Assembly (NCBI GenBank): GCA_014860575.1
Contig: JACZJK010000026.1
Coordinates: 62,001 to 126,000 of the forward strand
DNA from: Bacteroidales bacterium
Lineage (GTDB): Bacteria; Bacteroidota; Bacteroidia; Bacteroidales; JAAYJT01
Length of the DNA: 64,000 nucleotides
Direction of reading: 5' to 3'
The notes under the pieces were generated by a model, which was not told where the DNA came from, did no database searches, and saw only the letters and a program-made list of their open reading frames with translations. Made by a program: the position numbers and the translations under genes. This document shows, one piece after another, positions 1 through 64,000 of this stretch. Positions within the stretch are counted from its first letter, which is position 1. Every line of letters begins with the position of its first letter.

Positions 1-907
1 TTCCACCACCAAGTATGTTATTCATTACGCGGGCACTTATTGCGTCTTCTGAACCGGGTTTGTATTCAACCGGAAAGCCTATTCTGATTACCGACTGCAC
101 CGCGGTAGGCCTGTCAACAATGGCTACACGCATTCCTTTGGGTGGTTGTGGGTTCGGATAAATTTGTTCAGGAACATTGCCACGTTCCCATGCACTGAAA
201 TACTTCTCAATCAGTTTTTGGGTTTCTTCAAATTTCACATCACCAACAATGGCCATATAGGTAACCTCAGGCCTGACATAAGCGTGAAAATATTTCTCGC
301 ACATTTCCAGCGTGATTCTTTCAAAGCTTGCTTCGGTAGGGTTCACACCATAAGGATGATCTTTACCATACAGCAATACTTTGTTAACGCGCTCAGCAAT
401 GGAGGTAGGGTCATTCTTTGCAGCAGATAAACCTGATTTTGACTGGGTAAGAATCCTGTCGAAATGCTCCTGTTCAAACTGTGCATTGATCAGTACATCT
501 GCGATTAACTCAGCAAGTGTTTCTGTGTATCCCGAAAGACCTGATGCATACAAACTTGTTGCGCTTGCACTCAATGATGCGCCAATGAAGTCAATTTCAT
601 CATCAATCATTTCTTTGGTGCGATTTTCGGTAGCTGTTCTGATCATTTGCCCGGTAATGTCCACCATTCCAGCGAAATCGCCTTCATGTACAGGACTGTA
701 ATCAAAGATCATTGAAAAAGTTACGCGGGGAACCTTGTGGTTCTCAACAACAAAAACACGCAATCCATTATCGAGCGTAAACGATTTTGCGTTCCCGATC
801 TCAATAAGAGGAGCGGGGCCCGGTTCAGGACGAATGGAGCGGTCAAGCTGGGCGTAAGCATTCGCCAGGACTAAAAATGAAACTATGGTTAAAAGTATGT
901 TTTTCAT
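1..907 (-). CDS. M16 family peptidase, non-catalytic type (3' end cut by window edge)
   Basis: Partial gene: about 302 N-terminal residues are visible and the frame runs off the left edge. It begins with a signal peptide (MKNILLTIVSFLVLANAYAQ). The body is an M16 (pitrilysin/insulinase-like) fold: a TLDNGLRVFVVENHKVP strand as in family members, then EDAISARVMNN near the window edge. The zinc motif HxxEH is missing; the equivalent region reads GDFAGMVDITGQ. In this family such a protein usually pairs with a catalytic partner, as in mitochondrial processing peptidase and bacterial two-subunit M16B enzymes. The gene upstream in the same direction (ends at 923, 15 bp away) carries HFMEH and is the obvious partner. 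The product is probably periplasmic. It is unlikely to be proteolytic on its own. Confidence 0.85.
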   Translation of the reverse strand, partial: MKNILLTIVSFLVLANAYAQLDRSIRPEPGPAPLIEIGNAKSFTLDNGLRVFVVENHKVPRVTFSMIFDYSPVHEGDFAGMVDITGQMIRTATENRTKEMIDDEIDFIGASLSASATSLYASGLSGYTETLAELIADVLINAQFEQEHFDRILTQSKSGLSAAKNDPTSIAERVNKVLLYGKDHPYGVNPTEASFERITLEMCEKYFHAYVRPEVTYMAIVGDVKFEETQKLIEKYFSAWERGNVPEQIYPNPQPPKGMRVAIVDRPTAVQSVIRIGFPVEYKPGSEDAISARVMNNILGGG

Positions 908-922
908 GATTGATTCCTCCGC

Positions 923-2248
923 TTATTGTTCTGATTTTGGTAAATAATGCAAAACCACCCGGTTATCGTTGTTCAGATATTTATTGGCCACCTGCAGAAT
1001 ATCGTCCATGCTTACCTGCATATAACGGTCAATCTCTGTGTTGATCAGGCCTGCATCGCCGTAAAAGATATGATACTCCGCCAGGTTATCGGCGATTGTT
1101 GACATGCGGGCGTTGGCAGTTACAAAACTTGTTTCAGCCATGTTGCGCGATTTCTGGAACTCGCGTTCGCTCATGCCTTCTTTCTTAAAAAGCTCTATCT
1201 GCTCATCAATGGCAGCTTCAAGCTCCATTGGATCAATACCCATGTTGGCGATCCCAAAAACAATAAACAATCCCGGATCAGCCAATGGAAAAGGAAATGA
1301 GAATACAGCAAGGCCTTTCTGCTGATCATCAACAATGGCTTTGTGCATGCGTGAACTCTGACCCGATGATAGGATATTGGTCAGCATTTCAAGCGCGTAA
1401 CTGTCGGGATGGCCTTTTTGCGGGATGCGGTATGCCTGGATTACTGCCGGCAGTTGTATGTTGTCGTAAACAACATCCCTCACTTCGCCACCCAATTCAG
1501 GTTCATTAATATCCGGACGATACATTGATTTCTTACCTGAGGGTATTTCAGAAAAATACTTTTCAACCAATTCCTTGGTCACTGAAATGTCAATATCACC
1601 TGCAATGGCCAGCACTGCATTATTGGGCACATAATATGTCCGGTGAAAATCCTGGAACTCTTCCAGCTTCGCCTCGTCAATATATTGTACTGAACCGATA
1701 GGGGTCCAGTTGTAAGGATGCTTTGTAAAAGCACGCCTGAATATTTCTTCAAATATTGAACCGTAAGGTTGATTGTCATAACGTTGGCTGCGTTCTTCTT
1801 TTACCACGCTGCGCTGGGTTTCAACACCCAAGGAATCAATCACCAGGTGCAACATCCTTTCGGCTTCCATCCACAAACCAAGTTCAAGCTGGTTTGATGG
1901 CAGCAATTCGTAATAATGTGTTTTGTCCTGCGACGTGTAAGCGTTCACCTGCCCTCCGGCATCCTGAACGATTTTAAAATATTCTCCCCTTTCGATGTTT
2001 GCCGAACCTTCAAACATCAGGTGCTCCATAAAGTGTGCAAAACCCGTGCGGTCGGCGTTTTCGTTTTTCGAACCCACATGGTAGGTTACTGTAACAGCTA
2101 CCACGGGAGTTGTGTTGTCCTGATGCAGGATCACATGCAAGCCGTTTTCGAGTGTGTATTCCACGAACTCAATCTGGCGTTGTTGAGCCTGCAGAGTGCC
2201 GGCAATCAGCGCCGGCAGCAGAAGCAGAAAAAATTGTTTTAGTCTCAT
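923..2248 (-). CDS. M16 family zinc metallopeptidase (catalytic subunit)
   Basis: A 441-residue protein with an N-terminal signal peptide (hydrophobic residues 5-20, ending LQAQ). The inverted zinc-binding motif HFMEH is at about residues 72-76, and the third ligand Glu falls in VVKEERSQR near residue 151, the spacing expected for HxxEH-(x)74-76-E. It has one catalytic and one partner M16 domain, the length typical of an M16B half-enzyme. It lies 15 bp upstream of a second M16 gene that lacks the zinc motif, so the two very likely form one operon and a heterodimer that degrades or processes peptides in the periplasm. The substrate cannot be told from the sequence. Confidence 0.9.
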   Translation of the reverse strand: MRLKQFFLLLLPALIAGTLQAQQRQIEFVEYTLENGLHVILHQDNTTPVVAVTVTYHVGSKNENADRTGFAHFMEHLMFEGSANIERGEYFKIVQDAGGQVNAYTSQDKTHYYELLPSNQLELGLWMEAERMLHLVIDSLGVETQRSVVKEERSQRYDNQPYGSIFEEIFRRAFTKHPYNWTPIGSVQYIDEAKLEEFQDFHRTYYVPNNAVLAIAGDIDISVTKELVEKYFSEIPSGKKSMYRPDINEPELGGEVRDVVYDNIQLPAVIQAYRIPQKGHPDSYALEMLTNILSSGQSSRMHKAIVDDQQKGLAVFSFPFPLADPGLFIVFGIANMGIDPMELEAAIDEQIELFKKEGMSEREFQKSRNMAETSFVTANARMSTIADNLAEYHIFYGDAGLINTEIDRYMQVSMDDILQVANKYLNNDNRVVLHYLPKSEQ

Positions 2249-2406
2249 CAGTTAAATGTTTTTGTTTCTTGAACCCCGGTTTGAAAGGCGTTTGAAAATT
2301 TCAAATTCAGGAATGGCAAATTTATAAAAATTAGAAGCCTGTGATATTGCCGGGTTGAATTATACTTGCGATCCTTTAAAAAATCATGTTAAAAAATGTT
2401 AAACCA

Positions 2407-2439
2407 TTTGATAGACAGCATGTGTTTTTTTTATTTTGC
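2407..2439 (+). promoter_or_regulatory. Candidate Bacteroidota promoter upstream of gldA
   Basis: TTTG at 2407-2410 and TTATTTTG at 2431-2438 are separated by 20 nt. This resembles the Bacteroidota -33 TTTG / -7 TAnnTTTG promoter with one mismatch in the -7 box. Transcription would start near 2445, only about 15 nt before the ATG at 2460. That argues against the in-frame TTG at 2436 as the start of gldA. Found by eye only. Confidence 0.4.
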
Positions 2440-2459
2440 CCAAAAATTTACAATCAATC

Positions 2460-3389
2460 ATGGATATTGTTGTTGATAAATTTACACGCAAGTACGGTGC
2501 CCAACGGGCTGTGGATAACATCTCTTTCACAGTAAAAACAGGTGAAGTGCTTGGTTTTCTGGGTCCCAATGGCGCCGGGAAAACCACAACCATGAAGGCC
2601 ATCACCACGTTTCTTGCTCCAAGTGCCGGCGATATTACGGTTGGCCCATATTCAGTCACGAAAAATCCTGATGAAGTTAGAAAACTCACCGGGTATTTGC
2701 CTGAAACCAATCCCTTGTATCCTGAAATGCCGGTGATTGACTACCTGAAGTTTGTTGCCCGCATCCATGGGATCCCGACTGCAAAACTTTCTGAAAAGAT
2801 ATTTGAGATGGTTGAGGTTTGTGGCCTTGGCGCTGAAAAGCACAAAAAAATCGGCGAACTTTCAAAAGGCTATAAGCAGCGTGTGGGGCTGGCGCAGGCT
2901 ATGATCCACGATCCTTCGGTGCTGATCCTCGATGAACCTACTTCCGGACTCGATCCAAACCAGATTGTTGAAATCAGGGAGCTCATTAAACGCATTGGCC
3001 GTGAAAAAACGGTGATTCTCAGTTCGCATATCCTTGCCGAGGTAGAAGCTACCTGCGATCGGATTCTCATTATTAATAAAGGCCGTATTGTAGCCGACGG
3101 CTCTTCTGCTGATTTGCGCAAGCGGGCACAAGGCAAAGAGGTATTACATGCCTGCATCGAAGATGCCGACCCCAACCTGGTTTTTGAGGCATTGCGTGAA
3201 TTGAACACAGTAGAGATGGTTGATTTTATCAAGAACAAGAGTAATTATTTTGAAATCCAGAGCCGGACCAACCGTTCTTCGCGCCGGGAAGTATTTCAGC
3301 TTTGCCGCGATAAAAACTGGTTCCTGACTGAGCTCACACCTCTGGAAACCAAGCTTGAAGATGTGTTCCGCGAACTGACTATGAACTAA
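2460..3389 (+). CDS. gldA: GldA-family ABC transporter ATP-binding protein
   Basis: ATPase subunit of the GldA-GldF-GldG ABC transporter, a family named from gliding motility of Flavobacterium but common in non-gliding Bacteroidota. Using the ATG at 2460 (309 residues), Walker A GPNGAGKTT is at about 35-43, the signature LSKGY at 134-138, Walker B LILDEP at 155-160 and the H-loop His in SSHIL near 190. The C-terminal 90 residues are the variable extension typical of GldA/CcmA-like proteins. An in-frame TTG at 2436 would add eight residues, but the likely promoter overlaps it. The permease (3530) and GldG (4277) follow in the same direction. The 140-bp spacer after the stop holds heptanucleotide repeats. 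Whether the cell glides is unknown. Confidence 0.88.
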   Translation: MDIVVDKFTRKYGAQRAVDNISFTVKTGEVLGFLGPNGAGKTTTMKAITTFLAPSAGDITVGPYSVTKNPDEVRKLTGYLPETNPLYPEMPVIDYLKFVARIHGIPTAKLSEKIFEMVEVCGLGAEKHKKIGELSKGYKQRVGLAQAMIHDPSVLILDEPTSGLDPNQIVEIRELIKRIGREKTVILSSHILAEVEATCDRILIINKGRIVADGSSADLRKRAQGKEVLHACIEDADPNLVFEALRELNTVEMVDFIKNKSNYFEIQSRTNRSSRREVFQLCRDKNWFLTELTPLETKLEDVFRELTMN

Positions 3390-3392
3390 TTT

Positions 3393-3515
3393 AAAATTGA
3401 AAATTCGAGATTCAAAATTCAAAACCTCACTGGTATAACTTGCTATCAATTAATAAGTTAAATCTATGAATATTAAATCTTGAATTTGGAATCTTGAATC
3501 TATAATCTGGAATCA
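3393..3515 (+). repeat. Degenerate heptanucleotide tandem repeats between gldA and gldF
   Basis: Two blocks with a 7-nt period. Positions 3393-3420 hold four units of the type aaaattc. Positions 3460-3515 hold eight units of the type tgaatct or ggaatct. The first block starts three bases after the gldA stop codon. The unit resembles those in the arrays at 51180-51277 and 62295-62385. It does not encode a continuous peptide in the operon frame. Confidence 0.65.
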
Positions 3516-3529
3516 AAAATTAAAGAAAC

Positions 3530-4249
3530 ATGAAAGTCTGGGTAATTGCAACAAGAGAACTTCGATCATTTTTCGACTCGTTGATGGCCTACATTATGCT
3601 GGTGGCATTTCTGGGCTTCAGCGGATTTTTTACCTGGCTCTACGGGTCTGATATATTTTTCGTCCGTCAGGCAAGCCTTCAGGTGTTTTTTTCCATCGCT
3701 TACTGGACACTGTTTTTCTTCATTCCTGCATTGACCATGCGCCTGCTTGCCGAAGAAAACCGTACTGGTACCATCGAAATGCTGATGACCAAACCCATCA
3801 GCGATTTGCAGGTGGTGATGGGTAAGTTTTCTTCCGTGATGTTGCTGATTGTGATAGCGCTCGCACTTACTATTCCTTATTACATTACCGTGGCAAGCCT
3901 GGGCCCGATTGACCACGGGGCTACCATCACAGGATATGTTGGCCTTCTATTGATGAGCGCTGCCTATGTGAGCATTGGCCTGTTTGCCAGCAGCATTTCA
4001 AATAACCAGATTATCGCATTCCTGCTTGCCTTGCTTATAAGTATTTTCTTTCACATCATTTTCGATGTGCTTAGTTATAGTGTAACAGGGGGGATCGGTT
4101 CAATATTTTCGTACCTCAGCATCTCTACTCATTTCGATTCGATATCGCGTGGTGTGATTGACAGCAAGGATATCATATACTTCTTGTCAATTACCTTTTT
4201 GAGCCTCGTTGCAACTGAAGCTGTTCTTACAAGGCGTAATGCTGTTTAA
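3530..4249 (+). CDS. gldF: GldF-family ABC transporter permease
   Basis: A 239-residue integral membrane protein with about six hydrophobic segments. It begins MKVWVIATRELRSFFDSLMAY, the usual start of this ABC-2 type permease family, and contains the conserved cytoplasmic stretch LAEENRTGTIEMLMTKP. It would be the membrane channel energised by GldA and associated with GldG. It lies downstream of gldA across a spacer of short tandem repeats and 27 bp upstream of gldG, so it is almost certainly cotranscribed. The transported substrate is unknown for the family. Confidence 0.87.
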   Translation: MKVWVIATRELRSFFDSLMAYIMLVAFLGFSGFFTWLYGSDIFFVRQASLQVFFSIAYWTLFFFIPALTMRLLAEENRTGTIEMLMTKPISDLQVVMGKFSSVMLLIVIALALTIPYYITVASLGPIDHGATITGYVGLLLMSAAYVSIGLFASSISNNQIIAFLLALLISIFFHIIFDVLSYSVTGGIGSIFSYLSISTHFDSISRGVIDSKDIIYFLSITFLSLVATEAVLTRRNAV

Positions 4250-4276
4250 TTCAACGACTGAAAAATTATTTGAGCC

Positions 4277-5785
4277 ATGAAGAATAAAAGACGGATTACC
4301 TTACAATTATTAATGATCCTCGGGGTGGTGATCCTTATCAACATTGTTTCCGACAGGTTTTTCGTGCGGGTTGACCTCACACAGGATCAGCGCTATACCC
4401 TCAGCGACGCAACCAGAAATATCCTTCGAGATCTGAAACAACCCGTTACAGTAAGTGCATATTTCACCAGCGATCTGCCGCCGCAGTACATCAACCTGAG
4501 GCGTGAATTCACCGACCTGCTGGTAGAATACGGCAATCTTTCGCGTGGAATGGTGGTTTTTGAAATGATTGACCCAAACGACGAAGAGACCGAAATGGCG
4601 GCAATGCAGGCAGGTGTGCAACCGGTGATTGTAAACGTTAGAGAGCGTGACCAGGTAAAACAACAAAAAGCATATATGGGCGCTGTGGTTCGCATGGGCG
4701 ATCGTAAAGAAGCCATTCCGTTGATTCAGTCCGATGCCGCCATGGAATATTCGCTTTCAACATCAATAAAAAAAATATCAATTGTTGACAAGCCATTGAT
4801 CGGGGTTGTGCAGGGACATGGCCAACCGCCTTTGAGTTCGTTGCAGCAGGCACTTTCAGGTTTACTGGTTCTCAACAATGTTGAGGAAGTGAATTTTTAT
4901 GACACTATTGAGGATATTTCCCGCTTTCAGTCATTGATGATTATTGGCCCTACCGATAGTATTCCGAGCCTGCATTTCAGCCTGCTTGATAGTTACCTGG
5001 CCGGTGGCGGCAATTTACTTGTTGCATTGAACCGTGTTAGCGCCGATTTTAATACACTGCAGGGTTTTGCTGTAGAGACCGGGCTTGAAAACTGGCTTAT
5101 GGATAAAGGTGTGATTGTTGAAGGGCGTTTCATTGTAGATGCCAATTGTGGAACCGTTGGTGTTACGCAGCAAACCGGAGCCTTCCAGTACACTACCAAT
5201 ATAAGATTTCCCTACCTCCCGCTTATCAATGATTTTGCCGATCATCCGATCACCAAAGGTTTGAGCAATATAGTTTTGCAGTTCGCAAGCCCGATTTTAT
5301 ACACCGGTGATACCTTGGTCAGGTTCGAACCGATAGCTTTTACATCCGAAAAATCGGATGCCCGGAGCGTACCGCTGATGTTTGATATCCAGAAACAATG
5401 GACTGACCGTGATTTTACCCGTTCAAAACTTGCTGTGGCTGCTACCTTGCAAGGCCCGATCTCAGGAAATCTGCCTTCGCGCATGGTAGTGTTTGGCGAT
5501 GCTGATTTCGCCGTGGCTTCTGATCCTCGTCAGAACCTGCAAAGAGAAAATGTAAGCCTGCTTGTGAATGCTGTTGACTGGCTATCAGACGATACCGGAC
5601 TTGTTGAACTGCGAACCAAAGGCCCGAAAGCCCGCCCGCTTGATGAAGTTGAAGATGGACGCAAGCTATTTCTGAAACTGCTGAACTTTCTGCTTCCAAT
5701 CATCCTGATTATTATCTATGGTGTTTACAGGATAATCCGAAACCGCAACATACGCATGAAAAGAATGGAGGATGTTTATGTTTAA
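4277..5785 (+). CDS. gldG: GldG-family ABC transporter accessory protein
   Basis: A 502-residue protein with one N-terminal membrane segment (about residues 8-28), a large extracytoplasmic part, and a C-terminal membrane segment (about 468-488, rich in Leu and Ile) followed by basic residues. This is the GldG / ABC_transp_aux layout. Family features seen include VDLTQDQRYTLSDATRNIL near the N-terminus and a GQPPLSSLQQAL region. The role is as the large subunit acting with GldF and GldA; the precise mechanism is not known. The 3' end overlaps the next gene by 14 bp, which implies translational coupling. Confidence 0.87.
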   Translation: MKNKRRITLQLLMILGVVILINIVSDRFFVRVDLTQDQRYTLSDATRNILRDLKQPVTVSAYFTSDLPPQYINLRREFTDLLVEYGNLSRGMVVFEMIDPNDEETEMAAMQAGVQPVIVNVRERDQVKQQKAYMGAVVRMGDRKEAIPLIQSDAAMEYSLSTSIKKISIVDKPLIGVVQGHGQPPLSSLQQALSGLLVLNNVEEVNFYDTIEDISRFQSLMIIGPTDSIPSLHFSLLDSYLAGGGNLLVALNRVSADFNTLQGFAVETGLENWLMDKGVIVEGRFIVDANCGTVGVTQQTGAFQYTTNIRFPYLPLINDFADHPITKGLSNIVLQFASPILYTGDTLVRFEPIAFTSEKSDARSVPLMFDIQKQWTDRDFTRSKLAVAATLQGPISGNLPSRMVVFGDADFAVASDPRQNLQRENVSLLVNAVDWLSDDTGLVELRTKGPKARPLDEVEDGRKLFLKLLNFLLPIILIIIYGVYRIIRNRNIRMKRMEDVYV

Positions 5786-6761
5786 GAAATTAAACCCCCT
5801 GGTATTAGTAGCGCTGCTCGCAGTATTAATAATTGCCGTGGTAGTTGTTCTGCGAATGGATGCCCGCAAACAAAAAGGCAGCTTTTTGAACGAACTGATC
5901 AATGCTGATCGTGAGAAAACAACAAGCATCATTGTTATTCCTAAAGGAATCGCGGAGGATGCCATTACACTGGAGAAAAACGAAGACCGGTGGATGGTTG
6001 GTTCGCATGGAAAAATGTACCAGGCAAACCGCGAACATATTGCACGCATTTTTGAATCACTTTCGCCGATGATACCTGAACAATTGGTTTCGCGTTCAAA
6101 AGACAGCTGGCCTGAATATGAGATAGAAGATGTTTCGGGAACACGTGTGAAGATATATGAAGGAAAGCGCTTAAGCGGTGACTTTACATACGGTAAACTC
6201 AGTTTCCAGCAACAGATGATGCAGGGACAACAGCGGCCAAAGATCAGCACTTTTGTTCGTCTGCACGATCAGGAGGATGTTTATTCGGTTGATGGTTTTC
6301 TGGGTTCGGCATTTCCTGCGATCACAAAACAATATCGTGATCAGACTGTGATCAGCGTAAATAAAGATGATATCAGCAAAATTTCTATGCAGGGCGCTGG
6401 TGAATATAATTATACGATTTCAAGGGAAGGGACCAATTGGTTACTTAATGGCAATCAGTTAGATTCAGTTATGGTTGAGCATGTTCTGAATTCAATCAGC
6501 AATGCAAACAGCAGCGGTTTTGTGGAGCAGGAATCAGAAGGCCTGCTCAGTGTTCCATCACACCAACTTACGGTTGAAAGAATTGATGCAATTCCTGTTG
6601 AGATCAAAGCATATCCAGCCGATAGTACGCACCAATATTTTATCACCAGTTCCCAGAACCCTGGGGCTGTTTTCAGTGGTTCGCAAAATGAATTGTTTGA
6701 AAGCATCTTTTACCGGGTTACATACTTTTCCGGAAAAGATGCCAGCGATGATTCGCTTTGA
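5772..6761 (+). CDS. DUF4340 domain protein, partner of the Gld ABC transporter
   Basis: A 329-residue protein with one N-terminal membrane anchor (VLVALLAVLIIAVVVVL, about residues 10-26) and a long soluble domain. The fold matches the DUF4340 family by its repeated pattern of short strands around Trp and Tyr (EDRWMVGSHG, EGTNWLLNG, QYRDQTVISV). It starts inside gldG; a second in-frame ATG at 5778 is equally possible. Genes of this family often follow GldG-like genes in bacteria, so it probably is an extracytoplasmic part of the same complex. No enzymatic residues are recognised. Confidence 0.8.
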   Translation: MFMFKKLNPLVLVALLAVLIIAVVVVLRMDARKQKGSFLNELINADREKTTSIIVIPKGIAEDAITLEKNEDRWMVGSHGKMYQANREHIARIFESLSPMIPEQLVSRSKDSWPEYEIEDVSGTRVKIYEGKRLSGDFTYGKLSFQQQMMQGQQRPKISTFVRLHDQEDVYSVDGFLGSAFPAITKQYRDQTVISVNKDDISKISMQGAGEYNYTISREGTNWLLNGNQLDSVMVEHVLNSISNANSSGFVEQESEGLLSVPSHQLTVERIDAIPVEIKAYPADSTHQYFITSSQNPGAVFSGSQNELFESIFYRVTYFSGKDASDDSL

Positions 6762-6794
6762 AATAATGCTTGTCTACATGAGTTTGCAATTCCA

Positions 6795-7472
6795 TCAATA
6801 GCTGGTGAACTCACTTTTTTCGGTTCCGCAAACAGGACACACCCATGTTTCAGGAAGGCTGGCAAAACTAACACCTTCTTTACTTTCATCGTAAATGAAG
6901 CCACACACCGAGCATCGGAATTTATCTGAGAAGCTACCTGTTTCCACTGGTTTCAGATGCTGTACATCAATAAATGTAGGGGCATTTGCAGGAGCCACGA
7001 CCTTCCTGGTTTCACGGTAGTGATCGTAGGTTATGGGCACATTCGTTTGATCGAGCACCTGGGCATCAAGAAGTTCGCCAATAAACATCCAATGAGTACC
7101 CACATCAAGTTTTTGTACAACTTTGCATTCAAGGTAGGCAATGCTGTTGTTCAGTACAATTGGCGTTCCTGTTTGGCCAAGTTTAATATCCATGCCCTCC
7201 AGCTTGTTGAAATCTTTGCCACTTTTGTAACCAAAACGATTAAAGATCACCATATCAGTGTTTTGAGACAAGACTGACACTGCATAATGACCAGACTGCT
7301 CAATAAACCCGGCAGTGAAGTTGTTTTTGTGGCAACATGCTGCAAACAGAGGAGGAGTCGCGCTGACCTGGAATACCGAGTTTGAAATATACCCGTTTCC
7401 ACGGTTTTTGTCTCCCGCACTTACGAGATATAAACCATAAGTGACCTTAGATAGAGCGTCGAAATTGATCAT
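6795..7472 (-). CDS. Flavin reductase-rubredoxin fusion (high-molecular-weight rubredoxin type)
   Basis: A 225-residue soluble protein. Residues 1-155 form a flavin reductase-like FMN-binding domain (NGYISNSVFQVSATPP, HYAVSVLSQNT). Residues 183-225 form a rubredoxin with iron ligands CSVC (187-190) and CPVC (212-215). Proteins with this layout pass electrons from NAD(P)H through FMN to an Fe(Cys)4 centre and often feed flavodiiron proteins in oxygen or NO reduction. No flavodiiron gene is nearby. It converges on the DUF4340 gene with a 33-bp gap. It fits an organism that is anaerobic or microaerophilic and also carries cytochrome bd. Confidence 0.85.
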   Translation of the reverse strand: MINFDALSKVTYGLYLVSAGDKNRGNGYISNSVFQVSATPPLFAACCHKNNFTAGFIEQSGHYAVSVLSQNTDMVIFNRFGYKSGKDFNKLEGMDIKLGQTGTPIVLNNSIAYLECKVVQKLDVGTHWMFIGELLDAQVLDQTNVPITYDHYRETRKVVAPANAPTFIDVQHLKPVETGSFSDKFRCSVCGFIYDESKEGVSFASLPETWVCPVCGTEKSEFTSY

Positions 7473-7538
7473 GGGGATTATTGTTTTTAATGCCGCAAGA
7501 TAATCAATTTCAATGTGAGAGCAATATCCAAAATTAAT

Positions 7539-8624
7539 TTAACGACCCAGTGATTTTAGCATGCTGGCATGACTTTTTACGGCATGAAGAAAGCTTGGCT
7601 GAACATAATAGGGAAGCCCATGTTCCAGCGCAGTTCCCTTAACTATATGAGCAATATTCCTGTAATGAACATGGCTTATATTCGGGAACAAATGATGCTC
7701 AACCTGGTAATTCAATCCACCGATCAACCAGGAGAAAATCCGGCTTTCGGGTGCATAATTGGAGGTTGTAAGCAATTGATGTACAGCCCAGTTGTTTTCA
7801 ATATTGCCATCTTCGTCAGGCAAGGGATATTGTGATGTTGGCATAACATGAGCCGTTTGAAAAATGGAACTCAGCATCAAACCAGTTGCAAAATGCATTA
7901 TAAAGAAGAAAAGCAAAATCCAGTACCATGCAATTGGAAGAACGATGAGCGGGATCACCAGAAAGATCGCATAATACAGAACTTTAGAAATAACCAGTTC
8001 AAGGATCATTTGCGTATTGGATTTGGTTCCGCTGAGCACGGCTCCACTCTTTTTGTAACTAAAGTACTGTTTGAAGTCTTTGGTGGTGATCCATGAGATG
8101 GTCATCAAACCATAGAGAAACCATGCATACAGGTGTTGATATTTGTGTATTTTTTTCAGTGGGTTGTGAGGTGAAAACCTCAGAATACCTGCCGGGTTTA
8201 TATCACCATCATGGCCATGAATATTGGTATAACCATGATGCAGGGTGTTATGCTGGTATTGCCAGGTTGGCGGAAAACCACCCAGGAAATACAGAGAGTT
8301 GCTGAGAAATCTGTTAATGCGCGGATTTTTTGAGAATGTGCCATGGTTTGAATCGTGCATAAGCACCATTCCTAACCCGGCCATTCCAAGACCCATCATA
8401 ATGAAGGAGAGTAAAATCATGGGTAATGTTTGAATCACCCCGGCCACCATTAATACATAAGGAGTGAAGTATACCAATGTCATCAGTACGGACTTGGCTA
8501 CTATGCCAGGATTTCCATATTTTGACAGCTTATTGGTTTCAAAGTAATCTTTAACCTTCTTTCTTAGTTCTATTATGAAATCGGGTTTATTTTGGGACGA
8601 AAATTTAATTTGCGTATATGACAT
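7539..8624 (-). CDS. Membrane fatty acid desaturase
   Basis: A 361-residue integral membrane protein with the three histidine boxes of acyl desaturases: HDSNH at 90-94, HNTLHH at 125-130 and QVEHH at 307-311. These bind the di-iron centre that inserts a cis double bond in an acyl chain using O2. The glutamine in the third box is typical of front-end or DesA3-like desaturases. About four hydrophobic segments are seen in two pairs (about 50-90 and 210-255). It has no cytochrome b5 domain, so electrons must come from a separate donor. Oxygen is required, which agrees with the cyd operon in this window. Positional specificity cannot be read from the sequence. Confidence 0.87.
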   Translation of the reverse strand: MSYTQIKFSSQNKPDFIIELRKKVKDYFETNKLSKYGNPGIVAKSVLMTLVYFTPYVLMVAGVIQTLPMILLSFIMMGLGMAGLGMVLMHDSNHGTFSKNPRINRFLSNSLYFLGGFPPTWQYQHNTLHHGYTNIHGHDGDINPAGILRFSPHNPLKKIHKYQHLYAWFLYGLMTISWITTKDFKQYFSYKKSGAVLSGTKSNTQMILELVISKVLYYAIFLVIPLIVLPIAWYWILLFFFIMHFATGLMLSSIFQTAHVMPTSQYPLPDEDGNIENNWAVHQLLTTSNYAPESRIFSWLIGGLNYQVEHHLFPNISHVHYRNIAHIVKGTALEHGLPYYVQPSFLHAVKSHASMLKSLGR

Positions 8625-8940
8625 GTTACTGGTTTTTAAAATGTTAGGGTTTGCTTGAAATTGCTTTGCTGCAGAACCATGTGTTTAAAAAAGGATTAGG
8701 TAATCAAACTTAAACTGTAATCAAAACATGCGGAAAGCCTCGTATAATCCACATGATGAAGTGCGGACGATCCGGGGATATTGCAGATATTTTAAATCTG
8801 ATTTCTTTGTTTCCTGAATAAAAAAATACAAAAATAATGCTGTGATCCTGATTCGGTCAAGATTAGGGATTAAAGCAAAGTAAAATGTGGCCACAAGCCT
8901 GGTTTATTGGTTTGTGGCAAAGTAGCCGTGCGGATGCCAT
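8625..8940. other. 316-bp intergenic region upstream of the desaturase
   Basis: AT-rich non-coding spacer that should carry the desaturase promoter (minus strand). The only structure noticed is the hairpin at 8890-8918 near the end of the LytTR regulator gene. No RNA gene was recognised. Confidence 0.5.
8890..8918 (-). terminator. Hairpin between the LytTR gene and the desaturase gene
   Basis: A 10-bp stem (gccacaagcc with ggtttgtggc, one G-T pair) with a 9-nt loop, about 22 bp past the 3' end of the LytTR gene. There is only a short T stretch after it on the minus strand, so it may be a weak terminator or an mRNA-stabilising stem. Confidence 0.35.
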
Positions 8941-9795
8941 TCACCCCTTAAGCGAATGGAGGCGTTCCTTTAACCTGAGAAGGTATTGACGGGAAACAGG
9001 AATTTGTTCATCAAAACCTTTAAGCTTAAGCCATTGTGAAGCGTGATTTCTGTTAAGCCGTTCAAAATGCTGTATATTCACGAGGCTGGTTCTGTGACAG
9101 CGCACAAAATTTGAATAAGGCCTCAGTTGAAGCTCAATGTTCTTCATCGTGTTTCTGATGAGTTTCTTGTGGAAAACATCATCCTGCTTGTGAACAATTT
9201 CCACGTAATTGTCGGCTGATTTGACGAGGAAGATATCAGCAATAACCAGACTTACGTTTTCAGAACCATATTCAGAACCAAATTCAATAGTCCTGTTCAG
9301 TTGATCTTCTTCAAGCTTCCCCATTTTTTCATACACCGACTGCTTTTCAAGAATCAGCATTCTGTTTTGCTGTTTCAGTTCACTGATAACATCGTAAAGT
9401 CTTGAAGCAACCACCGGAATCAGACATATCAGGATCACTTTGATCACATTGTAAAAAGACATGCTTACATTTCCTACATAACGGAGGTAGAATATAAATG
9501 ACAGGGAAGTCACTACCAGCATAATGAATCCGCTAAGAAACGCAGGAATGTTGCTTTCCTCATCAACGGCCCCGTACTTCACAAGAAGCAGTGGAATAAA
9601 GGTTCGTATGATAACCAATATAAGGAACACTATGGCAGCTAATCCGGCCACGAATACCAGGAGATTATTAGAATCAAAATGACGAAGCTGAAAAGGTTGA
9701 AAAAAGAGCACAAACAAAAATACTCCAAAGCTGATGCTCAGGTTAAGGCTCTTTTCTTTACTTAACATCCTGCTTATATTCCTGATGCTTTCCAT
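8941..9795 (-). CDS. Membrane-anchored LytTR DNA-binding regulator
   Basis: A 284-residue protein with four predicted membrane helices (about 20-38, 46-74, 83-107 and 113-133), a short coiled coil (about 135-165) and a C-terminal LytTR DNA-binding domain (about 185-284). The LytTR part shows IFLVKSADNYVEIVH, NTMKNIELQL and FVRCHRTSLVNIQHF. There is no receiver domain, so it is not a classical response regulator. The membrane part may sense a signal directly. It lies next to the desaturase gene in the same direction, so membrane lipid state could be a signal, but that is a guess. Its targets are unknown. Confidence 0.85.
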   Translation of the reverse strand: MESIRNISRMLSKEKSLNLSISFGVFLFVLFFQPFQLRHFDSNNLLVFVAGLAAIVFLILVIIRTFIPLLLVKYGAVDEESNIPAFLSGFIMLVVTSLSFIFYLRYVGNVSMSFYNVIKVILICLIPVVASRLYDVISELKQQNRMLILEKQSVYEKMGKLEEDQLNRTIEFGSEYGSENVSLVIADIFLVKSADNYVEIVHKQDDVFHKKLIRNTMKNIELQLRPYSNFVRCHRTSLVNIQHFERLNRNHASQWLKLKGFDEQIPVSRQYLLRLKERLHSLKG

Positions 9796-10001
9796 CCTGC
9801 ATTGATTGTATGTATTTGAGAGTGCTGCGGTTTCGGCAAAATTAATATAAATTGTGGGGATGCCGGGCAGCTTAGCATTTGTCTTTTAGCAAAGAAGGCT
9901 TGTCTGCCTGCCTTAAAGCGTGGTAGTCGGTGGTACTATCGGATGAAATGCTACAAGAAAGTCTGTTATTTCTCACGGAAACTCTATTCTTACTGCTTTG
10001 C

Positions 10002-11213
10002 CTATTTTCTCAGCATCCCACTGGTGTTTTCAGGTTTCCCATCTACTTCCTGTGGTACGATGCCAAGAATCTTTGCCATCAAAGGATACAGATCCACATT
10101 GTCGAATTTTGGATGTACATGGCCTTTCTTAAAAGCAGGGCCTGTGGCGTAAAAAATTGCCTGCATATCAAGCTGGCGGATGTCGTAGCCATGTGCTCCG
10201 CCCGAATTGTAATGGTCAGGTGCGGGAGTCCAGTTGATGCTCCAGGCACTGTCGGCTGCAACAACCAGATCAAGCGTCCGGGGGTTGTTGCCGTAATTAA
10301 GTTCTGCGGGAACCTCGCCATGTTTCCATACCTTAATATTTTCAAGCCCATACAATTTCTGATAAATGGAATCAGCATAACCTTCTTTGGCTTTAATATT
10401 ATACACAGGATTGCCACCAAGTGCTACTTCTGCCCACTCCGCCGGAAAATGATCGGTGAGTGTGACTGTACGGTCAGGGGAAATAGCGCCCATACCATGA
10501 TCCGACGTAAAGATTAAGTTGATTTTGCCGGCATTTTCAAGTTGGTTAATTTTTCGACAAAACACACCTACAAGGCTGTCGAGGTAAGTAACATTGGCAA
10601 GTGTTGCTTCGCTTTCCGGGCCATGACGATGTCCGGTGGCATCCGGTTCGTGCATATACCACATGATAAGCCGGGGGCGTTGCTCTTCCGGTAATTGAAG
10701 CCATGCAATGACACTGTCAATGCGTTGCTCGAAAGAGAAATTGTGATCGTAATATTTCCAGATTGAAGGGCGGATGCCATCTGTTGGATGTTCGCTGCCA
10801 ACCCAAAAATAAGTGGCGGTTTTCACGTTCTGCTTTTCGGCAGTGATCCAGATTGGTTCGCCCCCGTAATAATATGGATCATGACGTGTCGCGCTATCGC
10901 GCATGGAATAGGTGGTTCCGGTTTCCGGATCGTAAAAATGATTATTTACAATGCCGTGATTATCAGGATACAAACCAGTGGCCATAGAATAATGGTTCGG
11001 AAAAGTTTTGGAAGGAAAGGACGAACGAATGGCTTCAGCCCGCACACCGATCTTTGCAATGGAATCAAGGTTTGGTGTATTGGTCATGTTGGGATAATCC
11101 CAGCGAAAACCATCCATGGAGAGGATGACGAGGTAATTGTCATTTTTTTGTTCTTGACTGCACGAGGCAAACAATAGTATTAGGATCGTAGGAATAATGA
11201 ATCTCATGGTCAT
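10002..11213 (-). CDS. ENPP-type alkaline phosphodiesterase/nucleotide pyrophosphatase, lipoprotein
   Basis: About 403 residues from the ATG at 11213; a second ATG two codons on (11207) is equally good. Upstream frame extension reaches into the neighbouring TonB receptor and is not real. The N-terminus MRFIIPTILILLFASC is a lipoprotein signal. The catalytic core is the alkaline phosphatase superfamily fold of ectonucleotide pyrophosphatase/phosphodiesterases: VILSMDGFRWDY holds the first metal Asp, SFPSKTFPNHYS the nucleophile Thr (about residue 70), and TSDHGM a second metal site. It would hydrolyse phosphodiester or pyrophosphate bonds in nucleotides or lipids outside the inner membrane. 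A strong terminator separates it from the receptor gene upstream. Confidence 0.87.
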   Translation of the reverse strand: MTMRFIIPTILILLFASCSQEQKNDNYLVILSMDGFRWDYPNMTNTPNLDSIAKIGVRAEAIRSSFPSKTFPNHYSMATGLYPDNHGIVNNHFYDPETGTTYSMRDSATRHDPYYYGGEPIWITAEKQNVKTATYFWVGSEHPTDGIRPSIWKYYDHNFSFEQRIDSVIAWLQLPEEQRPRLIMWYMHEPDATGHRHGPESEATLANVTYLDSLVGVFCRKINQLENAGKINLIFTSDHGMGAISPDRTVTLTDHFPAEWAEVALGGNPVYNIKAKEGYADSIYQKLYGLENIKVWKHGEVPAELNYGNNPRTLDLVVAADSAWSINWTPAPDHYNSGGAHGYDIRQLDMQAIFYATGPAFKKGHVHPKFDNVDLYPLMAKILGIVPQEVDGKPENTSGMLRK

Positions 11214-11253
11214 TTTGATGCTTAAGATATTATTTTGCTGCGAAAATAGGCAT

Positions 11254-11286
11254 AAAAAAAGTCCCGCAACCAGGCGGGACTTTTTA
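11254..11286 (-). terminator. Rho-independent terminator after the TonB receptor gene
   Basis: A perfect 7-bp GC-rich stem, gtcccgc (11261-11267) and gcgggac (11274-11280), has a 6-nt loop and is flanked by seven A and five T. On the minus strand it ends in seven T, 25 bp after the stop of the TonB receptor gene. It could work in both directions. Confidence 0.85.
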
Positions 11287-11304
11287 CATATTGTTAAGTA
11301 AACT

Positions 11305-14300
11305 TTAGAAGATATATCTAATACCAATCTGCAATTGCCAGTTTTGGGTATAGTTGAAGAATGTTGAATACGTTTCTGATAAATAATTGCCATCAGAATC
11401 CTTAACCATTGAGAAACTTGGAATATTACTGCTATCTTTCCCTTCATACCTTAAAATCCGGCCATTGTTGGCCTCAAACATATTCTGGTTAACTCCCCAT
11501 TCGCTGTTCAGAAGGTTTCCAAAGTTTAAGAAGTCGAGGCTGAATTGTAAGGTGTTGGTTGTACTACCTATTTTTATATAGTATTCGCGTGCAATGCGTA
11601 AGTCGAATTTATTCACCCATGGTGCCCGTGCAGCATAAGCTTCAGCATATTCACCCTTGTGGTTACTCAGGTATCTGTCCTGTTCAACAAATTCAAAGAA
11701 AGCATCTTCGTCCGCTGGGCTAACAAACTTTATTTCACCTTTTTCATTCGGAATATAAATCAAGTCGGTTGCATAACCATCGCCATTCATATCGTTTGCA
11801 TAGGTGAAACTGTAGCCTGCTGGTGAATAACCGGCATAGAACAGATTAACCAATGTTGCAGAATTAACGCTATTGTTCAGCCAGGGAATTTTGTATGATA
11901 CAGAAGCAATTGCTCTGTTAGGCACTACATATTCTGAACGCTGCACCATTGGAAGATGTGGGCCATTAATCTGAATAAGGCCATTATATGCCGATGCTGC
12001 GTTGCTGCCGGGCATACCTGAAACTTCTTTTGATTCAGTATATGTATAGGCAAGCATTACATTCATATCATTTAAGGGTTCGGCTACGATTGATATGTTT
12101 CCAATTGCTCCCCATCCTTCGCTACTATTTGCAAGTACGTATGCATTTTTTGCATTGTATTTTAAATCGCCACTTGCAGGATAAATATATCTATCGTCGG
12201 GTCCATTAAAACGCTGCCATGTGTCATCTGGTTGCTTCAGGTCATAATTTTTCAACATAACCCCGTTGATGTTTTTTGTGAAAATACCCTCCACAGTTAC
12301 CGACATTGGAAATGAAGCAGGTACCTCAAAATCTAAAGCAAGAGAAGATTTCCACACCTGAGGCATTTTGAAATCAGGGTCAATTGCATTTATATCACGA
12401 GGCAAGGCTCCATCTTCAGGAGTAATTGTGTTTTGCAAATTCAGTCTTTGAATCATTTCTTCTACGCTTATAATCATTGGTCCTGCCAACGATGCTAATA
12501 CTGGATCAGCGCTGGTAACATTACCATCGGCATCGTATCTGGTAACAGCGGCATAGCTACCCTGTACCATTCCTGAGTTGGTTGGCATATTGGTAAAGAA
12601 AACTAGAGGTAACCTTCCTGCAAACAATCCGGTACCACCACGTAGTTTCATTGTTTGGTCTCCCTTGGCATCCCAAGTGAAACCGACCCGGGGTGAAATC
12701 TGAACTTTTGCTGTTGGCCATTCGCCGGTATCAATTTTCTCACCGCCAAAATCCAGTTCATAAATGGCATTGTTTCGTATAATATTGTCCTCATATTTTA
12801 AATAATCGGCTCGTATTCCATAGGTTAATTTAAACCCTGAAGCAACATTCCACTCATCCTGCGCATAGAATCCAAGCTGGTTAAAAGCTACTTCGGCAGC
12901 TGGGTTCTTGTCTCCATCGTAGCCATAGGTTAGTGCGAAATCTCTTGGAGCGGCCTGGTTCAGGAAATCGTCAATGCTGGCATAGCGGTAATATCCTGTT
13001 CCGTTTCGCATATAGGAGTTGTTAGCCATTTGGTATTCAAAACTTGCTCCAACAGTTACTTTGTGTTTACTCAAATAAAAATTCACGTTGTCAATGATAT
13101 TGAAAATATTATTGTTAACGCCATTATTCCAGGTAAACAACTCATAACCTGCGGACATATATGGCTCAAGTATCTGACTACCGTCTTCGTTAACTCCATT
13201 TAAAATATCAATAAACGGAAATGGATCAGAATTAGAACCACGAACATCTGAAATATTGGTGTAGGTAGTCAGGAACTGATTTGAAACCTTATTTGAAATT
13301 CGGCTGTTCAAATCCAGCGCTATAGAATTTACAATGTTATCACTTGAATAAATGGAATTTGAGAAAGACATGGAGTATTGCGAAATACGATTAAATGCAT
13401 TGTGCCTAAAGCCTCCATCGGTCGAATTACCATTGGTTGGATACCATGCCTGATTTTTGGTGTGGTTATAGCGTAGACTCAATTTATTGGCATTGTTAAT
13501 ATTCCAGTCAATACGCGCAAGCAGTTTTCTGTTACTTTCGTCGGCCGGGTAATCGGTGTAGGAACCGGGATTATAGCCATAATTAGTAATCAAATGTTGT
13601 TTTACTCTTTCCATATCAGCAATACTGGTGCGTGAAAGTGACAGGTCAGTGTTGGCAACACCGTCTTCTGATGGCCTCCAGGTCACTACTTGCCCCGGAC
13701 GAATTTCGTATTCACCATTAACAAAAAAGAATAATTTGTTTTTGATAATAGGACCACCAATGGCTGCACCATAAATTTTTCTCGATTCTATATCACGTTC
13801 TCCAAAATCTACATCACCGATTCTATTTCCGCGCAAATCCTGGTTGGTTAGGTAGGTATATGCTGTTCCTTTGAATTTATTGGTTCCTGATTTAGTAATG
13901 GCATTTATACCTCCACCAATAAAATTGGACTGACGAACATCAAAAGGAGCAACTACTATCTGAATTTCTTCAATAGCGTCCAAAGAAATAGGATTACCAC
14001 CACCAGGTAAACTGGAGCCTAATCCAAAGTTATTGTTAAAATTAGCTCCATCAACTGTAAAGTTGGTTGAACGTCCATCACCTCCGGCAAAACTCATTCC
14101 ATTTGCATACGGTGAAAGGCGTGCAATATCCTGAATGCTACGGTTGATAGTAGGCATCTCACTCAGTTGCTGGTTCGAGATATTTGTTGTGGCACCTGTT
14201 TTATCTGTTTGAAATGCAGAAGCTTTTTGACCCACAATCATCACTTCTCCTAATTCTACTACTCCCTCAGTCAGAACAGCATCCAATACAAAGGATTCCC

Positions 14301-14601
14301 CAAGATACAATCTGATATCCGAATAGCTTTCTTTGGAGTAGCCCAGGAACGAAACCTCTACCAGATATGGCCCCCCTGTGCGCATCCCTTGAAGGTTGAA
14401 ACGACCTTCAATGTTGGTAATTGTGCCATACTGCGTTCCTGATGGCTGATGAACAGCAACAAGAGTAGCCCCGGGAAGAGGTTCATTGTTATTGTCAAGT
14501 ACACGGCCATTCATGCCAGAAGTAGTAATCTGAGCATAAATGGTTCCTGTAAGCAGCATAAAAGCTGCCAGAAACATGATAAACTTGTTTGTTTTTTTCA
14601 T
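11305..14601 (-). CDS. Oar-like TonB-dependent outer membrane receptor
   Basis: A 1098-residue outer membrane protein. Signal peptide is at 1-23. A carboxypeptidase-regulatory-like beta-sandwich domain is at about 25-110 (MNGRVLDNNNEPLPGATL), then the plug domain at about 125-235 (LSEMPTINRSIQDIARLSPY, FTVDGANFNNNFG), then a long beta-barrel ending in the aromatic signature QIGIRYIF. It is the Oar/OmpA-related class of TonB receptor, longer than classic siderophore receptors. No SusD-like gene is adjacent, so it is not an ordinary SusC. The ligand is unknown. A terminator follows the gene. Confidence 0.88.
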   Translation of the reverse strand: MKKTNKFIMFLAAFMLLTGTIYAQITTSGMNGRVLDNNNEPLPGATLVAVHQPSGTQYGTITNIEGRFNLQGMRTGGPYLVEVSFLGYSKESYSDIRLYLGESFVLDAVLTEGVVELGEVMIVGQKASAFQTDKTGATTNISNQQLSEMPTINRSIQDIARLSPYANGMSFAGGDGRSTNFTVDGANFNNNFGLGSSLPGGGNPISLDAIEEIQIVVAPFDVRQSNFIGGGINAITKSGTNKFKGTAYTYLTNQDLRGNRIGDVDFGERDIESRKIYGAAIGGPIIKNKLFFFVNGEYEIRPGQVVTWRPSEDGVANTDLSLSRTSIADMERVKQHLITNYGYNPGSYTDYPADESNRKLLARIDWNINNANKLSLRYNHTKNQAWYPTNGNSTDGGFRHNAFNRISQYSMSFSNSIYSSDNIVNSIALDLNSRISNKVSNQFLTTYTNISDVRGSNSDPFPFIDILNGVNEDGSQILEPYMSAGYELFTWNNGVNNNIFNIIDNVNFYLSKHKVTVGASFEYQMANNSYMRNGTGYYRYASIDDFLNQAAPRDFALTYGYDGDKNPAAEVAFNQLGFYAQDEWNVASGFKLTYGIRADYLKYEDNIIRNNAIYELDFGGEKIDTGEWPTAKVQISPRVGFTWDAKGDQTMKLRGGTGLFAGRLPLVFFTNMPTNSGMVQGSYAAVTRYDADGNVTSADPVLASLAGPMIISVEEMIQRLNLQNTITPEDGALPRDINAIDPDFKMPQVWKSSLALDFEVPASFPMSVTVEGIFTKNINGVMLKNYDLKQPDDTWQRFNGPDDRYIYPASGDLKYNAKNAYVLANSSEGWGAIGNISIVAEPLNDMNVMLAYTYTESKEVSGMPGSNAASAYNGLIQINGPHLPMVQRSEYVVPNRAIASVSYKIPWLNNSVNSATLVNLFYAGYSPAGYSFTYANDMNGDGYATDLIYIPNEKGEIKFVSPADEDAFFEFVEQDRYLSNHKGEYAEAYAARAPWVNKFDLRIAREYYIKIGSTTNTLQFSLDFLNFGNLLNSEWGVNQNMFEANNGRILRYEGKDSSNIPSFSMVKDSDGNYLSETYSTFFNYTQNWQLQIGIRYIF

Positions 14602-14876
14602 AAAAATGAAATTTTGATTAGTAATTAAACCTTGGTGTTTGATTTCTGGTGTAAATGTAGAAAAGTTAGCTTCGTTCGTATTAAAAATTTATTAAAAGTT
14701 ATCAAGATACAATGTGTTGTAATGCAACCATATGCCTGTATTTTGCGATGATAATGTTAACTCGTTGGCATTGATTTCTACAACGTAAAATGACGCGGCA
14801 AAAATAAACCTCTGATTAATATTGAACAGCGGTTGGATATTATTAAATTGTTAAGTTGCCAATCCGGCAGTGGTTG

Positions 14877-15680
14877 TTATAGTATTCGCCTGAGCAGGCG
14901 TAATTTATGAGTATACTGCATGGTTTCTTCATTGAAAATACCGTGATGGTCAATTTTATCGGTTCGCACCCTGCCGCTGGCATGGATAATTGTATTGCGA
15001 TCCAACAGCATACCCACATGCGTAATTTCTCCTTCGTCATTGTCAAAAAAGGCAAGATCGCCCGGATGCGCCTCGCTGAGCAAATTCACAATATCGCCTT
15101 GCGTAGCTTGCTGCGAAGAATCCCTCAACAAAGCAATGCCACAAAGTTTGTAAACCATCTGCACAAATCCTGAACAATCAACGCCAAAAGGCATACGTCC
15201 GCCCCATAGGTAAGGGCTATGCAAATACATGTAAGCGTTTTCAACCAGCTTTCGGCAATGGGTGCCAACTCCCGGGCAAACGGCAGCTCCATCAAAAGAA
15301 TACTGTATCCCGTCGAGTTCGAACGACTGATCAATTAATCCGGGCAGCGAACTTCCTATTAAAACCGGAAACATGCGGTTCCGTGTGTGGTCGAACATGA
15401 TCTGGACGAGATCGGTAACCACTGCAGTAGGCATGTTTGATATGCTTAAGTACGATTCTTCACTGATTACCTGGAAATCAGACGAATTTACCCAACCGTT
15501 GTAGTTGTCGTAGCTGCACCTGATCCTGCGCCAGGTGTGGTATTTTTCAATCACCGTTAAGGATTCGCCAAACAATATCTGGCTGGTCATTTCCGAACTA
15601 TTGAAAGGATGCTTGCGAACCGGAATGGCTGCCAGGAGACTGATGCCATACTCAATAGGCTTGTTGTCGTGGTTTTCCAT
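14877..15680 (-). CDS. NlpC/P60 (C40) cell wall peptidase with SH3-like domains
   Basis: A 267-residue protein without a clear signal peptide. N-terminal SH3-like regions cover about 10-115 (GISLLAAIPVRKHP, YNGWVNSSDF). The C-terminal NlpC/P60 papain-like domain has catalytic Cys169 in VDCSGF, His221 in HVGM and His233 in HASG. The layout matches YkfC-like dipeptidyl-peptidase VI enzymes, which cleave gamma-D-Glu-diamino acid bonds in peptidoglycan fragments and often act in the cytoplasm during recycling. It lies 26 bp downstream of the antiporter gene in the same direction, so cotranscription is possible. Confidence 0.87.
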   Translation of the reverse strand: MENHDNKPIEYGISLLAAIPVRKHPFNSSEMTSQILFGESLTVIEKYHTWRRIRCSYDNYNGWVNSSDFQVISEESYLSISNMPTAVVTDLVQIMFDHTRNRMFPVLIGSSLPGLIDQSFELDGIQYSFDGAAVCPGVGTHCRKLVENAYMYLHSPYLWGGRMPFGVDCSGFVQMVYKLCGIALLRDSSQQATQGDIVNLLSEAHPGDLAFFDNDEGEITHVGMLLDRNTIIHASGRVRTDKIDHHGIFNEETMQYTHKLRLLRRIL

Positions 15681-15706
15681 GATGCAGATAAATTAATGGC
15701 CAAATT

Positions 15707-17821
15707 TCAGGATTTTTTTCGTCGTCTCCATAGCCGGCTAAAGAAACTGAGGTTTCGCTTAAGCGGAAATATAGAATAGTCGTCGAGTTGGAGACTGCTT
15801 TCAACTGAGTATTTTAGCGATTGCTGCGGGTACAGCACTATAAATGATTGTTCGGTAAAATGCTTCGAAAGCAGGAAAGGAATATCATCCAGCATATGAT
15901 TATAACTGATTGTTGTTTTCCGGGCGCTAACAAAAACATATAAAGTATCGTTTCTTGCTGATGCTGCCATTTGTGGGAGATCCGGGTATTCGTCATTGGT
16001 GCTGATGCTGGTTTCAACAAATGGGCGCAGTTTGCCGAGTGAGGTCTTAATTGCAGTTTCGTCGTTGGTGTTTGTATAGATACGGATAGTGGTTCCTAAC
16101 TGGTTAGCCAGCCTTTTAATAATCAATGCCCAATTCTGAAAACCGGTTTCAAATTGGGCGGCTTTTGGAACCACAACAACGATATGCCGGAAAAGATTAA
16201 GCGGTTCCGTAATTTTGCAAACCAGGATCATTTGGCTCATTTTGTCGAGCAATTGATCCAGGATACTGCCAAAAATCCACTGCCGTGTTGTAATTCTCGC
16301 ATTCCAGCCAAGAACAACAGTGGTAATGAATAATTCCTTTATTGCCCGTATGATGCCATTACTGATATTCAGGTCAACCCGGGTTGTTGGTTGTATATTT
16401 ACATCAATATCATTTACAATTGAGAGTGTTTCTACCATTTCCTTATTACTGATTTGAAGCTGTTCTTCCACGTTTTCAGAATCCTTGATTACCGAAAGGG
16501 GAAAAATAGGTTCAGGCAGGGAAGGGTCTTTGAGGTAAACAGCAAGTTCAATGAGGCGCGATACATTTTTGGGATTAGCAACCGGCACAAGTATCCTTTC
16601 TGGTTTCACGGCCAATTGTGGCGCGCGCTGGCTTTCAATAATGGCAAGCTTACGCCCGGCCTGCTCTGTGATAAAACTACTTATAAGTGTAGTGATCAAA
16701 ATGAGCAGTACAGTTACATTTAGTATGGTTTCGTCAACAATGCCCATGCTGAAACCAATGAGAATAACAGCAAGTGTCGCTGCGGCTCGTGAGGTGCTCA
16801 AGCCGAAAATGATCCTGCGCTGTATCACTGAATAGCCAAATAGTTTTTGGGAAATATATGCCGGTACCCATTTACTGACGATGGCTGTAAGAGTTATTAC
16901 AGCTGTGATTAGCAACGCATGTGATCCAGAGAATATGACTTTAATATCCACGAGCATTCCAACACTTATCAGGAAAAATGGGATGAAAATCGCATTACCT
17001 ACAAATTCAATTCTGTTCATCAAGGCAGAATTGGATGGTACAAGCCGATTAATGGCCAGTCCAGCCAGAAAAGCCCCAATAATGGGTTCAAGGCCTGCCA
17101 GATCGGCCAATACACCTGCAAGGAAAACCAAACTCAGCACAAATACATACTGGCTGGTTCCGCTTTCGGGAATATTTCTGAAAAACCATCGTGTAACGCG
17201 AGGGTAAATAAGTAAAATAAACAATACGAAAATGGTAAGTGATAGGGTCAAATGAATCCAGAATTCCATATCAAGGTTTCCGTCCGTAGAAGCAACGATC
17301 ATTGCCAATAGTAACAATACCGCTGTATCGGTAATGATAGTCCCTCCAACTGATACGGTTACGGATTCATCTTTTGAAATGCCCAGATTTCTGACAATGG
17401 GGTAGGAAATAAGAGTGTGGGTTGAAAACATACTTGCAATGAGCAAGGATGCCGTAAATGAATAATCAAGGAAATAATACAAAATAACAATGCCTGAACC
17501 CAACGGAATAATAAATGTAAGAACACCGAAAATGAAACTTCGCTTGCTGCTTTTCTTAAAATCACCCATGTCGATTTCCAGGGCAGCAAGAAACATAATG
17601 TAAAGCAAACCAACAGTTCCGAAGAGGACAATGCTGCTGTCGCGTAGCAAAAGGTTCAGACCATTGGGCCCAACAATCACTCCGGCTAGCAAAAGTCCGA
17701 TAATACTTGGAATCCGCAGCTTACGCAGTACAATAGGTGAGAGCAATATGATAAATAAAACCAGCGTGAAAATTATTACTGGATCCTCGAGTGGTAGTGA
17801 GAAAATGGAGGAGAATATCAT
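15707..17821 (-). CDS. Cation:proton antiporter (CPA2 type) with C-terminal soluble domain
   Basis: A 704-residue protein. Residues 1-390 carry about 12 membrane helices of the Na+/H+ exchanger fold, with LRKLRIPSIIGLLLAGVIVGPNGLNLL near the N-terminus and GLEPIIGAFLAGLAINRLVP in the core. Residues 405-704 are soluble and resemble universal stress protein modules (KPERILVPVANPKNVSRLIELAVYL). There is no TrkA-N domain, so it differs from KefB/KefC. It probably exchanges Na+ or K+ for H+ across the inner membrane. It is divergent from the PgpH gene with a 210-bp shared upstream region. Confidence 0.85.
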   Translation of the reverse strand: MIFSSIFSLPLEDPVIIFTLVLFIILLSPIVLRKLRIPSIIGLLLAGVIVGPNGLNLLLRDSSIVLFGTVGLLYIMFLAALEIDMGDFKKSSKRSFIFGVLTFIIPLGSGIVILYYFLDYSFTASLLIASMFSTHTLISYPIVRNLGISKDESVTVSVGGTIITDTAVLLLLAMIVASTDGNLDMEFWIHLTLSLTIFVLFILLIYPRVTRWFFRNIPESGTSQYVFVLSLVFLAGVLADLAGLEPIIGAFLAGLAINRLVPSNSALMNRIEFVGNAIFIPFFLISVGMLVDIKVIFSGSHALLITAVITLTAIVSKWVPAYISQKLFGYSVIQRRIIFGLSTSRAAATLAVILIGFSMGIVDETILNVTVLLILITTLISSFITEQAGRKLAIIESQRAPQLAVKPERILVPVANPKNVSRLIELAVYLKDPSLPEPIFPLSVIKDSENVEEQLQISNKEMVETLSIVNDIDVNIQPTTRVDLNISNGIIRAIKELFITTVVLGWNARITTRQWIFGSILDQLLDKMSQMILVCKITEPLNLFRHIVVVVPKAAQFETGFQNWALIIKRLANQLGTTIRIYTNTNDETAIKTSLGKLRPFVETSISTNDEYPDLPQMAASARNDTLYVFVSARKTTISYNHMLDDIPFLLSKHFTEQSFIVLYPQQSLKYSVESSLQLDDYSIFPLKRNLSFFSRLWRRRKKS

Positions 17822-18031
17822 GTTTTTATATTGCTAGTGACAAAAGTAGTTTTTTAGTGTTAATGTAAATGAAGACTTTGTTAAATAATATGCGCTTGTG
17901 AAATCACTTATTATGATTCTGTATTTTGGGCAATCTGTTGCACAAAAGAGATATTCTATTAGTTGTCTTAACAATGCCGGCCTCCGGCTTCAAAACAAAA
18001 TTCCTATTTTCGCAAAATAATCTTAACCCGG

Positions 18032-20101
18032 ATGAACAAGATCAGCACATATTTTAAAACAAATTCACTGATCATTTACAGGATATTGCTGTTTTTATTG
18101 GCAGCAGCTATTATTGTTGGAGTATTCCCAAAAGAAGGAAAGTTCAGGTACGAATTTCAGCGGGGTAAACCCTGGATGCATGAAGATTTGATTGCCCCCT
18201 TTGATTTTCCAATACTTAAAACAGATGCTGAACTGGTTCAGGAGCGTGAAAACGTGTTAAAGCAGGTTAAACCATATTTTGTATTCGACGCTGCGGCTTT
18301 CGAGACCAACAGAATCAAGCTGATTGAACAGTTCAACAACTATTGGCGCGAAACCGGATCGGAAAGCAATGGTAGAAAAACCCGGAATGAGAACCTTATG
18401 ATCAAGGTTTACGATTCACTGTTCAATGCGGGAATTATTGAAAATCACACGGTCATAGAAGGTGTGCCAGCCGATTTCCTTATCATTTTATTAAGGGAAA
18501 ACCTTGCCGTTGAACGTGAACTGAAAAGTTTTTTCACAATTCAGTCGGCAGATGTTTATGTTAAAAACTACTTTTCAGCATTGAACCCTGCCGTGGATCA
18601 TGAACCCATTATCCGCATCATTGAAAATAACCTGGTTCAGAATGTACGCTTCGATCCAGCAACAACTGAGCGCGAGCGACAAACTGCACTGGGAAGGATA
18701 TCGCTGATGCGGGGCATGATTCAGAAAGGTGAGCGGATCATTTCAAAAGGCGATCTTGTGAATACCGAACGACACCAGGTACTGGAATCCTTCCGTAAAG
18801 AATATGAAATCCAGGTTGGAAGTTCTGCCGCTTTTATAGGCGTAATCGCCGGTCAAACTATTTTGGTGGTGATCGCACTAACTGTTTTTATGCTGTTCCT
18901 GGTTTTTTTCCGGGCCGATATTTTCCGTCAGAATAAGATGGTTGTTTTTATGCTGATCGTGATACTCCTTATGGTTTTTGCACTCAGTTATATGACGAGG
19001 TTTCATCTCACCTATATCTATCTTGTGCCTATGTGCCTGGTTCCGGTTATCATACGCATTTTTTCCGATACACGACTGGCACTTTTTGTTCACCTTGTCA
19101 CCATCTTTATCACCGGTTTCCTGGTTCCCAATAGCTTTGAGTTTGTTTTTCTTCAACTCATTGCAGGGATCATTGCCATTATCAGTGTTGTGAACCTGCA
19201 AAAACGTTCTCAATTTGCCAAAAGTGTTTTCCTGATTTTTATGACTTATGTTGCTATTTACGCGGGCATGAACCTTATGCAGGAAGGTAATTTTTCAACT
19301 ATCGAACCCAATATGATCCTTATGTTCGGAGGCAGTGCAATGCTTACCCTGCTTGCTTATCCACTCATCTATGTTTTTGAAAAAATCTTTGGGTTCACCA
19401 CCGATGTTACCCTGCTTGAGCTTTCCGATACAAACAATAAACTATTGCGAACCCTCGCCGAAAAAGCCCCTGGAACATTTCAGCATTCATTGCAGGTAGC
19501 CAATATTGCCGAGGAACTTATACGTGAAATTGGGGGCAACACCCTGCTTGTGCGAACCGGGGCATTATACCATGATATTGGCAAAATGAACAACCCTATG
19601 TTCTTTGTCGAGAACCAGGTTACTGGCTTTAACCCGCATGATGAACTCAGTTTTGAAGAGAGTTCGCGCATCATCATCAGTCATGTTATTGAAGGTGTTG
19701 AAATGGCGCGTAAGCATACGCTTCCGGAAATCCTCATTGATTTTATCCGAACCCACCACGGAACTCGCAAGGCGGAGTATTTTTATTCCATGCACAAGAA
19801 AGAAAACCCTGATGAAGCAATCAATGAGGATCAATTCACTTACCACGGCCCGATCCCTTTCTCAAAAGAAACCGCGGTTGTGATGATGGCCGATTCAGTG
19901 GAAGCCGCCTCCCGCAGCTTGAAAAGACCTGATCAGCAAATACTGAACGAATTGGTTGAAAATATCATTAACAAGCAGGTGGAAGATCATCAATTCGACA
20001 ATTCACCCATCACGATGCGCGATATTACCCGGGTAAAAAAAATCCTTAAGAAGAAACTGATGAATATCTATCACGTGCGCATTGAGTATCCGGTTTCATA
20101 A
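18032..20101 (+). CDS. PgpH-type 7TM HD-domain phosphodiesterase
   Basis: A 689-residue membrane protein. One N-terminal helix (about 13-31) is followed by an extracytoplasmic 7TMR-HDED sensor (about 35-265), seven membrane helices (about 270-470) and a cytoplasmic HDIG domain (about 480-640). The HD pair is in YHDIGK near residues 514-515, with HSLQVAN before it and THHGTRKAEYF after it. Characterised PgpH proteins hydrolyse cyclic di-AMP, which controls osmolyte and cell-wall balance. The divergent neighbour is a cation antiporter, a sensible functional match because c-di-AMP often controls ion transport. A TATTTTCG element at 18005-18012 may be the -7 box. Confidence 0.87.
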   Translation: MNKISTYFKTNSLIIYRILLFLLAAAIIVGVFPKEGKFRYEFQRGKPWMHEDLIAPFDFPILKTDAELVQERENVLKQVKPYFVFDAAAFETNRIKLIEQFNNYWRETGSESNGRKTRNENLMIKVYDSLFNAGIIENHTVIEGVPADFLIILLRENLAVERELKSFFTIQSADVYVKNYFSALNPAVDHEPIIRIIENNLVQNVRFDPATTERERQTALGRISLMRGMIQKGERIISKGDLVNTERHQVLESFRKEYEIQVGSSAAFIGVIAGQTILVVIALTVFMLFLVFFRADIFRQNKMVVFMLIVILLMVFALSYMTRFHLTYIYLVPMCLVPVIIRIFSDTRLALFVHLVTIFITGFLVPNSFEFVFLQLIAGIIAIISVVNLQKRSQFAKSVFLIFMTYVAIYAGMNLMQEGNFSTIEPNMILMFGGSAMLTLLAYPLIYVFEKIFGFTTDVTLLELSDTNNKLLRTLAEKAPGTFQHSLQVANIAEELIREIGGNTLLVRTGALYHDIGKMNNPMFFVENQVTGFNPHDELSFEESSRIIISHVIEGVEMARKHTLPEILIDFIRTHHGTRKAEYFYSMHKKENPDEAINEDQFTYHGPIPFSKETAVVMMADSVEAASRSLKRPDQQILNELVENIINKQVEDHQFDNSPITMRDITRVKKILKKKLMNIYHVRIEYPVS

Positions 20102-20114
20102 AAGATGTTGCTGA

Positions 20115-23051
20115 TTATTCAATGATAATCTCATCCACAAACAACCAGGCCTTTCCACCCGCTCCCAAATGCCAGTCGGGTATTGTGCCGAAGTTGGTGG
20201 CCAGCACTTTCATATAGCGGCCTTTGCAGTTCACTTTCGAACCCAATTCCTGAAAGTGATCTGTATAATCATCAATTGCAATCGTGTTCTTGATGTGAGC
20301 CAATTGCTTAAAGTTTTCGCCGTCCTCTGAAACCAGGAAGGTAACATCGTTGGGCATCCATATCCATGAGCGGATTTCCTGCAGGAAACCAGCGCCAACA
20401 TACCGGATGGGCTGAACCTTTCCAAGATCAACCACAGCCTCAAAATCAATGCCCTGGTAGCCGTGCCAGCCACCAAGGCGAAAGTTGGCTGTACCTCTCA
20501 ATCCGTCAATCAGGGCTTCAGGTCCACCGGCATGGTAATTGGCATCCATCGGCGGTTTGATGTCAATGCTGCGGTTGATGTCAATTTTTACAAAATGCCC
20601 TTGCACTGGACTACTGAACCCAAAGCCTTCTTTCCAGGCCACCGCCGTTAACATTGCTGTTTCGCTGAGCGTGATTGGTTCAGAATACCTAAAAGTATTT
20701 TTGCCGGGTGTGGTTCCGTCAAGCGTATAATAGATTTCACAATCCGGGATGATTGTTTCAATTGAAACCTGTACAGGTTCTTTTATGATTGATCCATCGG
20801 CTACCAGGAATGGAACTGGAAGTATAAGTTGTTTATCTATTTGTGAAATCGGAATATCTTCATCACGACTGCCCCAGATTTTATTGGGTTGGCTGCCCAT
20901 CTCAAAATGCAAATGGCCGCCATTCATAATATCCTGATGCGTAATCCATGATTTGGAATAGTTTTCTCCGTTCAATGTGGCTGATTGAATGTAAAAATTA
21001 CTGTTTGAAACATTGTTGGCTGTGATCCTGAAAACATTTCCGTTCTCCAACTGGATTTCCATTTCGGGGAACCAGGGTGTACCAATTACGTATTCCGGAG
21101 CGCCAGGCGTTACCGGGTAAAATCCCATGGCGCTCATGATCAGCCATGCCGACATTTGCCCACAATCCTCGTTTCCAATGAGGCCATCAGGATGAATTGT
21201 GTAAAAATTATCCATGATTTTCCTGACGCGCTGCTGGGTTTTCCAGGGTTGGTTCACAAAATTATAGAGGTAAGCCATGTGGTGGCTTGGTTCGTTGCCA
21301 TGTGCATATTGGCCAATCAATCCCGAAATATCTTTCATATCGCGGCCACTGATATCAATTTCGGTTTCGAACAATTCATCAATTTTAGAAACCAGTTTTT
21401 CCTTGCCTCCATGCATCTCAGCCAAACCAGTTATATCCTGTGGCACGTAAAAACTGTATTGCCAGGAATTCGCCTCGGTGAAATGCCAGTCAACGGTAGT
21501 GGGATCGAAAGGCGTGAGCCAACTGCCATTCAGTCTTGGGCGCATAAAGCCGGTTTCAGGGTCGAAAATATTTTTATAGGATTGCGCCCGGCGAAGGTAT
21601 TCGTGGTAAATTTCTTCATTGCCCAGGTCGCGGGCCATCATGGCGATGCACCAGTCGTTAAATGCGTATTCAAGGGTTTTGGAAATGGATTCATGTTCCA
21701 TGTTGCCGGGAATGTAGCCATGTTTCTGGTAAACATTAAGTCCGAAATGGTCGCGGGTGGCGCTGTGGATCATGGCTTGCAAGGCTTTTTCGCCATCAAA
21801 ACCACGCAGACCTTTCATCCACGCATCAGCAATTACCGATACACTGTGGTTGCCAATCATGCAATATGTTTCATTGGCAGCTAACTCCCAGATGGGTAAC
21901 AGCCCGCCTTTTTCATACATATCCAGCATCACATGAATAAAATCTCGGGTGCGATCCTGCTCAATGATGGTCATCAACGGATGCCAGGCGCGGTATGTAT
22001 CCCAAAGTGAGAACACGGTGTAATTGGTGAAATCCTCAGCAGCATAGATCTTTTTATCCATGCCACGATATCGCCGGTCAACATCCATGAAGGTATTGGG
22101 TTGGAGGAAAGCATGGTACATTGCTGTGTAAAACACCATGTTCTGATCCTGATTTCCTCCTTTCACCTTTATTTTGCTCAATTCCTGATTCCAGGCTTCG
22201 TAACTGTTTTGCCTTACTTGTTCAAAGCCCCAGCCTGGCACTTCAGCCATCAGGTTTTTATAAGCGCCTTCGGCATCCACGGCTGAGAGGCCAACTTTTA
22301 TTTCAATCATTTCGTCTTTTTCGGTTTCGAACCCAACAAAGGCTTTAATATTCTGGCCTTCAGCACTGAAAATCCCCGGATTAACAATATCATCCACTGC
22401 AATGCCGCTGCGTTCAAAAGGTTTTGAGAACACCATGTGAAAATACCACACCATGTCTTCGGCCCAATTTCTTGAACGCCGCATGCCGCGGATTTCGGTA
22501 TCGCTTACTATCTCTATCCAGGACTCCATTACAGGGTCACGGTGTTTGAAGTCAATGATGAAATTGGCTTCATCGCTTACCGGGAAAGTATAACGGTGAT
22601 ATCCTACTCGGGTTGTAGCCGTCATTTCAGCTAAAACGTTTGGTTTGTCAAGAAATACGCTGTAATAAGCCGCTTCGGCATGTTCGTTTTCTTTTTTGAA
22701 AGGAGAACTGTATTCTGTGTTTTGAAAAACCGGTTCACCCACTACCGGCATAACAAGAATATCGCCGTAATCGCTGACACCGGTTCCACTTAAAGCAGTG
22801 TGCGCAAAGCCATACAGGATACTGTCGGTATAATGATAACCTGAGCAGCCGTCCCAACCATCAAGCCGGGTTTGCGGACTCAACTGCACCATCCCAAAAG
22901 GCGTAGCTGCTCCTGGATAGGTGTGTCCATGTCCACCAGTTCCGATGAAGGGATTGACGTAGGAAGCGGGATCGCTGGGTTCTTTATCAATTTTGCATGT
23001 TGAAAGAACTAATGCCAGGATCAAAAGCGGAAAAATCAGTTTTTTAGTCAT
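20115..23051 (-). CDS. GH92 alpha-mannosidase, lipoprotein, with C-terminal carbohydrate-binding modules
   Basis: A 978-residue lipoprotein (VLSTC lipobox at about 15-19). The GH92 family start YVNPFIGTGGHGHTYPGA is at about 30-47, with further family blocks DCGQMSAW and MIGNHSVSVIADAW. GH92 enzymes are Ca2+-dependent exo-alpha-mannosidases acting on N-glycans. After the catalytic region (about 30-725) comes a chitobiase/hexosaminidase C-terminal-type domain (about 750-810, YTLDGTTPG) and a discoidin-like module (about 825-978) ending LFVDEIIIE. Very similar endings occur in the GH20 and DUF4838 proteins of this window. It probably acts at the cell surface or in the periplasm next to the GH2 beta-mannosidase, 157 bp upstream on the same strand. 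Confidence 0.92.
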   Translation of the reverse strand: MTKKLIFPLLILALVLSTCKIDKEPSDPASYVNPFIGTGGHGHTYPGAATPFGMVQLSPQTRLDGWDGCSGYHYTDSILYGFAHTALSGTGVSDYGDILVMPVVGEPVFQNTEYSSPFKKENEHAEAAYYSVFLDKPNVLAEMTATTRVGYHRYTFPVSDEANFIIDFKHRDPVMESWIEIVSDTEIRGMRRSRNWAEDMVWYFHMVFSKPFERSGIAVDDIVNPGIFSAEGQNIKAFVGFETEKDEMIEIKVGLSAVDAEGAYKNLMAEVPGWGFEQVRQNSYEAWNQELSKIKVKGGNQDQNMVFYTAMYHAFLQPNTFMDVDRRYRGMDKKIYAAEDFTNYTVFSLWDTYRAWHPLMTIIEQDRTRDFIHVMLDMYEKGGLLPIWELAANETYCMIGNHSVSVIADAWMKGLRGFDGEKALQAMIHSATRDHFGLNVYQKHGYIPGNMEHESISKTLEYAFNDWCIAMMARDLGNEEIYHEYLRRAQSYKNIFDPETGFMRPRLNGSWLTPFDPTTVDWHFTEANSWQYSFYVPQDITGLAEMHGGKEKLVSKIDELFETEIDISGRDMKDISGLIGQYAHGNEPSHHMAYLYNFVNQPWKTQQRVRKIMDNFYTIHPDGLIGNEDCGQMSAWLIMSAMGFYPVTPGAPEYVIGTPWFPEMEIQLENGNVFRITANNVSNSNFYIQSATLNGENYSKSWITHQDIMNGGHLHFEMGSQPNKIWGSRDEDIPISQIDKQLILPVPFLVADGSIIKEPVQVSIETIIPDCEIYYTLDGTTPGKNTFRYSEPITLSETAMLTAVAWKEGFGFSSPVQGHFVKIDINRSIDIKPPMDANYHAGGPEALIDGLRGTANFRLGGWHGYQGIDFEAVVDLGKVQPIRYVGAGFLQEIRSWIWMPNDVTFLVSEDGENFKQLAHIKNTIAIDDYTDHFQELGSKVNCKGRYMKVLATNFGTIPDWHLGAGGKAWLFVDEIIIE

Positions 23052-23135
23052 ATTGTTTAATTTTACATAACGGAATCTTCATATAGCTGTACTGCTGGAG
23101 AATAGCTCAAAAATTAGTATTTTGCAGGAAACCTT

Positions 23136-23168
23136 CCCCCTTTGAAAAAGGGGGTTAGGGGGATTTAC
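23136..23168 (-). repeat. C-rich palindromic dispersed repeat, copy 1
   Basis: The perfect palindrome CCCCCTTT-gaa-AAAGGGGG at 23136-23154 is followed by ttagggggatt. Read on the minus strand it matches the repeat at 57736-57765 nearly base for base. It lies in the spacer between the GH2 and GH92 genes. It has the look of a REP-like mobile palindrome. Confidence 0.6.
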
Positions 23169-23208
23169 AACAAAAATTAAGGAGTACTGATAAATGTAGG
23201 ACATAATC

Positions 23209-25791
23209 TTAATTATTCATTAAATAGTCGCGCAAGGAGCAAACATTCAACTGCGACTCAAACTCCATTAAAGATAATGTGGAATTACAAAACACCACCT
23301 TCTCTTCACCAGGCCAAAGATGAAAGAAATTATCATCAAACCAGGCATGGCTGTCGCTTAGGTACAATTGCACGTGGGCGGCGAAAGCATTGCTCGTAAG
23401 CTTTATCAGATATCCGTCTTCGGTAGACTGAATCTCGTAATCAATTAATGCCAACGGTAAATTCAAATTCCCGAGGGTTTCGAGGAATTTCTCATTTTGA
23501 TAAATTTCTCCTGATAGTGTTTCGAACCTTGCCCGAACCAGCCATTCAGCAGGATTGATGTTTTCTCTAAGTTCTGACGAAGAAACTGTAAATGCGTGGG
23601 TTGATTTATTGGTTTCCAAAACTATGGGTTCAGAAAATTGAACCTGGGCTTGGCCTTCAAAGTTTACTAATGAAATGTACAGATTTCCGCTCGTGGGTTC
23701 GAGCCGGTCAGAAACAAGAAATACTTTTAAACTGTCCTGGTGTTCAATCACTGAAACTATGATGTCATCGTACAAATCCCTTACTTTGTATTGAAGGGCT
23801 TTCCAATTGCCATTCACATCCGTAGCCGACCAGCTTGTAACCGGCCAGCAATCGTTCAACTGCCAGTAAAGGGTTCCCATGCAGCGGGGCATGACGCGGC
23901 GGTGCGCTTCAATGGCCAGGCCAATGCCTTTTGCCTGAACCATCTGACTCAGATAAATAAATTCCTGAACCGATTCCGGGTAGAGGTTTTCCCTTTCAAG
24001 ATAGGTGCTGATGGTATGGTAACCTGTTGGATGTTTTTGGTGACATTTGAGGGGATCAGAGAAAAGGAAATCATCTTCCGGCTCCTGAAATTGCCTGATG
24101 GTAGCCAGGGCGGGCATGGCCTGAAAACCATATTCGCTCATAAAGCGCGGGACTTTTTCGAGATACATTTCAAAAGGCTGCAAGCCCCACCATACACCCC
24201 AATAATGGGCGCTGCCTTCTTTCAGGCTTTCTTCACGGCCCCAGCCATGCATTGGTGAGGTGGAAAGGTAAGTACGCTGAGGGTCATATTTATTGACAAC
24301 GCCAGGAAGCAAATCATGAAAAACCCGCTTGTAGCCTTCCCAAATCGTGGCAGAGTCTTTTGGTGAGATGTCAAGTGTCCGCTGCCATTGCCAATTGTGC
24401 CAGCCTTCGTCAGCTTCGTTATTACCACACCACAATGCAATGTTGCTATGATTTCTCAGTCGCTTGACTTGATAGATGGCCTCCTGCCTGACATTCTCAA
24501 CAAAAGCATTATGGCCGGGATACATCGCGCAGGCGAACATGAAATCATGCCAAACCAGCAAACCGTGGCGGTTGCAGAGTTCGTAGAAAATATCCTTTTC
24601 ATAAATTCCGCCGCCCCAAACACGCAACATGTTCATGTTAGATGCAACAGCCATATCTATAATGGCCTGGTAATCTTCGTCCTGCACTTCGGTGACAAAA
24701 CTGTGCTGTGGAATATAATTGGCACCTTTCATAAACACGGGCACATTGTTCAGCTTCACATACAAGGAGTTGCCGAATTCATCATCTTCGGTCACCACTT
24801 CGAGTGTGCGGATGCCGTATGGAATACTTTGCTCAAAAGTTTTACCCGAGGCGGTTTCTATTACAAATTCCAACTCATACAAATGTTGTTCGCCTAGTCC
24901 GTTTGTCCACCAGAGAATGGGATTTATGATAGAAAAATCCAGGGCGTACTCATTCACACCTGGCTCCAGCTTGATTTCCTCTGCAGCCAGTTGCTGACCA
25001 TTGCCGGCGTTTATTACTCTCAGGCTTGCGTTCTCAGCCCTTGCTGATTCAACGGTAAAAGTACTTTGCAAATCAGCCTTTTGATTCGTGACGCTTTTAG
25101 TGACTACGTGAATGTCTTCAACTTTATGCGAATCCCATGCTTCCAGGTAAACCGGTTTCCAGATTCCGGCAGTTACGAATTTTGGCCCCCAATCCCAGCC
25201 AAAATGATAGGCAGCCTTGCGACTTTGGTTCCAGCGTCCGCCAGGCAGCGGATAGCCTAAAGCAATTGAATCCTGTAAGAAACGGTTTTCGGCTGATTCA
25301 AAGATTATTTCAAGGACATTTCCCCCTTCTTTCAGGAATTCCTTACAGTTGATTTCCCATTTGCGGAACATATTGTTGGCTTCCAGTATTTTATTGTCGT
25401 TCAGAGAAACTACGGCATAGGTGTCAAGTCCTTCAAAAACCAGGTTTACCTTAGATTTTTCCAACAGGCTCGCATCAACCTGGAAAGTGGTCCGGTAAAC
25501 CCAATCTGTTTGGCCGATCCATTGTAAATTTTTTTCGTTGCAGCCGTAAAAAGGATCAGGGATCTGATTGTTTTTTAACAAATCGGTGTGAACCGTACCG
25601 GGCACGATAGCCGGATTCCATTCTTCCTGACCGGATTGGCTGAATTCCCAGTTATGCATCAGTTCAAAGCGCTCACCAAGAGGTGCATCGTTTATATTGC
25701 AGGCAGGAAGAATGAATATTAATAAGAAACGAGAAAGCCATATCATTGACCGTTCACGTTTGCCAGGCAGCGACTTCTTACTAAGAATCAT
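23209..25791 (-). CDS. GH2 beta-mannosidase
   Basis: An 860-residue secreted enzyme of the ManA-like GH2 branch. Signal region: hydrophobic residues 17-29 with a possible lipobox LPAC, so an alternative start is the ATG at 25746. The GH2 sugar-binding domain (about 50-220) has FEGLDTYAVVSLN and KAAYHFGWDWGPKF. The TIM-barrel acid/base Glu lies in CGNNEADEGWHNW (near residue 459), and the nucleophile Glu in MSEYGFQAMP. RVWGGGIYE is a typical beta-mannosidase signature. It would cut the Man-beta-1,4-GlcNAc bond of the N-glycan core after GH92 trimming. It is on the same strand as GH92 and probably in the same operon. Confidence 0.9.
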   Translation of the reverse strand: MILSKKSLPGKRERSMIWLSRFLLIFILPACNINDAPLGERFELMHNWEFSQSGQEEWNPAIVPGTVHTDLLKNNQIPDPFYGCNEKNLQWIGQTDWVYRTTFQVDASLLEKSKVNLVFEGLDTYAVVSLNDNKILEANNMFRKWEINCKEFLKEGGNVLEIIFESAENRFLQDSIALGYPLPGGRWNQSRKAAYHFGWDWGPKFVTAGIWKPVYLEAWDSHKVEDIHVVTKSVTNQKADLQSTFTVESARAENASLRVINAGNGQQLAAEEIKLEPGVNEYALDFSIINPILWWTNGLGEQHLYELEFVIETASGKTFEQSIPYGIRTLEVVTEDDEFGNSLYVKLNNVPVFMKGANYIPQHSFVTEVQDEDYQAIIDMAVASNMNMLRVWGGGIYEKDIFYELCNRHGLLVWHDFMFACAMYPGHNAFVENVRQEAIYQVKRLRNHSNIALWCGNNEADEGWHNWQWQRTLDISPKDSATIWEGYKRVFHDLLPGVVNKYDPQRTYLSTSPMHGWGREESLKEGSAHYWGVWWGLQPFEMYLEKVPRFMSEYGFQAMPALATIRQFQEPEDDFLFSDPLKCHQKHPTGYHTISTYLERENLYPESVQEFIYLSQMVQAKGIGLAIEAHRRVMPRCMGTLYWQLNDCWPVTSWSATDVNGNWKALQYKVRDLYDDIIVSVIEHQDSLKVFLVSDRLEPTSGNLYISLVNFEGQAQVQFSEPIVLETNKSTHAFTVSSSELRENINPAEWLVRARFETLSGEIYQNEKFLETLGNLNLPLALIDYEIQSTEDGYLIKLTSNAFAAHVQLYLSDSHAWFDDNFFHLWPGEEKVVFCNSTLSLMEFESQLNVCSLRDYLMNN

Positions 25792-25882
25792 GAGTCTTTA
25801 AAATTGAGATGTAATTGTACTCTTTACGTTTGTTCAAATTTATGTCAGCTTAAAGAAATGAATGATGATTTCATCCCACCAG

Positions 25883-25914
25883 TTGCATTTTGTGTCACTT
25901 TTGAATTAATTTTG
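25883..25914 (+). promoter_or_regulatory. Promoter of the toxin-antitoxin operon
   Basis: A perfect Bacteroidota -7 element TAATTTTG at 25907-25914 has a TTG at 25883-25885, 21 nt upstream. Transcription would start near 25920, about 17 nt before the antitoxin ATG. Read by eye. Confidence 0.5.
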
Positions 25915-25936
25915 CAACGTTTTAATAAATTATACA

Positions 25937-26155
25937 ATGCCTACTGCAATCAGAATATCAGACGATTTATTGAACAATGCCCGGAGTATCAGCAAAGTTG
26001 AAAACCGTTCAGTCACCGGACAAATAGAACATTGGGCTACCATTGGCCGGATTGCTGAGGAAAACCCTGATATGCCTTACACTCTCATTAAAGAAATTCT
26101 CAGAGGAAAAGCCGAAATCGAATCAGGCCGGTTTTCTGATTATAAATTTGATTGA
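25937..26155 (+). CDS. ParD-like antitoxin
   Basis: A 72-residue protein beginning MPTAIRISDDLLNNAR, a ribbon-helix-helix start as in the ParD_like antitoxin family, then EHWATIGRIAEENPDMPY. It should bind its own promoter DNA through the N-terminal strand and neutralise the toxin with its C-terminal half. The toxin starts 7 bp downstream in the same direction, the standard antitoxin-first order. It is the only plus-strand pair between GH2 and the sugar transporter and may be an acquired module. Confidence 0.8.
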   Translation: MPTAIRISDDLLNNARSISKVENRSVTGQIEHWATIGRIAEENPDMPYTLIKEILRGKAEIESGRFSDYKFD

Positions 26156-26162
26156 ACCGGCA

Positions 26163-26444
26163 ATGCGAATCATTCAATCGCGAATCTTCGAGCAAAAAGT
26201 TAAAAAACTGAGTTCATCAGATAAGACCGAACTTGATAACGCCGTGAGAGAAGTGATAGCCCGACCTGATATTGGGGAGCAAAAGAAAGGGGATCTCAGA
26301 ACGGTGTTAGTGTACAAATTCAGAATCCAAATAATACTGTACCTGATGGCTTACCGATATAATACTGATACTCTAGAACTACTGATGCTTGGCACGCATG
26401 AGAACTATTACAAAGAACTAAAAAATTACCTGAAAAACCGCTGA
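26163..26444 (+). CDS. RelE/ParE-family toxin
   Basis: A 93-residue protein from the ATG at 26163, basic and compact as in RelE/ParE toxins (IIQSRIFEQKVKKLSSSDKTELD, KKGDLRTVLVYKFR, LLMLGTHENYYKELKNYLK). The frame is open upstream into the antitoxin, but the ATG directly after the antitoxin stop is the right start. The family includes ribosome-dependent mRNases (RelE) and gyrase poisons (ParE), and the sequence alone does not decide which. It forms one operon with the ParD-like gene. Confidence 0.82.
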   Translation: MRIIQSRIFEQKVKKLSSSDKTELDNAVREVIARPDIGEQKKGDLRTVLVYKFRIQIILYLMAYRYNTDTLELLMLGTHENYYKELKNYLKNR

Positions 26445-26454
26445 CTTCACACGA

Positions 26455-27633
26455 TCAACTTTTTAACGACCTGATCGCCACACCCAAAATATAAACAATA
26501 CAGACTGCTGGAACCATGAATCCAAGTGTTACATTCACATCCGCTACGGCTCCGGTAATGGGTGGAATAATAGCGCCACCTAGAATAGCCGTTACCATAA
26601 GTCCGGCCAGCTCATTCGTGCGCTCGGGCATAGCATCCACCGTAATTGAAAATATCAGTGGGAAAATATTGGCAAAGCCGAGCCCGACAAGGAAAATTCC
26701 TGTGAAAGCAACATACTGGCTTCCCAAAAATAGCATGGCCATGCCCAGGATTGAAAACATGACGCTGAATATCAAAAATCTGCCAGCTTTCACGGTTCGC
26801 AATAAAAAAGCGCCTGCCAGTCGGCCAATGAAAATTGGTAAAAAGAATAATCCCCAGGCAAGCCACAGCCCGAAATCGCTGAAACCATAAACTTTGTCCA
26901 TCAAAATGGGAATCTGCGCACTCATTGAAACTTCGGCTCCCACATAAAGAAAAATACCCAATACCATCATCAGCACAAAAGGATTTTTGAGCAGTGCCAG
27001 GCTCGAACCCAGCGTAGCTGGCTGAGCATCCAGGTTTTTCCTTTCAGTGATTTTGATGGTTCGTACCCAAATGAGTGTGATAACCAGTATGAATGCGAAA
27101 AGTGGAAAGAGGATGGTCCAATCCAGTCCGAACCAAATGGCTACGGCAGGAGGGACGAGAAATCCCAGCGAAGAACCTATGGCTTTTATGGATTGCCCGA
27201 GCGAGAGATTGCTTGAATAGCGTCCCTCGGCTGACACGTCACGCATGATGGGGTTTCCGGCTACCTGCAGCGTTGTTGCTCCGGCGCCAAGCAGAAAAAT
27301 ACTTACAAAAAGTGCATAGAGTTTAACATTCGATCCCGGTTCAATAACGGCAACCGGGCCATACATGCCGAAAGCGATTGGGATCAGCAAACCAAACAAG
27401 GCAATCATCAAGCCCATGGAAAGAATATACTTTTTCCCCCTGGAATCCTGAAGAACACCCAACGGAATTGATAAAATTCCAAACATCAGGAAGCCGCTGG
27501 TAGTCATCAGTGAAGCAACAAAGTTTGAAACCATAAACGTATCTTTTACCAGCGATACCAGCGGGCCGACAACATCGCCGAAACCCATGGCCAGGAAGGC
27601 GAGAAAAATAGGAAAAGTTTTGTTTTTTGTCAT
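26455..27633 (-). CDS. FHS-family MFS sugar transporter
   Basis: A 392-residue integral membrane protein from the ATG at 27633 (an upstream ATG at 27684 gives a polar extension that does not fit). It has about 12 membrane helices and resembles the fucose/glucose-galactose/N-acetylglucosamine H+ symporters of the FHS family: MGFGDVVGPLVSLVKDTF at the start, and a LLGAGATTLQVAGNPIM block like the conserved Asn-Pro motif of FucP/GluP. It could import a monosaccharide freed by the surrounding GH92, GH2, GH20 and GH29 enzymes, such as mannose, GlcNAc or fucose. The exact sugar is not visible. Confidence 0.83.
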   Translation of the reverse strand: MTKNKTFPIFLAFLAMGFGDVVGPLVSLVKDTFMVSNFVASLMTTSGFLMFGILSIPLGVLQDSRGKKYILSMGLMIALFGLLIPIAFGMYGPVAVIEPGSNVKLYALFVSIFLLGAGATTLQVAGNPIMRDVSAEGRYSSNLSLGQSIKAIGSSLGFLVPPAVAIWFGLDWTILFPLFAFILVITLIWVRTIKITERKNLDAQPATLGSSLALLKNPFVLMMVLGIFLYVGAEVSMSAQIPILMDKVYGFSDFGLWLAWGLFFLPIFIGRLAGAFLLRTVKAGRFLIFSVMFSILGMAMLFLGSQYVAFTGIFLVGLGFANIFPLIFSITVDAMPERTNELAGLMVTAILGGAIIPPITGAVADVNVTLGFMVPAVCIVYILGVAIRSLKS

Positions 27634-28012
27634 GATCAGATTACTCGTTAAAGGTTGATAGTTTCTGTGATAACACGCTTGCAATACTAAGGAATAATTG
27701 CCAGATAAACCATGCCTGATGCTGAAATTTCATCCATGCAAATTTTCTGATGCAACAATAGCGCTGTGAGCGTTTATTACATGTGAACTCAGATTCCACA
27801 TCCCCTGACTTTTTTTTATCGGGAAATTTTGGACAGTAATTTCAGCTTTGGTATTGGCAGACCTTTCCAGTTGAGAACTTAAAGTAGATGCACAAGCTTA
27901 TAATTTGAATTTATTTACTTGTTGTTTGGAAAAAAAATCTGATTTTTGTTATTCACATAGCAGAGGGATTTTATTGATACAAATCATTCATTTACTCTTT
28001 AATTAAATCTAT
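27634..28012. other. 379-bp intergenic region between the divergent MFS and cyd genes
   Basis: Non-coding and AT-rich, especially in the 120 bp before cydA. It must hold promoters for both divergent units. The only clear element is the FNR-like box at 27974-27987. Confidence 0.5.
27974..27987 (+). promoter_or_regulatory. FNR/CRP-family operator-like box before cydA
   Basis: TTGAT-acaa-ATCAT, nine of ten positions of the FNR consensus TTGAT-N4-ATCAA, 25 bp before the cydA ATG. A position so near the start would suit repression or a short leader. Sequence match only. Confidence 0.4.
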
Positions 28013-29371
28013 ATGGAAGCACTAGAAATCGCCAGATGGCAGTTTGGCATCACAACAATCTATCACTTTTTCTTTGTCCCCATAACCATGGGACTTGCTG
28101 TGCTCACTGCCATCTTACATACATTTTACTACCGTACCGGAAGCCTTGATTACAAAAGACTGACCAAATTTTTCGGAAAACTTTTTGTGATCATATTCGC
28201 TTTAGGCGTTGTTACTGGTATCGTTCTTGAATTCCAGTTTGGAATGGCCTGGTCGGCATACTCACGTTTTGTCGGAGATATTTTTGGGATCCCGCTGGCT
28301 ATTGAAGCACTTTTGGCTTTTTTCCTTGAATCAACATTTATTGCCGTTTGGCTTTTCGGTTGGAACAAGTTGCCCAAGGGACTGCATTTGCTCAGCATCT
28401 GGCTTGTAGCGATTGGCTCTAATCTATCAGCAATATGGATTCTAATTGCCAACGCATGGATGCAGGTGCCTGTAGGCTACGTTTTGAATGAAGGACGCGC
28501 CGAGTTAAGTGATTTTATTGCTGTGATGCTCAACGAACAAATGCTAATAATGGCTCAGCACACCATTATTGCAGCTTTTACAACAGGTGGCCTTTTTATG
28601 CTGGGTATCAGTGCATGGCACATTTTGCGTAAAAACCAGGTTGAGATTTTCTCCAAATCAGCTCACATAGCACTGGTCTTCACGGCTGTTTCCAGCCTCC
28701 TTGTTGCTACTACCGGGCATAAGCATGCTCAGCACACTGTTAAGCATCAGCCTATGAAGATGGCGGCCATGGAAGGTATGTGGGAATCGGAAAAACCTGC
28801 GAGTTTCTCACTCTTTGCAATCATTAATCAGGAAAATAAGACCTCCCTCAGGGAGTTGAAATTACCATACATGTTAACTGTGCTGGCCTACAACAATCTC
28901 ACAAGCGAAGTAAAAGGACTGAATGAACTGCAGCAAGAATACGAAGAAACATACGGTCCTGGCGATTACCTGCCCCCGGTAGCCTTAGTTTATTGGAGTT
29001 TCAGGTTCATGGTGGGATTGGGTATGTTGTTTATACTATTTTCAATATTCGGGCTTGTACAATGGTGGCGTAACAAACTGACAATAAGCAGGCCATATCT
29101 TCGATTGGCTACAATCATCATGTTTTTGCCGCTTTTGGCAAATACACTGGGATGGATTGTTGCTGAGATGGGTCGGCAACCCTGGATAGTTCATGGTTTA
29201 ATGTTTACCCGCGATGGTGTTTCACCTAATGTTAGCAGCAGTTCCATGGCTCTGACCACCATTGCGTTCACACTCGTATATGGTTTGCTTGCTGCCGTTG
29301 CCGTTTACCTTGTTCACCGTTTTGCGAAATCAGGTGTACCTGATGATGACGCAGCGACCCATGCTTATTGA
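28013..29371 (+). CDS. cydA: Cytochrome bd quinol oxidase subunit I
   Basis: A 452-residue integral membrane protein with about nine helices. It begins MEALEIARWQFGITTIYHFFFVP, with the family His at residue 18. Other family blocks are GRQPWIVHGLM and the HTVKHQPMKMAAMEGMW quinol-side motif. It is shorter than the E. coli enzyme (522), consistent with the short Q-loop type common outside enterobacteria. It binds hemes b558, b595 and d, and reduces O2 with quinol at high affinity. CydB follows 35 bp downstream and CydDC further on. Confidence 0.95.
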   Translation: MEALEIARWQFGITTIYHFFFVPITMGLAVLTAILHTFYYRTGSLDYKRLTKFFGKLFVIIFALGVVTGIVLEFQFGMAWSAYSRFVGDIFGIPLAIEALLAFFLESTFIAVWLFGWNKLPKGLHLLSIWLVAIGSNLSAIWILIANAWMQVPVGYVLNEGRAELSDFIAVMLNEQMLIMAQHTIIAAFTTGGLFMLGISAWHILRKNQVEIFSKSAHIALVFTAVSSLLVATTGHKHAQHTVKHQPMKMAAMEGMWESEKPASFSLFAIINQENKTSLRELKLPYMLTVLAYNNLTSEVKGLNELQQEYEETYGPGDYLPPVALVYWSFRFMVGLGMLFILFSIFGLVQWWRNKLTISRPYLRLATIIMFLPLLANTLGWIVAEMGRQPWIVHGLMFTRDGVSPNVSSSSMALTTIAFTLVYGLLAAVAVYLVHRFAKSGVPDDDAATHAY

Positions 29372-29406
29372 TCATGCTTTCAAAAAACCTTTAAAATAAT
29401 TGAATT

Positions 29407-30432
29407 ATGGATTATCAGATTATATGGTTCATATTAATAGCGATCCTGTTTATCGGCTATTTCGTTCTCGAAGGATTTGACTTCGGAGTTGGAATACTCC
29501 TGCCTTTTATCGCCAAAGATGATATTGACCGCAGGGTCGTTCTGAATACCATCGGTCCGTTTTGGGATGCTAATGAGGTTTGGCTGATCACCGCCGGCGG
29601 AGCCATGTTTGCAGCATTTCCGCATTGGTATGCCACACTTTTCAGCGGATTTTATATTCCATTGTTCCTGTTGCTGCTTGCACTCATCTTCAGGGCTGTC
29701 GGGATTGAGTTCCGCAGCAAAATGAAACAAACCTTATGGCGAAAAACTGCCGATCAGTTTATTTTCTGGGGTAGCTTTCTGCCGGCTCTGCTGTGGGGCG
29801 TAGCGTTCACAAACATTGTGCAGGGCCTTCCTATTGGCGCTGATATGAATTTTACAGGAAACTTGCTCGCAGCACTTAATCCTTACGCCCTGCTTGGCGG
29901 TGTGGTGGTGGTGCTGATTTTCATGCTGCACGGAGCACTGTTTCTCAGCCTTCGTACTACAGACAACCTAAAGGCTCGTGCAGAAAAAATTGCCAAAACT
30001 ATGTGGTGGCCTATTGGTATAGTTACAGTAGTTTTTGCTGTGCTGGGTTACTGGCAGACTGTACTTTTTGATGGTCTTGGACTGGTTCCGGGTACGTTGC
30101 CAACACTTGCCCTATTTACTTTTATAGCTTGCTTCGTGTTTATGCGGCTCAAAATGCAGGGATATGCTTTTGCATCCATTGCTCTGACCATTCTGTTAGG
30201 CACTGCTATAATCTTTTACGGTTTATTTCCCAATGTGATGCCTTCATCATTGAATGAGGCTTACAATCTCACTATCTATAATGCATCATCCAGTAAGATG
30301 ACTTTAAAGATCATGACCATTGTTGCATTATTCTTTGTCCCCATCGTTCTTGCATACCAGGGTTGGAGCTATTACGTTTTTAGCAAACGCATAACCCGCG
30401 ATGCCATCCCACGAGAGGAAGTGAAACTGTGA
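29407..30432 (+). CDS. cydB: Cytochrome bd quinol oxidase subunit II
   Basis: A 341-residue integral membrane protein with about eight helices, the CydB partner of CydA. Family features are LEGFDFGVGILLPFI near the N-terminus and TIGPFWDANEVWLITAGGAMFAAFPHWYATLFSGFY. The length matches CydB (about 340-380). An octanucleotide repeat array begins inside its stop codon. Confidence 0.95.
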   Translation: MDYQIIWFILIAILFIGYFVLEGFDFGVGILLPFIAKDDIDRRVVLNTIGPFWDANEVWLITAGGAMFAAFPHWYATLFSGFYIPLFLLLLALIFRAVGIEFRSKMKQTLWRKTADQFIFWGSFLPALLWGVAFTNIVQGLPIGADMNFTGNLLAALNPYALLGGVVVVLIFMLHGALFLSLRTTDNLKARAEKIAKTMWWPIGIVTVVFAVLGYWQTVLFDGLGLVPGTLPTLALFTFIACFVFMRLKMQGYAFASIALTILLGTAIIFYGLFPNVMPSSLNEAYNLTIYNASSSKMTLKIMTIVALFFVPIVLAYQGWSYYVFSKRITRDAIPREEVKL

Positions 30433-30510
30433 TACAGTGATGCAGTGATGCGGTTGTTGGAGTATTGGAGTGATGGAGTAGTGGATGGTCAAATGGTTGA
30501 TTAGTCAATT
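30431..30510 (+). repeat. Octanucleotide tandem array after cydB
   Basis: About ten 8-nt units (gatacagt, gatgcagt, gatgcggt, tgttggag, tattggag, tgatggag, tagtggat and three weaker ones). It starts at the second base of the cydB stop codon. Read on the other strand the units are actgcatc and actccat-like, the same family as the array at 57793-57888. Confidence 0.7.
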
Positions 30511-30813
30511 AGTGCCAGCCCAAATACAGTAACCCCGACAGGATTGCAAATCCTGCTGGGGTTTGACATGGATGGACTAATAAATCAACCCTTACAGAAA
30601 TTCATATCCTGTTTAAGTGCTTTAATTTTAAAACTAGCCAACTTGTTGTACTTATCAATTGTGTTACAGTGTTGCAATTTAAATTTGATGGTGAAATTGA
30701 GAGATGTATTTGATTGCCGACTGTCTTTTGCCAACTGCCAACTTATCCCCGCAGGGCTATTCTCTTACAGGGAGCCATTTGGTATAAATGGAAATAATGT
30801 TTAGAACCGATCA
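30433..30813. other. 381-bp gap inside the cyd operon
   Basis: It separates cydB from cydD. It contains the 8-mer array (30431-30510) and a long hairpin (30531-30563). A short open frame at 30544-30804 shows no recognisable protein and probably is chance. No other gene seen. Confidence 0.55.
30531..30563. repeat. REP-like hairpin in the cydB-cydD spacer
   Basis: aaccccgacaggatt pairs with aaatcctgctggggtt around a 2-nt centre (gc), with one mismatch in about 15 bp. There is no T tract, so it is more like a REP palindrome or an mRNA processing stem than a terminator. Confidence 0.55.
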
Positions 30814-32589
30814 GTGAACAATAACGATAAAAAGATTTCTGAAAAACGTCCGAAGAGCATTCATCGCAGGCTGTTTGGGCTGGCGAAGGGTGTACGAGGT
30901 TTTATATTTTCATTGGCAGCTTTTAGTTTGGCAATGGCTGCTGTTGTTATTCTGCAAATGTACCTCTTGAGCATCATTATCAATGATGTCTTTTTCTTGT
31001 CACAACAACCTAAAACCTACTCACTTTATCTGCTGTTCGCCACTATCATTGCACGGGCTTTGCTGATCTGGGTTCGGGAAAGGCTTGCCCAGCAAAACGC
31101 CGTAAAAATTAAATCAGCACTACGATTGAAACTTTTCGGTCATCTGCTGGAACTTGGCCCGTCTTATACGAAGTCCGAGAAAACCGGTGGGCTGGTAGCC
31201 GTAGTAATGGATGGGGTTGAAAAGCTTGATGAGTATTATACCCGCTATATTCCAGCAGTCATTCACCTGATTATTCTTCCACCGGCCATTATCCTCTTTG
31301 CGCTTTACACTGATTGGCTCAGTGGTTTGATAATGTTGTTTACAGGCCCGTTAATAGTGTTTTTTATGTGGCTGATCGGAAGTTGGGCTAAAAGCCTCAC
31401 ACTAAAACTGTGGCATGAATTAAGCGGAATGTCTTCTTATTTTCTAGATGCCCTGCAGGGTCATAAAACGATGAAGATATTCGGTTCGAACCGTAAGGAA
31501 ACCGATAATGTAGCAAGTATCAGCGAAAGCTATCGTACTATCACCATGAAGGTGCTTAGGGTTGCATTTTTATCGGGCATGGTGCTTGAGCTGGCTGCCA
31601 GTATCAGCATTGCACTGGTAGCAGTGCAGGTTGGAATCCGGCTTATCGAAGGCCTGATGGTGTACCAGTTGGGTTTGTTTGTATTGTTGCTGACTCCAGA
31701 ATTTTATCTTCCTTTCCGGGCCCTCGGCCAGCATTATCACAGCGGTCTGGAAGGTGCGGCAGCAGCAGAAAAGATTTTTGAAATTACAGATTCCAGTCAG
31801 TTTTCGAGCGAACCAAATCACACAGCTAGCCTGGACAATCATATAATTACTTTGAATTTTGCCGATGTCAGCTTTACTTATCCCAAATCTGAACATCCTG
31901 CATTGCAAAGTATAAACTGCAGGCTCGAGCCAGATACCTTGACCGCAGCAGTCGGAAAAACCGGTTCAGGAAAATCAACATTTGCCTATTTGCTGATGGG
32001 ATATCTACAGGCATCATCGGGTCAGATTATGGTGAATGGAATTCCGCTTAATCAGGTTGATCCCGAAGAATGGAAAGCTCAAATTGCTTATGTTCCTCAG
32101 CAGCCTCATTTCTTCAATATGAGTGTGCTTGAGAACCTTTTGATGGCACATCCAAATGCAAGTATTGATCAGGTAATGGAAGCTGCTAAAAACGCCGGAG
32201 CGCACGGTTTCATCAATCAACTTCCACAAGGCTATCACACTTTGCTTCATGAAAATGCATCACGCCTCAGTGGTGGTGAAAGGCAGCGGTTGGCTATTGC
32301 AAGGGCTTTCCTGAAAAATGCGCCTGTATTGATTCTCGATGAACCAACGTCAAACCTTGATCCTGAAAGTGAAGAAAATATTGCGGAAGCAACAGAGAAA
32401 TTGCTTAAAAACCGAACCACGTTCATTATTGCACATCGCTTGAAGACCGTTTACCTCGCCGATAATATCCTGGTTTTCGATCGTGGAAGAATAGTTGAGA
32501 GCGGATCTCATGATACTTTAGTCAGGCAGGAAGGAATCTATGCGGGTTATATGAAAACTATGGGCAACAGGGAAGGAGGAATGGCATGA
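30814..32589 (+). CDS. cydD: CydD-type ABC exporter subunit
   Basis: A 591-residue fused permease-ATPase. It begins at GTG (30814). Six membrane helices span about 30-310, then the nucleotide-binding domain with Walker A GKTGSGKST, signature LSGGERQRLAIARAFL and Walker B LILDEPTSNLD. CydDC exports cysteine and glutathione (newer work favours heme-related function) and is needed to assemble cytochrome bd. The next gene overlaps by 4 bp (ATGA), which shows translational coupling. Confidence 0.92.
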   Translation: MNNNDKKISEKRPKSIHRRLFGLAKGVRGFIFSLAAFSLAMAAVVILQMYLLSIIINDVFFLSQQPKTYSLYLLFATIIARALLIWVRERLAQQNAVKIKSALRLKLFGHLLELGPSYTKSEKTGGLVAVVMDGVEKLDEYYTRYIPAVIHLIILPPAIILFALYTDWLSGLIMLFTGPLIVFFMWLIGSWAKSLTLKLWHELSGMSSYFLDALQGHKTMKIFGSNRKETDNVASISESYRTITMKVLRVAFLSGMVLELAASISIALVAVQVGIRLIEGLMVYQLGLFVLLLTPEFYLPFRALGQHYHSGLEGAAAAEKIFEITDSSQFSSEPNHTASLDNHIITLNFADVSFTYPKSEHPALQSINCRLEPDTLTAAVGKTGSGKSTFAYLLMGYLQASSGQIMVNGIPLNQVDPEEWKAQIAYVPQQPHFFNMSVLENLLMAHPNASIDQVMEAAKNAGAHGFINQLPQGYHTLLHENASRLSGGERQRLAIARAFLKNAPVLILDEPTSNLDPESEENIAEATEKLLKNRTTFIIAHRLKTVYLADNILVFDRGRIVESGSHDTLVRQEGIYAGYMKTMGNREGGMA

Positions 32590-34292
32590 TCCGAAAATTG
32601 CTGCGGTTCCTCAAAAATAACAAATTGCACTTTGCCGGCGCTCTACTGCTGGCGACAGCAACCATACTCACCGGTATCGGTCTGATGAGTTCATCAGGAT
32701 TTCTCATAACACGGGCAGCACAACGCCCGATGTTGGTTGATTTGTTTGTAGTTACCGCTGCTGTTAGGTTTTTTGGAATATCGCGGGCTGTAGTAAGGTA
32801 TTTTGACCGTGTTGTTTCGCACGAACTGACTTTTAACACCCTTTCATCCATGCGCAGCCTGCTGTTCAGGAAAATTGATTCGCTGTCGTTGAAGTGGTTG
32901 ATGGGGCGTAGGTCAGGCGATTTGCTTGCGCGTTTGGTAACTGATATTGATACATTGCAGAATGTTTACTTACGCATCATTTCTCCGGTAATTGTTGCGG
33001 TCGTCATTACAGCTTTTACCTGTGTAGCTTTATGGTTTTTCGATCCGGTTTTATCATTGGCAACGCTCTTCTTCCTGCTTGTGAGCGGAGTTGCTTTGCC
33101 GGCATTAGCGGTGCATCTGGCTAAAGGAGTTGGAAAAAATAACGTAGAAATGAAATCCGGATTTAAAGCATACCTTGTTGACAGGATTCAGGGCTTGCAG
33201 GAATTGTTATGGTTGGGTAAGAAAAAAGATACCAGAAATGATGTTTATGAGATGCAGGCGAAGTTGGATACCCAACATCGTAAAAATGCTGGAATTACAG
33301 GCCTTCTAGAAGGATTACACAGCCTTTCAGCAAACCTGGGGGTGTTTGCGGTTCTGGTACTTTCAATACCTTTGGTGTTGTCGGGTCAGTTTTCCGGTGT
33401 GATGCTTACCATGCTTACCCTTGGGGTTCTGACCAGTTTTGAGGCTGTTCAGAATCTGGGGAATGCTTTCCAGCAATATGAACCTTCCAGGGAATCAGCA
33501 GATCGGTTCTTTTCGGTTGCTGAAAGCACTCATATCATTGCTGATCCTGAAATACCTGCAACAGTGACGGATTGGAAAGATATTTCATTCCATCAGGTTT
33601 CGTTCTCCTATGAAACAGAGAACATTACGCTGAACAATGTTTCTTTTGAAATTCCCCGGCTCTCAAAAACAGCGATCGTTGGCCCTACGGGCAGCGGCAA
33701 AAGCACGCTTGTTAATCTGATGCTGCGTTTCTGGGATCCCGAATCAGGAATCATTTCTATTGGTGGAACCGATATTCGAAATCTTGAAGCATATAAATTG
33801 CGATCGTTGTTTGCGGTGGTATCACAAGATGCTTACATCTTTAACAGGACTTTGCGTGAAAACCTGCTCATTGCTAAACCCACAGCTACTGATGGTGAAT
33901 TGACCGAGGTTCTGAACAAAGTAGGCTTAAATACTTTTGCCAACGATCTGAACCTGAATGCCGGCAACTTTGGTGCGCGGCTTTCTGGCGGTGAACGCCA
34001 GCTTCTGGCTCTTGCCCGTGCCCTGCTTAAAGATGCGCCCATCTGGATTTTTGACGAACCCACCGCCAACCTCGATGTAAAAACCGAAAGAAAGGTTCTG
34101 GATGCCATATGGGCTACAGCCGGCCACCGCACGATGATAATGATCACGCACCGTTTGTTGGATATGGAAAAGGTGGATCAGATTATTGTGATGAATCGCG
34201 GTGAGATTGTTGAGAAAGGCACGCACGCCCAACTGCTTGAGGGGCAATCCTTTTATGCGAAGATGGTGGGGTATCAGGTTGCTTTTCGGTAA
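32586..34292 (+). CDS. cydC: CydC-type ABC exporter subunit
   Basis: A 568-residue permease-ATPase paralogous to CydD. The membrane part runs over about 15-305, with SSSGFLITRAAQRP and RYFDRVVSHELTFN (CydC family blocks). The ATPase has Walker A GPTGSGKST, LSGGERQLLALARALL and a Walker B ending IFDEPTANLD. It forms a heterodimer with CydD. It starts four bases inside cydD. No clear terminator follows, and the GH20 gene converges 60 bp downstream. Confidence 0.92.
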   Translation: MIRKLLRFLKNNKLHFAGALLLATATILTGIGLMSSSGFLITRAAQRPMLVDLFVVTAAVRFFGISRAVVRYFDRVVSHELTFNTLSSMRSLLFRKIDSLSLKWLMGRRSGDLLARLVTDIDTLQNVYLRIISPVIVAVVITAFTCVALWFFDPVLSLATLFFLLVSGVALPALAVHLAKGVGKNNVEMKSGFKAYLVDRIQGLQELLWLGKKKDTRNDVYEMQAKLDTQHRKNAGITGLLEGLHSLSANLGVFAVLVLSIPLVLSGQFSGVMLTMLTLGVLTSFEAVQNLGNAFQQYEPSRESADRFFSVAESTHIIADPEIPATVTDWKDISFHQVSFSYETENITLNNVSFEIPRLSKTAIVGPTGSGKSTLVNLMLRFWDPESGIISIGGTDIRNLEAYKLRSLFAVVSQDAYIFNRTLRENLLIAKPTATDGELTEVLNKVGLNTFANDLNLNAGNFGARLSGGERQLLALARALLKDAPIWIFDEPTANLDVKTERKVLDAIWATAGHRTMIMITHRLLDMEKVDQIIVMNRGEIVEKGTHAQLLEGQSFYAKMVGYQVAFR

Positions 34293-34352
34293 GCAAAATA
34301 TATTTATGCTAATTGTCGTGCCTCGGCGCTTGGATCCCTTTCTGAGAAGTAC

Positions 34353-36680
34353 TTACCTCACAATTATTTCACTCACAAACAACCACGATTTCTGACCTTC
34401 GCCGCTGTGGCCGGGTGGACAGGTACCGGGGTTTTTCATGCTGACGCGGATAGCTGTGATATTTTCGGCGGATTGGGTGGTTTTATAATGCTTGATCAGT
34501 TTACCTTTTTCATCTTGTGGGATATCAGTAGCAATCTCATCCAGCTTACGAAAGCTGCTGCCATCTTCTGACACTTCAAAAACAACTTTCTCAGGCAAAA
34601 ATATCCAGGAAGCATAGTTTTGCAGGGCGTCCACTTCAATGGAAGATATGTCTGTGAGCTTCTGAAATCGGATTGTAGCGATCATATCATCTCCCAGGAA
34701 ACCTTTCCAGAAACCATCATTAAAATGCTTGCTACCACTTATTCCATCAACCAGGCTGTATGCTCCTGTGCCGTCGTATTTTGTACTGGTGGGATATTGT
34801 AGTTCTACTTCAGTGGCGAAAGCTTTATGCAAGTCAAATGAGCGTTCCAGGATCTGATTTGTACTTATACCATTTAGAAAAACTGCTACTTTCAGGGTAG
34901 CGCTCTCATTTATCTCTACCGGGCGTTTATACATTGGTGAATTAGATCCGGGAATACTGCCATCAAGTGTGTACCGAATTTTGGAATCATTAACTTCAGT
35001 AATTAAGCTGAGAACCAGGCTGCGATTAGTAGGATTAACTTCAGGTTTAACGCTTACCTGGAAAGCGCTTTGCGAGTAATTGATGCCGAGTCGTTTGTAA
35101 CGCCTGTATTGGTGTTCCATTCTCCGGGAAAAATCTGCCCAGTTTCGGGTTTCTTTAGGCGACCAGACCACTTCTGCCATCGCCGCGAGCCGCGGAAAAA
35201 CCATGTATTCAACATGGGCCTTTGTTGGCATGTACTCAGTCCACACATTTGCCTGGGCGCCAAGAACCAGTTTGGCTTCCTCAGCAGTAAGTTCAGTGGG
35301 GATGGGTTCGTAATTATAAACCTTTTTCAGGGTTGTATTGCCGCCAATTGCCAGTGGTTCAATAGCCGGATCTCCCTGGTAATGATCGAAGTAACAATGG
35401 CTGCCAGGTGTCATAACAACATGATGGCCCATTTTGGCCGCTTCAATGCCACCCTGCTCGCCACGCCATGACATAACGCTTGCATTGGGAGCCAATCCGC
35501 CTTCGAGAATCTCATCCCAGCCGATGATCTTGCGGCCGTGTTCGTTCAGGAAGCGTTCAATTCTCTGAATGAAATAGCTTTGCAGGCCATCTTCATCAGC
35601 AAGGTTTTCATTCTTGATCCTTGCCTGGCATTTCGTGCAGGAGCGCCAGTTTGTTTTGTCGGCTTCATCGCCACCAATATGAATGTATTCTGATGGAAAC
35701 AAGTCCATGACCTCCAGAAGTACATTCTCGAGAAACGTGAAAGTTTCATCTTTGCCGGCGCAATAAATATGTGTGATGGGCCAGACACCACCCGGAGGAA
35801 CACCGAGATTCTCGCCGGTACAGGAAAGTTCAGGATAGGCTGCGAGGGCTGACATTACATGGGCGGGCATCTCAATTTCAGGCACAACGGTAATGTTGCG
35901 TTCATCAGCATAAGCTACCAGCGCCCTGATTTCATCCTGTGTGTAAAACCCACCATAACTTGCATTTTCAGTGTCGTTGATCAATGGCCTTTCATTCCAA
36001 TGCAGGTGCAACATATCCACCCGCCAGGCGCCCACTCCGGTAAGTTTTGGATATTTTTTAATTTCGAGCCGCCAGCCCTGATCGTCAACCAGATGCCAGT
36101 GAAACACATTGAGTTTGTGCATGGCCATGTAGTCCATCAATTTATACATGAACTCAAGCGGCATGAAATGGCGGGAAACATCCAGATGCAGTCCACGCCA
36201 GGCAAAACGCGGATAATCTTTGATAAAGCACGAAGGCAAAACACGAATGTTTTCTGAATCCATCAGTTGGGTGATGGTTTGAATGCCATAAAGAATTCCT
36301 GCAGGTGTATTGGCTGACAGGACTGCTTTTTCCGAATTTATTTCCAGGATGTAACCTTCATTTCCAATTTCCATTTCCGGGTTCTCTAAAAGTCTAAAAG
36401 CGATGGAATTCTTGCTCTCTGATCCGATTTTTTGTTCAACATCAGGCTTGTATCCATGAATAGGTTCCCATAATGCTGCTGCATACTGTGCTGAAAAATC
36501 CAGGCTTTTATCCTCACAGATCAGTTTAGTGTCCTGATTAAAATTAAAGGTTCCTTTATTGAAACGGATTTCAACAGGCTGAGGAATGATGCTGGTTTGG
36601 AAATTTTGTTGATGATTTTTGCAAGTAATAAAGGATGTGATCAAATAGCAATAGAAAAAAAGCCGGAGTGTATTTTTCAT
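34353..36680 (-). CDS. GH20 beta-N-acetylhexosaminidase with C-terminal modules
   Basis: A 775-residue secreted enzyme (hydrophobic signal at 6-19, Cys at 20). GH20b domain is about 30-150 and the catalytic barrel about 155-520. The acid/base pair is in HIGGDEADKTNW (Asp338, Glu339), and HWHLVDDQGWRLEIKKYP and MSWRGEQGG are family blocks. C-terminal parts are a chitobiase C-terminal-type domain (about 555-620) and a discoidin-like module (about 630-775) ending LFVSEIIVR. It removes terminal beta-GlcNAc or GalNAc from glycans. The fucosidase gene lies 54 bp upstream on the same strand. Confidence 0.93.
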   Translation of the reverse strand: MKNTLRLFFYCYLITSFITCKNHQQNFQTSIIPQPVEIRFNKGTFNFNQDTKLICEDKSLDFSAQYAAALWEPIHGYKPDVEQKIGSESKNSIAFRLLENPEMEIGNEGYILEINSEKAVLSANTPAGILYGIQTITQLMDSENIRVLPSCFIKDYPRFAWRGLHLDVSRHFMPLEFMYKLMDYMAMHKLNVFHWHLVDDQGWRLEIKKYPKLTGVGAWRVDMLHLHWNERPLINDTENASYGGFYTQDEIRALVAYADERNITVVPEIEMPAHVMSALAAYPELSCTGENLGVPPGGVWPITHIYCAGKDETFTFLENVLLEVMDLFPSEYIHIGGDEADKTNWRSCTKCQARIKNENLADEDGLQSYFIQRIERFLNEHGRKIIGWDEILEGGLAPNASVMSWRGEQGGIEAAKMGHHVVMTPGSHCYFDHYQGDPAIEPLAIGGNTTLKKVYNYEPIPTELTAEEAKLVLGAQANVWTEYMPTKAHVEYMVFPRLAAMAEVVWSPKETRNWADFSRRMEHQYRRYKRLGINYSQSAFQVSVKPEVNPTNRSLVLSLITEVNDSKIRYTLDGSIPGSNSPMYKRPVEINESATLKVAVFLNGISTNQILERSFDLHKAFATEVELQYPTSTKYDGTGAYSLVDGISGSKHFNDGFWKGFLGDDMIATIRFQKLTDISSIEVDALQNYASWIFLPEKVVFEVSEDGSSFRKLDEIATDIPQDEKGKLIKHYKTTQSAENITAIRVSMKNPGTCPPGHSGEGQKSWLFVSEIIVR

Positions 36681-36734
36681 AATTAATTGGTTTATCAGGG
36701 CCTCAATCCCTTTCGGGCTTGGATCCCTTTTGAT

Positions 36735-38561
36735 TTACCTGTAATTTTCAATTCTGAACGTCCATGCCTCATGGCCGGGCATTTCGCTATAGAGTACCTG
36801 GCTGGTGTCAATCAGCAACAGGCCGTTTTCATATTTCCAGGGCAGGTTTCCGGGCCTGCCAAGCAGGCTGATAGCAGTTCCGGGGGCCGGTTCCGGAATG
36901 GGCAATGCAAGTTCCTGCTCTGGCCACTCAAAGCAAATAACATATAAGTTGCCGTGATTGGTGGTGTAAGCAATATGCTGGCGCATGGATTTGTAAGTGG
37001 CGTTCAGACCATTGCCTTGTTTTATTTCTGTAGAAGTAAAAAGGTTTTTCTGCGGAACCACTTCCCGCTCCTGTGAAGGACTTTCCCAGAACAATGTGAT
37101 ATGCGCATTCTGAATGGATTCGTAATATTCTACCCTGATGGAATATTTCCTGCCTTTATCCAGCCTGATCTTTCCCGACGCCGAATCATTGATTTCCTCA
37201 CGCATTGCTTCCGAATCCGTACCTTCAGATTCGGGTTCCCACATATCCATTACCAGGCGTTCATCAATATACAGTTTCATGCCATCGTCAATAAGGGCGG
37301 AGAATAGGTATTCCTCGCTGAAATCTGCAGCGATATATCCTGTCCAGGTGGCAGTGAAATGGTCTTCAACAACAGGATAACCCGGAGAATTGCGTACCAA
37401 ATTAAAATTTATCTGTGGGTCAATCTGCTCCAGCCTTACTTCTTTCTCTTCCCCGCTTCTTATCCATTTTTCCGAACCATAAATGGCTTCTTCATTGATA
37501 CGTATCCACTCGCCCAGCTTTTCAATTCTTTCCTGCTGCAACAGCGGTATCTTGCCATCTGCAGCCGGGCCAACATTGATGGTGAGGCCGCCGCCATATG
37601 CTACGGTTCGCACGAAAAGATGGATTAATTCAGCCGGAGTTTTAAAAGCATTCAGCTTTTCGTTGCGGTTCAGGCCAAAAGAGCGGCCAAGCCCGCGCAC
37701 TTCAGCCCAGGGACGGTCGGTTTCAATGCCACCCGAACTGTATTCAGGTGTGATGAAGCCAATATCACTGCCATGGCCCCATCGATCGTTGACAATTGCG
37801 TCGTTGCCTACCAGGTCATAATACCACGCAATCAGTTCGCGGGCATGCCAGTCTTCGGCTGTGTTGAACCATTCTCCGTCAGTAAACAGCAAATCGGGTT
37901 TGTAGGTTCCAACCAGCTCTTTGAATTGCGGGATCATATGCTGCTCCACGTAGGTGTGAATGGAATCATGCGGATCGGTGTACCAGCGGTGCAGGCGATG
38001 GTTCCATTCGGCCAGGGAATAATAGAGGCCAAGGCGAATATCCTTTGCCCGCACTGCTTCAGCCAGTTCGCCAACGATATCGCGTTTGGGTCCCACATCA
38101 ACACTGTTCCAGCCAGGGGCATACTTGCTCGGCCAAAGGCAAAAGCCGTCGTGATGTTTTGAAACCAGGATGATGTATTTTGCTCCGGCTTTTTCAAAAA
38201 TTTCTGCCCATTCGTTTGGGTCGAACAACTCGGCTTTCCAGAGCGGGGCAAAATCTTCGTAGGCAAAATCTTCACCGAAATTGTTTTTCATGAAATCTAT
38301 CCGGTTCTGAGCGCCGGCCTGCAAACCCCGCAAATACCATTCGGCGTAAGATTCAGGGCCACCATAAGATGGCACCGAGTAAACACCCCAGTGAATAAAA
38401 ACGCCCAACTTTGCATCCTTAAACCATTTCGGATAAGGTCGGGAACGGAGGGATTCCCAGGAAACGGTATTTTGAGCCTCAGTCTGACCGCTTTGCGAAT
38501 AAACCGAAAAAGCCAGTAGAAATAAAATTCCCGAAAGGCAAGCGCTTGTTAATGATTTCAT
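36735..38561 (-). CDS. GH29 alpha-L-fucosidase with PA14 domain
   Basis: About 608 residues from the ATG at 38561 (an upstream ATG at 38585 is less likely because the signal peptide fits better from 38561). Signal peptide at 1-23 (ends VYSQ). GH29 blocks are WFKDAKLGVFIHWGVYSVP, YIILVSKHHDGFCLW and LLFTDGEWFNTAED, whose Asp (about 228) is the expected nucleophile. A PA14-like domain follows at about 385-500 (IRLDKGRKYSIRVEYYES), perhaps for carbohydrate binding. It cleaves alpha-fucose, for example from core or antennary N-glycan positions. It is transcribed toward GH20 and diverges from the esterase gene. Confidence 0.92.
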   Translation of the reverse strand: MKSLTSACLSGILFLLAFSVYSQSGQTEAQNTVSWESLRSRPYPKWFKDAKLGVFIHWGVYSVPSYGGPESYAEWYLRGLQAGAQNRIDFMKNNFGEDFAYEDFAPLWKAELFDPNEWAEIFEKAGAKYIILVSKHHDGFCLWPSKYAPGWNSVDVGPKRDIVGELAEAVRAKDIRLGLYYSLAEWNHRLHRWYTDPHDSIHTYVEQHMIPQFKELVGTYKPDLLFTDGEWFNTAEDWHARELIAWYYDLVGNDAIVNDRWGHGSDIGFITPEYSSGGIETDRPWAEVRGLGRSFGLNRNEKLNAFKTPAELIHLFVRTVAYGGGLTINVGPAADGKIPLLQQERIEKLGEWIRINEEAIYGSEKWIRSGEEKEVRLEQIDPQINFNLVRNSPGYPVVEDHFTATWTGYIAADFSEEYLFSALIDDGMKLYIDERLVMDMWEPESEGTDSEAMREEINDSASGKIRLDKGRKYSIRVEYYESIQNAHITLFWESPSQEREVVPQKNLFTSTEIKQGNGLNATYKSMRQHIAYTTNHGNLYVICFEWPEQELALPIPEPAPGTAISLLGRPGNLPWKYENGLLLIDTSQVLYSEMPGHEAWTFRIENYR

Positions 38562-38668
38562 TGTACCTAAACGTTTGGTTCGCAAAAAAAATGGGTTGGC
38601 GTATGCCTGGGTTGTCTATTTTTGTTTGCTCAATTTTCCGAACGCAAATTATAAAAGAATTTCATACC

Positions 38669-41173
38669 ATGAGAAAAATCCCCGCTTTATTGCTGCTTGC
38701 CGCATTATTTTCTGCATACACTTCATATGCCCAGCAAACCGGTAACATTGTTGAAATATTTGGAAAAGATAAAGTTGAAACCGTCGAAGAAGGAATCATC
38801 ATCCACGAATTTACCCAGGGCCTGGCACTCCGAAATGCTATGAAGCCGGGTATGTTGACCGGAACACAAGACATAGTTTTCTGGCAAATCGCAACCAAAC
38901 AGTTTGATAGGCCACAAGCAGGATCAAAGCTCAATCATCGCTATGAAAATGATCCGGAAGATCAGGTTCTCATGTGGGAGGCCATTGAAGCCGACACCGC
39001 CGGCATTTTTCAAGGTGATCTGAACCGCGCATATGTCTACACCGAATTTGAATCGCCGGAGGAAACGATTGCATTGCTGGATGCCACCGGCCACACACGG
39101 GTTTTTATCAATGGACTGCCTCGCGAAGGCGACCATTATGATTATGGTTACACTTTAATTCCTTTTAAGCTGCAGAAAGGCCTGAACCAATTTGTATATA
39201 CTTATGGCCGCTTTGGCCGGGTTGGTTCAAAGATTATTTTGCCTGAAAAACCCGTACAATTCACTTCCCGCGATATAACGCTGCCTTCAATTATCCGTGG
39301 TGAGAACCAGGAACGCTGGGGTGCTGTAAGGGTGATCAATGCAACCGAAGAAACAGTCAGCGGATACCAGATTTTTTGCATTCTCGAAACTGGCGAACAA
39401 ACGGTTCAGGAAATGGATCACATCATCAGTCTCACTACACGCAAAGTGAAATTCAGAATTCCTTTTCCCGTGCGAACCATTGCAGCGGATTCAATGATGG
39501 CCACGTTGATTTTGAAAAACAATGAAGGCCAGGAAATTGACCGCATGAAGATTAAACTTACCGTGATGAATGCCAACCGCCACCACGAGCGGACATTTAT
39601 CAGCCAGATTGATGGTAGCGTGCAGTATTACAGTATAGCGCCTTCAACTTCGGATGAGCCAGGACAGGCTTTTGTGTTGTCAGTGCATGGCGCTTCGGTG
39701 GAAGCTACCAATCAAACCCGCGCTTACAAGCAAAAAGACTGGGCGCATATTGTGGCGCCCACCAACCGTCGGCCTTTTGGTTTCAATTGGGAAGAGTGGG
39801 GCAGGTTGGATGCCCTGGAAGTGCTGCATGAGGCCCGTAAGGTTTTTCATACAGATAGTGCCCGAACCTATCTCACCGGCCACTCCATGGGCGGGCACGG
39901 AACCTGGTTTCTGGGCGCGACTTATCCGGATAAATGGGCTGCTATTGCCCCGGCTGCCGGTTACCCTGATATCATTAGTTATCGCCGCACAGGTGTGGAT
40001 TCCGCCATGTTTGAAGCGCCGCATTTTGAAATGATATATAGAGGTGCCAGAACCGGAAGGGTGGTAGATCTGGCGCGTAATTACCTGCAATCGGGTGTGT
40101 ATGTGCTGCATGGCGGCGCCGACGCCGTGGTGCCGGTAGAACAGGCAAGGATGATGCGGGAAGTGCTTGGCAAATTCCATAATAACTTTACCTATTATGA
40201 ATATCCCGGCGGTTCGCACTGGTACGGCGATCATTGCATGGACTGGCCACCGTTGTTCGATTTTCTTCGTCAGAACAGCATTCCTGTCTTGAAGGAGGTT
40301 GACAGCATCGAGTTTCAGACGGCCTCGCCCGGGGTTTCGGCTTCGAACTACTGGCTCTGTATAAACCAGCAAATTCATCCTAATGAGATTTCGCAGGTGA
40401 AAGCCGTAAAATCCGGCGATACCATCGGGTTCGAAACCAATAATGTGGCTTCGATTACTTTCCTGCTTTCGCAACTTGATTTTGAGAACAAGCCAGTGCT
40501 TTCGGTTCAGGACAAATTCATTCATGCTGAAACAGACAAAGATGTTACGTTGCATTTCAGGCAGGGGCACTGGCAAATTGTGGATGCTGTGAACCTGACA
40601 GAGAAGCATCCTGGAAGATATGGCGGGTTCAAACTGGCATTCACCAACAACATGGTGTTTGTGTACGCCACCAACGGAAACACCGAAGAAAATGAATGGT
40701 ATAAAAACAAAGCCCACTTCGATGCCGAAACGTTCTGGTACCGCGGTAATGGCAGCATTGACATCATCCCCGATACCGATTTTGCTCCTGACCATTACGC
40801 TGATCGCAATGTGATCATTTATGGTAATGCCGACAATAACCTGGCGTGGAATCAATTGCTGGCGCATTGTCCGGTTCAGGTAAAAAACGGAAGCATTTCC
40901 TTTGGCGAAAGAGTTTTTGATTGCGAATCGCTGGGCACTTATTTTATTTATCCGCGACCCGACAGCCAATTTGCCAGCGTTGGCGTGGTGGCAGCCTCAG
41001 GAATTGATGGAATGAAAGCGCTTTATCCCAACGATTATTTCTCTGGCATCACCGGCTTCCCCGATCTGATGATCTTTGATGTGGACTTGATCAAAGAAAG
41101 CCTTGGCAGCGTGATCGTTTCCGGGTTTTTTGGGAATGACTGGAGCGTGGAAGGAGGGGAGTTTGTTGATTGA
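38669..41173 (+). CDS. Secreted serine esterase (alpha/beta hydrolase, S9-like)
   Basis: About 834 residues from the ATG at 38669; upstream in-frame sequence lacks a signal peptide. MRKIPALLLLAALFSAYTSYAQ is the signal. A middle beta-rich region (about 40-340) precedes an alpha/beta hydrolase domain with the nucleophile Ser in TGHSMGGHGTW, Asp in HGGADAVVPVEQ and His in GGSHWYGDHCMDW. A further beta-rich C-terminal part follows. It may deacylate glycans or act as a feruloyl/acetyl esterase. The divergent GH29 gene shares a 107-bp promoter region. The substrate is not known. Confidence 0.8.
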   Translation: MRKIPALLLLAALFSAYTSYAQQTGNIVEIFGKDKVETVEEGIIIHEFTQGLALRNAMKPGMLTGTQDIVFWQIATKQFDRPQAGSKLNHRYENDPEDQVLMWEAIEADTAGIFQGDLNRAYVYTEFESPEETIALLDATGHTRVFINGLPREGDHYDYGYTLIPFKLQKGLNQFVYTYGRFGRVGSKIILPEKPVQFTSRDITLPSIIRGENQERWGAVRVINATEETVSGYQIFCILETGEQTVQEMDHIISLTTRKVKFRIPFPVRTIAADSMMATLILKNNEGQEIDRMKIKLTVMNANRHHERTFISQIDGSVQYYSIAPSTSDEPGQAFVLSVHGASVEATNQTRAYKQKDWAHIVAPTNRRPFGFNWEEWGRLDALEVLHEARKVFHTDSARTYLTGHSMGGHGTWFLGATYPDKWAAIAPAAGYPDIISYRRTGVDSAMFEAPHFEMIYRGARTGRVVDLARNYLQSGVYVLHGGADAVVPVEQARMMREVLGKFHNNFTYYEYPGGSHWYGDHCMDWPPLFDFLRQNSIPVLKEVDSIEFQTASPGVSASNYWLCINQQIHPNEISQVKAVKSGDTIGFETNNVASITFLLSQLDFENKPVLSVQDKFIHAETDKDVTLHFRQGHWQIVDAVNLTEKHPGRYGGFKLAFTNNMVFVYATNGNTEENEWYKNKAHFDAETFWYRGNGSIDIIPDTDFAPDHYADRNVIIYGNADNNLAWNQLLAHCPVQVKNGSISFGERVFDCESLGTYFIYPRPDSQFASVGVVAASGIDGMKALYPNDYFSGITGFPDLMIFDVDLIKESLGSVIVSGFFGNDWSVEGGEFVD

Positions 41174-41183
41174 ATGGTTTGGA

Positions 41184-41279
41184 GAATAGAACAATTGAAT
41201 AAATGAATAATAGAACAACTGAACCATAGAACAAATGAATAATAGAACAATTGAACCATAGAACCATAGAACATTCAAA
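41184..41279. repeat. Octanucleotide tandem array after the esterase gene
   Basis: Twelve consecutive 8-nt units (gaatagaa, caattgaa, taaatgaa, taatagaa, caactgaa, ccatagaa and variants). Every unit ends in gaa or a one-base variant. It begins 10 bp after the esterase stop codon. The array at 56786-56849 uses the same unit family. Confidence 0.75.
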
Positions 41280-41537
41280 CAGCAAAGTTTTTATGGATAT
41301 TTACAAATTGCAACGCTGATTCAGACAAGCCAAAAAATTTAAAAGCCCTGCAAAACTGCTTGATTTTTACAAATCTGGCTGGTTTGTTATTTGCCAGTGC
41401 AGGTGACGCGAGGTACTACAAAAGCTCCACTCTATGCCATAAGGTTAAATGGATGTTACTTCCCTGAAAATTATTATCCTTGAGCCAGCATTATCCGGTT
41501 CACCCGAATACTGTTAAGGATTTGTTAAATTGGGCAA

Positions 41538-41545
41538 TATCTTTG
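41538..41545 (+). promoter_or_regulatory. Candidate -7 promoter element before the T9SS paralog
   Basis: TATCTTTG matches the Bacteroidota -7 consensus TAnnTTTG exactly. The -33 TTG was not found at the usual distance. It lies 65 bp before the ATG at 41611. Confidence 0.35.
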
Positions 41546-41610
41546 TAAAACCGGTCTTTAGCCTGAACCATTATTATGCTATTTTGTTTAAGAAACTATA
41601 AACATAAACA

Positions 41611-43407
41611 ATGAAAAATATCTACTTTTTCACATCAGCCTATTTTAAATCATTGGCAGCAGGAATTTTGCTACTTGCAGTTCTGATTCCCTTCAGCGGG
41701 CAGTCACAGTCCATCACCCTGCTTGCTCCGAATGGAGGCGAAGCCTGGTTTGCCGGAACCTATGAAGAGGTCAGTTGGTCAGGAGATAACTTAAGCAGTA
41801 ATTTACGGCTTGAATTTTCCCCGGACGGGGGAGATAACTGGTATTACTTAGCCGATGTTCCTTCCTCTCCAAATGGCGGCATTCATCCGGTTTGGGCGCC
41901 CAATTATATTAGCACAAACGCCCTGCTGAAAATCATCGACTTCCTCAATCCCTCGGTAAGTGATATCAGCGATGCACCATTTACTGTTTCGTTCCTGCCG
42001 TTTACCATCTGGGAGCCTTTTTCAGGCTCTGTGGTTTTTAATAGCACACCCACTTATGTATCATGGGCCGTTTATCAAACAGGCATTAGCTTGCTAAATG
42101 CGGAAATATCAACTGATAATGGCTTGACATATACACCATTGGCTCAAAACATCAATGCATTGACGGGATATACTTTCCTTGTTTTGAGCGAAACGCCTGC
42201 CAACGCCTGTATTCTTAAGCTTTACAATGCCGAAGACCCTTCAACCTTTGACCTGAGCGAGGTTTTTCAGATCAGACCTTTACCCGTTTTCACCCTTACC
42301 TCACCTACAGAAGGGCAAATTGTAAATGCCAATAGTCTTCTCATAATAAGCTGGAATGTCCAGAATCCCTATGCACAAAGCAACTATATTGAATTTTCCG
42401 CTGATAATGGTGAAACCTGGGAATATATAGCCGAGGGCACCAGCCTTGGCAATTCAGGGAGTATTGAATGGTTTACACCCAATGTGAATTCTGATGAATG
42501 CCTTATCAGGATCAACGATTACTATTCACCATCCAACGATGTTAGTGACATGTTTACCATCATGCCTTACCCCGAAACCCCGGTTTGCATGGTGACGGTA
42601 GACAGCCTCACAAATCAGAATGTTATCATCTGGGAAAAGCCTGATTCTGACCTCATCGCCGATTTCCTGATCTACAAGGAAACTGACGAAGCCAATGTTT
42701 ATGAAGTAATTGATACCATAAGCTTTCTGGAGCTGCCAATAGTCACAGATTTTGACTCCAACCCTGCAATAAGACCTTACCGCTACAAAATCGGATTCAG
42801 GGATAGCGAAAACCTGGTATTCCCGGCAGGAGACTATCACCAGACCATTCACCTGACCATCAATCAGGGTGTTAACAACAACTGGAACCTGATCTGGACA
42901 CCTTACGCAGGATTTGCTTATAATTCATACAAAATAATGCGGAAATCGGGCAATGGCGCCTTTGAGCAAATTGCAAGCGTTTCAGCAAGTTTTACCTCCT
43001 TTACCGATTTCAATGCGCCTTTAGGCGACATCGCCTATATGGTTAAAATCTTGAACACGAATGGTTGTAACACCGGCCTCCGCAATGCTGTTTATACGGA
43101 TGTTTACTCAAACCAGGCATCGGCAAGTCTGGTATCGGTGGGTGGTATCGGTAAAACCGGTTTCAGCGTTTATCCGGTCCCGGCCAAAGATCAGCTCAAC
43201 ATTCAATTCGGCGACAATGCCTTAGGAACCATCAACCTGACCATCACCGATGTTACCGGCAGGATCATTATTTCCGCTGAATATTCTGATATGGTTGCGG
43301 GGCAGGTACTTCCCATCAACACTTCAGATTATTCCGAAGGCTTGTATTTACTGAATATTGTTACTTCCGGTGAAAGGATTTCAAAGAAATTTATTATTCA
43401 ATATTAA
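41611..43407 (+). CDS. T9SS-exported surface protein with Kre9/Knh1-like Ig domains (paralog 1)
   Basis: A 598-residue secreted protein. Signal peptide is at 1-32 (ends SGQSQ). Three Kre9/Knh1-like Ig repeats follow, each with a PNGGE-, EPFSGS- or SPTEGQ-like start and an ISW core (about 33-130, 130-225 and 225-320), then a fibronectin-like region (325-505). A type A T9SS C-terminal sorting domain is at about 515-598 (FSVYPVPAKDQLNIQFGD, GLYLLNI). It would be exported through the T9SS and anchored on or shed from the surface. The next gene is a paralog. The function is not known; adhesion is a guess. Confidence 0.82.
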   Translation: MKNIYFFTSAYFKSLAAGILLLAVLIPFSGQSQSITLLAPNGGEAWFAGTYEEVSWSGDNLSSNLRLEFSPDGGDNWYYLADVPSSPNGGIHPVWAPNYISTNALLKIIDFLNPSVSDISDAPFTVSFLPFTIWEPFSGSVVFNSTPTYVSWAVYQTGISLLNAEISTDNGLTYTPLAQNINALTGYTFLVLSETPANACILKLYNAEDPSTFDLSEVFQIRPLPVFTLTSPTEGQIVNANSLLIISWNVQNPYAQSNYIEFSADNGETWEYIAEGTSLGNSGSIEWFTPNVNSDECLIRINDYYSPSNDVSDMFTIMPYPETPVCMVTVDSLTNQNVIIWEKPDSDLIADFLIYKETDEANVYEVIDTISFLELPIVTDFDSNPAIRPYRYKIGFRDSENLVFPAGDYHQTIHLTINQGVNNNWNLIWTPYAGFAYNSYKIMRKSGNGAFEQIASVSASFTSFTDFNAPLGDIAYMVKILNTNGCNTGLRNAVYTDVYSNQASASLVSVGGIGKTGFSVYPVPAKDQLNIQFGDNALGTINLTITDVTGRIIISAEYSDMVAGQVLPINTSDYSEGLYLLNIVTSGERISKKFIIQY

Positions 43408-43459
43408 TCCTTAACAGAATCAAATCCGCCTTGTGTGCCTGCAGGATCGGTAAGGTTTC

Positions 43460-43499
43460 AAACAGACACCCATGGCTATGTCGTGATTGTCTGTTTTTT
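43460..43499 (+). terminator. Terminator after T9SS paralog 1
   Basis: A 9-bp stem (aaacagaca with tgtctgttt) around a 19-nt loop, ending in a run of T to 43499. It is 52 bp after the stop codon of the upstream paralog. Confidence 0.65.
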
Positions 43500-43657
43500 A
43501 TGTCTGGCAATGACCGGTATTTGAATTTAGTTGAAGGTTCTTATATTTCAGTTGAATAAATTTTTTTAGAATTCTAAGAGACTGTTTGAATTTGGTCTGT
43601 GCGTTTTGAACTTTTTCCAATTAATTTCGTTTAATCTTTTCTTAAAAATATATAACA

Positions 43658-45451
43658 ATGAAACAGAGATACACCAGCATTCCGAAATATGCCAGATTCC
43701 TTGCCTTTGCAGTGTTTTTTGCAGCAACATCAATCACTTTACAGGCTCAGTCCATCACCCTCTTAGCTCCGAATGGAGGTGAGGCATGGCTAGTTAATAG
43801 CTTTGAAGATGTCAGTTGGACCGGTCAGGGCCTTGGAAACGTAATGAGGCTTGACTTCTCCCCCGACGGTGGAGTCGACTGGTGGTACTTTGGAGAGGTT
43901 CCTTCGGCACCGAACGGAGGCAGCGCAATGGTTTTTGTTCCCCCCTTCCTCAGCCAAAATGCTTTGCTTAAAATCACCGACTTAAGCAACCCCGCTGTCA
44001 GCGATATCAGTGATGCAACATTCACGGTTTCATTTCCGCCAATCAGCATTTATGAGCCATCTTCCAACTCTGCGGTCTTTGCTAACACCCTTACTTATGT
44101 GAACTGGACTCTTTATCAACAAGGCATTACTCTGCTCAATGCAGAAATATCAACCAATAACGGACTGACATATTCTCCCTTAGCACAAAACCTCAATGCA
44201 TTTCTGGGTTCTACCTACCTTATCTTAAGCGAAACGCCTGCGAATGCCTGCATCCTGAAACTGTACGATGCTGCCGACCCTTCAACCTTTTCCCTGAGCC
44301 AGGTTTTTCAGGTCATTCCTGCACCTGTGTACACCATTACCTCACCCGTCGAAGGCCAGATTGTAAATGTTAACAGCTTTCTTACCATCAGCTGGAATGT
44401 TCAGAACCTCTACGGAGCGGAAAACTACATCGAATTCTCCCCGGATAATGGTGAAACCTGGGAAGTAATCGCTTACGGATTAAGTCAGGGCACTTCAGGG
44501 AGTGTCGTTTGGTATACTCCAAACGTGAGTTCCGATGAATGCCTTATCCGGATCAACGATTCTTATTCATTGTCATCCACCGATGTAAGCGATGTTTTTA
44601 CCATCATGCCTTACCCCGAAACCCCTATCTGTATGGTGACGGTGGACAGCCTCACAAATCAGAATGTTATCATCTGGGAAAAGCCTGATTCTGACCTCAT
44701 CGCTGATTTCCTAATTTACAAGGAAACTGACGAAGCCAATGTTTATGAAGTAATTGATACGGTAAGCTATCTGGAGTTACCAATAGTCACAGATTTTGAC
44801 TCCAACCCTGCAATAAGACCTTACCGTTACAAAATTGGATTCAGGGATAGCGAAAACCGGGTATTTCCATCCAGCGACTTCCATCAGACCATCCACCTCT
44901 CCATCAATCAGGGCGTTAACAACAACTGGAACCTGATCTGGACACCTTACGCAGGATTTGATTACACTTCGTATAAAATAATGCGCAGATCGGGCAATGG
45001 TGTTTTTGAGCAAATTGCCAGCGTTTCAGCAAGCTTTACCTCCTTTACCGATTTCAATGCGCCTTCAGGCGACATCGCCTATATGGTTAAAATAGTAAAT
45101 CCGGATGGCTGCGGCATCGGCTTGCGCAATGCTATCTATACCGATGTGTATTCAAACCAGGCCTCTGCAAGCCTGGTTTCGGTAGACAACATCCGTAAAA
45201 GTGATTTGAGTGTTTATCCAAATCCGGCCAATGACCGGATCAGCATTCAGTTTGGAGACAACCTGGAAGGAACCATCAACCTGACCATCACCGATGTTAC
45301 AGGCAGGATTATTTATTCCGGGGAATACAGTGATGTGCGTCCGGGGGAGGTGCTTTCAGTCAACACTTCTGAATATGCTGAAGGTATCTATTTGCTTAAT
45401 GTAATTTCAGCAGATGGCTGGAACACAAAGAAAATTGTGGTAAGGCATTAA
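43658..45451 (+). CDS. T9SS-exported surface protein with Kre9/Knh1-like Ig domains (paralog 2)
   Basis: A 597-residue paralog of the preceding gene with the same order: signal peptide (1-32), three Ig-like repeats, a fibronectin-like part and a C-terminal sorting domain (LSVYPNPANDRISIQFGD, GIYLLNV). Identity is not even: the stretch for about residues 320-490 is almost identical at DNA level, while the signal peptide and first Ig repeat differ much more. This suggests recent gene conversion after an older duplication. Each paralog has its own terminator. Whether both are expressed together is unknown. Confidence 0.82.
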   Translation: MKQRYTSIPKYARFLAFAVFFAATSITLQAQSITLLAPNGGEAWLVNSFEDVSWTGQGLGNVMRLDFSPDGGVDWWYFGEVPSAPNGGSAMVFVPPFLSQNALLKITDLSNPAVSDISDATFTVSFPPISIYEPSSNSAVFANTLTYVNWTLYQQGITLLNAEISTNNGLTYSPLAQNLNAFLGSTYLILSETPANACILKLYDAADPSTFSLSQVFQVIPAPVYTITSPVEGQIVNVNSFLTISWNVQNLYGAENYIEFSPDNGETWEVIAYGLSQGTSGSVVWYTPNVSSDECLIRINDSYSLSSTDVSDVFTIMPYPETPICMVTVDSLTNQNVIIWEKPDSDLIADFLIYKETDEANVYEVIDTVSYLELPIVTDFDSNPAIRPYRYKIGFRDSENRVFPSSDFHQTIHLSINQGVNNNWNLIWTPYAGFDYTSYKIMRRSGNGVFEQIASVSASFTSFTDFNAPSGDIAYMVKIVNPDGCGIGLRNAIYTDVYSNQASASLVSVDNIRKSDLSVYPNPANDRISIQFGDNLEGTINLTITDVTGRIIYSGEYSDVRPGEVLSVNTSEYAEGIYLLNVISADGWNTKKIVVRH

Positions 45452-45505
45452 ATTCTGACTGATATCCGATCTGCATTACGCAAGCCGGATCAGGTTGCCA
45501 AGAAC

Positions 45506-45530
45506 TTGTCCAATATTGCGGACAATTTTT
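45506..45530 (+). terminator. Terminator after T9SS paralog 2
   Basis: Stem ttgtcc (45506-45511) and ggacaa (45520-45525), with an 8-nt loop, followed by five T. It is 55 bp after the stop codon. Confidence 0.7.
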
Positions 45531-45673
45531 GAGGTAAACCTATTTGAATTCCATCCTTAAATTTGTGGTCATTTAGTTTCTTTTGATGCCACGAATTCAC
45601 AAATAGTATTTATGCAATTGCCGGTCCTGATAGGCTTCATGGCATTAAAGCCCTTCTTATGATTTGCCACTTT

Positions 45674-46036
45674 TCAAAAGCTTGCAAGTACGTTTATAGC
45701 TTCAGCCAGGGAACCAACAAAATTGATTTGCTTTCCTCTGTTGCATTCAAACATAAAGGCGTTCACACTTTTGCCTGAATATTTCGAGAAATCGCCAATG
45801 ATGGCCAGTGGCATGCGGTAGTTTGAAAACTTTTGAAGTATATCGCCTGCAATGCGGTTTTTGAGGTCAAAAAAATCTGGCGTCAGGTTTTTCTCGTGGA
45901 TTATAATCTTGTCAAAGCCTTGATAATATAGGTTCCCTAATAGGTTTATTGTGTCATCAACGCTGTTTATCAAAATGTCTTCCGAAATTACTTCGGCAAT
46001 CTTAACATCATTTATCTGGTGGGTTTCAATTTTCAT
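45674..46036 (-). CDS. DUF4180 protein
   Basis: A 120-residue protein from the ATG at 46036 (an upstream ATG at 46063 adds nine residues). It matches the DUF4180 family: MKIETHQINDVKIAEV, then LTPDFFDLKNRIAGDILQKF, and AIIGDFSKYSGKSVNAFMFE near the end. The predicted alpha/beta fold is soluble and cytoplasmic. The family has no established function. It is alone between T9SS genes. Confidence 0.8.
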   Translation of the reverse strand: MKIETHQINDVKIAEVISEDILINSVDDTINLLGNLYYQGFDKIIIHEKNLTPDFFDLKNRIAGDILQKFSNYRMPLAIIGDFSKYSGKSVNAFMFECNRGKQINFVGSLAEAINVLASF

Positions 46037-46295
46037 TTTTATGTCTTTGATTGATGGAACCATTCCTTGGTCACCAGTTTTTTAATATCACAAGGGCTTT
46101 TATTGATTATCTACTTTCTTCACATGAAACCCACAAATAAGACGGCGAAAAGTATGGGCACAATGACAGACTGCACTAAACTCTGTTTTCTCATGAACAA
46201 TGTTATTGATTAAGATTTTTGAGTTACACAGTCAAATATGTTTATGCCCGAATGCAACCGGTGCCTGGCAGAAATTAATTCAGTTCATTCCCTTA

Positions 46296-47060
46296 TTATT
46301 GTCTGATAAACTTCTCTGTCAATAGCTGGTTATCAAACAAAACTCTAAGCAGATAAACGCCACTCGCATAGTTAGACAAATCGAACTGATATTGTTGCTT
46401 CCCGGCAGTTTGCCTTTGCAACAGCCGTTCTCCCATTATGCTGTAAATCTCAATCAGGATGGTATCAGAATTGACTGTTTCCAAAAATTCCAGGACAATG
46501 CTTGTAGTAGCTGGATTAGGAAACAATCTGATTAATTCTTGTTGTTTCTTTTGCTCATAATCAATCCGATGGATGTTGAGATGTTCAAAGTATTCAGAAG
46601 AAGCAAGCAAACTTTCAGGTTGCTGACAATCAAAGCCCATGGGGTCAATATATGCATGAAAAGATGCACCACTGGAAACAGTTGATGATGGATGTATCGA
46701 TATCTTAAATCCGGCAACTAAGGTTGCATTAGCATTGCTGGCAACATAAAGGTTTGAAGCACTGAGTGTATGGTTGGTAAAAAAGCACCAGTTTGAAGTG
46801 GGATTAATGGAAAGATCTGAGACTTCAAGTAGGTAAGGATAAGTATTGGCTTCAAAAAACTGTGAATGCCTGTTAATATACTCTCCCCTGGTTTTGAATT
46901 CGTAAACTGAACTTTGCCCGCCAACACTATGAAATTCTTTCACTACTGTTCCAAGTGCAAATACATTTGACTGGTCAAGGATTATACTTTGCGGGCACAC
47001 ATACCCTGTATTCAGAATGAAAACAGTGAGCAGTAGCAGATGTCTGGGATATATCTTCAT
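46296..47060 (-). CDS. T9SS-exported protein with C-terminal sorting domain
   Basis: A 254-residue protein from the ATG at 47060 (MKIYPRHLLLLTVFIL signal). The upstream ATG at 47147 gives a polar N-terminus, so it is less likely. The central part (about 30-165) is a small beta-rich region without a known family, including SSTVSSGASFHAYIDP. The last 75 residues are a type A sorting domain (LIRLFPNPATTSIVLEF, ASGVYLLRVLF, EKFIRQ). It would be released to the surface by the T9SS. Role unknown. Confidence 0.75.
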   Translation of the reverse strand: MKIYPRHLLLLTVFILNTGYVCPQSIILDQSNVFALGTVVKEFHSVGGQSSVYEFKTRGEYINRHSQFFEANTYPYLLEVSDLSINPTSNWCFFTNHTLSASNLYVASNANATLVAGFKISIHPSSTVSSGASFHAYIDPMGFDCQQPESLLASSEYFEHLNIHRIDYEQKKQQELIRLFPNPATTSIVLEFLETVNSDTILIEIYSIMGERLLQRQTAGKQQYQFDLSNYASGVYLLRVLFDNQLLTEKFIRQ

Positions 47061-47159
47061 TGTTTTGTTTTTATGATCATGTCTCCACATTAAACAAAAA
47101 AATCCTGTATGGTCTTGCCCTGATTTTATGACTTCAGAAATCATCATTTTTCAAAAAAC

Positions 47160-48170
47160 CTAATCCTTGAGACAACGCAGACTATGCCCGGTCGTCTTAA
47201 GTGTGTTGTTGCGTGACACGTTACCATTGCCGCTGTAAATGCTACGGTACCACGCATAACCGGAGGTGCTTTCCATAGCCGACCACCAGTAGCCATATGC
47301 ACCGAGAGAGCCGAACGAGCCAAGGTTGTCGAAGCCACCCGGAAGTGCTGAAAATCCAAAATCATTCGTTCCATAATGTGTTGCATTTGAGTTCCAGCGC
47401 GGGTGGTCTGAAGTGTTGCAATCGTTTCCCAGGGGAGAACTAAGCTGGCGGCAGGATTTTAAGCGATTGCCTACATTTGAAGATGTTACGTCAACATAAG
47501 TAGAAATTAAATAGCCTGTTAGCTGTGTCCATTCGGCATCGCCTGGCACATGCCAGCCATTCGGGCAAATACCTTGTACACCACTCGGGTTTGAATTGCT
47601 GCTTGATGCCCCGTTCATAACAGTGGCCCAGGAATACAGGCCTCCATAATACTCGCAGTTTACAGGATTATCGGCATAACATTTACGGGTAATGGAATTT
47701 CCGGCGGCATTCCTGATCGAATTCAGATTTGATGCCATCCAGCACTGATCTCCTATTTGAACGGTAGCATAAACATTCCCGTCGTAATCAGTTACTGTAG
47801 GGGTTCCCGGGCAAAAATTTGAATTATTTATGTGATAGGCAACCACCAGTAATTTGGCTTGTGGACTATACCTGTTAGGATGGTCAATGGTAGGATTCCA
47901 TACAATATGCTTGCTGGTTCCGGGACTTACCGGTCCCACATCTCCACTCATACTGGCCGGTGAAATGGGGAAAAAGTTTAATCCTTCATTAAAACTTACA
48001 CGCATATTTACATAATAGTCGCTTTGTGCACCGGAAAGGTCATAGTGTACGTCCACGAGTCCGCTCTCATCGCTTCGCTGGCTTACAGAGTTTATGATTA
48101 CTGAACCACTTTGCGAAAAACAGGCCATGAAGGGCAAAAGTAAAGTTGAAAGGAGCAGTGCTTTTCTCAT
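47160..48170 (-). CDS. FISUMP-domain secreted protein
   Basis: A 336-residue protein with a signal peptide (1-19, ends CFSQ). The first half (about 20-115) is a beta-sandwich-like domain (SFNEGLNFFPISP, WNPTIDHPNRYSPQAKLLV). The second half is the Fibrobacter succinogenes major paralogous (FISUMP) domain: TVQIGDQCWMASNL, GICPNGWHVPGDAEW and GYWWSAMES. Proteins of this group are secreted or lipid-anchored, with unclear function. It is 99 bp upstream of the T9SS cargo gene on the same strand, so they may be one operon. Confidence 0.82.
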   Translation of the reverse strand: MRKALLLSTLLLPFMACFSQSGSVIINSVSQRSDESGLVDVHYDLSGAQSDYYVNMRVSFNEGLNFFPISPASMSGDVGPVSPGTSKHIVWNPTIDHPNRYSPQAKLLVVAYHINNSNFCPGTPTVTDYDGNVYATVQIGDQCWMASNLNSIRNAAGNSITRKCYADNPVNCEYYGGLYSWATVMNGASSSNSNPSGVQGICPNGWHVPGDAEWTQLTGYLISTYVDVTSSNVGNRLKSCRQLSSPLGNDCNTSDHPRWNSNATHYGTNDFGFSALPGGFDNLGSFGSLGAYGYWWSAMESTSGYAWYRSIYSGNGNVSRNNTLKTTGHSLRCLKD

Positions 48171-48786
48171 AAGATCAAGTTTTTAGTTATGGTTTGATGG
48201 CTTTGGAACAATACAGGCTTCACCAGGTATATATCGCAAATTTATGCATTATTACGAAACACAAAAATTTCAAGGAAAATTTCAAATCTATTCGTGCATT
48301 TGCTGCGTTGGATTTTATTGCTTAACAACCGCAGGATATCACAGGGCTTTAAAGCCTTAGCCTTAAACATTGATCTTTCCGGCAAAACTTACGGTTACAA
48401 AGCAATCTGTGCTGGAAAGTTGGATTGCGAATTCAAATGTGTTCTGAGCTGTAATGAAATTGGTGATTAGCAGAGTTGTTGCAGGCGGCAAGGCAATTCC
48501 CGCTTAGAGGAGGCAATCTTTGGATAATAACAAATGATCCAGCGTTCGTAACAGCATTGCAAATGCCGCTCAGCAGGGATGTAGGATTGTAAATTCTGCT
48601 CAGCGAGGAATTTTATTTTGGATAACTACAATATTGCTTAATAATTTTCATATATTCGACAAGAATTTATATGAATATTATTTTAGGCTCTTGTAAGCAG
48701 TATTTTGCAAATAATATGATAATCAATATTTTACAAAAACATTAGACCTAATAAGTTGAATATCTGTAGTCTTTTTAACATCTAAA
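48171..48786. other. 616-bp non-coding region before the DUF4365-like gene
   Basis: No gene found. The part after 48600 is very AT-rich. It contains a perfect 8-bp inverted repeat (ttcatata and tatatgaa, 48647-48675) that might be an operator. Near 48540-48615 there is a cagcaggga / gattgtaaat / ctgctcagc segment loosely like the 30531 hairpin. Possibly remnant of mobile DNA, not proven. Confidence 0.45.
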
Positions 48787-48795
48787 TTGAACGAA

Positions 48796-49227
48796 ATGTC
48801 GTTAAAAAACACTCATCTTGGATGGCAGAACGAACACCTTGCTAGGTACTTGCTTTCTAAGGTAGCCTTTATTACTAGCCCGACAATGCCTGGGGACGAT
48901 GTTGGTGTTGATTTGGTATGTACATTATACGACCTTGAGAGAAGTGATAAGAGTGCACCGGTTTTGGTACCAAAGAATGCTATCGCGGTGCAGGTAAAGA
49001 GCACCCGCAAGGTTTGGGACTTTACGAAAAAAGTGCCCTACTTGCAGAGATTAGAGATACCATTCTTCGTTGCCGTGGTGATGCAGAATGATCTCAGCCT
49101 CGACCTCTATTCAGCGAAGTACCTCTCTCATCTCTTCTCATTTCGTGGCTCTCCCAAGAAGCTGAAATTTCACCCAGTTGATGATCTTACCTCCCACTAC
49201 CGTGAGGGAAACGACATGGCTGGATAA
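48796..49227 (+). CDS. DUF4365-like nuclease-fold protein, N-terminal part
   Basis: A 143-residue frame from the ATG at 48796 (a TTG at 48787 is also in frame). It resembles DUF4365: GWQNEHLARYLLSKV, GDDVGVDLVCTL and AIAVQVKSTRK. Asp in GVDL and Gln-Lys in QVKS fit the PD-(D/E)xK nuclease-like core. Proteins of this type appear in defence and mobile-element settings. The stop at 49225-49227 is in the same frame as the next coding stretch (49228-49623), so this is probably the first half of one gene of about 275 codons broken by a nonsense change. A real split gene cannot be excluded. Confidence 0.6.
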   Translation: MSLKNTHLGWQNEHLARYLLSKVAFITSPTMPGDDVGVDLVCTLYDLERSDKSAPVLVPKNAIAVQVKSTRKVWDFTKKVPYLQRLEIPFFVAVVMQNDLSLDLYSAKYLSHLFSFRGSPKKLKFHPVDDLTSHYREGNDMAG

Positions 49228-49296
49228 AGCATAAAACTGCCAAGAATTTGTCAACTGAAGGCTGGGGCTTCTGAGGCTGAAAACGAAGCAAACCGA

Positions 49297-49623
49297 TTGT
49301 CAATTTTTCAAGAATCCATGGCAGCGCAAAAGGCAATTGCATCGAGGCAAAATCGAGAGTTTATCTTTGATATTGTCGGCGGTATCGAGATCTTCACAGG
49401 CAAAGATTCGGTTAAGGGATTCATGGATAATTATATCTTGAGGCTTGCAGAGGCATTATACAATATCGCCTGGAAATTGGAAAATAAAATAACTTTTAAC
49501 ATTGATGATGAGAAGGAATACTTTTTGGAAACATATTATAGATTCTCAGAGCGTTTTAATGTGCCAGACCACCTTACGAAGGCTTATGAGCAACTGATGG
49601 CGGCAAGTGGTGAATCCGATTAA
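49297..49623 (+). CDS. C-terminal part of the broken DUF4365-like gene (or separate small protein)
   Basis: A 108-residue frame starting at TTG (49297), or at ATG (49318). It is in the same frame as the DUF4365-like gene upstream. The frame is open from the stop at 49225 onward and reads as plausible protein (LPRICQLKAGASEAENEANRL) before any start codon. It is helix-rich (LRLAEALYNIAWKLENKITFN). I recognise no separate family. The simplest reading is a pseudogene fragment. Confidence 0.45.
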   Translation: MSIFQESMAAQKAIASRQNREFIFDIVGGIEIFTGKDSVKGFMDNYILRLAEALYNIAWKLENKITFNIDDEKEYFLETYYRFSERFNVPDHLTKAYEQLMAASGESD

Positions 49624-49714
49624 ATTAGCACTGCAGCTTTTCATCTTCATTGACAGTTAGCGCCGACTAAGGTTGATTATCATTGAGTTTTTCTCGCCAC
49701 CAACAACAACAATT

Positions 49715-51160
49715 TCACATTTCTACCCCAAAAACCAACACCCCAAAACCCTCATCATCAACAGAACCGGGAACAACAACGGTGAACAATTTCTTTTCAC
49801 GCCTAATTTCCAGCTTTTCAGAATAACCAAGCAAATCCACCTTACCAACCTCTTTCACAAATCCCGCAGGCAGTTCAAGCATTTCAGGCAAAATCTCACC
49901 TTCCTCTTTCAGATAAAACGCATACCTTGTTTTTCCGTCTTTGCTTTGGGTGAAGCACCATTTGCCTTCCTGGTAAGGGGCAAGCGGTTTGGTTTCGTAG
50001 ATGGCCTGGGAATTAATATTCATCCATTTGCCTATTTCTTCCAGCCGTTCATATACTTCGGGTGGCATGGCGCCGGTTTTGTCGGGACCTATGCCCAACA
50101 GGAGGTTGCCACCTTTGGCAACTATCTTCACCAGGGTTTGTATGGCCCAGCTGGCGGATTTATAGCGCTCGCGTTCGCCGGTATGGTACCAGCTATCGCC
50201 AAGGGTAATGCAGCTTTCCCAGGGATAGGAGGGAATCTCACCGGGGATTTGCTGCTCTGGGGTGCGGTAGTTTTCAAATTCGCCGTGTACGGTGCGGTCA
50301 ACAATCAGCAATTCGGGCTGTTGTGTGCGGGCCATGGCGGCAATGGCGGGCATGTCAATATCCTGCACCCACTGGTTTTTGCCCAGCCACGGACGGGTTT
50401 CTTCGGTAAGAGTTCCGGCAGGTCTCACCCATCCGCCGTCGAGCCAAAGAATGTCCACATCGCCATAATCAGTCATCAGCTCTTCAAGCTGGTTAAAGGT
50501 GAATTCCCGGAAGCGCTGCCAGCGTTCGGGATATTTTCCGGGGTCGTAGTTTACATTGCGGTCGAACACCGGGAAGTAAGGCCACCAGTAATCATCGTTA
50601 TGCCAGTCTGCCTTGCTGAAATACACCCCAACGCCCATTCCTTTTTCCCGGAAGGCACTGAAAATATTTTGCGTGATATTGTTGCGGGGGTCGGTGGAGA
50701 AAATGCTTTCGCTGCCGGTGATCTTGTAATCGGTGTAGCGGGAGTCGTACATGCAAAAGCCGTCGTGGTGTTTGGTGGTGAACACCAGGTACTTCATGCC
50801 GGCGCTGTGGCAAGCTTCGGCCCATTGTTGCGGGTCGAACTGCTGCGGATTGAAAGTATGCCTGATCTTTTCGTATTCACGCACATAGGTGCAGTAATCA
50901 TCCGCATAAGGGCCACGGCGTTCGCACCAGGGCTCGTCTTCGGGGCAGAGGCTCCAGCTTTCCACAATTCCCCATTCGCTGTAGGGGCCCCAGTGGATGA
51001 TCACCCCGAATTTCCAGTCTTGCCAGGCTTCCAGCTTCGCGCTCACTTCCGGATCGGAAGGCCAATGGTAAGCTTCTTCAGGTTCATGAACTTTGGTAGG
51101 ATTGCAGCCCAACATCAGGGCCAGGATCAGGACAAGGAGGAAGGAGGTAGGGTTTTTCAT
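49715..51160 (-). CDS. GH29 alpha-L-fucosidase, lipoprotein
   Basis: A 481-residue lipoprotein (LALMLGC lipobox at about 13-19). GH29 blocks are DWKFGVIIHWGPYSEWG, YLVFTTKHHDGFCMYD and DVDILWLDGGW, whose Asp (about 241) is the expected nucleophile. No PA14 domain, unlike the GH29 at 36735. The two fucosidases differ in length and architecture, suggesting different linkage preferences. It follows the GH3 gene on the same strand, across a 340-bp spacer with repeats. A long antisense frame at 49673-51169 is a shadow. Confidence 0.92.
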   Translation of the reverse strand: MKNPTSFLLVLILALMLGCNPTKVHEPEEAYHWPSDPEVSAKLEAWQDWKFGVIIHWGPYSEWGIVESWSLCPEDEPWCERRGPYADDYCTYVREYEKIRHTFNPQQFDPQQWAEACHSAGMKYLVFTTKHHDGFCMYDSRYTDYKITGSESIFSTDPRNNITQNIFSAFREKGMGVGVYFSKADWHNDDYWWPYFPVFDRNVNYDPGKYPERWQRFREFTFNQLEELMTDYGDVDILWLDGGWVRPAGTLTEETRPWLGKNQWVQDIDMPAIAAMARTQQPELLIVDRTVHGEFENYRTPEQQIPGEIPSYPWESCITLGDSWYHTGERERYKSASWAIQTLVKIVAKGGNLLLGIGPDKTGAMPPEVYERLEEIGKWMNINSQAIYETKPLAPYQEGKWCFTQSKDGKTRYAFYLKEEGEILPEMLELPAGFVKEVGKVDLLGYSEKLEIRREKKLFTVVVPGSVDDEGFGVLVFGVEM

Positions 51161-51179
51161 TTTTGGTAGTGTTTATGTG

Positions 51180-51277
51180 TTCAAGGTTCAAAGTTCAAGG
51201 TTCAAGGTTCGAGGTTCCGGGTTCAAGGATCAAGATTTAAGATTCAAAATTTTAGATTCAAGATTCGGGGTTTCAGG
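51180..51277. repeat. Heptanucleotide tandem array upstream of GH29
   Basis: Fourteen consecutive 7-nt units: ttcaagg, ttcaaag, ttcgagg, ttccggg, atcaaga, tttaaga and variants. It starts 20 bp upstream of the GH29 start codon. The same unit family recurs at 62295-62385. Confidence 0.78.
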
Positions 51278-51314
51278 TTATTAATCGGTATAAAACTCTT
51301 GGGTTGGGATTTTG

Positions 51315-51468
51315 AATATTGAGCCCACTCCAAAAAGTCACAAATTGCTGATTTTTATCGTTTTTGACCCCTGACCCCTAAAGGGGAAACGCTAAAAATC
51401 AGCACTTTGTGGAAGTCCCCTTTAGGGGATTTAGGGGCAGATATACTTTTCGGAGTGGACTCAATATT
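51315..51468. mobile_element. 154-bp nested palindrome, MITE-like
   Basis: The left arm 51315-51363 pairs with two right segments: 51387-51411 (2 mismatches in 25) and 51445-51468 (2 mismatches in 24). The ends form 24-bp terminal inverted repeats. The centre (51364-51386) and the 33-nt insert (51412-51444) carry the palindromes CCCCTAAAGGGG and CCCCTTTAGGGG in opposite orientation. The flanks GGATTTTG (51307-51314 and 51469-51476) may be an 8-bp target duplication, but they overlap local heptanucleotide repeats. Confidence 0.6.
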
Positions 51469-51500
51469 GGATTTTGGATTTTGGATTTTTCCGGGTTTCG

Positions 51501-54164
51501 TTAATCAACTACATTCAGTATAATCCGCTGCCGGATGTCTTTTGAGGAAGCGCCGATCATGATCCGGAATTCGCCCGGCTCCACAATTTTGTTCATTTTG
51601 GGGTCGTACATCGAGAGCATTTCGGGATCAATGGTGAATATCAGCGTTTTGCTTTCGCCGGCCTGCAGATGAATGCGCCGGAAAGCTTTCAGTTCCCGCA
51701 GCGGCCTGGCCACAGACGCCAGTTCATCGCGGAGGTAAAGTTGCACTACTTCGTCGCCGGCCACATTGCCCGTATTTCTCACTTTTACGCTTACCTGGCT
51801 TGCACCGTTTGTTTTTATCGTGCGAACCGAAAGCGCAATGTCAGAATACTCAAAGTTTGTATAGCTTAGTCCGAACCCAAAGGGGAAAAGCGGCTGGCCG
51901 GTGAGGTTCATATAATCGTCGCCGCGGCCGGTGGGTTTGTGGTTGTACACCAGCGGCAACTGCCCTTCAAAAACCGGGAAGGTGACGGGCAGGCGTCCGG
52001 CGGGATTGTAATCGCCAAACAGCACTTCAGCCATGGCTTGTCCGCCTGCTTCGCCCGGATACCAGGCCTGAACGATGGCGCCCGCTTTATCAATCCACTT
52101 GTTCATGGTAATAGCGCTTCCACCCACCAGCAACACCACCACCGGAGTGCCTGTTTCGGCGATTTTCAAAATGAGTTCTTCCTGCCGCCCGGGAAGATTC
52201 AGGTAAGCCCTGTCGAGGAATTCGCCTTCTTCAATGCCCACGGCCAGCACAGCTAACTCGCTGTGGCGGGCAAGCTCCATGGCTTTTTCAATTTCTGCCG
52301 ACTGCAAATCTTCAACGCCCATATTCCAGATCAGTCTGAACCACGCATTGCCCACAGGTTCGTAAAACTCGATCAGCAGATCGTATTCCCGGCCTTTTTC
52401 GAAAGTAAAATCCTTGAGAACCGCCTGCCTTGTGCGTTTTGTCCAGTTGTCGAGCAGCAGTTGCTTGTCGAGATACAAACGGTAGCCGTCGTTGCCGTCA
52501 ATGCCGATGTTGAAAGTTCCGCTCTCAGGGGCTGTCAGTTTTCCGCTCCAGCGCACCGACCAGAAATCATAGCTGAGTTTTTCGGGATCGGGGCCAAACA
52601 AAGTCCATTGAAACTGGATTTGCTTATCATTTCTTACAAAAACCGGTTGGCCCGAAAACGAAACATTGTCAAAATATTCCCCTTTCAGACCTGATTGCTG
52701 TTGGCCGTCCATTTCGCAGCTGAGGGTTTCTGTGGGAACCGTCAGATATTCAATGTTCTGGTGTTCGCAACCCAAAGCATATTTTACTTCAACTTCCGAA
52801 CCTGCCTTTTTCCGGATTCCTTCCAGGATGCTGATTTTTTGATTTCCCGGCCCGCTGTAACCGCCCAGCCGTGCTTCGGCGGCATCGGGTCCAATTACCG
52901 CGATTGATTTCACGTTTTGTGAAATGGGCAGCAATTGATCCTTATTTTTTAGCAGCACCATGGATTCCCTGGCTGTTTGCAGCGCAATTTCCCGGTGGTT
53001 TTGGTGGCCGTTGAGCTTGGCGGCTTCTTCCGGATCCACATAAGGGTTCTCAAACAAACCCAGTTCAAATTTCAGTTTTAAGACCCTTGCCACAGCTGCA
53101 TCAATCGTTTCCTGAGAAATGCTTCCATCATAGAAGGGCGGCGAGAACAGCGCCTGGTGGTTGTAATTGGTCTGGAAAATCACATCCAGGCCTTTTTCCA
53201 GGGATTTAACCGTGGCATCCGCATAATCGGCGGCGGTGAAATGCAGCACATTGGCGCCACCGGTTCCGCCGGCATCGGAGATCACAAAACCATCAAAACC
53301 CCATTCCTTTTTCAGCAATTGGTTGAGCAGCCAGTCGTTGGCCGTACATGGCGAGCCATCATAAGAATTATAGGAAGTCATCACCGAGCGCGACCCCCCG
53401 CGTTTAAAGCAAGCCTCGAAAGGCGCCAGGTGGATTTCACGCATCAGGCGTTCGTTCCAGTGTATTGGGTAGCTGTCGCGCCCGCCATCACCCACATTGG
53501 CCACAAAATGCTTGGGCGTGGTGATAATCCCCATTTTTTCAAACGCTGACACAAATGCAACGCCCATTTCGGAAGCGAGGTAAGGACATTCACCATAGGT
53601 TTCTTCGGTGCGGCCCCAGCGCACATCGGAGGCGATGTTCACCACTGGCGACAACACCTGTCTGATCCCCCGCGATTTGCATTCCACGGCAATGGCCCTG
53701 GCCACTTCGTGCATAAGTTCAGTGTTCCAGGTAGCAGCTAAACCAATGGCCTGCGGAAAAGCCGTAGCACCCGAACGCACCAGTCCGTGCAAGGCCTCGT
53801 CGAAAGGAATGATGGGAATGCCCAGGCGGGATTCTTCGATAAAGTAACGCTGGATTTCATTGATTTTAATCGCGGCTTCACGGGCAGACCAGCCTTCGGT
53901 ATATTCGAGCATTTGCCCGCTTGCATCAGCGCTCTGGCCCACCGTATTCACCTGGAATCCAAAAATTCCGGGTTTATATTGGTCTTTATCATCACCCAAA
54001 TCGCCTGGGATCATAAAGAGTTGCCAGAATTTTTCTTCGGGCGTCATACGCGAGAGCAGGTCTTTCACCCTTTCATCCACCGGCAGGTTTGGGTTTTTAT
54101 AGGCTTGTGCGCAAACAAACTGGATGGAAAGGGTTAAATGAAGGATAATAAGTAACTGTTTCAT
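51501..54164 (-). CDS. GH3 beta-glycosidase with PA14 domain
   Basis: An 887-residue secreted enzyme with a signal peptide (1-20). GH3 N-terminal barrel is about 25-375; KHFVANVGDG and the DGFVISDAGG block carry the nucleophile Asp297. The usual motif is SDW or SDY, so SDAGG is a variant. The C-terminal GH3 sandwich (about 400-760) is interrupted by a PA14 domain (about 490-635, GEYFDNVSFSGQPVF). A fibronectin-III-like tail covers about 800-887. EEGEFLDR holds the likely acid/base Glu. Typical specificity is beta-glucoside or beta-xyloside; in this glycan cluster other beta-linkages are possible. Cell location is probably periplasm or surface. Confidence 0.88.
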   Translation of the reverse strand: MKQLLIILHLTLSIQFVCAQAYKNPNLPVDERVKDLLSRMTPEEKFWQLFMIPGDLGDDKDQYKPGIFGFQVNTVGQSADASGQMLEYTEGWSAREAAIKINEIQRYFIEESRLGIPIIPFDEALHGLVRSGATAFPQAIGLAATWNTELMHEVARAIAVECKSRGIRQVLSPVVNIASDVRWGRTEETYGECPYLASEMGVAFVSAFEKMGIITTPKHFVANVGDGGRDSYPIHWNERLMREIHLAPFEACFKRGGSRSVMTSYNSYDGSPCTANDWLLNQLLKKEWGFDGFVISDAGGTGGANVLHFTAADYADATVKSLEKGLDVIFQTNYNHQALFSPPFYDGSISQETIDAAVARVLKLKFELGLFENPYVDPEEAAKLNGHQNHREIALQTARESMVLLKNKDQLLPISQNVKSIAVIGPDAAEARLGGYSGPGNQKISILEGIRKKAGSEVEVKYALGCEHQNIEYLTVPTETLSCEMDGQQQSGLKGEYFDNVSFSGQPVFVRNDKQIQFQWTLFGPDPEKLSYDFWSVRWSGKLTAPESGTFNIGIDGNDGYRLYLDKQLLLDNWTKRTRQAVLKDFTFEKGREYDLLIEFYEPVGNAWFRLIWNMGVEDLQSAEIEKAMELARHSELAVLAVGIEEGEFLDRAYLNLPGRQEELILKIAETGTPVVVLLVGGSAITMNKWIDKAGAIVQAWYPGEAGGQAMAEVLFGDYNPAGRLPVTFPVFEGQLPLVYNHKPTGRGDDYMNLTGQPLFPFGFGLSYTNFEYSDIALSVRTIKTNGASQVSVKVRNTGNVAGDEVVQLYLRDELASVARPLRELKAFRRIHLQAGESKTLIFTIDPEMLSMYDPKMNKIVEPGEFRIMIGASSKDIRQRIILNVVD

Positions 54165-54473
54165 GTATTTTTATTTTTCCTTAATGTGCGACGGAGATGT
54201 TATTAATTCATGAGATACCTTCAATTGCATAACCTCTACGAGGTATTCTATTTAGTTCGTCAATTTTTTACTACAATACCTTATCGCCTACGGCGAATCC
54301 ACAATACCGCAAATTGGGTTCCGCATAGCACACGCCTTCCGCCGCAAAAGGTGATGCAAGGCCGGCGGCGAATCTTTTTCCTGACCGGTTAAATTCTGCG
54401 TAGCGGATATGGTTTTGTAGCATAATGGTTTAACCCTGTCTTTAATTCCACGTAGTGGATTAGCAATTTTAAT
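54165..54473. other. 309-bp spacer with mini-palindromes between GH3 and DUF4838 genes
   Basis: Non-coding. It holds four short palindromes with a TAC or GTA centre: 54233-54243 (cctc-tac-gagg), 54284-54296 (tcgcc-tac-ggcga), 54395-54407 (tctgc-gta-gcgga) and 54447-54459 (tccac-gta-gtgga). No RNA gene seen. Confidence 0.5.
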
Positions 54474-56699
54474 TTATCGAACCACAATCTCATCCACAAA
54501 CACCCATGATCCGCCGCCTGCCGATGGGTGCCAATCGAAAAGCTGCAGCGTTCCTTTGATCTCAAATTTCACAAAGCGGTATTTCATATTTTGAACCTGA
54601 AAACTGAAAAGCCTGTTGACTTCCTCTTTTCTCTGGTCGCCTTCCACAATTTGCTTTGCAATTGTTTTATAGTTAGTGCCATCCGCTGAAACCATGCAGG
54701 TGACGGAAGCCGGATGCAGAATCCAGCTTTTGGGGTCGTACAAAGTGCTGATCTCGATGGTGGTTGCTTCAACAGTATCTTCAAGATCAAGAACCAGCGA
54801 GAAATCTCTGGCTTCCCAGCCCAGCCAGTGTACCTTGAAATCGTTAGCGCCCCGCACGCCATTGGTCAGCATGGACAGGGCGCCGGCACTGTATTTTGAG
54901 GCCGGTAGGGGAGAAGCCGTCAATTGTTTGCGAAAGGCAAGGTTGCCTTTCACCTGAACATCAATAAACCTGTTGGTGGACTGGTAATATTGCTCCACCG
55001 TAAAGCCCGCCTCATTTACAAAGGCAGCATTGCTTTGTATGCCGCTTTGATAGAATGATTCAAGGATTTCAAGCATTTGCCGGCGTGGTACAAAATTATC
55101 GGCGGTTTCCTCATACCAGCCCCGAGGCCCGAACATGTCTGCCTTGCCAATTTCCATGACGGCGTATTGCAGCGCCATGCGGGCGGTTCGTACATGAAGC
55201 AGGAATTCTGGTATTTCAGCAACGGCTTTTTCGGCTTCGTTAAAATAATGATTGTATTGCTCAATATTGGCCGCTGAAAGGAAAGTAAGCTGGTGGTTGG
55301 TTGGCGGACCGTAAATATCAAGCCATTCGCCGGTTTTCAGAATTTCATCCTGAAGGTGATTAATATATTTTCTGATCCAAACGCCGGCAGGGCCGTAAAA
55401 TCCATCCGTGAACTCATGAATAAGGGCGGGCACATCGGCATCGGAGTTCCACAGCAATTTGGCCAGCAACCAGGATTTAAGTTCGGAAAACTCATGTCCG
55501 ACCCCGGTGTTTGACTGCTGGAAATGTTCTTTTACGTTGTTGCCGGCAAACAGTTGAATATTGGCTTGCAGCGTATGCAAATTTGGAAACGGACTGATGT
55601 GGTGGGAAAAATTAACCGTGTAATCCCACAGGAAAATATGCTTGCTGATTTTTCCCCAATCTTCAAGATCTTTCAGAAATGAACTGCTTCGCGGATCACC
55701 AGCAATTGCCTCACCACGGTTCAATTCAATGGTGCAAAGCATGATCTGCAAATTATCCAGCGGCTTTGTTAGGGCGGGTGCCTGGCGACTGTATTGATAA
55801 GCGAGTGTGGAGATGATTTTGTCAGGGAAATGACCGGCCACGCGGTTCGCAAAATAGATAATTGGCCCGGAAGCGCTTTTTTCAGCCTCAATGATCTTCA
55901 TGCAGTTTTCGCATTGGCAATAAGAAAAGTTGTCGTCCTGGCTCACCGACCAGACCTGCTTTTCGGGTTGCAGCAGCATTTCCTTTTCCAATTTTTTGAG
56001 AACCAATTGAAAAACATCTTCATTGGTAAGGCAAAGCTGGTCAATGATGCGTTTGCCGTTCATAAATGCAAAATACTCCGGGTTTGATTTGAAGTATTCC
56101 TGCCAGGGCACGAGCCGGTGAAAGGTGTGCACAAAATAGCTTTCGGCAAACATATCGCTGATATCATGCAGACGATGGAAGTCTTTATAATTCGGGTCTT
56201 TGACAAAATCCCCGTTAATGTTGCGGTACGTATTGGGTGAAGCGCCGGAAATCTGCATTGCCGGGATCGTTATGTCCTTCTGTTCAGGGATCACAACAAA
56301 ATGTGGACTGTAATATTTCACGCCCAGGTATTGTTCAAGCAATTCGCTTACGCCGTAAATACAACCTCTGGCTTGTCCTCCCTCAATGAAAAGATTGTTT
56401 CCTTTTGTGAAAATCTTAAACCCATCGCCATATAATATTTCATTGCATTTTGAAATAAGAATGGCATACTTTGAAACCTGCTCATCTGTGCGAACCATCG
56501 GTAACATGCAGCCAGATATTTTTTGAATATGCTCCTGCAGAAAATTGGCGGCCCTTTCTTCTTCTGGTGATGCTTTTTCAGGAATTACGAGGGTGTATTT
56601 GCTTTTTCCGTTGTTTACGAGATAAATGGAATCAGGATATTTCGGCAAGCAGGCTGACAAGGCAATTGTAGTGATCAGCAAGAGGATTGTTGGCTTCAT
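54474..56699 (-). CDS. DUF4838 lipoprotein with C-terminal discoidin-like module
   Basis: A 741-residue lipoprotein (TIALSAC lipobox at about 11-17). The N-terminal alpha-glucuronidase/GH20b-like domain (about 30-130) ends in YGVSELLEQYLGVKYYSP. DUF4838 covers about 195-490 (FSYCQCENCMKIIEAEKS, LWDYTVNFSHHISPFPNL, YGPAGVWIRKYINHLQDEI). The last 150 residues are a discoidin-like module ending WVFVDEIVVR, very like those of GH92 and GH20 here. DUF4838 genes are common in polysaccharide loci but the activity is unproven. It may be an unrecognised glycan hydrolase. It is on the GH3/GH29 strand. Confidence 0.8.
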   Translation of the reverse strand: MKPTILLLITTIALSACLPKYPDSIYLVNNGKSKYTLVIPEKASPEEERAANFLQEHIQKISGCMLPMVRTDEQVSKYAILISKCNEILYGDGFKIFTKGNNLFIEGGQARGCIYGVSELLEQYLGVKYYSPHFVVIPEQKDITIPAMQISGASPNTYRNINGDFVKDPNYKDFHRLHDISDMFAESYFVHTFHRLVPWQEYFKSNPEYFAFMNGKRIIDQLCLTNEDVFQLVLKKLEKEMLLQPEKQVWSVSQDDNFSYCQCENCMKIIEAEKSASGPIIYFANRVAGHFPDKIISTLAYQYSRQAPALTKPLDNLQIMLCTIELNRGEAIAGDPRSSSFLKDLEDWGKISKHIFLWDYTVNFSHHISPFPNLHTLQANIQLFAGNNVKEHFQQSNTGVGHEFSELKSWLLAKLLWNSDADVPALIHEFTDGFYGPAGVWIRKYINHLQDEILKTGEWLDIYGPPTNHQLTFLSAANIEQYNHYFNEAEKAVAEIPEFLLHVRTARMALQYAVMEIGKADMFGPRGWYEETADNFVPRRQMLEILESFYQSGIQSNAAFVNEAGFTVEQYYQSTNRFIDVQVKGNLAFRKQLTASPLPASKYSAGALSMLTNGVRGANDFKVHWLGWEARDFSLVLDLEDTVEATTIEISTLYDPKSWILHPASVTCMVSADGTNYKTIAKQIVEGDQRKEEVNRLFSFQVQNMKYRFVKFEIKGTLQLFDWHPSAGGGSWVFVDEIVVR

Positions 56700-56785
56700 G
56701 AGGGTGCTGTGGGATAGGAAAAATATTTTGAGTGAATCACGTGGCTAACTTACGGAATTTATTAATTCGGAAGATTCTGGGAGAG

Positions 56786-56849
56786 CAGCAGAACAATAGA
56801 GCAGCAGAACAATAGAATAATTGAACACATGAACATCTGAATAGCGAAG
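56786..56849. repeat. Octanucleotide tandem array between DUF4838 and cutC
   Basis: Eight 8-nt units: cagcagaa, caatagag, cagcagaa, caatagaa, taattgaa, cacatgaa, catctgaa, tagcgaag. It shares the unit family of the array at 41184-41279. It lies between divergent genes. Confidence 0.7.
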
Positions 56850-56893
56850 TTTGAAGGGATGGCATCCCTTATTTCTTTTAGCAAAATACCTCG

Positions 56894-56901
56894 TATTTTT
56901 G
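56894..56901 (+). promoter_or_regulatory. Candidate -7 promoter element of cutC
   Basis: TATTTTTG matches TAnnTTTG exactly, 23 nt before the cutC ATG. No clear -33 TTG at the usual distance. Confidence 0.35.
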
Positions 56902-56923
56902 AACTCTAAAAGAAAATGAATGT

Positions 56924-57673
56924 ATGGCTAATTCATACCGCCTTTTAATCGAAGTTGCAGCCTTCACTCCCAATGCTGCCCTGGCGGCATTGAAAGCAGG
57001 CGCTGATCGCATTGAGCTGTGCTCAGGCTATGCCGAGGGTGGGTTGTCACCTTCGGCGGCAACTATTATGTGGGTCAGGGAAAAGGTGGCAGTTCCGTTG
57101 CATGTGATGATCAGGCCACGCATTGGTGATTTTGTTTATAATGAGGTGGAAAAGGAAATCATGCTGCGAGATATTCAGTTTTGCAAATCTTACAGAATAG
57201 ATGGAGTTGTTGCCGGCGCTTTAATTGAGGAAGGCGATATTGATCAAGATTTTACAATGAAAATAGTAAAGGCAGCTTATCCAATGTCTGTCACCTTTCA
57301 CAGAGCCTTTGATCTGTGCAGGGATCTTCCGGCTGCACTTGAAATCCTTATCAAATGTGGCGTACACAGAGTGCTTACAAGCGGTGGGGAAGCAAACTGC
57401 ATTGCAGGTTTGCAAACAATTTACGGATTATTGAAACAAGCTTCTGGCAGAATTATCATCTTACCCGGTGGTGGCATCAATCTTGAGAATGTTGCCGAAA
57501 TTATCAAACTTACAGGCATCAGCGAAATACATCTTTCCGGGAAAATCCTGGTTCAGAGTAAATTGAAAAAACAGAGCAATGTATCCTTCACCAGCACCGG
57601 TGAGGTGGATGATTATCATTGGTTTGAGTGTGATCCAAGAGTTATTTCTGCAATGGCAAAGTTGGATTCATAG
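56924..57673 (+). CDS. cutC: CutC family protein
   Basis: A 249-residue cytoplasmic TIM-barrel protein of the CutC family: LLIEVAAFTPNAALAALKAGADRIELCSGYAEGGLSPS at the N-terminus, MIRPRIGDFVYNEVE, VTFHRAFDLCRD and VHRVLTSGGE. The family was linked to copper homeostasis, but its biochemical role is not settled. It is the only plus-strand gene in the glycan locus and stands alone between divergent and convergent neighbours. Confidence 0.92.
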   Translation: MANSYRLLIEVAAFTPNAALAALKAGADRIELCSGYAEGGLSPSAATIMWVREKVAVPLHVMIRPRIGDFVYNEVEKEIMLRDIQFCKSYRIDGVVAGALIEEGDIDQDFTMKIVKAAYPMSVTFHRAFDLCRDLPAALEILIKCGVHRVLTSGGEANCIAGLQTIYGLLKQASGRIIILPGGGINLENVAEIIKLTGISEIHLSGKILVQSKLKKQSNVSFTSTGEVDDYHWFECDPRVISAMAKLDS

Positions 57674-57735
57674 ATCTGATTTCTGGCAGGTGTCGTATCA
57701 ACATCAGGCTGGCGGTCGGACAGGCTTCATAACAA

Positions 57736-57765
57736 AATCCCCCCGACCCCCTTTTTCAAAGGGGG
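57736..57765 (+). repeat. C-rich palindromic dispersed repeat, copy 2
   Basis: aaatcccccc-gac then the perfect palindrome CCCCCTTT-ttc-AAAGGGGG (57747-57765). It matches the reverse complement of the copy at 23136-23168. It lies downstream of cutC. Confidence 0.6.
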
Positions 57766-57792
57766 TCTCGCTTTTCGCAAACTTATTCACAT

Positions 57793-57888
57793 ATTGCATC
57801 ACTCCATTACTCCATTACTCCATTCCCAAAACTGAATCACTGCACCACTGTATCACTGCATCACTGTATCACTGCATCACAGTTTCAC
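57793..57888. repeat. Octanucleotide tandem array between cutC and the PNGase-like gene
   Basis: Twelve consecutive 8-nt units: attgcatc, actccatt (three times), cccaaaac, then tgaatcac, tgcaccac, tgtatcac, tgcatcac, tgtatcac, tgcatcac, agtttcac. It ends 4 bp from the PNGase-like stop codon. It is the inverse complement of the unit family seen after cydB. Confidence 0.78.
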
Positions 57889-57892
57889 AACG

Positions 57893-60397
57893 TTACTGCA
57901 CAATCAGCTTCAGCACCTCGTTCTTTTCAGGCGTTTGAACCATTAGCAGGTACATGCCTTTGGGGTAAGCTGACAGATCAAGCTGCATAGCGTTACCGTT
58001 CCACTCAGATTGTTGAAGAAGCAGCCCTGTCATGTTCAGAATTCTGACTGTTGAAGTTTGCATTTGGTTCGCATTTGAAACAGAAAGCTCAAACAAACCA
58101 TTGCTTGGATTGGGTTTAACATTCAAACGAGTAACCAGATCCGGATTCTTTGTGCCAACAAAAAAGTCATCTGAAAATACAACCAGGTTGCATGCCACTT
58201 CTAGGTTCGGATTAAAGCCATCATCACAATCGGTGCAGGTTACACCGGTAACGCAATCCGGATGGTTTGGGTGGCAGAAGTCAACATAATTTTCGAAAAA
58301 TACATATTCCAGGTTCACACTGCCAGCTGAAATGAAAGGGGTCATATTGAAAGTGAACCAGGGCGCTATTGCACCTGGGCACCATCCGGCCCGGTTATGA
58401 TACCATGTTCCGTTTTGCGGCTGACAGCCATCGGGGTTTGGGTTACAGACATTCCAGTTGGCCTGTGTAAATGTTTGCGAACCGTTTACCCAAATGTGGT
58501 GGGTGGCATTGTAGAATTCCGCCGCATTTCCTGTGTTCAGAGTTCCCCAGCCGTGACCGGTTGAAACAAGTTTCAGGGTCGAAGCCAGTGCATTGTCGGG
58601 ATATTGAAATTCCCAATCTTCAACCGGCTGCAGGTTGGCATAATCGCCAAACTGGTAATTGTCTTTCCACACCTCATATACGGTGCTGTACAAATAAGTT
58701 GGGTTGCCCTTGCGATAGTTAAACGACAACTTATACTCAAAACCATTATCAAAAGTTATACAGTTGAAACGGAAGTTTACCTTGCCATGCAAGAGCGATG
58801 CATAATCAGTTAAATCAATAGAGTGCGAACACGGAACTCCATAGGGTGTGATGTACCGGATGAGTTCGAACCAAGTTCCATCGTGGCCCTTCACATCGAT
58901 GCTCGCAAGGCGGTCCCATTCGCCACAGCCGCCTGATGGGCAGCTAACCTCAAGGTGAGCAGTGATTTGATCAAACGAACCTAAAAACGATGGCAATTCC
59001 GATTCAACTACAACACTAGCTATTGCTGTGTGAAGCCAAACATCTTCAGCGGCAATGACTTCAACATCAGTAGTTGGGGCAACCACATTAATATTTACTG
59101 TTTGAACTGTACTTGCATAAAAGTTATTGCTCGCAGAGATTTCAATTATGTGATTACCATAAAAAGGTGGAGTCCACCACGCTGTATAATATCCATTATT
59201 CAACGGATCTTGAGCTGGTATAAGTTGACCGCCGACCAGGAAATGTACCTCATCAACCCAGAATAATTCCGGATATTGTATGGTAACAAGAGCAGTAAGT
59301 CGCACAGCTGAAAGCGTTGAAACATAAACATCGCCGGCCAAAGGATGACGGGGATCAATATCCGGAAAATGTAAGTCAGGATTTATTACCTGGAAATGGT
59401 TCACCACAGGTACTGCAGGATCAAACTGATCATTGCCAGGTTGTGTAGCCTGTACACTTACAGTGCCCGCCTGACCGGTAAGTGTTACCAGATTACCTTC
59501 AATGGTGGCCGGTCCTGAAAGAACTTCGAAAATCACTTCCAGCCCCGATGTGGCCGTAGCTTCAATTTCGAATGGAGGATCAATGGTGAGATGATTGGCT
59601 ATTTGTGGAAAAGAAATGGCCTGGTAGCCCGGATCGAGTGTACCGTTGAAGTTGGAGGTTGCACCCGTCAAAGCAAAGTTAAGCAGTTCTCCGTTGCGTT
59701 CACCATTTCCTATTTCGCAAATCAGCTGTGTGATGGCTGTGTTATCTCCGCCGGGTTCACCCTGATTGAATTTGTAATACAACTCCAAGCCATTTTCATT
59801 GCCGGTGAGTTCATTGTTCATGATATCCTGGATTTCCTGTTGCGTCAGGGCGCGGTTCCATGCAGTGACTTCATCAATTCGTCCGCCAAAGTAAAAGTCG
59901 AGGCTACTCAAAAAGCTTCTTCCTATGGCGAATGGCACATCGGTTCCCTGGAAAACACCGGACGCCGTAGCACTTCCTTTCAGCAAGCCGTTTACGTAGA
60001 GTTTAACTGAACTTCCATCATAAATCCATGCAATATGCTGCCAGATCTGGGGAATGGCAGTATTTGCCGGTGAAACATATTCCCACAAACCCGTGGTTGA
60101 TTTGAGCCGGCATTCCAGCACACCGTTGTTGAGTTGGATAATATAAAATTCTGCATTTCCTGAACCTATCCTGAACCCAAAGTAACCCTGGCCATAAGCC
60201 AATTGGTCGCAGTAAAACCAGCCGGTCATTGAAATCTGTGAACTTCCCGAGAGGTATTGCGAACCATTTTGCAGCATGACGTGGTCATTCACTCCATCGA
60301 AATGCAGGTATTGATTCGATTGCGCAAGGATCATAAGCGATTGCAGGCTGAAAACCAGCGCAAGCAGTAAGCGAAATGTGTAGTTGTTCTTTTTCAT
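57893..60397 (-). CDS. LamG / PNGase F-like T9SS-exported protein
   Basis: An 834-residue protein with a signal peptide (1-25). A LamG-like concanavalin domain is at about 28-195 (FDGVNDHVMLQN, RIDEVTAWNRALTQQEI), then Ig-like regions (about 265-440). From about 445 to 745 it resembles the peptide-N-glycosidase F fold: CGEWDRLAS with Asp495 at the catalytic Asp60 position, LIRYITPYG, STGHGWG, and NRAGWCPGAIAPW. By eye the second acidic residue (Glu118 of PNGase F) is not conserved, while the equivalent of Glu206 (LEYVFF) is. A type A sorting domain ends it. It may free N-glycans from proteins at the cell surface, beside SusCD. Confidence 0.82.
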   Translation of the reverse strand: MKKNNYTFRLLLALVFSLQSLMILAQSNQYLHFDGVNDHVMLQNGSQYLSGSSQISMTGWFYCDQLAYGQGYFGFRIGSGNAEFYIIQLNNGVLECRLKSTTGLWEYVSPANTAIPQIWQHIAWIYDGSSVKLYVNGLLKGSATASGVFQGTDVPFAIGRSFLSSLDFYFGGRIDEVTAWNRALTQQEIQDIMNNELTGNENGLELYYKFNQGEPGGDNTAITQLICEIGNGERNGELLNFALTGATSNFNGTLDPGYQAISFPQIANHLTIDPPFEIEATATSGLEVIFEVLSGPATIEGNLVTLTGQAGTVSVQATQPGNDQFDPAVPVVNHFQVINPDLHFPDIDPRHPLAGDVYVSTLSAVRLTALVTIQYPELFWVDEVHFLVGGQLIPAQDPLNNGYYTAWWTPPFYGNHIIEISASNNFYASTVQTVNINVVAPTTDVEVIAAEDVWLHTAIASVVVESELPSFLGSFDQITAHLEVSCPSGGCGEWDRLASIDVKGHDGTWFELIRYITPYGVPCSHSIDLTDYASLLHGKVNFRFNCITFDNGFEYKLSFNYRKGNPTYLYSTVYEVWKDNYQFGDYANLQPVEDWEFQYPDNALASTLKLVSTGHGWGTLNTGNAAEFYNATHHIWVNGSQTFTQANWNVCNPNPDGCQPQNGTWYHNRAGWCPGAIAPWFTFNMTPFISAGSVNLEYVFFENYVDFCHPNHPDCVTGVTCTDCDDGFNPNLEVACNLVVFSDDFFVGTKNPDLVTRLNVKPNPSNGLFELSVSNANQMQTSTVRILNMTGLLLQQSEWNGNAMQLDLSAYPKGMYLLMVQTPEKNEVLKLIVQ

Positions 60398-60428
60398 AAG
60401 GGTTTTTATTTAGGTGATTGGATTTTTT

Positions 60429-60571
60429 GTGATACGATAGTTAAACGGTTGTCAAACATTGGTCATTCGGTTGTTATACTGTGGTCATACAATTGTCATA
60501 CAGTTGTAATACGATGGTCATACAATGGCAATGCAGTGGTCATATAATGGTCATTCAGTCGTATTTAGTCG
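60429..60571. repeat. 11-nt tandem array between susD and the PNGase-like gene
   Basis: Thirteen 11-nt units, consensus gtcatacaatg (gtcatacaatt, gtcatacagtt, gtaatacgatg, gtcatataatg and variants). It lies in the transcribed spacer upstream of the PNGase-like start codon. One unit is about one helical turn. It is distinct from the 7- and 8-nt arrays. Confidence 0.78.
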
Positions 60572-60653
60572 GTTGTCTTGGAGAATTTTATTTTTATTTT
60601 AAGTCAAGATTTCTGTTTAACGGTCTTTAAATTTTGGATTTTGAATTTTCCTC

Positions 60654-62282
60654 CTACGGTGTCCACCAAATCTTCACCCCCGTCGCATCTCCTCCCTGGT
60701 TGGCAATGGCTTCGGACCAGTTTGCTGAATTGCTTTCAGCTTCTGATGGCGGGTAAGGCAATCGGTAATGGCTGATTGGTTCTCCTTCGAAAGGGGTTAA
60801 GCGGGTGCGGCGTGACAGTGCATACGCCTCAGCCGGTTGCCTGAAAGCGTCGAGCCATCGCTGGGTATAAATAAACCTGAGTTTTTCTTCATCGGATGTG
60901 GTGTTCCAGAAACCGAAACGGTTGAGGACTGTTGCCGCGCCCAGGTTTCCCGGAATGCTGATCATGTCGGGAAATCTTAATCCTGATAAAGGCAACTTCG
61001 AATTTTCAGCCACTTCCATCCACCATGAAACGGACGAGTTAATGCCGTTGTAAAACTCTATTTCCCCTTGTGGTTTATCCATCGCAACAACAATTCCACG
61101 GAAGTATGCTTCAGCCATAATGAAATGAGTTTCAGCCCCGGTGTATAAAATAATGGGCATGAAGTCTTCATCGCGGATCAGGAAATAATTGAATGGGGAA
61201 TAAATGCAGGCTTCGCCTTTGATTAGAAAGGCTCCGTCCTGATCGCGGTGCGAGTCGTAGGGGATTCCGCCTGAAGAAGGTGTGCCGACATCGGGAATCT
61301 GTGGATAGGCAATCCACCGGTTGGTATTGTCGGTTTCAAAGAAAATATACGCTCTTGGGTCGAAAATACTACTGCCATCTATATTGTTGTCAGCCGAAAG
61401 TTGTTGCCAAATGTTCGAACCCATTCTCAGATTATTGTGTTCGCGAAATGACCAGTTAAGGCTCTCATTCTTAAAGCCAGTTGCAGAAGGCCATAAACAT
61501 GCGCTTTCAAGCACAGGTGTAATAAAGTCATAGCCCAGGAAAACCGGTTTGTTGTTTTCAATAATTTCTTTGATTATTGCGCCTGCAATTTCTGGCTCTT
61601 TTTCCGACATACGCATCGCATGCCTCAACCTGAGCGAGTTTGTGAGTTTTTTCCACATGAGCATATCGCCTTTAAAAAGCAGATCAAAGCTTTTGAAAGT
61701 GGTAAACGGATGTTCTACGGCAGCCGTTTCATCAATGTTCTCATCGGCCCATTTTAAGTCTTCCAGCAAGCCCAGGTAAATGTCGTGTTGACTGTCGTAC
61801 TTAGGTCGCAACAGACTGAGATCATGAAAACCGTATCCGGCTTCGCTGAATGGGATGTCGCCAAAAAAATCGGTGACTTTAAAAGTCTTAATCGCCAGCA
61901 AAATCTTCAGCACGGCTTTCATATTGATCACCGAAGGCGTTTCCTCATATTTTTCGAATCGTTTTTCAAGCTCCCTGATTTCCGGCAGTACCCGGTAGTA
62001 ATTGCTCCAGATGTCTTCAGTACCAAGCGTGAAATTGCCCCAGGCTTCCCGTGTGAGTGCAGCAAGTTGCGTTTGTTTATAAAGGATTTCATTGTTGATG
62101 TAAAACTGCTCGTTCCCTCCGGGTTGCACTGATTTGATCACGTTGTTGAACAAAGCGCCATCGCTTGCCGTGGTAAATCCATGCGGGTTGGTATTGATTT
62201 CCTCAAAATCTTTGGTGCACGAACCCAGCAGCATAGTTGCAAGCAGAAATGCTATCAGAGGAAGGTGTTTTGTTTTATTCAT
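60654..62282 (-). CDS. SusD/RagB-family glycan-binding lipoprotein
   Basis: A 542-residue lipoprotein (LLGSC lipobox at about 18-22; then TKDFEEINTNPHG). It fits the SusD-like_2 / RagB nutrient-binding family: LAALTREAWGNFTLGTEDIW, then the FLIRDEDFMPIILYTGAETHFIMAEAYFRG region and FIYTQRWLDAFRQPAEAY. It would bind glycan at the cell surface and pair with the adjacent SusC channel upstream. The spacer to SusC (314 bp) is filled with tandem arrays. Confidence 0.92.
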   Translation of the reverse strand: MNKTKHLPLIAFLLATMLLGSCTKDFEEINTNPHGFTTASDGALFNNVIKSVQPGGNEQFYINNEILYKQTQLAALTREAWGNFTLGTEDIWSNYYRVLPEIRELEKRFEKYEETPSVINMKAVLKILLAIKTFKVTDFFGDIPFSEAGYGFHDLSLLRPKYDSQHDIYLGLLEDLKWADENIDETAAVEHPFTTFKSFDLLFKGDMLMWKKLTNSLRLRHAMRMSEKEPEIAGAIIKEIIENNKPVFLGYDFITPVLESACLWPSATGFKNESLNWSFREHNNLRMGSNIWQQLSADNNIDGSSIFDPRAYIFFETDNTNRWIAYPQIPDVGTPSSGGIPYDSHRDQDGAFLIKGEACIYSPFNYFLIRDEDFMPIILYTGAETHFIMAEAYFRGIVVAMDKPQGEIEFYNGINSSVSWWMEVAENSKLPLSGLRFPDMISIPGNLGAATVLNRFGFWNTTSDEEKLRFIYTQRWLDAFRQPAEAYALSRRTRLTPFEGEPISHYRLPYPPSEAESNSANWSEAIANQGGDATGVKIWWTP

Positions 62283-62294
62283 AGTTTTTAATAG

Positions 62295-62385
62295 TTCGAT
62301 GTTCGGGGTTCAGTCTTCAAAGTTCAAAGTTCAAGGTTCAAAGCCCCAAGCCCTAAGCTCCAAGTTCCAAGCCCCAAGCCCCAAG
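62295..62385. repeat. Heptanucleotide tandem array upstream of susD
   Basis: Thirteen 7-nt units (ttcgatg, ttcgggg, ttcagtc, ttcaaag, ttcaagg, ccccaag, ccctaag, ctccaag, ttccaag). It starts 12 bp upstream of the susD start codon. Same unit family as 51180-51277. Confidence 0.78.
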
Positions 62386-62452
62386 AAAAGACAAATACAC
62401 TAATATTGACCATTAAACTAATTAACAAATTCACCAATTTTAACTTTTTAAC

Positions 62453-62580
62453 AACTCCATCACTCCATCACTCCAATACTCCATCACTCCCATTCTGCCC
62501 GTCTCTAAGTCCCTTCGTCTCTCAGGCTCACTTTCTCACTTTCTCACATTCTGATCTTCTCATCTTCTCATCTTCCATAA
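62453..62580. repeat. Octanucleotide tandem array downstream of susC
   Basis: Sixteen consecutive 8-nt units from aactccat and cactccat through gtctctaa, gtcccttc, ttctcact and ttctcatc to ttccataa. It ends 16 bp from the susC stop codon. The unit changes gradually along the array. Confidence 0.78.
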
Positions 62581-62596
62581 ACCATTGCTTTACTAA

Positions 62597-64000
62597 TCAA
62601 AACCCCGCGCTAACCCCAACTACAAAGCTCCGTGTTCCCGGGAACGAAGCCCATTCAAATCCCTGTGCATTTCCTGAGCCCATAATTCCTTCCGGGTTGA
62701 TTTTATCGGGTAGGGTCGTATAAAAATAAAACAGATCACGGCCTGTTAACGTTAGGGTCAGATTTTGAAAAACCCTTGTTGATGCTGCCATTTTTTGTGG
62801 GAGTGTGTATGCCAGTGAAACTTCACGCATTTTTACCCAGGTGTTTTCAATAATGCCGGGAGTGGAGATAATCTTGCCCCACCCGCCGGCATTAGGCAGG
62901 TACTTGTAGTAATAGTGAACCACTGTATTATTGGGAGTTCCATCCTCATGAACCCCTTCGAGTATTATTCCAATATTGCTTGTATTCCCAGCCGGATCGG
63001 TATAGGGCAATCCGCCTCCCTCGCGTTCTTTAAGTGTTTCAGGGCTTTGGCCGGTTTGCAGGCCGATTACGTATGATCCGCAGTAAATATCGCCGCCCCA
63101 TTTGGTGTCAATCAGCATCCCGAATCTGAAGTTTTTATAGCTGACATGGGTGTTCCATCCGGCGATAAAATCAGGTGAGGCATTTCCGATCGGCACTCGG
63201 GTATCGGTAATCAGGTATTTGGTTCCTTCAGCGTTCACAATGCGGTTGCCGTTATCGTCATATAAGTAATCAAAACCGCTGATGGTTCCATAATCATCGC
63301 CTTCGCTCAGGATCATTGCCGGTCCGTTGAGCCCCCAGATGTCAGCCAGCAAATATGCATCGGCAGCGCCACCAAGGCTAACCACTTTGTTGCGGTTGTG
63401 CGCCAGATTGATTCCGGTTCGTACGGTAAGATTTTTTAACCTGACAGGAACAGTGTTCAGTATTACTTCAAATCCCCGGTTCGTAACGATGCCTTCGTTG
63501 GTCATAATATTGAATGCGCCTGATGAAGCCGGCAAAGGCAGGTTCGGAATGATCTGATCAAAAGAGTAGAAATAATAATATGTGAGGTCGAGGTCAATAC
63601 GGTTGTCAAAGAATCCAAGTGTGATACCTGTTTCGTAAGCGTTTACACGTTGTGGCTTGAGATCCAGCGGTGGTATGGTTCCCGGGAAGCCCGATGCCTG
63701 TTGCCCGCCAAAAAGGCTTGTGGTATAGTAAAAATTTCGCAGATAAGGCGCTGCATCAGTGGCTGACTGTGCGATCCCACCCCGGATTTTCATAAAATTG
63801 AACCAGGGGTGGCGGGCGGTAATATTAAATGCTTCGGTCGGGATGAAGCTAAGCGAAACAGAAGGATAGAAATACGAATTGCTTGAAGGAGGCAATGATG
63901 ACGACCAGTCGTTGCGCCCGGTGATTTCAAGGAAAAGATAATTGTCATAGGCCAGGTTCAGGAAAGAATAAACAGAGTTGTTTCTTTTACGCAAAACCCC
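62597..64000 (-). CDS. SusC/RagA-family TonB-dependent transporter (5' end cut by window edge)
   Basis: Partial: about 468 C-terminal residues; the frame runs to the right edge and has no real start inside the window. The visible part is SusC beta-barrel: LFLEITGRNDWSSSLPPSSN, YFYPSVSLSFIPTEAF, VNAYETGITLGFFDNRIDLDLTYY and the end WASFPGTRSFVVGVSAGF. With SusD it forms the outer membrane glycan importer powered by TonB. It is transcribed toward susD and the PNGase-like gene. Confidence 0.93.
   Translation of the reverse strand, partial: GVLRKRNNSVYSFLNLAYDNYLFLEITGRNDWSSSLPPSSNSYFYPSVSLSFIPTEAFNITARHPWFNFMKIRGGIAQSATDAAPYLRNFYYTTSLFGGQQASGFPGTIPPLDLKPQRVNAYETGITLGFFDNRIDLDLTYYYFYSFDQIIPNLPLPASSGAFNIMTNEGIVTNRGFEVILNTVPVRLKNLTVRTGINLAHNRNKVVSLGGAADAYLLADIWGLNGPAMILSEGDDYGTISGFDYLYDDNGNRIVNAEGTKYLITDTRVPIGNASPDFIAGWNTHVSYKNFRFGMLIDTKWGGDIYCGSYVIGLQTGQSPETLKEREGGGLPYTDPAGNTSNIGIILEGVHEDGTPNNTVVHYYYKYLPNAGGWGKIISTPGIIENTWVKMREVSLAYTLPQKMAASTRVFQNLTLTLTGRDLFYFYTTLPDKINPEGIMGSGNAQGFEWASFPGTRSFVVGVSAGF

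What the first reader, a model, noticed from the sequence alone, without database searches (positions are those of the whole stretch)
51315..51468. 154-bp nested palindrome resembling a MITE
A 49-nt left arm pairs with two right-arm segments, with 2 mismatches in each of 24 and 25 bp. The right arm is split by a 33-nt insert that mirrors the loop (CCCCTAAAGGGG against CCCCTTTAGGGG). The flanks GGATTTTG on both sides could be an 8-bp target duplication. There is no transposase inside, so any movement would be in trans. It sits in a spacer already full of heptanucleotide repeats.
Basis: seen in the sequence. Interest (0 to 1): 0.6.

Follow-up and report, generated by a model that had tools for sequence, protein, structure and literature searches.

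The report
Jumping hairpin with swappable tips
The palindrome is one of about 40 copies of a small non-coding jumping element that lands in runs of seven-letter DNA repeats and appears to be moved by a known type of transposase; unusually, the tip of its hairpin has been swapped for other small palindromes several times.

Summary
The palindrome is real and is a MITE. The element proper is window 51321-51462 (142 bp), flanked by a 6-bp target duplication AATATT. The genome holds about 40 copies. Exact duplications flank 22 of 41 terminal-repeat pairs. The target consensus TTnAAnnTTnAA itself repeats every 7 bp, and 20 of 29 insertions lie in period-7 DNA against 8.5-12% of intergenic controls, so the heptamer array is the preferred target. 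The 18-bp ends GAGTCCACTCCGAAAAGT also flank IS1182-like DDE transposases in other Bacteroidota genomes. None was found in this genome, so present mobility is unproven.

Three features go beyond an ordinary MITE. Hairpin tips are exchanged between near-identical copies: two copies with 118 of 119 identical stem columns carry different palindromes. An unrelated cassette recurs at one position in stems that do not group together. The inner stem covaries strongly while the transposase-end stem does not, and G-T is no commoner than A-C. I read this as DNA-level hairpin template switching plus conversion between copies. It is a new variant of a known kind. The most novel reading, not excluded, is that the tips are themselves hairpin-replacing micro-elements.

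The parts
51321..51462 (+). MITE proper, 142 bp
   Evidence: Ends set by the 6-bp duplication shared across copies; copies
51315..51320 (+). left target duplication AATATT
51463..51468 (+). right target duplication AATATT
51321..51338 (+). left terminal inverted repeat, GAGCCCACTCCAAAAAGT (2 mismatches to the consensus GAGTCCACTCCGAAAAGT)
   Evidence: same ends on IS1182-like elements
51445..51462 (-). right terminal inverted repeat, exact consensus on the minus strand
51339..51363 (+). inner stem, left arm
   Evidence: covariation
51387..51411 (+). inner stem, right arm
51375..51386 (+). tip palindrome CCCCTAAAGGGG, replaced by other palindromes in other copies
51412..51444 (+). 33-nt one-sided insert carrying the second palindrome CCCCTTTAGGGG; the same module is a 36-bp tandem unit elsewhere in the genome (G000:C49)
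51179..51276 (+). period-7 array (GTTCAAG-like) next to the insertion site
51469..51489 (+). continuation of the period-7 run (GGATTTT) right of the element

Best explanation
This is a non-autonomous DNA transposon (MITE), 142 bp, in the intergenic spacer between a GH3-type and a GH29-type gene (names from reading the ORFs, no family call). An IS1182-like DDE transposase recognises the ends GAGTCCACTCCGAAAAGT and inserts the element with a 6-bp duplication at AANNTT. The favoured target, TTnAAnnTTnAA, is built into period-7 arrays, so insertions collect there. Shown: copies, ends, duplication, target bias, and transposase genes with the same ends in other genomes. Inferred: the transposase acts in trans, and did so in this lineage, since none is found there now. 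Also inferred: the hairpin extrudes in DNA; replication template switching keeps the inner arms matched; the tip palindrome is replaced by switching to, or conversion from, other hairpins in the genome.
For: About 40 copies, both strands. Exact duplications: 21 of 6 bp and 1 of 7 bp among 41 TIR pairs, against 2.7% for a 6-bp match when flanks of different copies are paired. Target consensus and period-7 enrichment: 20 of 29 sites against 8.5% (window) and 12.2% (loci) of intergenic controls, Mann-Whitney p about 1e-9. Cross-junction lag-7 identity peaks when exactly 6 bp are removed (0.552). The same 18-bp ends flank transposase genes in L089 (intact, 561 aa), L090, L091, L092, L093 and the decayed L095. 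NF033551 IS1182 is the best NCBIfam hit for all four tested. 0 of 30 well-paired copies lie inside an ORF. Tip exchange: L099 and L100 share 118 of 119 stem columns but have different tips; 6 copies with the GC tip need 6 changes and 10 with cassette M2 need 9. Inner-stem covariation: 22 doubly changed cells, shuffle mean 5.95, 0 of 500 reach it; outer stem 12 against 8.9, 66 of 500 reach it.
Against: No IS1182-like transposase in the own genome; the assembly is 95% complete in 66 contigs. 19 of 41 TIR pairs show no exact duplication, several of them weak or decayed pairs. Of six transposase-bearing copies only L089 has an exact 6-bp duplication, and it lies in an 8-bp array where 14 bp also fits; L090, L091, L093 and L095 have none, and L092 ends at its contig edge. 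NCBIfam scores (81-115 bits) are below the 270-bit cut-off. The stem tree is short (119 columns) and 25 of 49 inner branches are weak. No clean empty site in relatives.
Confidence: 0.82

Rival explanations
1. The tip and cassette pattern is only gene conversion between MITE copies: a few ancestral variants were shuffled among copies by homologous recombination, with no hairpin-specific process.
For: All 10 M2 hits in this genome lie inside MITE copies, always at the same position, 9 of 10 identical over 24 nt. Copies share homologous flanks that could pair.
Against: The GC tip also sits in unrelated hairpins in the same genome. Different genomes use different replacement palindromes at the same tip or at the second hairpin. 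Covariation confined to the inner stem is not predicted.
Confidence: 0.4
2. The hairpin is kept because it works as RNA (terminator or regulator in the spacer between two co-oriented genes), and covariation reflects selection on RNA pairing.
For: Strong fold, inner-stem covariation, intergenic position in 30 of 30 well-paired copies.
Against: No Rfam match at gathering thresholds anywhere in the window. Among single changes in the inner stem G-T (18) is no commoner than A-C (16), whereas RNA selection should favour G-U. No terminator-like site in the element; the one scan hit lies outside it at 51523-51536. Copies occur in tandem, divergent and convergent settings.
Confidence: 0.1
3. It is a REP/REPIN moved by a RAYT (HUH, IS200/IS605-like) enzyme.
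For: Short, palindromic, high-copy, intergenic.
Against: 6-bp target duplications and 18-bp ends shared with DDE-type transposases. HUH elements make no such duplications (established knowledge, recalled). RAYT genes were not searched for.
Confidence: 0.03
4. Assembly artefact: the repeat family is a binning or repeat-collapse product of a metagenome assembly.
For: Three copies lie at or near contig ends (L003, L007, L013); L003 and L013 may be one copy at a contig break.
Against: Most copies are internal to contigs with distinct flanks and their own duplications; the same architecture occurs in G015 and G042.
Confidence: 0.02

Closest known systems
IS1182-family insertion sequences
   Same: Same 18-bp ends as elements whose transposase hits NF033551 best and PF05598 above its cut-off
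   Different: No transposase inside; the related transposases score 81-115 bits, below the 270-bit family cut-off
IS1272 / TnSha1 stem-loop-replacing transposition (PMC5678879 abstract and passages; PMC4923244 passages)
   Same: Nearest annotated family of transposase; hairpins replacing hairpins
   Different: IS1272 makes no target duplication and deletes a hairpin target; this MITE makes a 6-bp duplication at AANNTT, and what is replaced is a short tip inside it
Bacteroidota MITEs: MITECca01 of Cardinium (IS982-derived, PMC9769881) and BrickBuilt of Porphyromonas (IS5-like ends, minisatellite inside, PMC4596501); passages read
   Same: Short, coding-free, parental-IS ends, Bacteroidota host
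   Different: Other IS families; no tip exchange in the passages read; here the tandem array is outside and is the target
SDR elements of cyanobacteria (Elhai 2008; recalled, paper not held; cited in PMC4390886)
   Same: Very small repeat modules placed precisely inside other repeats
   Different: Not compared by sequence; here the modules are hairpin tips of a DDE-type MITE
Template-switch mutation of hairpins (PMC8794818, abstract and start of introduction read; PMC7202029, listing only)
   Same: Predicts paired compensatory changes in stems without selection
   Different: Does not by itself explain import of an unrelated palindrome

Membership tests
MITE | Multiple copies, short, no coding capacity | tested here: met
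   40 aligned copies, mostly 142 bp, no transposase inside
MITE | Terminal inverted repeats | tested here: met
   18-bp ends
MITE | Target-site duplication | tested here: met
   Exact in 22 of 41 TIR pairs; 6 bp in 21, 7 bp in 1
MITE | Ends match an autonomous transposon | tested here: met
   L089-L093 and L095, in other genomes only
MITE | Can be mobilised in trans | not testable with these tools
   Needs an assay; no transposase found in own genome
IS1182 family (parent transposase) | Transposase above the curated NF033551 cut-off of 270 bits | tested here: not met
   Best hit for all four tested, but 81.1-114.6 bits, hence 'IS1182-like'
IS1182 family (parent transposase) | DUF772 N-terminal domain | tested here: met
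   PF05598 above gathering score in 4 of 4
IS1182 family (parent transposase) | Complete DDE triad | not tested
   DDE domain models score near their cut-offs in three proteins and are absent in L091; catalytic residues not mapped
IS1272-type stem-loop replacement | No duplication; hairpin target deleted | tested here: not met
   6-bp duplications at AANNTT for the MITE itself
REP/REPIN | No target duplication; RAYT partner | tested here: not met
   Duplications present; RAYT not searched
SDR-like very small mobile repeat (tip cassettes) | Same short module in unrelated contexts at precise positions | tested here: inconclusive
   The palindrome TCCGCCGCGGCGGA (up to 1 mismatch) seen in several unrelated contexts among 20 fetched sites; no empty-site proof of movement

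The most novel reading that the evidence does not exclude
The 12-18-bp tip palindromes (CCCCTAAAGGGG, TCCGCCGCGGCGGA, TCCGCCTAAGGCGGA, TCCCGAAAGCTTTCGGGA) and the about 35-bp M2 cassette are themselves mobile micro-elements that spread by replacing or entering hairpin tips, perhaps through a structure-guided transposase of the kind proposed for IS1272, and MITEs serve as their carriers.
Probability: 0.2. Interest if true: 0.85.

Novelty: new variant of a known kind. Interest (0 to 1): 0.55.

Why it matters
It gives a mechanical reason why palindromic repeats and heptanucleotide arrays sit together in this genome: the transposition target itself has period 7. It also supplies a natural experiment, many near-identical hairpins in one genome, in which tip replacement and arm-to-arm correction can be read directly. 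That bears on how stems keep their pairing and on where the short mosaic palindromes of Bacteroidota come from. I found no report of this element, its target or its tip exchange in the searches made; that library lacks most subscription papers.

Tried and rejected
TSDs of 2 and 4 bp (element ends taken as TTGAG or TGAG): considered by eye and rejected because L004 (AAAGAA) and the statistics fix 6 bp. Array produced by repeated excision: considered and set aside, because period 7 does not follow from a 6-bp duplication and array phase is restored when one copy is removed. Empty site in relatives: not obtained; in G001 the GH29-like gene directly follows the homologue of the window's 741-aa gene, judged by reading the sequence, and no GH3-like match was found in that locus. 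Rfam: nothing. Solved structures for the L089 transposase: only four weak matches of about 37 residues to designed WRAP proteins, not informative. Structure prediction was not run. The M2 cassette was sought in 198 genomes of the order: found in 2 besides the own one, G041 and G154.

Rows dropped: four duplicate TIR pairings (L012 1427, L020 1489, L022 1489, L035 1589) from 45 to 41; only pairs with at most 6 TIR mismatches in all (30, of which 29 had enough flank); L035_3281 dropped as a duplicate; L111-L114 not used in the tree. L029's tip was scored as the GC type although degenerate. L003 and L013 may be one copy.

Full report
Observation. Because AATATT is itself a palindrome it extends the outer arms.

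Copies. A search of the own genome (4.4 Mb, 66 contigs) gave 111 matching pieces. After orientation and removal of duplicates I aligned 40 copies of this type; L003 and L013 may be one copy at a contig break. Copies lie on both strands. None of 30 well-paired copies lies inside an ORF of at least 100 aa by a simple caller. That caller lists the window copy as convergent because of an antisense ORF; both real neighbours, a GH3-like and a GH29-like gene (my reading, no family call), are on the minus strand.

Ends and duplication. Pairing the end GAGTCCACTCCGAAAAGT with its inverse gave 45 pairs, 41 after removing four duplicate pairings. Of these, 21 have an exact 6-bp and one an exact 7-bp duplication. 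Pairing flanks of different copies gives a 6-bp match in 2.7% of 1980 cases. The other 19 include weak pairs with many mismatches and decayed copies. The consensus duplication is AANNTT.

Target. Joining the flanks with one duplication removed shows TT at positions 1-2, 8-9 and 15-16 and AA at 4-5 and 11-12, a target with a built-in period of 7. In a stricter set, 20 of 29 sites exceed the period-7 threshold, against 8.5% of window intergenic and 12.2% of other intergenic positions. The array phase across the junction is best restored when exactly 6 bp are removed (0.552; 0.40 at 5 and 0.38 at 7). So the heptamer array is the preferred landing site, and GGATTTTG on both sides is that array.

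Transposase. One relative of the order, G084, carries the same ends 1.3 kb apart around a decayed transposase (L075 and L095). A scan of genome contigs then found L089, a 1829-bp element with exact left end GAGTCCACTCCGAAAAGT, right end with 3 mismatches and an intact 561-aa transposase. It sits in an 8-bp array with ATCATT on both sides. A search of 198 genomes of the order found relatives in 5 at E 1e-20 or better. Both ends are recognisable in L090, L091, L092 and L093, the left ends of L091 and L093 with 5 and 4 mismatches; L094 is cut by its contig. The best NCBIfam model is IS1182 for all four proteins tested (81-115 bits, cut-off 270) and DUF772 passes in all four. I therefore write IS1182-like. 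The own genome shows none. In one search the control rang in 6 of 14 genomes. The copies may thus be relics of an element since lost, or the gene is in the missing part. Only L089 of the transposase-bearing copies has an exact duplication, which counts against the model for those copies.

Same ends, other contents. The ends also bracket unrelated interiors: in this genome L043 and L049 (a repeat I recall as the common HPERSEGS type) and the 45-bp L045; in other genomes L063 (G077), L065 (G002, same genus) and L068 (G085), each of these three with a 6-bp duplication visible by eye. Conversely the same interior, one-sided insert included, occurs in G015 and G042 with diverged ends (GAGTGCAGTCTAAAAAGCC-like). 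21 of 99 genomes searched had some match at E 0.001, most only to the ends or to the CCCCTAAAGGGG module.

Tip exchange. At the tip, 6 of 40 own copies carry a TCCGCCGCGGCGGA-like palindrome where the others have CCCCTAAAGGGG or its decayed forms. In G015, 7 of 8 carry TCCGCCTAAGGCGGA or its TTA variant. In G042, 2 of 4 usable copies have the second hairpin replaced by TCCCGAAAGCTTTCGGGA. On a tree of the stems with tip and cassette columns removed, the 6 GC tips need 6 changes, no better than shuffled labels, and starred branches alone force at least 2. M2 needs 9 changes for 10 copies. L099 and L100 share 118 of 119 stem columns with different tips, and L018 differs from L001 at 2 of 119. 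M2 occurs 10 times in the genome, always inside a MITE copy, 9 of 10 identical over 24 nt. In G041 and G154 it appears in other settings. Of 20 further sites of the GC palindrome (up to 1 mismatch), many are tips of HPERSEGS-type repeats, two sit in another hairpin and two follow truncated tRNA halves.

Covariation. Within this genome the inner stem has 11 of 23 pairs with a double change and 22 such cells; the shuffle mean is 5.95 and 0 of 500 shuffles reach it. The outer stem has 12 cells against a mean of 8.9, with 66 of 500 reaching it. Doubly changed inner cells are Watson-Crick in 22 of 26, and single changes give G-T 18 and A-C 16. RNA selection should favour G-T; DNA-level correction need not. 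Cells count copies, not events: 8 of the 22 are the same T-A to C-G change at one pair. I infer template switching within the extruded hairpin, as argued for RNA genes in PMC8794818 (abstract and start of introduction read).

Mechanism. Shown: copies, ends, duplication, target bias, transposase genes with the same ends elsewhere, tip diversity, covariation. Inferred: trans-mobilisation, cruciform or hairpin extrusion, template switching, conversion between copies. The literature on IS1272 (PMC5678879, abstract and passages; PMC4923244, passages) describes members of this transposase family replacing stem-loops without duplication. That is not what this MITE does at its own target, but it makes a structure-guided origin of the tip cassettes thinkable.

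Verdict. New variant of a known kind because of its period-7 target and exchangeable tips.

Noticed in passing
L122 (G000:C37:22615-22788) and L125 (G000:C52:58509-58682): Truncated tRNA 5' halves fused directly to TCCGCCGCGGCGGA, just upstream of what looks like another tRNA with the same 5' half; ARAGORN reports no tRNA in the short slices.
   Followed up: partly
L054 (G000:C49:12500-16452), 785-2671: The 33-nt insert module occurs as a 36-bp tandem unit, in larger 117-, 155- and 306-bp repeats, 14 copies of CCCCTAAAGGGG in all.
   Followed up: partly
L117-L121, L124, L127-L129, L131, L132, L135, L136: A second repeat family, several members with ends like GAGGCTGTCTCAAAA, also has exchangeable hairpin tips, including the same GC palindrome.
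   Followed up: no
L062, L084 (G004) and L064, L083 (G039): The CCCCTAAATCCCCTAAAGGGGACTT module forms short elements with inverted or mirrored ends in other genomes of the order, without the IS1182-like ends.
   Followed up: no
window 3390-3484 and 62316-62341: Other clusters of the TTnAAnnTTnAA target in the window without an element.
   Followed up: no
L086 (G062:C61:4569-7601): Two copies of one end as direct repeats 466 bp apart, with what looks like the start of an ORF between them.
   Followed up: no
G000 contigs C46 end, C55 end, C63 start: Contigs break at or near copies of this element, so C46 and C63 may be neighbours.
   Followed up: no

What the first reader, a model, noticed from the sequence alone, without database searches (positions are those of the whole stretch)
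57893..60397. LamG-fused PNGase F-like protein with a changed active-site residue
The PNGase F-like half keeps the CGEWDR block, whose Asp is the catalytic Asp60 of PNGase F, and the family NRAGWCPG block. By hand alignment the position of Glu118 (TETW in PNGase F) reads CITF, so one acidic residue appears missing. An N-terminal LamG domain and a T9SS sorting domain are added. This may be a glycan amidase with altered mechanism or substrate, or a binding protein.
Basis: partly seen in the sequence, partly recalled or inferred. Interest (0 to 1): 0.7.

Follow-up and report, generated by a model that had tools for sequence, protein, structure and literature searches.

The report
Surface PNGase with hypervariable glycan-binding residue
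This is most likely a working, cell-surface bacterial enzyme that cuts sugar chains off proteins; the 'missing' active-site residue is not part of the chemistry but a sugar-binding position that its relatives swap freely, so it probably changes which sugar chains are accepted rather than whether the enzyme works.

Summary
ORF 57893-60397 (minus strand, 834 aa) is signal-like segment, LamG, Ig-like region, PNGase F-like domain and T9SS tail. The PNGase F Glu118 position reads Ile547 (CITF). The inference of a missing catalytic acid does not hold: the catalytic pair Asp60/Glu206 is present (Asp495, Glu627), and the AlphaFold model matches PNGase F best (TM 0.79-0.83). In 126 unique relatives Asp60 and Glu206 never vary, whereas site 118 takes 15 residues or is deleted; among 87 close relatives it is the most variable of 314 columns, beside the invariant Arg543, Asp550 and Gly552. 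Active characterised PNGases also lack Glu there (Ala in zebrafish Ngly2, Gly in 7ZGN, Asp in BF0811). The gene is third in a conserved SusC-SusD-PNGase operon (21/21 sampled loci; 67/71 in a second, overlapping set) of uncultured Bacteroidales. Best reading: a secreted surface peptide:N-glycanase that frees N-glycans for SusCD import, with a remodelled second-GlcNAc subsite (Glu118 to Ile, Trp120 to Phe). It is a new, coherent variant of the PNGase F superfamily, not a new mechanism. No activity was or could be tested here.

The parts
57893..60397 (-). complete 834-aa ORF: LamG / Ig-like / PNGase F-like / T9SS protein
60320..60397 (-). N-terminal signal-like segment, residues 1-26
   Evidence: hydrophobic helix H2-19 in the model; cleavage site not computed
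59828..60298 (-). LamG (Laminin_G_3) domain, residues 34-190
   Evidence: Pfam E 3.9e-27; shared by the LamG clade, replaced by another module in sister paralogues
59078..59632 (-). Ig-like beta region, residues 256-440
   Evidence: beta strands in the model; no Pfam hit above cut-off
58172..59065 (-). PNGase F-like catalytic domain, residues 445-742
58913..58915 (-). Asp495 = PNGase F Asp60 (catalytic)
   Evidence: invariant 126/126
58757..58759 (-). Ile547 = PNGase F Glu118 position (hypervariable)
58751..58753 (-). Phe549 = PNGase F Trp120 position (Leu in most relatives)
58553..58555 (-). His615, the TGHG histidine that accompanies the catalytic Glu in most PNGases
   Evidence: 86/87 in the clade; PMC12381499
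58517..58519 (-). Glu627 = PNGase F Glu206 (catalytic partner)
   Evidence: invariant 126/126
58373..58396 (-). NRAGWCPG signature, residues 668-675
58208..58288 (-). Cys-rich insert (residues 704-730), conserved in the family and beyond the aligned part of PNGase F
57896..58114 (-). T9SS type A sorting domain, residues 762-834
   Evidence: PF18962, TIGR04183
60654..62282 (-). SusD-like lipoprotein, second gene of the conserved triad
   Evidence: Pfam; synteny
62597..64000 (-). SusC/RagA TonB-linked porin (C-terminal part; continues past the window into L140)
   Evidence: synteny

Best explanation
The protein is a catalytically competent peptide:N-glycanase of the PNGase F superfamily. It is secreted by the type IX system, probably held on the cell surface, and works with the SusC/SusD pair encoded just upstream: it hydrolyses the GlcNAc-Asn bond of glycoproteins with the Asp495/Glu627 pair, and SusCD imports the released glycan for breakdown by the cell's glycosidases. 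Replacing Glu118 by Ile and Trp120 by Phe remodels the loop that in PNGase F contacts the second core GlcNAc. This should change or loosen core recognition, for example by admitting core decorations that PNGase F rejects, and not the chemistry. Shown: sequence, fold (predicted), conservation and operon. Inferred: catalysis, substrate, import and specificity.
For: Fold: AF2 mean pLDDT 86.7; top PDB matches are PNGase F (TMt 0.79-0.83), then PNGF-II, 7ZGN, Ngly2 and 3KS7. Catalytic residues: Asp60 and Glu206 in 126/126 relatives, Trp59 W/Y in 126/126, Arg61 R in 106/126. Site 118: at least 24 residue changes on the tree and at least 8 between Glu and non-Glu; entropy rank 1 of 314; rate rank 8 of 318. 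Active homologues with non-Glu at the aligned position: Ngly2 Ala and 7ZGN Gly, 3KS7 Asp. In Ngly2, D421A and E555A lose all activity (PMC12753239). Six active PNGases have open space around GlcNAc2 C6 and GlcNAc1 C3, matching activity on core alpha1,3-fucose (PMC12381499). Operon: SusC-SusD-PNGase in 21/21 loci and 67/71 of an overlapping set. The window also holds GH92, GH2 mannosidase-type, GH20 and two GH29 genes. GH92 occurs in 42/43 genomes with the family against 217/350 without.
Against: No activity has been measured for any family member identified here. Trp120, whose counterpart Trp480 matters in Ngly2 (W480A only feebly active, PMC12753239), is also lost (Phe here, Leu in 85/126), so recognition of a chitobiose core may be weak or the substrate may differ. 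In the published figure I recall, E118Q kept only about 0.1% activity in PNGase F. The neighbouring GH3 looks xylosidase/glucosidase-like, and the local glycosidases are not conserved beside relatives. The GH92 association ignores phylogeny and genome size.
Confidence: 0.75

Rival explanations
1. It is an amidase of the same chemistry whose substrate is not the standard eukaryotic GlcNAc2-core N-glycan but another Asn-linked glycan (archaeal, bacterial or algal), so the second-GlcNAc subsite is obsolete.
For: Both GlcNAc2-contact residues (118 and 120) are replaced, and site 118 is free to vary; hosts are environmental uncultured Bacteroidales.
Against: GlcNAc1 contacts Trp59 and Arg61 are kept; GH92 and GH20 accompany it in the genome; active eukaryotic-N-glycan PNGases also vary at 118.
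Confidence: 0.13
2. It is a non-catalytic surface glycan-binding protein, as the third gene after SusCD often is, that uses the PNGase fold and LamG to capture glycoproteins.
For: Position after SusC-SusD; LamG module; loss of two substrate-contact residues.
Against: Asp60 and Glu206 are invariant in 126 relatives while the binding residue is the one that varies; a dead enzyme kept for binding would be expected to show the opposite pattern.
Confidence: 0.07
3. The loss of Glu118 changes the catalytic mechanism, with another acid such as Asp550 taking over.
For: Asp550 is invariant in the C-x-T clade and three residues from Ile547.
Against: Asp550 is equally present in the 12 clade members that keep Glu at 547, so it is not a replacement; Glu118 is not a mechanistic residue as far as I recall from Kuhn 1995.
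Confidence: 0.03

Closest known systems
PNGase F of Elizabethkingia meningoseptica (1PGS, 1PNF, 3PMS)
   Same: Double jelly-roll fold, Asp60, Glu206, Trp59, Arg61, RAGWCPG block
   Different: About 25% identity; Glu118 to Ile, Trp120 to Phe, the Trp191 region carries the TGHG His; extra LamG, Ig-like, Cys-rich insert and T9SS tail; SusCD operon
PNGaseDo (Draconibacterium orientale) and PNGaseL (Flavobacterium akiainvivens), PMC12381499
   Same: Bacteroidota, T9SS tail, accessory beta modules (Do), varied contacts around GlcNAc2 C6
Zebrafish Ngly2 acid PNGase (9LWG), PMC12753239
   Same: PNGase F-type domain with the Asp/Glu pair, non-Glu at position 118, accessory N-terminal domains
   Different: Acid pH enzyme, PA and Tx-like domains, keeps the Trp at position 120
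PNGF-II (4R4X) and Phocaeicola massiliensis PNGase (7ZGN)
   Same: Same fold; 7ZGN has Gly at position 118
   Different: N-terminal bowl-like module instead of LamG; pocket for core alpha1,3-fucose; much more distant in sequence

Membership tests
PNGase F superfamily | Double jelly-roll PNGase fold | tested here: met
   AF2 model, PNGase F top PDB hits, TMt 0.79-0.83
PNGase F superfamily | Catalytic Asp60 and Glu206 | tested here: met
   Asp495, Glu627; 126/126 in relatives
PNGase F superfamily | Aromatic-Asp-basic motif on the first GlcNAc (Trp59-Asp-Arg61) | tested here: met
   WDR at 494-496
PNGase F superfamily | N-glycanase_C domain / RAGWCPG block | tested here: met
   Pfam PF09113 E 1.2e-11 over its cut-off; the N-terminal Pfam domain was not hit
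PNGase F proper (PNGase F-like specificity) | Glu118 contact to the second GlcNAc | tested here: not met
   Ile547; not defining for the superfamily, since 7ZGN, 3KS7 and Ngly2 also differ
PNGase F superfamily | Peptide:N-glycanase activity | not testable with these tools
   needs expression and assay
T9SS cargo | C-terminal type A sorting domain and signal peptide | tested here: met
   TIGR04183 and PF18962 over cut-off; N-terminal hydrophobic helix, signal peptide not computed with a dedicated program
Sus-like polysaccharide utilisation locus | Adjacent SusC/SusD pair | tested here: met
Sus-like polysaccharide utilisation locus | Conserved glycosidases for a named glycan in the same locus | tested here: inconclusive
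   GH29, GH3 and DUF4838 lie downstream in the window; not conserved beside the 20 relatives examined

The most novel reading that the evidence does not exclude
In this Bacteroidales clade, residue 547 acts as a fast-evolving specificity dial: one hypervariable residue in an otherwise fixed R-x-x-C-x-T-x-D-N-G loop lets each lineage tune its surface PNGase to a different glycan core, with the partner SusCD pair adapted alongside.
Probability: 0.3. Interest if true: 0.6.

Novelty: new variant of a known kind. Interest (0 to 1): 0.42.

Why it matters
PNGases are the standard tool for releasing N-glycans, and their limits come from core recognition. This clade offers over 80 natural variants that keep the catalytic pair but sample most residue types at one presumed substrate-contact site, an experiment on specificity that nature has already run. 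It also points to a conserved SusC-SusD-PNGase unit, probably for N-glycan foraging, in uncultured environmental Bacteroidales. It argues against treating Glu118 as a required PNGase residue when annotating the superfamily.

Tried and rejected
A single-protein scan of genome contigs found nothing; the alignment scan found 366 relatives. Compensation of Glu118 by Asp550 was rejected because Asp550 is present whether or not Glu is kept. A disulfide between Cys546 and Cys736 was considered: Cys736 is Ser or Ala in 7 of 33 LamG-clade rows while Cys546 is constant, so it is not a fixed pair; no coordinates were available to test it. A local dedicated N-glycan operon was weakened: the neighbouring GH3 resembles xylosidases/glucosidases and GH genes are not conserved near relatives. 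Paper searches for Glu118 with Asp60, and for PNGase with SusD and T9SS, returned none.

Full report
What is there. Window 57893-60397, minus strand, is one intact 834-residue ORF. Pfam gives LamG at 34-190, N-glycanase_C at 593-679 and a T9SS sorting domain from 762 (TIGR04183). phmmer against the PDB aligns residues 475-703 with PNGase F at E about 1e-23, and a profile of 17 relatives at about 1e-42. In both, CGEWDR falls on CDEWDR (Asp495 = Asp60) and CITF on TETW (Ile547 = Glu118).

Fold. AlphaFold2 with a 57-row family alignment gives mean pLDDT 86.7, pTM 0.59. Foldseek against the PDB ranks the four PNGase F entries first, target TM-score 0.79-0.83, followed by PNGF-II, 7ZGN, zebrafish Ngly2 and the B. 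fragilis 3KS7 structure. The test named in the finding therefore gives a clear fold match. Coordinates were not exposed, so whether another acid occupies Glu118's space could not be measured.

What the changed residue means. Relatives came from 393 genomes of the same order (43 with a match), a phylum sample (only one genome outside the order at comparable score, G520) and named genomes (366 relatives, best 80 kept, nearly all uncultured Bacteroidales, some labelled Lentimicrobium or Lentimicrobiaceae). In 126 unique domains Asp60 and Glu206 are invariant and Trp59 is Trp or Tyr, while position 118 is G 21, E 20, A 18, P 16, S 10, V 10, T 6, M 5, Y 4, Q 4 and others, or deleted in 6. In the 87 members with the C-x-T loop, column 547 has the highest entropy of 314 columns (3.28 bits). 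Cys546 and Thr548 are fixed there by the selection rule, but Arg543, Asp550 and Gly552 are invariant without being selected for. With members chosen by their LamG domain and an intact loop instead, column 547 ranks third of 315, and Cys546 and Thr548 are 33 of 33. Its evolutionary rate ranks 8th of 318, close to the top category. On a tree built without that loop, residue 118 changed at least 24 times, and Glu/non-Glu at least 8 times (SH-aLRT support only, root uncertain). So the position is repeatedly replaced in proteins that never lose the catalytic pair.

Characterised enzymes agree. HMMER alignments place Ala (TAPW) at this position in zebrafish Ngly2 and Gly (IGNW) in 7ZGN, and Asp (IDTW) in 3KS7. 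Ngly2 is active, and alanine at the Asp60 and Glu206 equivalents abolishes activity (PMC12753239). These distant alignments could be off by a residue, though the Trp two positions later aligns in all three. [quoted passage not shown] From memory of Kuhn et al. 1995 (not readable here), Glu118 contacts O6 of the second GlcNAc and E118Q keeps about 0.1% activity. The same loop also lost Trp120 (Phe549 here, Leu in 85 of 126), whose counterpart Trp480 matters in Ngly2. The whole second-GlcNAc contact is therefore remodelled, which argues for altered recognition, not altered chemistry.

Architecture and context. Two groups share the catalytic domain, Ig-like region and T9SS tail but differ in the N-terminal module: LamG in the window's clade, an unrelated module without a Pfam name in the others. 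A Cys-rich insert (704-730) is conserved in both. The gene follows SusC and SusD on the same strand in the window and all 20 LamG-clade loci examined (21/21). In a second set, partly the same genomes, 61 of 71 meet a strict adjacency rule and 6 more have the same order with a small gap or an ORF overlap. Several, but not all, of the second group also have it. Tandem paralogues occur (for example three in a row in L153). The GH29, GH3 and DUF4838 genes downstream in the window are not conserved beside relatives. Elsewhere in the window lie GH92, a GH2 with mannosidase Ig domains, GH20 and a second GH29. GH92 is found in 42 of 43 genomes with the family and 217 of 350 without (Fisher p 2e-7), uncorrected for phylogeny or genome size.

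Conclusion. Best supported: a T9SS-exported surface peptide:N-glycanase feeding a SusCD importer, with intact chemistry and changed core recognition. Catalysis, substrate and import are inferences. Whether the hypervariability is tuning of specificity or the drift of an unused subsite is open; both leave the catalytic pair untouched. The finding is a new variant of a known enzyme kind; the hypervariable site in a fixed loop is its most interesting feature.

Noticed in passing
window 20115-25791 and 34353-38585: GH92 alpha-mannosidase next to a GH2 with mannosidase Ig domains, and a GH20 next to a GH29, all minus strand: likely further N-glycan or mannan breakdown genes.
   Followed up: partly
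L140 7311-9506 (same contig, beyond the window): Two tandem propeller-like glycosidases with weak GH32/GH43 Pfam hits; they read like GH130-type mannoside enzymes but no profile confirmed it.
   Followed up: no
window 54474-56699: DUF4838 protein with a GH20b-like and an F5/8C-like region; no named function.
   Followed up: no
L044 (G001:C97 about 5680-6042): A second copy in the nearest relative (same genus) is interrupted by three stop codons, apparently a decaying paralogue.
   Followed up: no
L037, L119, L123, L127 loop region: A sub-branch of the LamG clade has deleted two residues of the loop that holds position 118 (KIV--GLDNG) and has Tyr in place of Arg61 after the catalytic Asp.
   Followed up: partly
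L036, L017, L039 N-terminal about 230 residues: Sister paralogues carry an N-terminal module with no Pfam match in place of LamG.
   Followed up: partly
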